NCBI GenBank assembly: GCA_001784615.1
Contig: MFRQ01000130.1
Location: 1-32,078 of the forward strand
DNA from: Candidatus Melainabacteria bacterium RIFOXYA2_FULL_32_9
GTDB lineage: Bacteria; Cyanobacteriota; Vampirovibrionia; Gastranaerophilales; UBA9579
DNA: 32,078 nt
Reading direction: 5' to 3'
Part shown: positions 1 through 32,078 of the stretch, piece by piece
Position numbering within the stretch: position 1 is the stretch's first letter
How the letters are laid out: each line of letters begins with the position of its first letter
Notes under the pieces: model-generated
What the model was told of the DNA's origin: nothing
The model's database searches: none
What the model saw: only the letters and a program-made list of their open reading frames with translations
Program-made: the position numbers and the translations under genes

Positions 1-58
1 GTATAAAAAACTGCACAGTGAGCAACTAAGTTTGTTTTAAGTAATCGCACACGTAGAT

Positions 59-81
59 ACCCCGTAGCTCTGCTGCGGGGT
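59..81. repeat. GC-rich perfect hairpin
   Basis: Ten bases on each side (59-68 and 72-81) pair fully, with one G-T wobble, around a three-base loop. The stem holds the only G+C-rich block in the first 250 bases. There is no T-run after it, so it is a poor intrinsic terminator in either direction. It could end a gene lying before the window or be a small REP-like unit. What is seen is the stem; the role is unknown. Confidence 0.5.
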
Positions 82-158
82 TAATTCATTTTAAAATCTT
101 TTAAACAAAGTATTAGGTGTAAAATGAACTAATAATAATTATTTTGCCGACTTAGTGT

Positions 159-187
159 AATATTGCTTTTGATGAAAGCAGTATTTT
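159..187. repeat. AT-rich hairpin upstream of the radical SAM gene
   Basis: An 11-bp stem (159-169 with 175-185, one G-T wobble) closes a five-base loop and is followed by only two T residues. It lies 65 bases before the radical SAM start codon. It may be a weak terminator for an upstream gene or a leader structure. The rest of 1-249 has no reading frame longer than a few codons. Confidence 0.3.
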
Positions 188-249
188 AAGCTATATTTGA
201 GGTTAAATATTATTCAGAGTATATAATAATAGAATAAAAAGGAAAAATA

Positions 250-1323
250 ATGGAACACGTAAATATTAGTTCAATAAAAATAAATAATAATGTCTTCTCA
301 CAGGAAATGAGAAAAGGCCTACTTGCAAGATTTGATTCTGTTACTCTGGCTAATTATATTATTACAACAGATGAACTTGAAATATTAAGTGGACAGGAAC
401 TTATTGAAAAAGCATATAAAGAAGGAAAAAAGACTTTACCTTTGAAAAGGATTAGTGTAATAAAAAATACAACTAATTTTCCTAAAAGAGTTTTACTTGA
501 ATTGACCAGCAAATGTAACAGCTATTGTACCATGTGCCCGAGGAACATATTAACCAGAGAAGAAAAGCATATGGATACTCAATTAGCTAAAAGTGTCATA
601 AAACAATTGGCTGAAGTCGGTATTAGTGGTCTATGGTTGTATAACATCGGCGAATCACTTTTGCATCCTGATTTTTTTGAGATATTGGATTATTGTAGAT
701 CTTTTGATACATTGGGAACCATTTGGTTAAGCACTAATGGTGAGATTTTTGATAAAAATATTCAAGAAAAACTGCTTGAATATCCGGTAGATATTCTGAA
801 TTATTCTGTTAACGCTATGTCAGAAGATAATTATAAGAAAATAGCTCCAAATTTAGATTTTTATCGTGTGCAGAATAACCTGAAAAATTTTGTTGAATTA
901 AAAAGACAGGAAAATAAGTTTAAACCTGTTATTAGAGCACAAATGATTGAATTTCCAGATATGAATTCTGAAATTCATGATTTTATGGATAAATACGGTG
1001 ATAAAGTTGATATAGTAAGCATAAATAAACTTGAATTATTTTCTCAAAACGTTTGCAATGATAATTCAAAAGAAACTATCACCAATAATAAGATTAAAAA
1101 GTGCAATAGAATTGACAGAGAAGATTTTATGATATTTTCTGACGGCTCAGTTTCTTGTTGTGATACAGATTTTAATTGCACTTTTAATCTTGGAAATGTA
1201 AAAGAAAGCTCCATATCAGAAATTTATAACGGTAAAAAATATCAAGATTTAATTAAAAAATATCAAGAAGGCAGATTACACGAACAGGAATTATGCTCAA
1301 AATGCCTTGATTATAATCTCTAG
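250..1323 (+). CDS. Radical SAM protein with SPASM-type C-terminus
   Basis: A 357-residue radical S-adenosylmethionine enzyme. Cysteines C89, C93 and C96 form the CxxxCxxC motif that binds the catalytic 4Fe-4S cluster, inside the stretch LTSKCNSYCTMCPRN. The C-terminal part has further cysteines (a CC pair in DGSVSCCD, then C349 and C352 in LCSKC), as expected of a SPASM/twitch domain holding auxiliary clusters. About 80 residues precede the radical SAM core and match nothing I recognise. The start has a GGAAAA ribosome site seven bases upstream. The gene stands alone, convergent with pseC, with no small precursor-peptide ORF beside it. SPASM enzymes modify peptides or other substrates, and relatives occur in surface-polysaccharide loci; the substrate here is unknown. 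Confidence 0.85.
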   Translation: MEHVNISSIKINNNVFSQEMRKGLLARFDSVTLANYIITTDELEILSGQELIEKAYKEGKKTLPLKRISVIKNTTNFPKRVLLELTSKCNSYCTMCPRNILTREEKHMDTQLAKSVIKQLAEVGISGLWLYNIGESLLHPDFFEILDYCRSFDTLGTIWLSTNGEIFDKNIQEKLLEYPVDILNYSVNAMSEDNYKKIAPNLDFYRVQNNLKNFVELKRQENKFKPVIRAQMIEFPDMNSEIHDFMDKYGDKVDIVSINKLELFSQNVCNDNSKETITNNKIKKCNRIDREDFMIFSDGSVSCCDTDFNCTFNLGNVKESSISEIYNGKKYQDLIKKYQEGRLHEQELCSKCLDYNL

Positions 1324-1406
1324 AGATTTCTATAAAAAATATTTGGTAATGGTAAAAATTAAAGTGATAAATTTTTTCAGTGTTATAATTTAGCTAATTG
1401 TCGCAC

Positions 1407-1507
1407 TGTCATTGCGAGCACCGTAGGTGCGCGGCAATCTAAAAAGTATTATTATCTTCTTTTAGATTGCTTCGTCACTGCATTGCATTTCGTTCCTCGC
1501 AATGACA
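1407..1507. repeat. 101-bp composite palindromic intergenic element
   Basis: The outer arms TGTCATTGCGAG (1407-1418) and its reverse complement (1496-1507) match perfectly. A second pair, GCAATCTAAAA at 1434-1444 and its complement at 1460-1470, is nested inside. The segments between outer and inner arms differ in length and sequence (15 versus 25 bases), so the element looks built of modules. It sits between two convergent genes and could fold into a long hairpin that stops transcription from both sides. The same core recurs at 12841, 13119, 19525 and 19582. Confidence 0.75.
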
Positions 1508-1568
1508 CTAGAAAATTTTATTTCTGAATATGTTCTATATCACTTATTTTTATACCTTTACCAAATAT

Positions 1569-2735
1569 TTACTTTGTAAGAATCTGAATTAAACTCTCAA
1601 TAATATAATCTTGGTCCTGAAAGGAAAGCTTGTAGAATAAAGGTAGTGTAATTGCCTCACTATAATATTTTTCGGATTCAGGAAAATCTCCCCATCCAAA
1701 GCCTGATTTCTGATAATATGGCTGTGTATGAACAGGAATATAATGCAAATTAACTCCTATTCCTGCATTTCTTAAACATTCAAAAACCTGAGAATGTGAC
1801 TTATTTATTTTATCAAGCTGTAATCTGATCACATAAAGGTGAAAAGCTGAATAAGTATCAGGATATTGATAAGGCAAAGTTACAGGTAAATCCTTAAGAG
1901 CCTCATTATATCTATTTGCGATAATATGCCGTTGTCTTATAAATTCATCAAGACGAGTCATCTGGCTTGCTCCAAGAGCAGCCTGAATATCTGTCATACG
2001 ATAATTAAAGCCTAATTCAAGTTGCTCATAATACCAAGGACCAGAGGAATCATTCTGCATACAGCCAGGATTTCTTGTAATACCATGGGTTCTCAATCGA
2101 ATTAATTTTTCATATAAGTCTTTTCTGTTTGTTAAAACCATTCCTCCTTCCCCTGAAGTAATGATTTTAACAGGATGAAAACTAAACACGGTCATATCTG
2201 AACAGATACAGGAGCCTATTTTGGCGTTTTTATAACTTCCTCCTATTGCGTGAGAAGCATCTTCAATTACAGTAAAACCATATTTATTTGATATTGCCTG
2301 TATTTTTTCCATTTCACAGGATTGTCCCGCAAAATGTACGGGAATAACAACTTTTGGAAGATTACCTATTTTTTTAGCTTCTTCCAATTTTTCCTCAAAC
2401 TTTAAAATTGATATATTATATGTTTTAGGATCAATATCTACAAAATCTACATTAGCACCACAATATAGACCACAATTAGCAGATGCAACAAAAGTATTTG
2501 GAGAGGTCCATAAAATATCACCAGAACCAAGATTAGCTGCAAGACAGGCTATATGCAATGCTGATGTCGCACTATTTACTGCAACTGCATATTTAGCTCC
2601 GCAATATTCAGCAACAATTTTCTCAAATCTCTCAATGGCAGGACCTTGCGTAATCCAGTCAGACTGTAAAACATCAATTACAGCTTTAATATCTTCATCA
2701 TTTATATCCTGTCTGCCATATGGAATTATCTTCAT
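1569..2735 (-). CDS. pseC: UDP-4-amino-4,6-dideoxy-N-acetyl-L-altrosamine transaminase (PseC-like)
   Basis: A 388-residue PLP-dependent aminotransferase of the DegT/DnrJ/EryC1/StrS family. The PLP lysine is probably K190 in FSFHPVK, followed by GEGG; D159 in EDASHA is the usual PLP-nitrogen partner. The N-terminus (IPYGRQDINDEDI, then SDWITQGP) is characteristic of PseC. PseC uses the PseB product, adding the 4-amino group in the second step of pseudaminic acid synthesis. It starts 15 bases after pseB, so the two are surely co-transcribed. The ribosome site is weak. The later pathway genes (pseH, pseG, pseI, pseF) are not in this window. A related 4,6-dideoxy-4-amino sugar transaminase is the main alternative. 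Confidence 0.85.
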   Translation of the reverse strand: MKIIPYGRQDINDEDIKAVIDVLQSDWITQGPAIERFEKIVAEYCGAKYAVAVNSATSALHIACLAANLGSGDILWTSPNTFVASANCGLYCGANVDFVDIDPKTYNISILKFEEKLEEAKKIGNLPKVVIPVHFAGQSCEMEKIQAISNKYGFTVIEDASHAIGGSYKNAKIGSCICSDMTVFSFHPVKIITSGEGGMVLTNRKDLYEKLIRLRTHGITRNPGCMQNDSSGPWYYEQLELGFNYRMTDIQAALGASQMTRLDEFIRQRHIIANRYNEALKDLPVTLPYQYPDTYSAFHLYVIRLQLDKINKSHSQVFECLRNAGIGVNLHYIPVHTQPYYQKSGFGWGDFPESEKYYSEAITLPLFYKLSFQDQDYIIESLIQILTK

Positions 2736-2750
2736 TTTTGAATTTTCTGT

Positions 2751-3722
2751 TTATTCATCAATCATTTTGGAAAGCTCTGAAGGAGTTAACCACTGTTTGT
2801 TAGTATTACTTGAATATGAAAAACCTTCTGGAAGTTTCTCCCCATGAGCCCATAAATCATTTGACCACCAAAAATGTGCCGGCAAAATTGCATAGCAATC
2901 ATTTAAATCGACGGCTTGCCTTGATTCATCTTCAGATATCATAGACTCATGTAATTTTTCTCCAGGTCTAATTCCAATTTTTTCAATTTTACATTCTGGT
3001 GCAATTGTTTTTGCTAATGCTATCATACTCATACTGGGAAGCTTAGGAATAAACACCTCACCACCGTGCATTTTTTCGATACGTGATATAACAAAACGCA
3101 CACCCTGCTCCAGAGTAATCCAGAATCGAGTCATTCTTTCATCAGTAATGGTTACTTTTCCTGTCTTTCTCTGCTCTTTAAATAAAGGAATAACACTTCC
3201 TCTACTTCCTACTACATTTCCATAGCGCACACAGCTAAATCTGGCTCCTTCTGCGGTACTGTATGAATTTGCCTGGATAAAGAGTTTCTCTGAAACTAAC
3301 TTGGTTGCTCCATAAAGATTTACAGGAGCTGTTGCTTTATCTGTGCTCATTGCAAGAACTTTTTTTACATCATTATTAATAGCAGCATCAATTATATTTC
3401 TTGCGCCATCAATATTAGTTGCAACCGCTTCAATAGGGTTATATTCACAGGCTGGAACCTGCTTCATTGCAGCAGCATGAACAACTATATCCACACCTTT
3501 AAAAGCTCTATTTAAACGCTTATAATCCCTAACATCTCCTATAAAATAACGAAGACTTGGATGATCAAAGCCTGAAATCCGCATTTCATGTTGCTTTAGC
3601 TCATCTCTACTGAAGATGATAAGTTTTTTAGGATGATACTCCTTTAACATTATCTCAACAAACTTCTTACCAAATGATCCTGTACCTCCAGTGACTAACA
3701 CTGTAAGATCTTGCCATTTCAT
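2751..3722 (-). CDS. pseB: UDP-GlcNAc 4,6-dehydratase, C5-inverting (PseB-like)
   Basis: A 323-residue short-chain dehydrogenase/reductase that would turn UDP-GlcNAc into the 4-keto-6-deoxy-L-altro sugar, the first step to pseudaminic acid. The NAD(P)-binding motif TGGTGSFG lies at residues 11-18. The catalytic TDK triplet at 127-129 and YGATK at 137-141 are those of the PseB/FlaA1 family. I chose the ATG at 3722 because AAGGAG lies eight bases upstream; an in-frame TTG directly before it (3725) is possible but badly spaced. pseC follows 15 bases later. In many bacteria the product decorates flagellin, but capsule or O-antigen use is equally possible. Confidence 0.88.
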   Translation of the reverse strand: MKWQDLTVLVTGGTGSFGKKFVEIMLKEYHPKKLIIFSRDELKQHEMRISGFDHPSLRYFIGDVRDYKRLNRAFKGVDIVVHAAAMKQVPACEYNPIEAVATNIDGARNIIDAAINNDVKKVLAMSTDKATAPVNLYGATKLVSEKLFIQANSYSTAEGARFSCVRYGNVVGSRGSVIPLFKEQRKTGKVTITDERMTRFWITLEQGVRFVISRIEKMHGGEVFIPKLPSMSMIALAKTIAPECKIEKIGIRPGEKLHESMISEDESRQAVDLNDCYAILPAHFWWSNDLWAHGEKLPEGFSYSSNTNKQWLTPSELSKMIDE

Positions 3723-3747
3723 CAAATATTCTCCTTGCAGATCCTTT

Positions 3748-3843
3748 TTATTTATTTGAAAAGATATTTAAATTCATAATAAAATAACATAATGGTATTA
3801 ACAGTATTATATATCCTAATAGAAAAAGAAATCCTTTCTTCAT
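3748..3843 (-). CDS. Possible 31-residue single-pass membrane peptide
   Basis: A short frame begins MKKGFLFLLGYI and continues as one hydrophobic stretch to about residue 23, then ends in a polar tail with a lysine. It has the shape of a small single-pass membrane protein with a positive N-terminus. It lies between a sigma70-like promoter (3931-3959) and pseB, with 25 bases between its stop and the pseB ATG. No clear ribosome site is visible. AT-rich random sequence readily encodes Phe, Leu and Ile, so this may be chance. I do not recognise the peptide. Confidence 0.28.
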   Translation of the reverse strand: MKKGFLFLLGYIILLIPLCYFIMNLNIFSNK

Positions 3844-3930
3844 ATTAAGTTTTATCGATTATATTACTCTGAAAATAATTTACGATATTTTTTAAGGTTG
3901 TAAAGTCTAAAAATTCAAACTATTTAAGAT

Positions 3931-3959
3931 ATCAGATAAGAGGATTAAATAGCTGTCAA
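3931..3959 (-). promoter_or_regulatory. Sigma70-like promoter for pseBC, with a possible operator
   Basis: Reading the minus strand, a perfect -35 box TTGACA (3959-3954) is followed after 17 bases by TCTGAT (3936-3931), a four-of-six match to TATAAT. A nine-base inverted repeat, TATCAGATA at 3930-3938 and TATCTGATA at 3973-3981, overlaps the -10 box and flanks the -35 box, which would suit a dimeric regulator. Transcription from here would give a leader of about 200 bases before pseB, containing the small ORF at 3748-3843. Confidence 0.45.
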
Positions 3960-4073
3960 CAATATTCCATAATATCTGATACACTCTCTATATTTTTTAT
4001 CCTAAACAAAGTTTTTGTTCTATGGTTATTTTGTAACTGATACTTTGTTTAATTAAGGCAAAATAACTGTACT

Positions 4074-4227
4074 TTAAGCTGTATTTTTTCCGGATAAAAC
4101 TACGGGAATAGTCTTCAAAATAATTTTTAAATCAGAACACAAGCTCCACTGGAAAATATATTTATAATCCAGCTTAACAACCGTATCAAAGTTTTTAATA
4201 CTTGATCTGCTACATACCAGTCAAACT
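4074..4227 (-). pseudogene. Decayed C-terminus of a polyprenyl-phosphate sugar-1-phosphate transferase
   Basis: On the minus strand, 45 codons from 4208 to 4074 encode a tail containing FDTVVKLDYKY and WSLCSDLKIILKTIPVVL before a stop. This is the hallmark C-terminus of the bacterial sugar transferase family (WcaJ, WbaP, PglC), which starts polysaccharide repeat synthesis on undecaprenyl phosphate. Just upstream, in another frame, SLTGM is followed by TAG where the conserved TGG (Trp) of TGxWQV should be. The V-S-G codons are missing, which shifts the frame. Nothing further upstream (4228-4500) can be matched to the catalytic core. So this is a remnant of an initiating transferase, oriented opposite to the operon that follows. 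Confidence 0.75.
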
Positions 4228-4602
4228 AAATATTTTTAATATCTTTCAGTCCTGAACTTGTATATCAATCATTATTATTAAAAATATATAAAAATTCAGA
4301 GTAAACATTTTTACATATTTTACACATTTTTCTATACTTAATTTCATCAAGTTTACTAACTGGCAACTTTTTCATCAAAATATTTAGTTAACTTATTCTT
4401 AATAAATCTTATATAACTAGTTTTAATAGTCTATGTTTAATTTAATATATCTAAGTATATATAGACTTTAAAAATTATATAGGTTAAAGCCCTCAAATAC
4501 TTGAAATTTTACCAATTAAATATAGTTTTTATAAGATTAATAATAAAATTTCAAGTAAGAAAAACCTTAAAACAATGTTTACAGGATTGCTGTCTGAAAA
4601 AT
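4228..4602. other. AT-rich spacer before the polysaccharide operon
   Basis: This stretch is strongly A+T rich and has no credible gene. A TTG-initiated extension of the export gene begins at 4501, but it would place a non-signal-like leader before the signal peptide. I found no convincing -35/-10 pair and no JUMPstart or ops element. The operon promoter probably lies here but cannot be fixed by eye. Confidence 0.4.
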
Positions 4603-5799
4603 ATGCAAACAATTAAATGTAATATAATTATTTTAACAATTTTGTGTTTAATAATGCCTGCTGTAGTTGCAAAAGAAGTTGATACTAATGACTACAGTAA
4701 TGTAGCTGCAAAATTAAGTGGGAATGCTTCAAAAACAAATTATAATGTAAGCTCAAGAAAGTATATTTTAGGGCCAAATGACATTATAAGCATCTATGTT
4801 TATGATTCTGAAGAATTTAATCAGGAAAAAATTCGTGTTCAGCCCGATGGAAATATTATTGTTGTACCTTTAGGAGCTTTAAAAGTGTCAGGGTTAACTA
4901 TTGATGAATTATACGAATATCTTGTTCTGAAATATAAGGAATATCTGAGAAATCCTCAAATAACTATTAAACTTGATCAAACTAAACCTTTTATAGTTTA
5001 TATTACCGGGGCTGTACTAAATCCTGGCAGTTATGAAATAAACACTGATACCACAAATAAACAAACCACCCTGGATAGTAAGCCTGAAGTCCAGATAGAA
5101 AGAAAAGCTCCTCTTCTCTCAAATGTAATTGTTGCTGCTGGAGGCATATCATTTGATGCAGATTTAGAACATACAAAAATCACTAATTCTATTGATAAAA
5201 CTGAATTTGAGGTGAATCTACTAGATTTACTTGAAAATAACGATACCACGCAGGATATCTATTTAACTACCGGTGATATAGTTCATATTCCAAGACTTCC
5301 AACACCATTAGCTGTAAGTGAAGATAAATATAAAAAATATGCCAGCTCAACTTTCTCTCCAAAATTTGTCCCTGTTAAGGTATATGGGTATGTAAATAAT
5401 CCTGGGTTAATAAAATTAGACAGTTCTCAGTCATTAAATTTAAGCTCTGCTATAACCTCAGCAGGTGGTTATTTATCTGATTCGGCATATGCACCTGCAA
5501 AAGTTTATATAAGCAGAGTTGATGTTTCAGGAAAGCTTGTAACAAGAGTTGTGAATCCTAAGAGTAACGATATAGCACTTATGCCAAATGACATAATTTA
5601 TGTCCCTGAAAAGGTCAGACCCCTTGCCGGTAAAGCATTTGATTATATGACAAGATTATTTATCCCTGCAAATACCTTTGCAAGTACATATAATAATTGG
5701 GCTTTAATGTTTAAGCCTAATAGATACAGCCCTACGCAGACAAATACTTATACAAATACCTATGATAATTGGTCATTTGATATTACAGTTCCCGAATAA
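4603..5799 (+). CDS. Polysaccharide export protein, Wza-like, SLBB domains
   Basis: A 398-residue periplasmic or outer-membrane export protein. Residues 1-23 form a signal peptide (MQTIKCN, hydrophobic core, then VVA before KE). Next come a Poly_export domain at about 53-125 ([13 protein letters not shown]), a first SLBB domain at about 129-230 ([13 protein letters not shown]) and a second at about 256-336 ([11 protein letters not shown], then [12 protein letters not shown]). No lipobox cysteine follows the signal peptide, unlike E. coli Wza, and the C-terminal tail is rich in Asn, Thr and Tyr with no obvious amphipathic helix. I chose the ATG at 4603 because it places the signal peptide first; a TTG at 4501 would add 34 residues. 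It lies 22 bases before its usual partner, the Wzc-like co-polymerase. Confidence 0.85.
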
Positions 5800-5821
5800 T
5801 AGGCAAATAGAGTAAATAAAA

Positions 5822-7999
5822 ATGAATCTTAATAGTAAACTTACCCAAAATAGATATATTCGCAATCTCTTAAAAGATCTGCATTTAATTCTTACAATTA
5901 CAGTAATAATTACTGTTTGGGCTGTGATATATTTAGTCTTTTTCTATCAGCCATCATATAAATCAACAGCAAAAATCTGGATTAAGGATTTAACGACAGA
6001 GGCTTTTGTAGCAAATTTAGATACTAATAGTCAATTAGCTCCATTAACCTCAGCCGGTAATCCTATTTTGACTCAAATTGAAATACTAAAATCAAATCAG
6101 ATAAAAAGTTATCTGATTAGTCATATTAAAGAAAAATATCCTAAAAATGGCAAGATAAATCCTGATAAAATTATTGATGCTAAAAGTAAAACCGGTACAG
6201 ATATAATAAATATTACTTTAAAATGGGATAATCCAGAAGAAGCACAAAAACTTCTTTATGCAGTATTAGAGGAATACGACAATATTAATCTTCTTATCAA
6301 TAGGAAAATCAGAACAACAAGACGTAAATACATTGATTTGAAGCTTACCGAAATAGAAGAAAAACTCTTTGATATAAGAACCAAAATCAAATCATATAAA
6401 TCAGAAAATTTGGCTATAAATCTTGATACAGAATCAGACAAACTTATAGACCAAAAAATTATTCTTTCAACAAAATTAGAGGAAATAACTGCTTCTGCAA
6501 ATAGTTTGCAAGTATCAAGTAACCAATTAGAAAAAAAATTATCCCTAAAACCAAATGAAGTAATCAATGCTGTAGCATTAGGATCAGGCAATCAAAGTCT
6601 TGTAAAATTAAGAAACGATTTAAATGATGCTATTCAGGAGTATGAATATGATATTATCAAATTATCAGATACAAATCCTAAAATAATAGCTCAAAAAAAT
6701 AAAATTAAAGCTATAAAAGAGCAGATAAAAGGACAAATCACGTTAAGTTTGGGCAAATATGCTCAAGATCAGAAAATTAACATATTCGATCCTGTAAGAG
6801 AAAAATTGGCTGAAGACTTAATAACCAATCAAGTAAGGTTCATCAGCTTAGAATCTGAGCAACAATCTTTAAATGATAGTATAAATAAGATCAATATTTT
6901 ATTATCCCAGATTCCTGAGAAAAAATTCACCTTAAACAACCTGGAGCAAATAGAAAAAGCATTAAGTAAGGCTTATGATGAGCTAAAAGAAAAACAAATC
7001 GAAGCAAGAATTAAAGAAGCAGAAGCTGTTAGCAATGTTATAGTTATAGATTCACCAAATTTGCCCAAATCAGCATCTTTCCCAAGTCCTCTACATGTAT
7101 TTATACTTACAATATTCTTGGGATGCGGTTTTGGTTTTAGTGCATCTATCTTAAAAACATTAATTGAAGATGTATGCGATGATCCGAAATTAATAGAACA
7201 CATAACACAGTCATCTATAATAGGCTCAATTACCTGGACTGAACGATTTAATGAAGATCAACATAATCAGGCTATTGCTAATATTGCTTACAATAACACT
7301 TTATCAAGCTTGTTAATCAAATGTTATAAGCAAAACGCAAAAGTTTTAACTTTTACCTCAACTTCACTTAAAAAACCTCAATCATCAATTCTGTATCAAT
7401 TATCACAAAGATTAAAAAAACAGGGACACTCTGTAGTAATTATAGATACTGATTTTAGGATTCCTACAATATACAAAAGTGCAGAAATAAAAGATAAAGT
7501 AAAAGTTAATTTATCTGATTTAATAATATATCTTGAAAACCAGATAAGAAAGAGACAATCCTTTGATGATAACTATATCTTAGACTCATTAATTATGGAT
7601 AATAATGGAATAATGCACTTAGGAAATAGAGAAATTGTTATCGAACCATATGAATTCTTTGGGACATCAGCATTCAACCTTATAGTATCAACTTTAAAAG
7701 AAAAATTTGACTGGGTATTAATTGATACAGCAGCAGCTCACGTTACACCTGAATTTTTAATCATATCAAGATTGTCCGATGGAGTTGTCCTCTTAGCAAA
7801 CAGGACAATTACCTACTCTACCCTAAAAAATATCTCTGAATCAATTAGGAATGCCGGTATTCCGATTATTGGCACAATTATTAGAGAATCAAATTCCCAA
7901 TTGGAAAAAGAATATGAAAAATATTTACAACATCAAGGAGACCAACTTACACAACAATCAGAAATAACTGACCTGGAATGGAATGAAAATGAAGGATAA
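5822..7999 (+). CDS. Wzc-like polysaccharide co-polymerase with degenerate kinase domain
   Basis: A 725-residue inner-membrane protein of the Wzz/Wzc class, which sets chain length and couples synthesis to export. It has a first membrane segment at about 22-42, a Wzz-type region, long coiled coils (about 165-405), a Pro-containing second membrane segment at about 424-446 (SPLHVFIL) and a cytoplasmic BY-kinase-like domain from about 485. Walker A' (VIIDTDFRIP, 539-548) and Walker B (WVLIDTA, 631-637) can be recognised. Walker A, normally GxGKST after a TS motif, reads TSTSLKKPQSSI at 512-523 and lacks the Gly-Lys-Ser/Thr core. The C-terminus has no tyrosine cluster. Kinase activity is therefore doubtful, and this may be a pseudokinase co-polymerase. 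Confidence 0.85.
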   Translation: MNLNSKLTQNRYIRNLLKDLHLILTITVIITVWAVIYLVFFYQPSYKSTAKIWIKDLTTEAFVANLDTNSQLAPLTSAGNPILTQIEILKSNQIKSYLISHIKEKYPKNGKINPDKIIDAKSKTGTDIINITLKWDNPEEAQKLLYAVLEEYDNINLLINRKIRTTRRKYIDLKLTEIEEKLFDIRTKIKSYKSENLAINLDTESDKLIDQKIILSTKLEEITASANSLQVSSNQLEKKLSLKPNEVINAVALGSGNQSLVKLRNDLNDAIQEYEYDIIKLSDTNPKIIAQKNKIKAIKEQIKGQITLSLGKYAQDQKINIFDPVREKLAEDLITNQVRFISLESEQQSLNDSINKINILLSQIPEKKFTLNNLEQIEKALSKAYDELKEKQIEARIKEAEAVSNVIVIDSPNLPKSASFPSPLHVFILTIFLGCGFGFSASILKTLIEDVCDDPKLIEHITQSSIIGSITWTERFNEDQHNQAIANIAYNNTLSSLLIKCYKQNAKVLTFTSTSLKKPQSSILYQLSQRLKKQGHSVVIIDTDFRIPTIYKSAEIKDKVKVNLSDLIIYLENQIRKRQSFDDNYILDSLIMDNNGIMHLGNREIVIEPYEFFGTSAFNLIVSTLKEKFDWVLIDTAAAHVTPEFLIISRLSDGVVLLANRTITYSTLKNISESIRNAGIPIIGTIIRESNSQLEKEYEKYLQHQGDQLTQQSEITDLEWNENEG

Positions 8000-8777
8000 A
8001 GAGAGAATAAACTTTTTTGGCATCAACATAGACCCTTTAACAATGGAAGAAACGTTATTCAGAATCTCTGAATTCATAGAGAAAAAGCAAATTACACAAC
8101 ATGTGGTTATCAATGTTGCTAAGTTAGTTTATGCGCAAAAAAATAAAGAATTAAAAAATATAATAAATTCGTGCAAACTAATCAATGTTGATGGAGCCGG
8201 AATAATTTTAGGGGCTAGATTTTTAGGAATAAATATCCCCGAAAGAGTTACCGGTATAGATTTAATGCAAGAATTGGTTGCCTATTCAAGCAAGAAAAGA
8301 TATAAAGTCTACTTTTTTGGAGCTCAAGAGTTTATAGTTAAAACAGTAATAGAAATTTATAAACAAAAATATCCTGAATTAATAATTGCAGGATACCGAA
8401 ATGGTTATTATTCCTCTGATGAAGAGGAAAACATCGCAATGGATATAAAAAACTCAGGTGCTGATATCTTGTTTGTTGCAATGGGATCACCCAAGAAAGA
8501 GATTTTTATAAATAAATATCTTCATAAAATGGAAGTCCCCTTTGTAATGGGGGTAGGCGGCAGCTTTGATGTTATTGCAGGAAAGGTCAAAAGAGCCCCT
8601 AAATTTCTCCAAAAATATGGCCTAGAGTGGTTATATAGGCTCTATCAAGAACCGAAGCGCATGTGGAAGCGATATCTGGTTACAAATTCTATATTTTTTA
8701 TAATGCTGTTCAAACAATTCATTAAACAAAATTTCCCCTTGAAATTTTTATTTTTAAAATCCCGTCAGACTTCATAG
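7983..8777 (+). CDS. WecG/TagA/CpsF-family glycosyltransferase (GT26)
   Basis: A 264-residue transferase of the family that adds N-acetylmannosamine (TagA) or its uronic acid (WecG) to a lipid-linked acceptor at the inner face of the membrane. Family motifs are clear: NVAKLVYAQ, NVDGAGI (D70 is the likely catalytic aspartate), ERVTGIDLM, VAMGSPKKE and GVGGSFDVIAGK, then a basic C-terminal region (YQEPKRMWKRY) that helps membrane binding. It overlaps the co-polymerase by 17 bases, so translation is coupled. A second ATG six bases downstream is an alternative start. A UDP-ManNAc-type dehydrogenase further down (18077) could supply UDP-ManNAcA, so the two may work together. The sugar specificity cannot be read from sequence. 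Confidence 0.85.
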   Translation: MKMKDKERINFFGINIDPLTMEETLFRISEFIEKKQITQHVVINVAKLVYAQKNKELKNIINSCKLINVDGAGIILGARFLGINIPERVTGIDLMQELVAYSSKKRYKVYFFGAQEFIVKTVIEIYKQKYPELIIAGYRNGYYSSDEEENIAMDIKNSGADILFVAMGSPKKEIFINKYLHKMEVPFVMGVGGSFDVIAGKVKRAPKFLQKYGLEWLYRLYQEPKRMWKRYLVTNSIFFIMLFKQFIKQNFPLKFLFLKSRQTS

Positions 8778-8899
8778 AGAACAGATTATTTTTGAGAAAG
8801 CCTATAAAATGCGAAGCAATTTTATCAGCGACGAAAAAACAATACGTTCTTTATTTCCAAATAAAACCTTATCAGTAATTTAAAACAAAAGAATATATT

Positions 8900-10264
8900 A
8901 TGAGTAATTTTAAGAAGTTAGATCTGTTTTTTATATTTTTATCAATTATTTTTGGAGCATTAATATTATTTTTTCCAATCCAAAAATTACTCATAATGTT
9001 TTTAGGGGTTATTTTTCTGACTTTATTAGTGGCTAAACCCAAATATTGCTTTTATTTAATGCTTTTATTGTCAACTTATGTATTCCCCTTTGAAACTGAG
9101 GCCAGACAATTACCGTTTAATCAAACAGATATCTTAATTTCACTCTGCTTTATAGGGGCTTTAGTTAGAATACTTTTTCTTGATCAGAGATTTAATCCCA
9201 AAACGAGGATTGATAAATGGATTATTATCTTGCTAATCTTGTATTTCCTGGCTGGGTTTACCTCTATTAGCCATAGAGGATATCAAGGCTTTTTAAAATT
9301 TGGGGAAACAGTTACTGTATTTTACTTAAGTATTTATTTTATAAGAACTAAAGAGATTAAAATATCAAATCTCATCAGATTCATATTATTTATAGGAATA
9401 TTTCAAGCATCTTATGGCATATTACAATCTTTAACGGGCAGTTTTGGAGCTAATTTTCAATCAGAAAGAGGTCTTTTAGGATATATTGGACTAGGATCAA
9501 AGTTAGTATGGCATGGTAGAGGCACATTTGCTCACTTTAATCATTTCGGTCCTTTTTTAAGTATGATCTTTTTATTTTTCTTACCTATAAATCATTTTCT
9601 GGTAAAAAATAAGAAGAAGGGGTATATGATACTTTTAATTCTCCTAACTGGAGTCATTATTTCATATTCTCGAGCAAGCTTGCTAGGATTAGTCGCTGGT
9701 ATCATATTTTTCCTATTTCAGATTAAGAAAAATAAGCTTAAATTTCTCTCAATATTAGTATCTGTGTTATTAGTGGCTTTAGGACTATACAATTTCTTAA
9801 AAAATACATCATACATAACGACACTAGCTCCCAGAAATGATATATGGGAGGTAGTATTTACTGCTATTACCAGTAGTACACGTACTTTATTGTTTGGAAC
9901 AGGGTTAAAATCTTATACAGACGCTGTATGGGTTTATCTACCCGGCAATATTCTTCCATCATCATACAATGATTTTCAGGCACACAATTTTTGTCTCCAT
10001 TACATTGTAGAAATTGGAATAATAGGCTCAATAATAGTATTATCATTCCTGATTTACACCATAGTTGCAGCATATAGTAATTTTAAAACTAATACGAAAC
10101 TAGCAAAAGTTTTAAGCTCATCAACCAGCATTGTTATTGTATGCTTCTTTTTTGAAGGATTATTTGATACTGCATTTAATTTATTTACTATACAAATATG
10201 GTTATTTTTAATTTTAGGTCTTATGTATTCCAAAGTCCCAATAATAAATAAGGTTAAACGATAG
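8900..10264 (+). CDS. O-antigen polymerase/ligase family membrane protein (Wzy/WaaL-like)
   Basis: A 454-residue integral membrane protein with about ten to twelve hydrophobic segments. It carries the O-antigen ligase-family region: HGRGTFAHFNHFG at 205-217 before a membrane segment, SYSRAS at 255-260, and a long loop ending in an AHNFCLHYIVEIG-type motif near 354-366. Such proteins either polymerise lipid-linked repeats (Wzy) or transfer polymer to a lipid or protein acceptor (WaaL, PglL). Next to export and co-polymerase genes, Wzy is the likelier role. A 122-base gap without a clear ribosome site precedes it; the GT2 gene follows six bases later. Confidence 0.8.
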   Translation: MSNFKKLDLFFIFLSIIFGALILFFPIQKLLIMFLGVIFLTLLVAKPKYCFYLMLLLSTYVFPFETEARQLPFNQTDILISLCFIGALVRILFLDQRFNPKTRIDKWIIILLILYFLAGFTSISHRGYQGFLKFGETVTVFYLSIYFIRTKEIKISNLIRFILFIGIFQASYGILQSLTGSFGANFQSERGLLGYIGLGSKLVWHGRGTFAHFNHFGPFLSMIFLFFLPINHFLVKNKKKGYMILLILLTGVIISYSRASLLGLVAGIIFFLFQIKKNKLKFLSILVSVLLVALGLYNFLKNTSYITTLAPRNDIWEVVFTAITSSTRTLLFGTGLKSYTDAVWVYLPGNILPSSYNDFQAHNFCLHYIVEIGIIGSIIVLSFLIYTIVAAYSNFKTNTKLAKVLSSSTSIVIVCFFFEGLFDTAFNLFTIQIWLFLILGLMYSKVPIINKVKR

Positions 10265-10270
10265 AATTAG

Positions 10271-11287
10271 ATGAATATACTAATCTCAGTTGTTATTCCA
10301 ACATATAATAGAGCTAATATAATTACAGATGCTATCGATTCTGTACTCAAACAAACTTATCAAAATTTTGAGATTCTAATAATAGACGATGGATCGGCTG
10401 ATAATACTGAAAACATAATTAAGGAGATTCAAGACCAAAGAATTAAATATATTTACCAGGAAAATAGTGGTCCTGCAAAAGCAAGAAATAACGGAATAAA
10501 ACATTCAAAAGGTGAATACATTGTATTTCTTGATTCAGATGACTTATGGCACCATGAATTACTAGAAAAACATATCAAAATCTTAAATACTAACAGTAAT
10601 ATAGGCATGGTATCTAACCATAGTTTATATAAAACTTTTGATGGCCAATATATACGCAAAAAAACTTGTCAGGCTAAAAATAATAAAGAATATCTCCAAT
10701 ATATTTTGACAGAACCTGATAAAGCTTATCCTGGACCTTCTACAACCATGTTTAAAAGAGAGTGCTTTGAAAAAGTGGGATATTTTGATGAAACATTGAA
10801 TTTTTGTGAAGACTGGGATCTGTGCTTTAGAGTAGCACTTTTTTATGAGTTTCATTGTATTAACGGAACATTAACCTACGTCAGGGTACACCAAAACAGC
10901 TTGAGCAGGACTCGTGAAGTGGAAAAATTTAGAAACAGCTATTTAAAATTTCTACAAAAGGCTTTTGAAAATACAAGTCTGCTGCAAGAAGCTTTATATC
11001 ATTTTGCACTTAATAAACATAATTTATTTTCCTGCTTGATAAAATGCAAACTATTAAACATAAAAAATAAAGCTTATAGCAATGCTTTATGGTCAATTGG
11101 CAGCTGGGCATTATATAAATCTAGAGATTCTTTTGTTGCAAGGAAAAATCTTCTAGAAAGTCTTGGATATTCACATACTAAAATATTTAATCTAAAATTT
11201 TTAATGGCTCTTTTACTTAGCCATTTTCCATTATTTATGCTAAACACTTATGAAAAGCTTAAAAAAGGATCTGGGAGAGCCTATTAA
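10271..11287 (+). CDS. Family 2 glycosyltransferase (GT-A fold)
   Basis: A 338-residue inverting-type transferase. The N-terminal nucleotide-binding start ISVVIPTYNRA is at 5-15, IIDDGS at 37-42, and the metal-binding DSDD at 88-91 is the DxD motif. FCEDWDLCFR at about 178-187 carries the catalytic-base ED. The last 100 residues are basic and partly hydrophobic, as in enzymes that work at the membrane surface. It probably adds one sugar to the lipid-linked repeat. It begins six bases after the polymerase gene, and its stop overlaps the flippase start by one base (TAATG), so all three are in one operon. Donor and linkage are unknown. Confidence 0.88.
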   Translation: MNILISVVIPTYNRANIITDAIDSVLKQTYQNFEILIIDDGSADNTENIIKEIQDQRIKYIYQENSGPAKARNNGIKHSKGEYIVFLDSDDLWHHELLEKHIKILNTNSNIGMVSNHSLYKTFDGQYIRKKTCQAKNNKEYLQYILTEPDKAYPGPSTTMFKRECFEKVGYFDETLNFCEDWDLCFRVALFYEFHCINGTLTYVRVHQNSLSRTREVEKFRNSYLKFLQKAFENTSLLQEALYHFALNKHNLFSCLIKCKLLNIKNKAYSNALWSIGSWALYKSRDSFVARKNLLESLGYSHTKIFNLKFLMALLLSHFPLFMLNTYEKLKKGSGRAY

Positions 11288-12777
11288 TGAACATACATAC
11301 TGAAAAGAAAGTAAGTCTGTCAAAAAATATATCATTCGTAATGTTTGCAAGCATATTCAGGCAATTTTTATCTCTCTTTTCAGGAATTGTTGTAGCCAGA
11401 ATATTACTACCGCAAGATTTTGGAATAATAAGTATGGCTGCAACTTTTAGCGGCTTAATCGATGTATTCAGTAAATTTGGAATGGAAACTTTTATAATTA
11501 GCCGTCAGAATCTATCAAAGACTGATATTAACTCAGTTTATCTACTCAATATTCTTGCAGGTATTGTTTTTGCTATAATAATGATCATAATATCTCCTGT
11601 AATTGCAAATATTTATAGAACCCCTGAAGTAAAATATATTCTATTTTTTGCAGCAATATCACTTTTGATCACTTCTTTTATAAGTATACCAAGGGCTTTG
11701 CTTATTAAGAATATGAGACAAGACGTGGTATCGAAAATAGAAATAGTTCAAAGTCTTTTAAATGTCGGTCTTATAATAGTATTTGCTCTTTTAGGTTTCC
11801 GTTATTTAAGTTATGTAATTCCATTATTAATCGTTAATTCAGCAAGTTGTATAATTTATCTTGTTATAACAGGATGGAAATTCTCAATAGACTTTAGTAA
11901 AGATATTTTCAGTCAAACTTTTGCTTATAGCAAAAGTTTCTTACCTAAAACGATCCTTACATTCTTTGTTTATAATTCTGATTACATATTTATCGGGTAT
12001 TTATTAGGTCCAACTTTATTAGGATATTACTTTTTTGGCTTTGATAAAGCTTCAATACTTGTAGGATTACTCGTAGGTCTTCATTGCAATATATTTTTCC
12101 CCATCTTTTCAAAATTACAAGCAAATAAAAATGATTTAAAAACTACTTTCTTTTCACTTATGGAAAAGCAAGCTTTTATAGTATATCCATTGATTTTCGC
12201 TCAGATAATGCTGGCAAAAGAGCTAATCAACCTGATTTATGGAGCAAGGTGGGACAATTCTATTTTAATTTTCCAGTTAATTCTGGGATATATCTTTGTA
12301 CGTATAACAGCTTCAATTATTCATGTTTTATTTGATGCTGTTAATATGCCTCAACAAAACCTAAAACACTTTTTACTTATTACACCAATATGTCTCGTGG
12401 CATTCTTTATAGGAATCAAACTTGGAAACCTAAAAGGAGTAGTAATAGCAGCTTTTGTTGCTCATTTATTTGCAAGTTTCTTACTGTTTATTCGTGTCTG
12501 TTTTGTTTTTAAGTGGGATTTCAGTGAATTTTTATCATATCTGTCCAAATTTTTTATTCCAATTATTTTACAAATTCCTGTTATTATTCCATTAAAATTA
12601 TATTTAAATTACCTGACTTTACCGGATTACATCACAATATTAATAATGGTTCCAATTATTTTTACTTTATATATATTCTTAACAAGCTTATTCTTAAAAG
12701 ACTTTTATAATAACGTTGTGGAACCTACCAGACTGAAAATATTGTCCATAATAGGAGATAAACTGGTAATGGATTGA
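11287..12777 (+). CDS. Wzx-like polysaccharide flippase
   Basis: A 496-residue membrane protein with about 12-14 transmembrane segments, of the polysaccharide biosynthesis/MOP flippase superfamily. The N-terminus is typical: a polar lead, then FVMFASIFRQFLSLFSGI and VARILLPQDFGIISMA. Wzx proteins move the undecaprenyl-linked repeat unit to the outer face of the inner membrane for polymerisation. Translation is coupled to the GT2 gene through a TAATG overlap. It is the last gene of the tight operon; a repeat-rich gap of about 500 bases follows. Its length is in the normal range and I see no frameshift. Confidence 0.85.
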   Translation: MNIHTEKKVSLSKNISFVMFASIFRQFLSLFSGIVVARILLPQDFGIISMAATFSGLIDVFSKFGMETFIISRQNLSKTDINSVYLLNILAGIVFAIIMIIISPVIANIYRTPEVKYILFFAAISLLITSFISIPRALLIKNMRQDVVSKIEIVQSLLNVGLIIVFALLGFRYLSYVIPLLIVNSASCIIYLVITGWKFSIDFSKDIFSQTFAYSKSFLPKTILTFFVYNSDYIFIGYLLGPTLLGYYFFGFDKASILVGLLVGLHCNIFFPIFSKLQANKNDLKTTFFSLMEKQAFIVYPLIFAQIMLAKELINLIYGARWDNSILIFQLILGYIFVRITASIIHVLFDAVNMPQQNLKHFLLITPICLVAFFIGIKLGNLKGVVIAAFVAHLFASFLLFIRVCFVFKWDFSEFLSYLSKFFIPIILQIPVIIPLKLYLNYLTLPDYITILIMVPIIFTLYIFLTSLFLKDFYNNVVEPTRLKILSIIGDKLVMD

Positions 12778-12840
12778 TAAAGGTAAAATTATTATTCCTG
12801 GAGAACTAAGAGGTTATCCAGAAAATAAAAAATGTACAAT

Positions 12841-13151
12841 TGTCATTGCGAAGATTCCAAAGGAATCTGTGGCAATCTATCCATTATGCTATTAAGGACA
12901 GCGGAAAAAATCATTAAAGATTTTGATGAAAAAATGCGAAGCGGGAGTGAAGTTTTTGGGAAAAGCAGCTTCGCTGGTCTGGACTAAAAACGAAACTCAT
13001 TCTATCTTTTGTGATTTTTGTAGGCTGCTTCCTGCGCGAAGCGGGAGCTGCGCAAGCTCATTCCTGTGCTCAGCTATTATTCAGAATTGAAAAGATCGCC
13101 ACGGTTTCTTTTAGAAACCTCGCGATGACAGTGCAAAGCACCTTGCAATGA
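12841..13151. repeat. Nested palindromic repeat cluster in a 500-bp gap
   Basis: The gap 12778-13276 has no gene. It opens with TGTCATTGCGA (12841-12851) and a small palindrome AGATTCC/GGAATCT. Its right part has GGTTTC/GAAACC (13103-13119) running into CTCGCGATGACA (13119-13130), the inverted copy of the opening core with one change. Between these lies a G+C-richer block (about 12925-13080) with several GCGAAGCGGGAG and GAGCTGCGCAAGCTC motifs, itself palindromic. After 13130 come GTGCAAAGCAC and another degenerate core, TTGCAATGATA. This looks like one element inserted in, or grown inside, another of the same family as that at 1407-1507. Confidence 0.65.
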
Positions 13152-13276
13152 TAATATTCTCATTAATTAGATTCTGATCTTTACCGATAAAACTGATATT
13201 ACCAGAATTTTTATATTTGCTTTGTCATTTTTCTATAAGTAAAATTAGAAAAGTTACATAACAAAAAAGTTTTATT

Positions 13277-13723
13277 ATGTCTGGAGTAGTTTATTTTTTA
13301 TACAAGATAGCAAGAGCGCTTTATCTTGCCCATATACCTTTGTTACCTGCGTTAATCAAGTTATTTATCAGGGTTATATTTGCGTGCAGCCTTCCTTATA
13401 CTGCCAAAATTGGAGAAAACACCATTCTAGGTTATGGGGGACTTGGAATAGTGATTCATTCTGACAGTATAATAGGTAAAAACTGTATAATTTCTCAGGG
13501 AGTTACAATTGGAGGGAGCAGCCGCAATCCTAAAGTACCTGAAATAGGGAATAATGTTTTAGTTGGGGCAGGTGCTAAGATTATCGGCCCGATAAAAATA
13601 GCTGATAACGTTGTAATTGGAGCCAATTCTGTCGTAACCAAAGATATTCCTTCAAACGTATTGGTAGCAGGCATACCAGCCAGAGTAATTAAAGAAAATA
13701 TTAATATTAATGACTATTTATAG
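13277..13723 (+). CDS. Hexapeptide-repeat O-acetyltransferase (serine acetyltransferase-like)
   Basis: A 148-residue left-handed beta-helix acyltransferase. Repeating hexapeptide turns run from about residue 44 to 125 (IGENTILG, IIGKNCII, IGNNVLVGAGA, IADNVVIGANSVV). The closing motif AGIPARVIKE is typical of this group. H61 in GIVIHSDSIIG matches the catalytic histidine position of CysE-like enzymes. At 148 residues it lacks the N-terminal helical domain of true serine acetyltransferases. In a polysaccharide locus such a protein most likely acetylates a sugar from acetyl-CoA, though this is inferred from context. The start has no strong ribosome site. It is 20 bases ahead of the first GT4 gene. 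Confidence 0.8.
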   Translation: MSGVVYFLYKIARALYLAHIPLLPALIKLFIRVIFACSLPYTAKIGENTILGYGGLGIVIHSDSIIGKNCIISQGVTIGGSSRNPKVPEIGNNVLVGAGAKIIGPIKIADNVVIGANSVVTKDIPSNVLVAGIPARVIKENININDYL

Positions 13724-13743
13724 TTATTAAACACATAATTATT

Positions 13744-15003
13744 ATGAAAAAGACCAAACAAAAACTAAAGGTACTCCATTTAATCTCTTCTCTAGCTATT
13801 GGAGGAGCAGAGAGACTGCTTGTTGATTTAATTAAAGTATCCAATTTATGTTCTAGCGATAAAAAATGTTATAACAAATCAAATAATGATGTTGAGTTTA
13901 TCATTGTCATTATAAATGATGTAATAGACGAAGAATTAAGGCAACAATTAATTTCTACCGGCTACAGCGCTTATTTTCTAAATAAAAAAGAACGTGATAA
14001 AAACCCTAAATACCTATTTAAACTCCTTGATATAGTTAAAAAGCACGATATAGATATTATTCACTCTCATAATAATGGCAGTAAATACTGGGCAATATTG
14101 TGCAAGCTGATAAACTATAAATTAAAGTTAGTTCACACCATTCATGACTCTGTGATTTTTAAAAAGCCAGATAAATTAAGTCTTTTTAAACACAATAGTT
14201 TTACAAACCCAATCATGAACTTATTTAAAAACAATAACATCAAAAAAACAACCCTAGTATACGGTGGTTCAGGCAGATTAAATCTCTTTATCCATAAAAT
14301 TTTTATAGATATGAATATAGCTATATCTAAAGCTATTTTAGAGGAATGTAATAACAATGGAATCAAGAAAAAAACCCTGATATATAACGGTATTGATACT
14401 AAAAGGGTTAGTAATATTACCAGACAACATAATAGAAACATGGAAACATTAAATATAATAAATGTTTCCAGAATTACATATCATAAAAAAGGTCAGGACA
14501 TACTTATAAAAGCCCTTAAAGAGTGTAAAGATAAAGGCCTGAATTTTACCTGTAGTTTTGTAGGTGGTGTGTATGATTATGATAAAGCGTCTATAGAGTA
14601 TCTAAAGGATCTTATAAAGAATTATAATTTAGAAAACGAAATCTCATTTTTAGGTAATAGAAACGATATTCCTGATTTACTGGCAAAGGCAGACTTGTTT
14701 ATATTGCCATCAAGACATGAAGGCTTGCCTTTAGTTTTACTAGAAGCCATGGCTTCAGGGTTACCTGCTATTGCCAGTAATATTTCCGGTTCAAATGATA
14801 TAATTAATCCTGAAGAGAATGGCTTGTTATTTGAAAGTGAAAACCATACTGATCTGGCTAATAAGATTTTAGAGCTTTACAATAACCAGAACAAAATGCA
14901 TTATCTGGCACAAAATGCCCATAAGCACGCACAGCAGTTTGATATTTCAATAATGTGCAAAAATTATTATGCTTTATACAGAAAATTAGTTAAAAAATTA
15001 TGA
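13744..15003 (+). CDS. Family 4 glycosyltransferase (GT-B fold)
   Basis: A 419-residue retaining transferase. The N-terminal acceptor domain starts VLHLISSLAIGGAERLL (10-26) with the glycine-rich loop. The C-terminal donor domain carries the EX7E signature in PSRHEGLPLVLLEAMASGLP near residues 321-340. A stretch at about 145-185 is Lys/Asn rich and is longer than in many relatives. It is a cytoplasmic or membrane-surface enzyme adding one sugar to the repeat. Its stop overlaps the next GT4 start by four bases (ATGA). The sugar cannot be predicted. Confidence 0.86.
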   Translation: MKKTKQKLKVLHLISSLAIGGAERLLVDLIKVSNLCSSDKKCYNKSNNDVEFIIVIINDVIDEELRQQLISTGYSAYFLNKKERDKNPKYLFKLLDIVKKHDIDIIHSHNNGSKYWAILCKLINYKLKLVHTIHDSVIFKKPDKLSLFKHNSFTNPIMNLFKNNNIKKTTLVYGGSGRLNLFIHKIFIDMNIAISKAILEECNNNGIKKKTLIYNGIDTKRVSNITRQHNRNMETLNIINVSRITYHKKGQDILIKALKECKDKGLNFTCSFVGGVYDYDKASIEYLKDLIKNYNLENEISFLGNRNDIPDLLAKADLFILPSRHEGLPLVLLEAMASGLPAIASNISGSNDIINPEENGLLFESENHTDLANKILELYNNQNKMHYLAQNAHKHAQQFDISIMCKNYYALYRKLVKKL

Positions 15004-16046
15004 AAAATAACTCAAAAATATTAATGATAGGCCCTGATCCAGATTCTTTTGGAGGAATTTCCTCCGTAATAAAGCTGTATCAAGGATCTTTTGATAATGT
15101 AATGTTTTTATCGTCATGCAAAAATGGCAATATCATTAGTAAAATCTTGTTTTTTGGTTATTTTTTACTAAAATATATCCTTATCTTGTTTAAAAATAAG
15201 AGTTTAAGGATAATCCATATCCATGTATCTACAGGTGCAAGCTTATTTAGAAAATCAATAGCCGTAAATATAGCAAAATTACTCAATAAAAAGGTTATAT
15301 TTAATATACATCCAGCTAGATTTAACGAATTTTACAAAAATTCTCATCCACTAATAAAGGCCTATATTAAAAATATACTTGATAAAAGTGATTTAATCTT
15401 AATATTATCCGAAAAAATCAAAATTGATCTTATGAATATATGCCCTGATGGCAATTTTAAAGTATTATATAACCCAATTACTATAAAAGAGCTTAAAATA
15501 AAAACATCTGAAGATATAAAAGCCTTGTTTTTAGGTAAATTATGCCGTAATAAAGGTGTTTATGATATTATTGAAGCCGCAAAACAAGTAAAAAGCGATA
15601 ATATTAAAATATATTTATATGGGGACGGTGATTATAAACACTTCCAAAAATTAATAGAATCTAATAATTTACAAGATAAAATGTTTATATCAGGTTGGAT
15701 TTCTGGAGATAAAAAAGAGAAAATTATAGAGACCTCAGATATATTTGTTTTACCCTCTTATACTGAAGGACTGCCAATCTCAATTTTAGAAGCAATGGTA
15801 AATGGATTACCAATAATATCAACTCCTGTTGGTGGAGTTCCTGAAGCCGTTATAGATGAAGTAAACGGTTTTTTAATTGAATCTGGAAATTATAACGCTC
15901 TTGCTGATAAAATAGAACTTCTGGCAAATAATAAAGAACTTAGGAATAAAATGGGTCAAGAGAGTTTCAATATAGCCAGGGAAAAATTTGATATTAGTGT
16001 AATAGTAAACCAATTAAAGGGCATTTATGAAGAACTATTGGGATAA
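15000..16046 (+). CDS. Family 4 glycosyltransferase (GT-B fold), second copy
   Basis: A 348-residue GT4 enzyme distinct from its neighbour. It begins with ILMIGPDPDSFGGISSVI (7-24), the phosphate-binding glycine loop, has a hydrophobic stretch at about 45-62 (ILFFGYFLLKYILILF) and ends with the donor domain signature PSYTEGLPISILEAMVNGLP near 251-270. Translation is coupled to the previous gene by a four-base overlap, and the next gene starts inside its last 20 bases. The three genes are thus one translational unit, and each transferase probably adds a different sugar to the same repeat. Confidence 0.86.
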   Translation: MKNNSKILMIGPDPDSFGGISSVIKLYQGSFDNVMFLSSCKNGNIISKILFFGYFLLKYILILFKNKSLRIIHIHVSTGASLFRKSIAVNIAKLLNKKVIFNIHPARFNEFYKNSHPLIKAYIKNILDKSDLILILSEKIKIDLMNICPDGNFKVLYNPITIKELKIKTSEDIKALFLGKLCRNKGVYDIIEAAKQVKSDNIKIYLYGDGDYKHFQKLIESNNLQDKMFISGWISGDKKEKIIETSDIFVLPSYTEGLPISILEAMVNGLPIISTPVGGVPEAVIDEVNGFLIESGNYNALADKIELLANNKELRNKMGQESFNIAREKFDISVIVNQLKGIYEELLG

Positions 16047-17265
16047 AAGCAATATATACGACTCTTTTAACAGGTTATATAACTATGTCATCAAACATGA
16101 TTATACAGGCATAGATGTATTTGATGGCCTAAACAGCAAGCTTTTTAAGGATACACCTTTATATAAAAGCAAACTCTTTCGACTTGCCCTAATTCAATTT
16201 TGTAAAAGAAGTCCTGTAAATTTCAGGAAGCTTTTACTCGTTTCCCCGGGATTTAATCCTAAAGCAGGTGCATTGTTCCTCTTAGGCAACCTGAATATGT
16301 ATAAAGCCACAAATGATGATCAATACAAAAATGAAGCTGAAAGATTATTCTACAAGTTAAAAGAAACACATATACATAGATATAAAGGTATTAGCTGGGG
16401 ATATAATTTTGAATGGCAGGCAAGGGCTTTCTTTGTACCTATAGATACACCAAATATAGTTACAACTGTGTGTGTTGGTAAGGCATTACTAGAATATTAT
16501 AATATTTTCCAGGATAAAGAGTCATTAGAACTCGCTGTACAGGCTGCTGAATTTATTCTTAACGAGATGATTAAATTTGAAGATGAAAACAAACTTTGTT
16601 TTGGCTATATACCAGAAGAAGATGCAGAAGTGCATAATGCTAATCTTCTTGCTGCAAGCTTTTTATCATCTTTAAACCAATATATTAAAATTCCTGATTT
16701 AGATAAAAAAATCATAAAATCACTCAATTTCTCAATTTCTGATATCAATAAAGACGGATCATGGCCTTATGGGACAAAGCCATTTCATCGATGGGTTGAC
16801 AACTTTCATACAGCCTTTAATATTGAAAGCCTTATTAATATTAAAGAAAATCTAAATTTAATAGATTTAACCCGAGTTATAGATAAAGTAACAGATTTTT
16901 ATTTTGATGAACTGTTTACAAATGAAGGAATGCCGAAGTATTACAATAATAACCTTTATCCCGTCGATATTCATGTGATCGCTGAAGCAATTATCCTTAT
17001 AAATAGACTCAAACTTTTCAAAATTACTAATAATCAGGAAAAAATTGCAAAAATTGAGAAAAAACTTCTTGAATTAATCAATGTTTTTCAGGATAAAAAG
17101 GGATATTTTTACTACCAAAAAGGAAAATATTTCTGGAATAAAACCCCATATATCAGATGGGCACAAGCCTGGATGTTTTACGCTCTTAGTGATATTATTC
17201 TTTTTGAAAAATTATATTCAAATAATCCAAATGAACTTTCACAGACGCAAGTTTATAATTTATAA
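16027..17265 (+). CDS. Unknown protein of polysaccharide loci, probable (alpha/alpha) barrel
   Basis: A 412-residue soluble protein with no signal peptide. Its conserved-looking motifs are WGYNFEWQAR (124-133), VHNANLL (202-208), DGSWPYG (243-249) and WVDNFHTAFN (256-265). The pattern of paired helices with aromatic and acidic residues at the turns suggests an (alpha/alpha)6-toroid, like unsaturated glucuronyl hydrolases or cellobiose epimerases. Similar proteins sit beside glycosyltransferases in many exopolysaccharide loci, sometimes mislabelled as aminolevulinate dehydratase; that comparison is from memory. The start (AAAGGG seven bases upstream) lies inside the preceding GT4 gene, so it is made together with the transferases. 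The function is unknown; a sugar-processing or scaffold role is inference. Confidence 0.7.
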   Translation: MKNYWDKSNIYDSFNRLYNYVIKHDYTGIDVFDGLNSKLFKDTPLYKSKLFRLALIQFCKRSPVNFRKLLLVSPGFNPKAGALFLLGNLNMYKATNDDQYKNEAERLFYKLKETHIHRYKGISWGYNFEWQARAFFVPIDTPNIVTTVCVGKALLEYYNIFQDKESLELAVQAAEFILNEMIKFEDENKLCFGYIPEEDAEVHNANLLAASFLSSLNQYIKIPDLDKKIIKSLNFSISDINKDGSWPYGTKPFHRWVDNFHTAFNIESLINIKENLNLIDLTRVIDKVTDFYFDELFTNEGMPKYYNNNLYPVDIHVIAEAIILINRLKLFKITNNQEKIAKIEKKLLELINVFQDKKGYFYYQKGKYFWNKTPYIRWAQAWMFYALSDIILFEKLYSNNPNELSQTQVYNL

Positions 17266-17288
17266 TAATATATTCAGTTAAATTAGTT

Positions 17289-17426
17289 TTGATGATGAGT
17301 TAATTTCTTCCGTCGCTGGTGCTAACGCACATAATTAGGTCATCACCGGAATGATTGGTGACATAATTATGTGACTGTGTCACCTACGAGTTTTCAAGGC
17401 TCCTCCAGAAACAAACTCCTCATCAA
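17289..17426. repeat. 138-bp element with terminal inverted repeats
   Basis: The ends, from 17289 inward and from 17426 inward, match at 17 of the first 20 positions (TTGATGATGAG against TTGATGAGGAG). Inside are further palindromes: GTGC/GCAC at 17319-17330, GGTCATCACC at 17338-17347, and ATGTGACTGTGTCACC at 17369-17384. The last is repeated perfectly in inverted orientation at 19417-19432. It has no coding capacity and no clear target duplication. Size and structure resemble a MITE-like non-autonomous element. It fills most of the gap between the barrel protein and the VanZ-like gene. Confidence 0.55.
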
Positions 17427-17473
17427 TTAAATACTAGTATTCTGTTTCAAAAGTTAAGGTTTTTTATATTTTT

Positions 17474-17866
17474 ATGAGTAAGTTTAAAAGTTTAATTATA
17501 CTAACATTTATTCTATTCATTGGGTTATTACTAAGTATTTTACCCATAAAAGTCCCTGGGGGCATAGATAAAATCTTTCATTTTATAGTTTTTTACGGTA
17601 CAACAACATTTTCAACGTATATTATAATTAAAGCTTTTGGAAATAAGTGGATTAACCATTACCTTATAGCAATACTTATGATAGGCGGCGGATTAGCCAC
17701 TTTATCAGAGTTGATTCAAGACTATGTTCCATTAAGAAGTTGTGATTTAGATGATTGGTTTATCAACCTTACAGGAATAGGAGCCTCTATTCTTGTTACT
17801 TACCTTTTAAATCAAAGATCAATAAGAGAATCAGAAATCCTTGAAGAAGAATTTTTAAGTAAGTAA
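17474..17866 (+). CDS. VanZ-like membrane protein
   Basis: A 130-residue protein with four hydrophobic segments (about 7-24, 34-53, 62-80, 96-112). It holds the polar signature of the VanZ family: D32-K33-H36 in IDKIFHF, E79 and Q82 in SELIQDY, then R88, D91, D93, D94 and N98 in RSCDLDDWFINLTG. VanZ relatives are widespread membrane proteins; VanZ itself lowers teicoplanin susceptibility, but most members have no known role and many sit in cell-envelope loci. The last 18 residues are polar and charged. The gene is isolated by repeat-bearing gaps on the left and 210 bases on the right, so it may be transcribed alone. Confidence 0.8.
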   Translation: MSKFKSLIILTFILFIGLLLSILPIKVPGGIDKIFHFIVFYGTTTFSTYIIIKAFGNKWINHYLIAILMIGGGLATLSELIQDYVPLRSCDLDDWFINLTGIGASILVTYLLNQRSIRESEILEEEFLSK

Positions 17867-18076
17867 ACTCAGAATACAATAGTGCAATAACGTAAACTAA
17901 TAGCTTTAATTAAGTCTGCTAGTTTCAGTGGCTATAGGTGATGACTTAAGTTAGGTAATGGATATTACCAAAATACATCTTTAATAATAGTAACAATCAA
18001 TTAAAAAGAAACTTTATCAACGCTTTTTATCAAATATAATTACATAATAATTATATTTAGTTTGAGTTGGAAAATT

Positions 18077-19333
18077 ATGAAAAAGGTATGCGTTTTAGGA
18101 CTGGGATATATTGGCCTACCAACTGCAAGTATGCTTGCAAATAATGGATACGAGGTATATGGAGTAGATATATCACCAAAAGTAGTTGATATTATTAATA
18201 ATGGAGATATTCATATTGAAGAACCAGGGCTTAAAACCCTTGTTAAAGCAGCAATTAATTCCGGAAATCTAAAGGCGTATCTCACCCCTCAAGAAGCAGA
18301 CATATTTATTATAGCTGTTCCAACGCCTATAGATGAGAATAAAAAGTCTGATTTAAGCTATATAAAGTCTGCTGCTGAATCTATAGTTAATAAATTAAAA
18401 AGCGGTAACCTCGTTATACTCGAATCAACATCTCCTCCAGGCACTACCAGAGATTTTTTAGTACCTATTCTTGAAAAATCCGGCTTAAAAATTGGAAAAG
18501 AGCTTTTTATAGCTTATTGTCCGGAAAGAGTTTTACCTGGAAAAACCATTAATGAGCTAATTCAAAATACTAGAATAATAGGTGGCATAAATCAAACTTC
18601 AGCTCAACAAGCCAGAGAAATTTATATATCATTTGCCGAAGGAGATATACACTTAACTGACGCCACTACAGCAGAAATGGTCAAGATAATGGAAAACACT
18701 TACAGAGATGTAAATATCGCATTAGCTAATGAATTGGCTCAAATTTCACATAATATAGGAGTAAATGCTTGGGAAGTTATTAAGCTGGCTAACTTACATC
18801 CAAGAGTAAGAATCCATAACCCTAGTCCAGGTGTTGGAGGACATTGTATTTCTGTAGACCCCTGGTTTATAGTAGAAAAAGTTTCTACTCTGGCTAAATT
18901 AATAAACCAATCCAGAAACATAAACGACTCTATGCCTGAGTTTACTTATGATCTGCTTTTACGTCAGGTTAAAGATATTTCCAATGCTAAAATTACAATC
19001 TTAGGGATAACTTATAAAGCTAATATAGATGATATCAGGGAATCTCCTGCTGTCAAAATAATTGAAATGATTAACAATAACCCTAATTTAAGATTGTCTA
19101 TTTATGATCCACACGTTAAATACTTTGATTATGAGTTATCGGGCTTTGAAGAAGCCTTTAAAAACAGTGACTGTATACTTTTAACTGTAGATCATGCCGA
19201 GTTTAAATATCTGGATCCAGAGCAAATCGCTAAAATAGTAAGGAATAAAATAATTATAGACACCAGAAATGCTCTTAATAGACAAAAATGGGAAGAAAAT
19301 GGCTTTAAATACATACTCCTTGGCGAAGGTTAG
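18077..19333 (+). CDS. wecC: UDP-N-acetyl-D-mannosamine dehydrogenase-type nucleotide-sugar dehydrogenase
   Basis: A 418-residue NAD-dependent, four-electron dehydrogenase that oxidises the C6 hydroxyl of a UDP-sugar to a carboxylate. The NAD-binding motif GLGYIGLP is at 8-15, the central EMVKIMENTYRDVNIALANE contains the substrate-binding lysine (about 203), and the catalytic cysteine is about C257 in GVGGHCISVDPWF. The HPRVRIHNPSPGVGGHCISVDPW wording resembles WecC more than UDP-glucose dehydrogenases. I chose the ATG at 18077 because MKKVCVLGLGYIG begins the Rossmann fold at once; a TTG 15 bases upstream is possible. No wecB epimerase is visible. The product could feed the GT26 enzyme at 7983. 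Confidence 0.85.
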   Translation: MKKVCVLGLGYIGLPTASMLANNGYEVYGVDISPKVVDIINNGDIHIEEPGLKTLVKAAINSGNLKAYLTPQEADIFIIAVPTPIDENKKSDLSYIKSAAESIVNKLKSGNLVILESTSPPGTTRDFLVPILEKSGLKIGKELFIAYCPERVLPGKTINELIQNTRIIGGINQTSAQQAREIYISFAEGDIHLTDATTAEMVKIMENTYRDVNIALANELAQISHNIGVNAWEVIKLANLHPRVRIHNPSPGVGGHCISVDPWFIVEKVSTLAKLINQSRNINDSMPEFTYDLLLRQVKDISNAKITILGITYKANIDDIRESPAVKIIEMINNNPNLRLSIYDPHVKYFDYELSGFEEAFKNSDCILLTVDHAEFKYLDPEQIAKIVRNKIIIDTRNALNRQKWEENGFKYILLGEG

Positions 19334-19416
19334 TCTTCATAATTAATTTTATGACCATTTTAGAAAGCAATCATAGATACTCAAGTTGCTACTTAAATAA
19401 TTTTGAATATCATTGC

Positions 19417-19432
19417 GGTGACACAGTCACAT
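19417..19432. repeat. 16-bp inverted copy of a module from the 17289-17426 element
   Basis: GGTGACACAGTCACAT at 19417-19432 is the exact reverse complement of 17369-17384. It directly follows CATTGC, part of the TGTCATTGCGAG-type core. It lies a few bases before the tandem units that start at 19451, so this gap holds pieces of both repeat classes. Confidence 0.6.
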
Positions 19433-19450
19433 CATTAAGTGATTAATCCT

Positions 19451-19624
19451 TCCAATAATACCATTATCATTATAAGGGTACTTCGCACTGTCTTAAGTCA
19501 TCTATCATTCCAATTGCACACTCTGTCATTGCGAGGTACTTCGTACAGTCATTGGTCATCAATCATTCCAATAATACACCATGTCATTGCGAGCCATGAA
19601 TCGTGGATAGCCAGCATCAATTAT
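19451..19624. repeat. Three tandem 58-bp degenerate repeat units
   Basis: Units start at 19451, 19509 and 19567, each with TCCAAT, exactly 58 bases apart. Units one and two share the 3' half (GGTACTTCG, then GTCAT and ATCAT). Units two and three share the 5' half with TGTCATTGCGAG. The third unit ends differently and runs on to CCTTGCGTGGCAATCCC (about 19625-19641), an inverted relative of the GCAATC arm seen at 1434. A 70-codon open frame over this stretch is an artefact of the repeat. The rest of 19334-19818 has no gene. Confidence 0.65.
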
Positions 19625-19818
19625 CCTTGCGTGGCAATCCCTAAACAATAAATTTATGCAGGTAACAACTTGAATTCATAGATATATTTTAAGCAAAATT
19701 TATTTTAATCTGATAAACAAGTATAAGCTTGGCTCAGAAAAGATGATAGATTTAATTAAATAGTTAGATTAAAATTAACTTTATTAATGCTTTAGTAAGA
19801 TTAAAATAAGGAAATACC

Positions 19819-21270
19819 TTGCTTAATACTTCAGAAAAATTTCAAAAAGCTTTAGAACTGCATTATGCGGGAAGTATTGATGAAGCTGAACTCCTGTACG
19901 AAGAACTTTTAGGGGAAATGCCTCAGGATGATCTGCTTTTATCTTATTTGAGCCTTATTGCAATAGATAAAAAAGATTTTGATAAAGCTATAAATTATAC
20001 TAATCAAGCAATAAGCATAAATCCGGATCCTAAATATTATGAAGATCTTGCAAATTTGTACTACGATAAAAAAGACTTTAATAAAGCTATAGAAGCCTAT
20101 TTGCAGGTTTTAACATTAGATCCCAATAATCATAATATTCTATTTAATCTTGGATTGTCTTTCCTGTCTGAAGATAGAGTCGATGAAGCGATAGATTTCT
20201 TCAAAAAAGCATTGAGTGTAAATCCTGATGATGCTGAAATTTATTATAATCTAGCTCTTGCTTATGTTGAAAAATGTGAGTTCAAAGAAGCTATAAACAG
20301 TTTGAATCATAGTATTAAAATAAAACCTGATTATCCAGATGCAAACTTTCTTCTGGGATGTATTTTTCTTCAAACAAGTAATTTTGAGGAAGGATGGAAG
20401 CTTTATGAATGGAGATTCTTTAAAAAAGATGCAATTGAGCTTTTAAATTTCTCCAAACCAAGATGGGATGGTTCTGATATAAAAGATAAAACCATATATG
20501 TTTATCACGAACAGGGATATGGTGATTCAATCATGTTTGCAAGATTTCTACCACTATTAAGTACAATTAGTAAAAAAGTTCTGTTTAAGCCACAAGCAGG
20601 ATTAGAAAAACTTTTTAAAGAAAGTAATTTGCCAGTTGATATTATAGATAATTCAGTACCTAGTTTTAATCTGGAATTTGATACATATATCCATTTATTG
20701 AGCTTACCGGGAATACTAAAAGTAAATCAATATAATATTCCTTTTAAAAATAATTATCTTAAATCCAATAAAGAAAAAACAAATCAATATAAACAAGAGT
20801 ATTTTAACAATGAACAATTTAAAATAGGCATTGCCTGGCAGTCAAATCCCAATATTGAAAAGAAAAGACCTATTCCACTAAAATATTTTTATAAACTAGC
20901 TGGTTTGAAAAATATTAAACTGTACTCTCTTCAAAAAGGGTATGGTATAGAGCAACTCGATAATATTCCTGAAGAAGTCGAAATAATAAATATTGGCAAA
21001 ACATTCAATAATTTTTCAGATACAGCAGCAGCTATACAGAACCTGGATCTTGTTATAACCATAGATACCTCTATTGCTCATTTATCAGGATCTTTAGGTA
21101 AGAGTACATTAGTATTATTGCCCTATTCTCCTGACTGGCGTTGGTTATTAGATAGTGAAAACAGCATATGGTACGACAGTTTAAAGCTATACAGACAAAA
21201 AACTCCCGGAGATTGGGACGAAACTATGAAAAGAATACTATTGGATATAAAGGATATTCTCGATAGTTAA
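19819..21270 (+). CDS. TPR protein fused to a GT9-like glycosyltransferase domain
   Basis: A 483-residue two-part protein. Residues about 5-205 are five to six tetratricopeptide repeats (for example FNLGLSFLSEDRVDEAIDFF and YYNLALAYVEKCEFKEAI, with the usual NPDD/DPNN links). Residues about 220-480 form a GT-B domain like family 9 or 41 transferases: YVYHEQGYGDSIMFARFLPLL, KIGIAWQSNP, then LVITIDTSIAHLSGSLGK and LPYSPDWRWLLD. Proteins of this build often act as protein or flagellin glycosyltransferases, with TPRs binding the target. The start is TTG at 19819, supported by AAGGAA five bases upstream. It has its own gap on each side; GDP-fucose synthase follows 98 bases later. Confidence 0.8.
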   Translation: MLNTSEKFQKALELHYAGSIDEAELLYEELLGEMPQDDLLLSYLSLIAIDKKDFDKAINYTNQAISINPDPKYYEDLANLYYDKKDFNKAIEAYLQVLTLDPNNHNILFNLGLSFLSEDRVDEAIDFFKKALSVNPDDAEIYYNLALAYVEKCEFKEAINSLNHSIKIKPDYPDANFLLGCIFLQTSNFEEGWKLYEWRFFKKDAIELLNFSKPRWDGSDIKDKTIYVYHEQGYGDSIMFARFLPLLSTISKKVLFKPQAGLEKLFKESNLPVDIIDNSVPSFNLEFDTYIHLLSLPGILKVNQYNIPFKNNYLKSNKEKTNQYKQEYFNNEQFKIGIAWQSNPNIEKKRPIPLKYFYKLAGLKNIKLYSLQKGYGIEQLDNIPEEVEIINIGKTFNNFSDTAAAIQNLDLVITIDTSIAHLSGSLGKSTLVLLPYSPDWRWLLDSENSIWYDSLKLYRQKTPGDWDETMKRILLDIKDILDS

Positions 21271-21368
21271 TTCTACTTGATCAATACTTTGCTTTTAGAC
21301 CTAAATTATATAATAATAAATTGTTGTAAGTTATCCAGAGCCAATCTTTTAGAAAACGGAAATAAAAT

Positions 21369-22310
21369 ATGAACCGGAAGATATTTATAGCTGGACATAA
21401 AGGTCTTGTTGGAAGCGCAATTCATAGACAGCTTATTAAAGAGGGATTCACAAATATAATTACAAAAACAAGACAAGAACTTGATTTATTGGATACTAAG
21501 CAAGTTTTTGAGTTTTTTGAAAAAGAAAAACCAGATTGGGTTTTCCTTGCTGCTGCAAAAGTTGGTGGAATTCATGCAAATAATACTTATCCTGCTGATT
21601 TTTTGTTGGAAAATCTTAAAATTCAAAGTAATATCATAGAATCTAGCTATAAAAATAATGTAAAAAAGCTTCTCTTTCTCGGATCAAGCTGCATTTATCC
21701 TAAAAATGCACCGCAGCCATTAAAAGAAGAGTATCTTTTAACATCTCCTTTAGAACCTACAAATGAGGCTTATGCTATAGCAAAAATAACCGGAATAAAG
21801 CTTTGTAATGCTATGAATAAACAATATGGTGCAAATTATCTTTCTGTAATGCCTTCCAATCTTTATGGATTAAATGATAACTATCACCTTGAAAATGCTC
21901 ATGTATTGCCAACTTTAATCAGAAGATTTCACGAAGCAAAAGAAAAAAATCTGGATGAAGTTATAATCTGGGGAACAGGAACCCCAAGGCGTGAGTTTAT
22001 GTATAGCGATGATTTGGCTGAAGCCTGTATTTTCTTAATGAAAAACTATGAGACTAAGGATATAGGTGAATTTATAAATATAGGAACAGGCACTGATTGT
22101 ACAATTATGGAACTAGCAGAAACAATAAAGCAAATGGTAGGATTTAAAGGCAAAATATCTCTCGATCTTTCAAAGCCTGATGGCACTATGAAAAAACTTC
22201 TCGATGTATCAAGAATTAATTCCCTTGGCTGGAAAGCTAAAACAACTTTAGAAGAAGGGATTAAGAAGTCTTATCAAGATTTCCTGACAGGACTTAGCGT
22301 TAGATTATAA
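21369..22310 (+). CDS. fcl: GDP-L-fucose synthase (GDP-4-keto-6-deoxymannose epimerase/reductase)
   Basis: A 313-residue SDR enzyme catalysing the last, two-step conversion to GDP-L-fucose. The NADP motif GHKGLVGS is at 9-16, LGSSCIYP at 104-111 includes the catalytic Ser107 and Cys108, and Y135/K139 form the YxxxK pair. [26 protein letters not shown] is the family's substrate region. The usual partner GDP-mannose 4,6-dehydratase (gmd) is not in this window. A perfect TATAAT at 21309-21314 lies 55 bases before the start, but the nearest TTG-type -35 box is only 14 bases away, so an own promoter is possible, not proven. Confidence 0.9.
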
Positions 22311-22451
22311 CAATAAAGTAATTAAATAATTGTAGCGTGTCATAGTATTATTATCACTATATAAAGTCCCTTTTATTATATTTATAGGCGAAATTTAGAA
22401 AATATAGTAAAATTAATAAAATAATATTAATAGCTGGGCATAGAGAAACTT

Positions 22452-23501
22452 ATGAATTCTGAAAATAAAATAAATGTATTAATAGTTGATGATTCGGCTT
22501 TAATGCGCAGGATGATTACCGATATATTAAATAATCATCCTAAAATTAATGTTATTGGTACAGCGTCAAACGGTAAAATAGCTCTAGATCAACTTGAAAA
22601 GTTAAAACCGGACGTAATTACACTTGATATAGAAATGCCTTTAATGAATGGCATTGAAACTCTAAAAGAAATCAATCATATTAGACCATTGCCTGTAATA
22701 ATGTTTAGCAGTCTCACTAAAGCTGGTGCAGAAACAACCCTTCAAGCTTTAGAATCCGGTGCTACTGATTTTATTACCAAGCCTGATCCTAAATTAGGAC
22801 AGACATTTGAAAGCATAAAAGATGAACTCATATCTAAAGTTTTAGCAGCAGCAGAAATAAATCAAAGCAAAATTAGTCAGACAATTCAGAAAATAAGCTC
22901 AAAAGTCTCGATTATTAATCGATCTTCAAAAAGCACTAATATTAAAACAGTCGTAATTGGAACATCTACTGGTGGACCACAAGCATTAAAATCAGTAGTA
23001 CCATACTTACCCGAAGATTTACCTGCTCAAATTCTAATTGTACAGCATATGCCTCCAAAATTCACTGATTTACTTGCACAAAGACTGGATAAATTAAGTC
23101 AAATAAGTGTTAAAGAGGCACAGGAGGGCGATTTATTAAAAAGAGGGTTAGCCCTTATGGCTCCAGGAAACTACCATATGTGTGTTGAGGACAATAATAG
23201 TATAAAATTAAACCAGGAGCCGCCTTTATGGGGAGTAAGGCCAGCAATTGACTTGACTTTATCATCTGCAGCTAAAATATTTAATAAAAATTTAATTTGT
23301 GTAATTCTTACAGGGATGGGACATGACGGCACACAAGGTGCTAAAGCAGTTAAAAAGTTCGGAGGCTATTGTATAGCTGAAGATAAATCTACCTGTGTTA
23401 TTTACGGCATGCCCAAAAGCGTTATAGATGCAGGTTGTGCAGATAAAATAGTCCCTCTTCCTGAAGTAGCAAATGCAATTATAGAAGCTGTTTATAGGTA
23501 A
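22452..23501 (+). CDS. cheB: Chemotaxis protein-glutamate methylesterase CheB
   Basis: A 349-residue two-domain protein. The receiver domain (about 7-125) has D13-D14, the phosphorylated D59 in VITLDIEMP and K110 in TKPDP. The methylesterase domain (about 163-345) has the triad S172 in GTSTGGP, H199 in VQHMPPKF and D292 in TGMGHDG. CheB demethylates, and in some species deamidates, receptor glutamates to reset sensitivity, opposing CheR. cheR begins five bases after its stop, so the two are translated together. The gene opens the first chemotaxis cluster after a 141-base gap without a clear terminator or promoter. Confidence 0.95.
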   Translation: MNSENKINVLIVDDSALMRRMITDILNNHPKINVIGTASNGKIALDQLEKLKPDVITLDIEMPLMNGIETLKEINHIRPLPVIMFSSLTKAGAETTLQALESGATDFITKPDPKLGQTFESIKDELISKVLAAAEINQSKISQTIQKISSKVSIINRSSKSTNIKTVVIGTSTGGPQALKSVVPYLPEDLPAQILIVQHMPPKFTDLLAQRLDKLSQISVKEAQEGDLLKRGLALMAPGNYHMCVEDNNSIKLNQEPPLWGVRPAIDLTLSSAAKIFNKNLICVILTGMGHDGTQGAKAVKKFGGYCIAEDKSTCVIYGMPKSVIDAGCADKIVPLPEVANAIIEAVYR

Positions 23502-23506
23502 TAGAA

Positions 23507-24352
23507 ATGAAAGATAAAACCATAGAAAATAATAACCTTGATAATTTTGAGTTTATTCTGGCAGGAAAAATTCCATCACCTGAAGAATTTGCCATATTTA
23601 AGAAAAAGATGGCTTTATTAATTAATCTTGATTTAACTAACTATAAAAGTAGCCAAATGGAAAGAAGAATAACTTCTTTAATGCATCGGCACAATATAAA
23701 CAGCCTTATGGAATATTATCATCTTTTAAATAAGGATTCTAAGCACCTTACTGAGTTTATAAATATGTTAACCATAAATGTTACTGAGTTTTTCAGAAAT
23801 CCTGAAAAATTTCTTGAATTAGAAACCAAGTATATTCCTGAATTAATGCAAAAAAGCCAAAGATTAAAAGTCTGGTCATCAGGGTGTTCAACTGGAGCTG
23901 AAATTTATACTCTTGCAATGATTTTGGATAAATTTAATATTCTTGAAAAATGCACTTTAATAGCATCAGACTTTGATCAAACCGCTATTAATAAAGCTAA
24001 AGAAGGTATTTTCCCAATGTTTGAACTGAAGAGTGTCCCGAATGAATATAAAAGACATTTTAAAGCAATTGATAATACTGAAGAAAAAGTCCAGTTCAAT
24101 CCTCATTTAATCTCAAAAGTAAAATTTGAAAGAAGAGATCTGTTAAACAGTAAGTTTGAAACAGACTTTGACTTAATTCTATGTAGAAATGTAGTAATTT
24201 ATTTTACAGAAGAAGCCAAAGATCATTTATATGAGAGCTTTTATAATAGTTTAAAACCTGGCGGAATACTATTTATTGGATCAACAGAAAGAATAAATAA
24301 ATCTAAAGAATTAGGATTTAATCTAAGATCATCTTTCTTTTATCAAAAATAG
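23507..24352 (+). CDS. cheR: Chemotaxis protein methyltransferase CheR
   Basis: A 281-residue SAM-dependent methyltransferase that methylates receptor glutamates. The N-terminal helical CheR domain is at about 25-88 (YKSSQMERRITSLMHRH), the conserved link INVTEFFRN at 90-98, and the SAM-binding motif WSSGCSTGAEIYT at 123-135 (usually GEEPYS). FDLILCRNVVIYFT is the late catalytic-fold motif. A 22-residue polar N-terminal lead precedes the usual domain start. No pentapeptide-binding receptor tail was found in the MCP of this window, so it probably acts directly on the methylation helices. Confidence 0.95.
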   Translation: MKDKTIENNNLDNFEFILAGKIPSPEEFAIFKKKMALLINLDLTNYKSSQMERRITSLMHRHNINSLMEYYHLLNKDSKHLTEFINMLTINVTEFFRNPEKFLELETKYIPELMQKSQRLKVWSSGCSTGAEIYTLAMILDKFNILEKCTLIASDFDQTAINKAKEGIFPMFELKSVPNEYKRHFKAIDNTEEKVQFNPHLISKVKFERRDLLNSKFETDFDLILCRNVVIYFTEEAKDHLYESFYNSLKPGGILFIGSTERINKSKELGFNLRSSFFYQK

Positions 24353-24411
24353 AGCTTTGAAATCTTATACTGTATAATAAATTTTGTGATTCATCTGAGT
24401 AAGGTTATTTA

Positions 24412-25104
24412 ATGACGAAAAACATTTTTATAGTTGAAGATGATCCCGATGTATTATCTTTATTAAGTCATATTTTAAATAAAAATGGTTACAAAACTCG
24501 TACTTTTACCTGTGGGGAAGATATTTTAAAAGATATAGAGGTAGAAAAACCCGATCTAATTTTGCTTGACCTTATTTTGCCAGGGATTAACGGGTTAGAA
24601 GTCTGTGAGAAGCTGAAAAGTGATCCAGATACCTGGAATATTCCGATCATCATACTTACTACAAGAAGCTATGAATTTGATATTGTTACAGGTCTCAATG
24701 TAGGAAGTGATGATTACATTACAAAACCATTCAGCGAAAAAGTACTTCTTGCAAGAATTAAAACTGCCTTACGCAGAGAAGAAAGAAAAGATTTAAATAA
24801 AAACGATATTATAAAAATCAAGGATTTAGTGATAGATCCAGACCGTTTCCAGGTATCTGTTAAATCAAAAATCATCAATTTTACAGCTTCGGAATTTAAA
24901 ATTCTCCATTTCCTTTCAAGTAATAAAGGAGTTGTGTTTTCTAGGGATCAACTTTTTGAAAATATTCGAGGACTTGAAAGTGATTATGTGAATAGATCCA
25001 TAGACATTATGATTGGGAGAATACGTAAAAAAATTGGGATTTATAGTGAATATATTGAATCACTTTATGGTATCGGATACCGTTTTAAGGAATTTAAAGA
25101 ATAA
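24412..25104 (+). CDS. OmpR/PhoB-family response regulator
   Basis: A 230-residue transcription factor. The receiver domain (about 3-118) has E9, D10 and D11 in IVEDD, the phospho-acceptor D53 in LILLDLILPG, the signalling T at about 82 and K105 in ITKPFS. The winged-helix DNA-binding domain follows (about 130-228), with NFTASEFKILHFLSS, the recognition-helix region YVNRSIDIMIGRIRKKIG and the closing wing GIGYRFK. A good site, AAGG, lies upstream of the ATG. No histidine kinase is adjacent, so it may be phosphorylated by a distant kinase or by CheA. It ends the cheB-cheR cluster; a very AT-rich 490-base gap follows. Confidence 0.9.
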   Translation: MTKNIFIVEDDPDVLSLLSHILNKNGYKTRTFTCGEDILKDIEVEKPDLILLDLILPGINGLEVCEKLKSDPDTWNIPIIILTTRSYEFDIVTGLNVGSDDYITKPFSEKVLLARIKTALRREERKDLNKNDIIKIKDLVIDPDRFQVSVKSKIINFTASEFKILHFLSSNKGVVFSRDQLFENIRGLESDYVNRSIDIMIGRIRKKIGIYSEYIESLYGIGYRFKEFKE

Positions 25105-25590
25105 AATGTATCATTAATTTTGAAATTATAGTACCTGTTAAGTCTATTTATTATATAAGTCTAGATATCTATTTAAAAGAAGAACAGTTTCAATAAATTT
25201 TGTACTAACTGGTTCCTTTAAATGTTACCGTAAATTTACATAAAATATTTAATAAATATATAAAACAGTTAATTAAAAAATAAGGTCAAAATACTTTAAT
25301 TTACTAATTAAAACTGGTATTTTATAAATATTTTTTATGATATAAATAAGAGATATTAAAAGCTTATTTTTGTTTTAACAACTTGATAAACAGATTTTAT
25401 AACTATATAAACCAGTATTTACAACATTTTAAAAGGTTTTTAAAAATTATACATTTTTAAAACATTTTGTTTGTTTTTTTGAAAAAATGGCTTGTTAAAA
25501 TAGGTTCATCTGATAAAACTTAATGTACCTATTAGTTTAAAAGAAAAATATTCTCGAAATAATTTTCTACCAAAACTTTACGTCACAAAG
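25105..25590. other. Very AT-rich gap between regulator genes
   Basis: This stretch, by eye among the most AT-rich in the window, has no reading frame with codon structure or a plausible start. Long A- and T-runs are common, for example near 25440-25500. I see no strong hairpin, so the end of the cheB-cheR-regulator transcript is not marked. It may hold binding sites for either flanking regulator, but no repeated motif stood out. Confidence 0.4.
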
Positions 25591-25598
25591 TCTTGATG

Positions 25599-25627
25599 TT
25601 GATCTTTAATTATAAATATGGCATAAT
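25599..25627 (+). promoter_or_regulatory. Sigma70-like promoter for the MerR-type gene
   Basis: TTGATC at 25599-25604 and CATAAT at 25622-25627 are 17 bases apart, a good -35/-10 pair. Transcription would start near 25634, giving a leader of about 80 bases before the ATG at 25716. That promoter overlaps the first part of a longer TTG-initiated frame, which is one reason for preferring the downstream start. Confidence 0.5.
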
Positions 25628-25715
25628 GGTACCACAATACAGGAATACATTTAAACTCAAAATCTCATTTTTAAAAATCTTGTCCAGGAGAATTGTAAGT
25701 AGTAAGGGAGCTTTT

Positions 25716-26057
25716 ATGTTTACTATTTCAAAAAATAATGACAAAACAGTAAACCCTCAAAAGCCTATGATTCCAATAGGAATTATTGCTAATTTTCTAG
25801 AATTATCTCCTAAAACATTAAGGTTTTATGAAAAAAACAAGCTGCTCATTCCCGCAAAAACCTTAAAGAAGAGAAAGCTTTACTCCTTGAATGATCTTGA
25901 AAAAGGCAAAGTTATTAAGTATTTATCTATTGAATTAGGTGTTAACATAGCAGGCATCAAGATCATATTCTGTTTACTCACTCAACTTCGTAAAACTGAA
26001 CCTGAAAAGCATATAGAATATATCAACAAATTAGTTCAGGAAAGTGAATCATCTTAA
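25716..26057 (+). CDS. MerR-family regulator, HspR-like
   Basis: A 113-residue DNA-binding protein. Residues 18-57 form the MerR winged-helix: IPIGIIANFLELSPKTLRFYEKNKLL, then RKLYS. Residues 70-82 carry LSIELGVNIAGIK, the signature of HspR-type members, which repress chaperone genes such as dnaK and clpB. No metal-binding cysteine pair is present; the only cysteine is in FCLL (about residue 86). The ATG at 25716 has AAGGGAG five bases upstream; an in-frame TTG at 25593 would add 41 residues unlike any MerR protein and overlap the promoter. It is monocistronic between two chemotaxis clusters, and its targets are unknown. Confidence 0.75.
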   Translation: MFTISKNNDKTVNPQKPMIPIGIIANFLELSPKTLRFYEKNKLLIPAKTLKKRKLYSLNDLEKGKVIKYLSIELGVNIAGIKIIFCLLTQLRKTEPEKHIEYINKLVQESESS

Positions 26058-26120
26058 ATAAAAACTCTTAATAAGTGACCACCCAAAGAACAGAAGTTAA
26101 AAAGATAGCAAATTTCATTC

Positions 26121-26148
26121 TTGTTTATGTAAATACCTATTATATAAA
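26121..26148 (+). promoter_or_regulatory. Possible sigma70-type promoter of the mcp-che operon
   Basis: TTGTTT at 26121-26126 and TATAAA at 26143-26148 are 16 bases apart. The leader to the MCP start would be about 120 bases, including a small hairpin (AGACT/AGTCT near 26204-26220). No match to the flagellar sigma28 consensus is convincing here. Confidence 0.3.
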
Positions 26149-26273
26149 AGTGTACAATATAAATTCTAATTATATTTAATTTACTAATTCCCATGCTTTA
26201 CAAAGACTGAAACTAAGTCTATATTTTAATAAGAACAAGTTAATTATTTAAAAAAATGTAAGGAGATACCTAC

Positions 26274-27989
26274 ATGATTCACTGGTTTAAAAACTTAAAA
26301 ATATTTCAAAAAATCATTGGTTTAGCCGCCATCATGCTACTTTTTATTGTTATTGTTGGAAGTACAGGTTTTTACTATCTTCATAAAAGTGTATTGGCTA
26401 TGCATTATGCATATCATGATGGTTTATTACCTATTCAATGGCTTAATGATAGTAGAACTCAGGTAAGGGCGAATGAAGCTAGCCTTTTATGGATGATAAC
26501 TACCAAAGATCCGGATTTAAAAGAAAAATATGCTCAGGACATTGGAAGCAGAGCAAAAACATTCAACGAAAATATAGCTAAGTATGAAAAAACCGAGTTA
26601 GACGATTATGAAAGAAAACAACTTGATAAATTAAAAGAACATATGAAAATATATAGAGATGCAAGAGTTAAAGTTGCTGACTTAGCTCTAACTGGAAGAA
26701 CGGAAGAGGCATATGCATATTTTGTTAAAAATAAAACCCTGTTTGGTGCTGCGAATGATTATATTCGTGATCTAGCTAGTTATGTTCAGAAAGATGTTGA
26801 AAAAGATAATAACAAAAATGAGGCAAGCTCGAATTTTGCATATATTATTATTATTATAAATATACTAACATCAATACTTATTGCAACAGCATTAGGTATA
26901 TATATAGCCAAAATAATAACAAAACCACTAATGATAACTTTAGAAAAAGTTCAAGAGGTGGCAAAAGGTAATCTTACAATTGAAGAAATTGATATTGAGT
27001 CTAAGGATGAAGTTGGTCAACTTGCTGTAGCACTTAACACCATGACTAAGAACTTACGAAATCTTGTTACACAAGTTATGCATTCAGTAGAAGAAATCTC
27101 AGCCGGATCTGAAGAAATGACCGCCGCTACTGAGCAGACTGCTCAAGGATCTCAGCAGGTTGCAACAAGTGTAACACAATTAGCTGCAGGATCACAGGAA
27201 CAGGCAAACAGTGTAGCAAAAAGCGTTGAAAATATTAACCAAATAAATGAATTCATAAAACAAATAACACAAACAGTAGATGGAGCAGCAAAAGCAGCAC
27301 AGATATCAACCGATCAGGCAAAAGGTGGTTCTGAGCAGGCTGAAGTAGCCATAAATAAGATAAATGAAATCAAGACTTTCTCAATGAATATGTCAAAAGA
27401 TATCGATGAGCTTGGTAAATTAAGTACAGAAATAGAAGCTATTGTAGATCTAATAAAAGGAATAGCAGGTCAGACAAACTTATTGGCATTAAATGCAGCA
27501 ATAGAAGCAGCACGTGCAGGAGAACATGGTAAGGGCTTTGCGGTTGTAGCTGATGAAGTTAAAAAACTTGCTACCCAGTCTGCTGAGGCTACTGATAAAA
27601 TTACTGCAATGATAAAAGAAATTCAGAATAAAACTAAGATTACAGTAGAAACAGTAGATACTGGTGTAAAAAAAGTAGATGAAGGTGTTGTCACGGTTGA
27701 AATAGTTGAAAAAGCTCTTCAAGAATTAGCTCAAAGGACTAATAATAACAAAAATATGATGGAAAATACCGTTGAAAATATGAATAAACTAATGCATAAT
27801 TCTGATAACGTTCTTAGAATGATGGAAAATATTTCAGCAGTTACAGAAGAATCAGCAGCAGGTGCTGAAGAAATATCATCTATTACTGAAGAGCAAACTG
27901 CTAGTCTGGAAGAAATTTCTGCAAGTTCTCAATCATTAGTAAAAATCGCTGAAAACCTCCAAAAACAAGTTTCTACATTTAAAGTTTAA
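26274..27989 (+). CDS. Methyl-accepting chemotaxis protein
   Basis: A 571-residue membrane receptor. It has a first membrane segment at about 13-32, a periplasmic helical domain of about 155 residues (33-188) like a four-helix-bundle sensor, a second membrane segment at about 189-212 and a HAMP domain at about 211-265. The long cytoplasmic coiled coil has the highly conserved tip [37 protein letters not shown] near 396-432, which contacts CheW and CheA. Ala/Glu/Gln-rich methylation helices flank the tip, and no CheR-binding pentapeptide is seen. AAGGAG lies eight bases before the ATG. It is the first gene of the cheW-cheA-cheC-cheY operon; the ligand is unknown. Confidence 0.93.
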
Positions 27990-28042
27990 ATAAACTTGTA
28001 ATTAAAGATATAATATATTAAAAAATAATGAGGTTAAAATTT

Positions 28043-28597
28043 ATGATAGAAGAGTTCAAAGATCAAAAAGAAGTGCAGATGATAGTATTTAAACTGGGTA
28101 ATGAAGAATATGCCGTGCCAATTACCAGTGTACAAGAAATAATTATGCCTCAAACCACTACAAAAATCCCCAAATCCCCCCACTTTGTAGAAGGGGTAAT
28201 AAACCTAAGAGGCCATATTATTCCAATTATTGACGGAAGAAAAAAATTCCAGATGGAAGTCATAAGCAAGATCTCAAATGAGACCAGAATTATGGTATTA
28301 GATGTTAATCAAGAGATCATAGGTTTAGTGGTTGATGCTGTATCTGAGGTGATTCATTTGCAGACAGCTGAGATAGAACCTCCACCTGTAGACGTTGGAG
28401 AAGATTCAGACTTTTTATTGGGAGTAGGCAAATTTCAAAATAGATTGCTAATTCTACTAAATCTCAAAAACTTCTTAGATATCGATGAAGCAAGTAGTCT
28501 AAAAAATCTAACTAAAGTAGTTGAGTCAATAAATCAAGCCAAAGAAACTCAACTTGAGCAGTTAGAAATTGAAGTAAGTCCAAAAAAAGTAAAATAG
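28043..28597 (+). CDS. cheW: Chemotaxis coupling protein CheW
   Basis: A 184-residue scaffold protein linking receptors to CheA. The CheW fold is clear: IVFKLGNEEYAVPITSVQEI, the KIPKSPHFVEGVINLRGHIIPIID motif with the receptor-binding arginine, and VDAVSEVIHL. After the domain ends (about residue 155) there is a charged tail of about 30 residues rich in Glu and Lys, longer than in the 150-170-residue E. coli type. I chose the ATG at 28043, with GAGG nine bases upstream; an ATG at 28028 would add five residues. It lies 53 bases after the MCP and 40 bases before cheA. Confidence 0.93.
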   Translation: MIEEFKDQKEVQMIVFKLGNEEYAVPITSVQEIIMPQTTTKIPKSPHFVEGVINLRGHIIPIIDGRKKFQMEVISKISNETRIMVLDVNQEIIGLVVDAVSEVIHLQTAEIEPPPVDVGEDSDFLLGVGKFQNRLLILLNLKNFLDIDEASSLKNLTKVVESINQAKETQLEQLEIEVSPKKVK

Positions 28598-28637
28598 ACT
28601 TTTAGATTGTATTACAGGTTAATCTAAGGAGTTAAAC

Positions 28638-30620
28638 GTGGAATTAGATCAATATTTAGGGCTGTTTATAGCTGAATCACAGGAAAATCTTCAAAAATTA
28701 AACGAAAACCTGCTAAAGCTTGAAACTAACCCTGAAGATTTGGATATACTTAATGATATATTCAGGGTAGCACATACCTTAAAAGGTATGTCAAGGACTA
28801 TGGGCTTTAATAACATTGGCGATCTAACACATAATATGGAAAACCTTCTTGATCCATTGAGAAATGGCACCGTTAAAGTTAATGATATTATCATTAATAT
28901 CCTGTTTAAGTGTCTTGATGGGCTTGAAGAACTTGTAAAAAAAGTAATTGACGGTAACTACGAAGATAAAGCTTCTGCTAATCACGATTTAATCCAAAAA
29001 CTTCAAGAACTATTGAGTAGTGAACCTATGGAAGAAGCTAAAGCTTCAAGCGAAATCACTTTTAGTGATTATGAAAGAACCTTAATAGATAGCTCAAGAG
29101 AAAAAGGTTATATTGTTAAAGAAATCATTATTTTTCTAGATAAAGATTGTGTTTTACCCGGTGCAAGAGCTTTCATGGTTAATAAAGCTGTCGAACCATT
29201 TGGTGAAATTATAAAAACCCAGCCTGACATCGAAGCTCTTGAAAATGGTGATTTTAAGGAATCATTTAAGTTATTCCAATTAACTCAGCATAGTAATGAG
29301 GAAATAATACAAGCAATTAAATCTGTATCTGAAATAAAAGATGTAATAATAAATGACTACAACTTTGACAAGGTGCAGGAACAACCATCTGAGAAAAATA
29401 ATTCTGAAGAAAAAGAGAACTTTAAAACTGTTTCTAAAGCAATTCCCCAAACCATAAGAGTAAGCGCTGATCGTATGGATAAACTTATGGATCTTGTTGG
29501 TGAGTTAATCATCAGTAAAACCCGTATCAACCAGATTTCTAGCGACTTAAAAGTAGATGTTTTAGCAAGCGCCACAGAATCAATGGGACATATAACCTCT
29601 GATATTCAAGAAATAGTAATGAAACTAAGAATGGTAACCATTGAGCAAGTATTCAATAGATTTCCAAGATTTGTAAGAGATATTTCAAAAGAGCTTGGTA
29701 AAGAGGTTAATCTAAAAATAGTTGGCAAAGATACTGAAATGGATCGAATTGTTATTGATGAAATTGGAGATCCATTAGTCCATTTAATCAGAAATTCCCT
29801 TGATCATGGACTTGAAACACCTGAAGAAAGAATAACTTCTGGAAAATCCGCAAAAGGAACCTTGGAACTACTTGCTTTTAATGAAGGTGATAATATCATA
29901 ATTAAAGTCAGTGATGACGGTAGAGGTATCAATCCTGACAAAGTTAAAAATATTGCTGTTAATAAAGGTGTTATTTCTTCTGAAGAAGCAAAAAATATGT
30001 CTGAAAAAGATGCCCTTGAGTTAATCTTTGCTCCTGGATTCTCAACAGCCGAAGTTGCAACAGATATATCAGGCAGAGGCGTCGGAATGGATGTTGTGAA
30101 GTCTAAAGTTACTGCTTTAGGTGGAAATGTTTCTATAGCATCAGAAAAGAATGTAGGAACCACAATTACAATTGCACTCCCTTCTTCAATGGCAATAGTA
30201 CAGGCATTATTGATAAGAGTGGAAAGTGAAATCTATGCAGCTCCTCTTAACTATATTAGTGAAGTTATTGATGTTCCTATAAATCAAGTTAAAAAAGTCC
30301 AAAATAGAGAAGTAATTGTATTAAGAGGAAAAACGTTACCTTTAATCCGATTACATAAATTACTCGAAATTCCAAATGATCAGAATGCTGATAATAAGTC
30401 ATTAACAGTAGTAATTCTAAAAAGCCAGGATAAATACCTTGGAATTATAATTTCTGAGCTTTTAACCCAGCAAGAAATAGTTATTAAGCCTATAAATAAA
30501 AAACTATGTGCTGATGGATTAATATCAGGCGCTACTACTCTTGGTGACGGTCATGTTGCATTAATCCTAAATATAAATACCTTGCTTAAAACTAATGGTA
30601 TAGGAGATCAACATGTTTAA
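28638..30620 (+). CDS. cheA: Chemotaxis histidine kinase CheA
   Basis: A 660-residue kinase with all five CheA domains: P1 Hpt with phospho-H46 in VAHTLKGMSRTMGF; P2 at about 138-243, which binds CheY or CheB; a linker rich in Glu and Asn; P3 dimerisation at about 270-330 (RMDKLMDLVGELIISKTRI); P4 ATPase with the N box HLIRNSLDHG (N386), DDGRG at 426-430 and GRGVGMD at 479-485; and P5, CheW-like, at about 518-655. Active-site residues look intact. It starts with GTG, supported by AAGGAG six bases upstream. It overlaps cheC by eight bases. It should phosphorylate CheY and CheB when receptors signal. Confidence 0.95.
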   Translation: MELDQYLGLFIAESQENLQKLNENLLKLETNPEDLDILNDIFRVAHTLKGMSRTMGFNNIGDLTHNMENLLDPLRNGTVKVNDIIINILFKCLDGLEELVKKVIDGNYEDKASANHDLIQKLQELLSSEPMEEAKASSEITFSDYERTLIDSSREKGYIVKEIIIFLDKDCVLPGARAFMVNKAVEPFGEIIKTQPDIEALENGDFKESFKLFQLTQHSNEEIIQAIKSVSEIKDVIINDYNFDKVQEQPSEKNNSEEKENFKTVSKAIPQTIRVSADRMDKLMDLVGELIISKTRINQISSDLKVDVLASATESMGHITSDIQEIVMKLRMVTIEQVFNRFPRFVRDISKELGKEVNLKIVGKDTEMDRIVIDEIGDPLVHLIRNSLDHGLETPEERITSGKSAKGTLELLAFNEGDNIIIKVSDDGRGINPDKVKNIAVNKGVISSEEAKNMSEKDALELIFAPGFSTAEVATDISGRGVGMDVVKSKVTALGGNVSIASEKNVGTTITIALPSSMAIVQALLIRVESEIYAAPLNYISEVIDVPINQVKKVQNREVIVLRGKTLPLIRLHKLLEIPNDQNADNKSLTVVILKSQDKYLGIIISELLTQQEIVIKPINKKLCADGLISGATTLGDGHVALILNINTLLKTNGIGDQHV

Positions 30621-31197
30621 TATTTCTGCTTATGAAGAGGATGTTTTAAGAGAACTCAGTAATATTGGTAGTGGAAACGCTGCTACTTCTCTTTCAATTA
30701 TGCTAAATAAAAGGGTTGATATAAATATACCAGTAGTAAAATTTACTAACTTTAAAGATGTTCCTGATTTACTTGAGAATAAAACTCAGGAAAGAGTTAT
30801 CTTTACTTTCAAGCTTACAGAAGCAATAAAAGGATGTATAGGATTTATTGTTACAAATGATGAATTGGAAAGAATTGGCAAAACAGCCTCTCAAGGTTAC
30901 GAGATAGATTCTAAAACTGTCGTATCAGAGATTTCAAATATAATTTCAGGAGCATATATTGGCGCTATTGCTAATATGATGAATACTACTATTAATATAT
31001 CGCCACCTGAAATAACACAAGATAAATTAGATGACCTTTTTAATTCGACAAAATTGTATATAAAAAATCTCTCCGATAAGATTTTATTTATAAGCACAAG
31101 ATTAATTATTGAAGATGAAAAGTTCTCAGGTTTTTATATTTTCTTCCTTGAAAGTAACTCATTAAGAAAAATTTTAGATTATTTCAAAGCATATTAA
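30613..31197 (+). CDS. cheC: CheY-P phosphatase CheC
   Basis: A 194-residue protein of the CheC/CheX/FliY phosphatase family. Both active-site helices are present: E14 and N17 in VLRELSNIGSGNAATSL, and E106 and N109 in VSEISNIISGAY. Two sites identify CheC rather than CheX. It removes phosphate from CheY, speeding the return to baseline. In Bacillus and Thermotoga CheC works with the receptor deamidase CheD, but no cheD gene is in the window. The start lies inside cheA with AGGAG upstream, so synthesis is coupled. No C-terminal FliN-like domain is present, which rules out FliY. Confidence 0.88.
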   Translation: MFNISAYEEDVLRELSNIGSGNAATSLSIMLNKRVDINIPVVKFTNFKDVPDLLENKTQERVIFTFKLTEAIKGCIGFIVTNDELERIGKTASQGYEIDSKTVVSEISNIISGAYIGAIANMMNTTINISPPEITQDKLDDLFNSTKLYIKNLSDKILFISTRLIIEDEKFSGFYIFFLESNSLRKILDYFKAY

Positions 31198-31245
31198 TAA
31201 AGATAAAAAGTAAGATGGATATACAATAATCAAACTGGAGGACTT

Positions 31246-31608
31246 ATGTCAAAAAGAATACTGGTAGTAGATGATGCAGCTTTTATGAGAATGGTATTAA
31301 AAGATATGCTTACCAAGGCTGGTTTCGAAGTGATAGGAGAGGCAACAAATGGCCTCGAAGCAGTTGAAAAATATAAAGAACTGTCTCCTGATCTTGTTAC
31401 CATGGATATTACCATGCCGCAATGTGATGGAATAGCTGCTCTAAAACAAATCATGTCTATAAATTCCAATGCTAAAGTAGTTATGTGCTCTGCTATGGGA
31501 CAACAAGCCATGGTGTTAGAGTCTATTCAGTCAGGTGCTAAAGATTTTATCGTAAAGCCATTCCAGCCTGAAAAAGTTCTTGGCTCTGTGACAAAACTTC
31601 TAGGCTAA
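31246..31608 (+). CDS. cheY: Chemotaxis response regulator CheY
   Basis: A 120-residue single-domain receiver. The acidic pair D9-D10 in VVDDAAFMR, phospho-acceptor D54 in LVTMDITMP, the signalling Ser in VMCSAMGQQ and K104 in IVKPFQ are all present. CheY-P binds the flagellar switch and changes rotation. The wording MSKRILVVDDAAFMRMVLKDML is that of the CheY group found with CheC in Firmicutes and Thermotogae. A strong site (TGGAGG) sits upstream of the ATG. It is the last gene of the mcp-che operon, with a hairpin terminator about 70 bases after its stop. Confidence 0.95.
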   Translation: MSKRILVVDDAAFMRMVLKDMLTKAGFEVIGEATNGLEAVEKYKELSPDLVTMDITMPQCDGIAALKQIMSINSNAKVVMCSAMGQQAMVLESIQSGAKDFIVKPFQPEKVLGSVTKLLG

Positions 31609-31680
31609 ACATCTAAAAATATCTCTAATTTTTAAATATTTCCTGAAACAAAGAAAGATTTTTTACTTTTATCAATATAA

Positions 31681-31722
31681 AAAGAAACATATTTGCTTAT
31701 TTTCGAGCAAATATGTTTCTTT
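31681..31722 (+). terminator. Strong intrinsic-type terminator of the mcp-che operon
   Basis: Seventeen bases (31681-31697) pair perfectly with 31706-31722 around an eight-base loop. The stem is A/T-rich but long, with AAAG at the 5' side and CTTT at the 3' side, followed by ATG and mixed T residues. Its position 72 bases after cheY, with no gene between, fits transcription stopping for the operon. The symmetric stem could act on both strands. Confidence 0.75.
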
Positions 31723-31774
31723 ATGATACTTATCTCTGAAAGATTAAAAAATTTTATGCAGAAGACTACTTAAA

Positions 31775-32078
31775 ATGCAAATTGATAAAATTAATGATGT
31801 TAAATTTATAAACAAATCTCAAGCCAAGAATACTAAGTCACAAAAACCTGTTTAGTCAGAAAATAGAGATAATCCAAATTATCAAATGTCTAACCATTTT
31901 TATGATACTGTTTTCCTTGACAATAAAATAAGTCACCTATTGGAAACACATGATAAGCTGAACACGCCAACCTAATGCTTCCTTCCTTTGATAATGGAGC
32001 ATCATTAATACTGAATTTTAGCATGGGTTGAAAACCTCTTTTAGAATTGAATTATCAAGAGAGACTGTTTGAAAGATG
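31775..32078 (+). pseudogene. Possible broken gene running off the window
   Basis: From ATG 31775 a frame reads 26 codons (MQIDKINDVKFINKSQ...) to TAG, then stays open in the same frame for about 39 more codons (to 31972) before TAA. The reading then seems to continue in another frame from 31975 (MLPSFDNGASLILNFSMG), with a further TGA and open codons to the window end. Two in-frame stops and one frame change in 300 bases, but otherwise protein-like wording, suggest a decaying gene. I cannot name the family. Chance open frames cannot be ruled out in DNA this AT-rich. Confidence 0.3.

Follow-up and report, generated by a model that had tools for sequence, protein, structure and literature searches.

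A predicted helical toroid encoded in a Wzx/Wzy-type gene cluster as a candidate hexuronyl C5-epimerase of lipid-linked repeat units

The gene cluster

The window, that is, the whole stretch of 32,078 nucleotides analysed here, contains a Wzx/Wzy-type cluster in a Melainabacteria-like genome (Table 1). The target of this study is an ORF of 412 amino acids with an ATG start, whose presence in the window was confirmed. Its start lies 20 bp inside a GT4 ORF, and the start of that ORF lies 4 bp inside a second one. Both upstream genes were assigned to GT4 by Pfam. The chain of three overlapping frames described in the original prediction is real, and the overlaps suggest that its genes may be translationally coupled. 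The nucleotide-sugar dehydrogenase encoded downstream scores slightly below the cut-off of NF008286 (459 bits) and shares 45% identity with the enzyme of a Vibrio vps cluster. A genome search revealed that WecB is encoded by the same genome. The ORFs of the window that were scanned include no AMP-ligase gene, and an Rfam search of the window gave nothing above the gathering score.

Table 1. Features of the window and codons of conserved residues of the target.
Feature	Position	Strand	Basis or remark
Wza-type export protein (Poly_export, SLBB)	4501..5799	+	
Wzz/Wzc-type chain-length protein	5822..7999	+	
WecG/TagA/CpsF family (GT26) glycosyltransferase, candidate ManNAcA transferase	7983..8777	+	
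Wzy-type polymerase (Wzy_C)	8900..10264	+	
GT2 glycosyltransferase	10271..11287	+	
Wzx-type flippase	11287..12777	+	
Hexapeptide-repeat acyltransferase-like protein	13277..13723	+	
GT4 glycosyltransferase, 4 bp overlap with next gene	13744..15003	+	Pfam
GT4 glycosyltransferase, 20 bp overlap with target	15000..16046	+	Pfam
Target, 412 aa, predicted helical toroid, proposed hexuronyl C5-epimerase of lipid-linked repeat units	16027..17265	+	
Y194 codon	16606..16608	+	100% of 118 family members; aligned with GlcE catalytic Y500
N204 codon	16636..16638	+	99% of 118 family members; aligned with GlcE catalytic N510
Y248 codon	16768..16770	+	100% of 118; one residue from G249, which is aligned with GlcE Y560
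H261 codon	16807..16809	+	100% of 118; GlcE Y578 on H261 in 2/6 settings, on F260 in 4/6
Nucleotide-sugar dehydrogenase, UDP-ManNAc dehydrogenase type	18062..19333	+	NF008286, 442.5 bits

Sequence family, predicted fold and conserved residues

The target belongs to a broad, unnamed family of bacteria and archaea. The original statement that no family is recognisable was nearly right: NCBIfam gave no match to the protein at E ≤ 1, but Pfam returned a GH88 match (PF07470) of 30.2 bits, above the cut-off of 26.6, which covers 105 residues and only positions 32–115 of the 352 in the profile; in the genome search the GH88 score was 24.3, below the cut-off. Pfam gave no match of the target to the GlcE-type profile PF06662 at E ≤ 1. 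Among relatives, PF06662 matches occur in 4/47 (E ≤ 0.001) and 2/16 (E ≤ 0.01), and the stretches inspected are 40, 40 and 72 aa long, one of them above the cut-off. Judged by profile, the target is outside PF06662, AGE and GH88. Short Pfam matches of relatives to C5-epim_C, Pec_lyase, GH127 and GH76 were not taken as proof, because a single protein attracts matches to several toroid families and the inspected stretches are only partial. A PDB sequence search with the single target protein gave nothing credible, and one with family profile A2 gave nothing at E ≤ 1. Family profile A1 retrieved GH76 (best E 2.3e-4) and squalene-cyclase toroid fragments, which were dismissed as generic helical-hairpin similarity. 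Viral contigs searched with peptide patterns gave no match. In databases, family members have been named, for instance, "aspartate-semialdehyde dehydrogenase" or "antibiotic ABC transporter permease".

The predicted structure of the target (pLDDT 93) is a helical toroid with an AGE-like (alpha/alpha)6 fold. The top fold matches are cellobiose 2-epimerases (5zhb, Z 31.1 over 340 residues at 3.3 A; 3vw5, Z 30.1), and D-mannose isomerase and GlcNAc 2-epimerase are also among the matches, as are GH76, YteR and unsaturated glucuronyl hydrolase structures (Z 24–30). Both the GH88/GH105 and the 2-epimerase folds that had been named as possible relatives do match the model. The best 19-residue mean hydropathy of the protein is 1.40, suggesting that it is soluble and cytoplasmic. 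Across 118 family sequences, the best-conserved residues are not only D but also Y, N, H, W and R, and the acids D30, D33 and D314 are conserved. Of 18 positions at which a polar residue or Trp is strictly conserved, 17 map to a single face of the toroid; with the margins that we chose, this face takes up 47% of the chain. The motifs WGYNFEWQAR, VHNANLL and WVDNFHTAFN, previously described as conserved-looking, are all present in the protein; the latter two hold family-wide residues, namely N204 (0.99) and H261 (1.00), but the first is well kept in nearer relatives only.

On these data, the target could be a cytoplasmic glycoside hydrolase of the GH88/GH105/GH76 (alpha/alpha)6 fold, trimming wrongly made lipid-linked repeat units as a form of quality control. 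The GH88 match above the cut-off, further GH88 matches at E ≤ 0.001 in 28 of 47 relatives, the hydrolase structures among the fold matches and the conserved acids are consistent with such a role. However, the GH88 match is partial, and the sole conserved GH88 aspartate that was aligned, D165 (of L142), falls on Q380 in a profile alignment too weak to be decisive, with D203 outside that alignment. The top conserved residues are not D alone, and trimming leaves the tie to ManNAc/uronate genes described below unexplained. A hydrolase is therefore considered unlikely.

Comparison with the active sites of GlcE and AGE

Heparosan-type D-glucuronyl C5-epimerases, including bacterial forms (GlcE/PF06662), have a helical catalytic domain, like the target, whereas the beta-hairpin and beta-sandwich domains of GlcE (PMC13308652) are absent from the target model. 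Comparison of the family profile with a GlcE-type C5-epimerase profile gave an E-value of 4.4e-8 (probability 94.9), with a colinear alignment over 219 columns. The catalytic positions of GlcE were checked on PDB chains. Y500 and N510 fall on Y194 and N204 in all six alignment settings, which are not independent of one another. E499 is without a counterpart, being aligned with G193 or unaligned, and Y560 falls on G249, the neighbour of Y248; only two of the five catalytic residues are matched exactly.

The AGE profile gave a slightly better E-value (1.3e-8) than the GlcE profile, and both matches may therefore partly reflect a shared toroid repeat. This match, together with the cellobiose 2-epimerases at the top of the fold search and the alignment of the conserved AGE E243 with E267 (kept in 77%), would be expected if the target were a sugar 2-epimerase or isomerase of the AGE type with a free or reducing-end sugar as its substrate. 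The histidines conserved in the AGE superfamily (PF07221) are catalytic in cellobiose 2-epimerase, and H240 and H373 are the two conserved in a nine-sequence AGE alignment. In alignments of moderate certainty with the target family, neither falls on a histidine: they are placed on Y264 (0.55) and M376 (0.48) locally, and on Q320 and on nothing globally. Moreover, the genome encodes WecB, another kind of 2-epimerase, which also occurs in 27 of the 81 loci surveyed below, and an AGE-type activity seems very unlikely.

Gene neighbourhoods in the family

The neighbourhoods of the target and its 80 nearest relatives (81 loci) were surveyed, the 80 being the best of at least 552 relatives and rich in Bacteroidota. 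Neighbours were classed by best match to home-made, non-curated profiles built from proteins of the window and of plasmid loci. A GT4-class gene lies directly upstream on the same strand in 13 loci and a WecG-type gene directly downstream in 56, overlapping the target in 11 and 44 of these, respectively; gene starts were set at the first ATG, GTG or TTG, and overlaps outside the window may be overstated. Conversely, 56 of the 72 WecG-class ORFs in these loci have the target gene directly upstream. In ten more loci, WecB, DUF354 or an NDP-sugar dehydrogenase is directly downstream, giving 66/81 together with WecG, and an AMP-ligase-like gene occurs in 43 loci. The survey thus supports the tie to repeat-unit synthesis. 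The link to two glycosyltransferases proposed from the sequence was too narrow, as a WecG-type gene or a uronate/ManNAc supply gene is commoner among the 81 loci. Of 28 dehydrogenases of at least 370 aa near the family, 8 matched the UDP-ManNAc type, 8 TuaD and 7 AglM, in counts that may overlap; with such mixed types, one substrate for all members is unlikely. UDP-ManNAc dehydrogenase scored above the cut-off in 29 of 50 target genomes, which we picked from the 80, favouring isolates.

An unbiased class sample comprised 197 genomes of the class, presumably Bacteroidia, of one Flavobacteriales relative (L080). UDP-ManNAc dehydrogenase was found in 4/19 family-positive genomes (L080 excluded) versus 2/177 family-negative genomes (Fisher p 8.6e-4). 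The link to WecG was weak (6/20 versus 24/177), and adjacency of the target to WecG was rejected as a family-wide rule, because WecG is found in only these six of the 20 family-positive genomes. Sixteen loci were examined from the 19 family-positive genomes besides L080, leaving out the partial matches G366, G392 and G532. Directly upstream, 9 of the 16 have a gene of a bi-domain oxidoreductase class; in five, the next gene downstream on the same strand is a DUF354 gene; a dehydrogenase match was found in two, and two contain none of the neighbour classes.

The Vibrio vps cluster

In Vibrio THAF191d (L004), the gene order is UDP-ManNAc dehydrogenase (708.6 bits, cut-off 459), VpsD, Wzx, VpsF, AMP-ligase, GT4, target and WecG type; the GT4 and WecG-type genes would correspond to VpsI and VpsK. 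Flanked by these two, with VpsD and VpsF in the same cluster, the family member sits in a vps-type arrangement and, by gene order, at the position of VpsJ of Vibrio cholerae. Pseudoalteromonas THAF3 (L003) has a similar cluster with one acyltransferase gene interposed. The proteins of the window, Vibrio, Pseudoalteromonas and Burkholderia fall within one 17-row group of the tree (support 100/99). In the window, GT4 precedes the target as in the vps cluster, but the WecG gene is 7.3 kb upstream and not adjacent, which counts against the C5-epimerase reading, and the NCBIfam matches of the two GT4 genes, inspected for VpsD and VpsF, are below the cut-off.

VpsI has been described as a glycosyltransferase and VpsJ as a protein of unknown function (PMC5109742). 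The Vibrio exopolysaccharide VPS contains GulNAcA, which is expected to arise from D-ManNAcA via C5 inversion and carries glycine (GulNAcA-Gly) (PMC3901696). A 2015 review ascribes GulA of Vibrio VPS to an "unknown C5-epimerase" and also suggests that the dehydrogenase VpsB might perform the epimerisation (PMC4432689), a suggestion that counts against the present reading. None of the titles, abstract openings and passages covered by the literature searches, which reached few subscription papers, assigns a C5-epimerase to VpsJ.

The glycine substituent and the AMP-ligase-like genes of the 43 loci would also suit another uronate-modifying or scaffold role, such as aiding amidation or holding transferases together. 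The single face of invariant polar residues argues for catalysis instead, and Pfam found no nucleotide-binding domain in the target protein; we rate such a role as improbable as an AGE-type activity.

Archaeal counterparts

Agl32 of Halobacterium salinarum is a D-glucuronyl C5-epimerase of N-glycan assembly that acts on a lipid-linked glycan and requires both sugar neighbours of the residue, and its best fold matches are the cellobiose 2-epimerase, D-mannose isomerase and GlcNAc 2-epimerase classes (PMC13308652). Like the target, it is an all-helical single-domain protein with the same fold-match classes, a likeness based on its published description. Agl32 homologues have few His, Glu and Tyr at the active-site regions of other epimerases (PMC13308652), whereas Y194, Y248 and H261 are invariant in the target family. 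AglQ of Haloferax volcanii, which is soluble, belongs to a lipid-linked glycan pathway and has a predicted AGE/GH88-like fold, has been proposed to be an isomerase, and T38 and K52 were reported to be essential (PMC3827465); it too resembles the target by description, in solubility, pathway and fold. In three haloarchaeal loci of the target family (L008, L017 and L101), the gene set includes aglF and nucleotide-sugar dehydrogenase genes. The annotations of the 16 archaeal plasmid loci inspected include no aglB.

Proposed function

C5-epimerisation converts D-uronic into L-uronic acids and alters the folding and recognition of polysaccharides. Fold prediction and neighbourhoods support a toroid tied to repeat-unit synthesis, and among the three roles first suggested for it (epimerase, trimming enzyme or quality-control factor), the evidence favours the epimerase. 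The neighbourhoods, the Vibrio cluster, the GlcE alignment and the dehydrogenase types led us to the sharper proposal of C5-epimerisation on the lipid carrier. From its sequence and context, the target appears reasonably likely to be a cytoplasmic enzyme that epimerises hexuronyl residues of lipid-linked repeat units at C5. Inversion would come between transfer of the hexuronate to the polyprenyl-linked unit by a glycosyltransferase and flipping of the unit by Wzx. In the window, the substrate is probably D-ManNAcA, converted to L-GulNAcA: UDP-ManNAc would be supplied by the WecB encoded elsewhere in the genome and oxidised by the dehydrogenase at 18062, and ManNAcA would be transferred by the WecG-type enzyme and then epimerised. 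Removal of the C5 proton from one face and its return on the other would fall to Tyr and His residues around this carbon, with Y194, Y248 and H261 as candidates, and the carboxylate may be held by N204 and the basic residues R67, K79 and R377; these roles of single residues are putative.

C5-epimerases and lyases have common chemistry, and Pec_lyase (PF09492) matches at E ≤ 0.001 in 23/47 relatives, but a lyase that abstracts the C5 proton and then eliminates, cutting next to a uronic acid to release or turn over the chain, is the least probable alternative, since the inspected Pec_lyase stretches are 42–80 aa long and below the cut-off. Two further points are arguments: a lyase in the cytoplasm would break down what its synthesis operon makes, and the target gene overlaps transferase genes.

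Returning to C5-epimerisation, we propose more tentatively, with a confidence just short of even, that this unnamed toroid family of bacteria and archaea could be a distinct class of hexuronyl C5-epimerases that act on cytoplasmic lipid-linked units and not on the finished polymer, and that it could include the missing L-GulNAcA enzyme of the Vibrio exopolysaccharide. ManNAcA, GlcA or diacetamido uronic acids would be used by different subfamilies, according to the neighbouring dehydrogenase. If this reading is true, the database names of family members noted above would be corrected, the GulA question of VPS would be reduced to one gene and four residues, and L-uronic acids would become predictable from genomes.

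Target gene and its surroundings

The original prediction described an open reading frame that begins inside the second of two overlapping GT4 genes, and this observation is sound: the target ORF overlaps the preceding GT4 gene by 20 bp, and the two GT4 genes overlap each other by 4 bp. Profile matches around the target comprise Wza, Wzc/Wzz, WecG/TagA, Wzy, GT2, Wzx, a hexapeptide acyltransferase, VanZ and a UDP-ManNAc-dehydrogenase-type enzyme, which together form a Wzx/Wzy-type polysaccharide cluster. Among the matches listed, the nearest relatives of the protein come from Candidatus Melainabacteria (L045, 69%), Gastranaerophilales (L024, 66%) and Vampirovibrio (L018-L020, 54-56%), from which the source genome is judged to be Melainabacteria-like. 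The inverted repeat is possibly the end of the target transcript.

Coordinates of features in the window and in related loci
Locus	Positions	Feature	Remark
Window	250-1323	Radical SAM/SPASM protein gene	Left window edge
Window	16027-17265 (+)	Target gene	412 aa
Window	17328-17373	Imperfect inverted repeat	Shortly 3′ of target; 18-nt arms, 89% complementary, 10-nt spacer
Window	22452-31608	Chemotaxis set (CheB, CheR, response regulators, MCP, CheW, CheA, CheC)	After polysaccharide cluster
L004, Vibrio THAF191d	5588-6916	AMP-ligase gene	In vps-type cluster
L008, Halomarina plasmid	5959-7158, 7287-8546	Family copies	Second copy near first
L039, Gemmatimonadetes contig	3337-4548	Family copy	Second copy near first

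Relatives are encoded by at least 552 of 592 candidate stretches from bacterial and archaeal species genomes. In a phylum sample of 292 genomes the window genome alone has the gene by a single-sequence query (E ≤ 0.001), the Melainabacteria relatives from the species genomes being unmatched in that sample. The protein is a member of a real, broad family; no NCBIfam model for that family matched the window protein at E ≤ 1 or the Vibrio L004 protein at E ≤ 1e-20. Family members at L003, L011, L016 and L098-L101 are publicly labelled ‘aspartate-semialdehyde dehydrogenase’ or ‘antibiotic ABC transporter permease’, labels that suit neither the fold nor the neighbourhood.

Fold and probable active site

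The AlphaFold2 model (47 sequences; mean pLDDT 93.4, pTM 0.94) is mainly helical with short strands. Among solved structures, the closest folds are those of cellobiose 2-epimerases (5zhb, Z 31.1, 3.3 Å over 340 residues) and GH76 mannanases (Z about 30), followed by D-mannose isomerase (Z 26.9), N-acylglucosamine 2-epimerases (25-26), and YteR and unsaturated glucuronyl hydrolase (24.6); a common toroid fold says little about function. D33, P142, Y194, Y248, H261 and W378 are invariant in 118 family members, and D30, N204, F361 and R377 are kept at 99%. Seventeen of the 18 polar or Trp positions conserved at ≥93% are gathered on one face, in or beside its long loops, a region amounting to 47% of the chain (binomial p 3e-5, with faces and margins chosen by us from the secondary structure), and none lies near the short turns of the opposite face of the model. 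We read the loop face as the probable active-site face.

The family was compared with heparosan-type glucuronyl C5-epimerases (GlcE, PF06662; collected as L167 and L168), whose catalytic positions were set from PDB alignments (human E499, Y500, N510, Y560 and Y578, located at chain index minus 90 by our own count; 6i01 has F where Y578 stands). The hhalign comparison of the 118-member family with four GlcE sequences gave E 4.4e-8, probability 94.9 and 219 columns. Six alignment settings, not independent of one another, all placed Y500 at Y194 and N510 at N204, residues ten apart in both families; Y560 came to lie at G249, adjoining invariant Y248. Y578 was placed on F260 in four settings and H261 in two; E499 was placed on G193 (S/G in the family) in four and unaligned in two. 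The N-acylglucosamine 2-epimerase (AGE) profile scored similarly (E 1.3e-8), and its E243 falls on E267, kept in 77% of the family; the two histidines conserved in AGE align with residues other than histidine. GH88 aligned poorly (E 4.1e-5, probability 70). The fold therefore does not separate these families, but the conserved residues favour GlcE-like chemistry. The target is placed outside PF06662, AGE and GH88.

Neighbouring genes

Among 81 loci (the window and the best 80 of at least 552), a WecG/TagA/CpsF-class transferase gene lies directly downstream of the target in 56 and overlaps it in 44 of these; with WecB (6), same-strand DUF354 (3) and dehydrogenase (1), the total is 66/81. A glycosyltransferase is present in 79/81 (exceptions L090 and L095). 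WecG of enterobacterial common antigen synthesis transfers ManNAcA and TagA/TarA transfer ManNAc; therefore, the WecG-class partner points to ManNAc(A). The L004 WecG-class protein scored 158.4 bits as ManNAcA transferase, 157.9 as EpsA and 143.7 as TarA in NCBIfam, all below cut-off, so that its subfamily is not distinguishable. Of the 16 archaeal plasmid loci inspected, the stretch shown includes a gene for WecB or a nucleotide-sugar dehydrogenase in 12 and a gene annotated as DUF354 in 11; L100 has neither. Among 28 dehydrogenases of ≥370 aa from the window, bacterial and archaeal loci, matches at E ≤ 1e-105 are to the UDP-ManNAc type in 8, to TuaD in 8 and to AglM in 7, where one protein may match several types; this mix fits a single chemistry on several uronic acids.

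The proposed function is weakened by a sample of 197 genomes from the class of a Flavobacteriales bacterium (L080), of which 20 are family-positive (E ≤ 1e-20). WecG occurs in 6/20 of these versus 24/177 others. A UDP-ManNAc dehydrogenase above cut-off occurs in 4/19 (centre left out) versus 2/177 (p 8.6e-4), and therefore most family-positive genomes of this class lack it. Of 16 loci from this sample, 11 match GT4, GT2 or WecG, two match a dehydrogenase, and two (L113, L116) match none of the neighbour classes used here. The gene immediately upstream of the target belongs to a bi-domain oxidoreductase class in 16/81 loci and in 9/16 of those sampled here; DUF354 is directly 3′ on the same strand in 3/81 versus 5/16. 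The loci concerned are L106, L107, L109, L111, L114, L115 and L117-L119 in the class sample and L018-L097 among the nearest relatives.

Relationship to the vps cluster

The gene order in L004 is UDP-ManNAc dehydrogenase, VpsD, Wzx, VpsF, AMP-ligase, GT4, target and WecG. We take VpsK to be the WecG-type gene and VpsH the AMP-ligase gene. The Vibrio cholerae vpsA-K genes are VC0917-27 (PMC3901696), and PMC5109742 describes vpsI as a glycosyltransferase and leaves vpsJ without assigned function; with the L004 order, the target therefore stands at the VpsJ position. In a midpoint-rooted tree, the window, Vibrio, Pseudoalteromonas and Burkholderia proteins fall inside one 17-row group (support 100/99). 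VPS contains GulNAcA, most probably in the L form, which its discoverers expected to arise from D-ManNAcA via C5 inversion (PMC3901696); a 2015 review calls the C5-epimerase unknown and elsewhere suggests that the dehydrogenase VpsB might carry out this step (PMC4432689).

A PaaK/CapK-like AMP-ligase gene is found in 43 of the 81 loci (e.g., L018, L024 and L030). As the same review calls the enzyme adding glycine to VPS unknown (PMC4432689) and the ligase occurs in a vps-type cluster, it is a candidate; that it adds the glycine is an idea only.

Proposed function

Agl32 is reported to be a D-glucuronyl C5-epimerase that acts on a lipid-linked glycan and requires the residue it converts to be flanked by a sugar on each side (PMC13308652). 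If the target enzyme shared this need, the overlap with the gene of the next-sugar transferase would make sense. Haloferax volcanii AglQ is another candidate relative (PMC3827465); the comparison with both proteins covers their published descriptions. With moderate confidence, we consider the target to be most probably a cytoplasmic enzyme that epimerises hexuronyl residues at C5 within lipid-linked repeat units, and conversion of D-ManNAcA to L-GulNAcA is the favoured reaction in the window cluster. Given the class-sample results, the ManNAcA reading is strongest for the branch of the window, and family members outside this branch probably act on other uronates.
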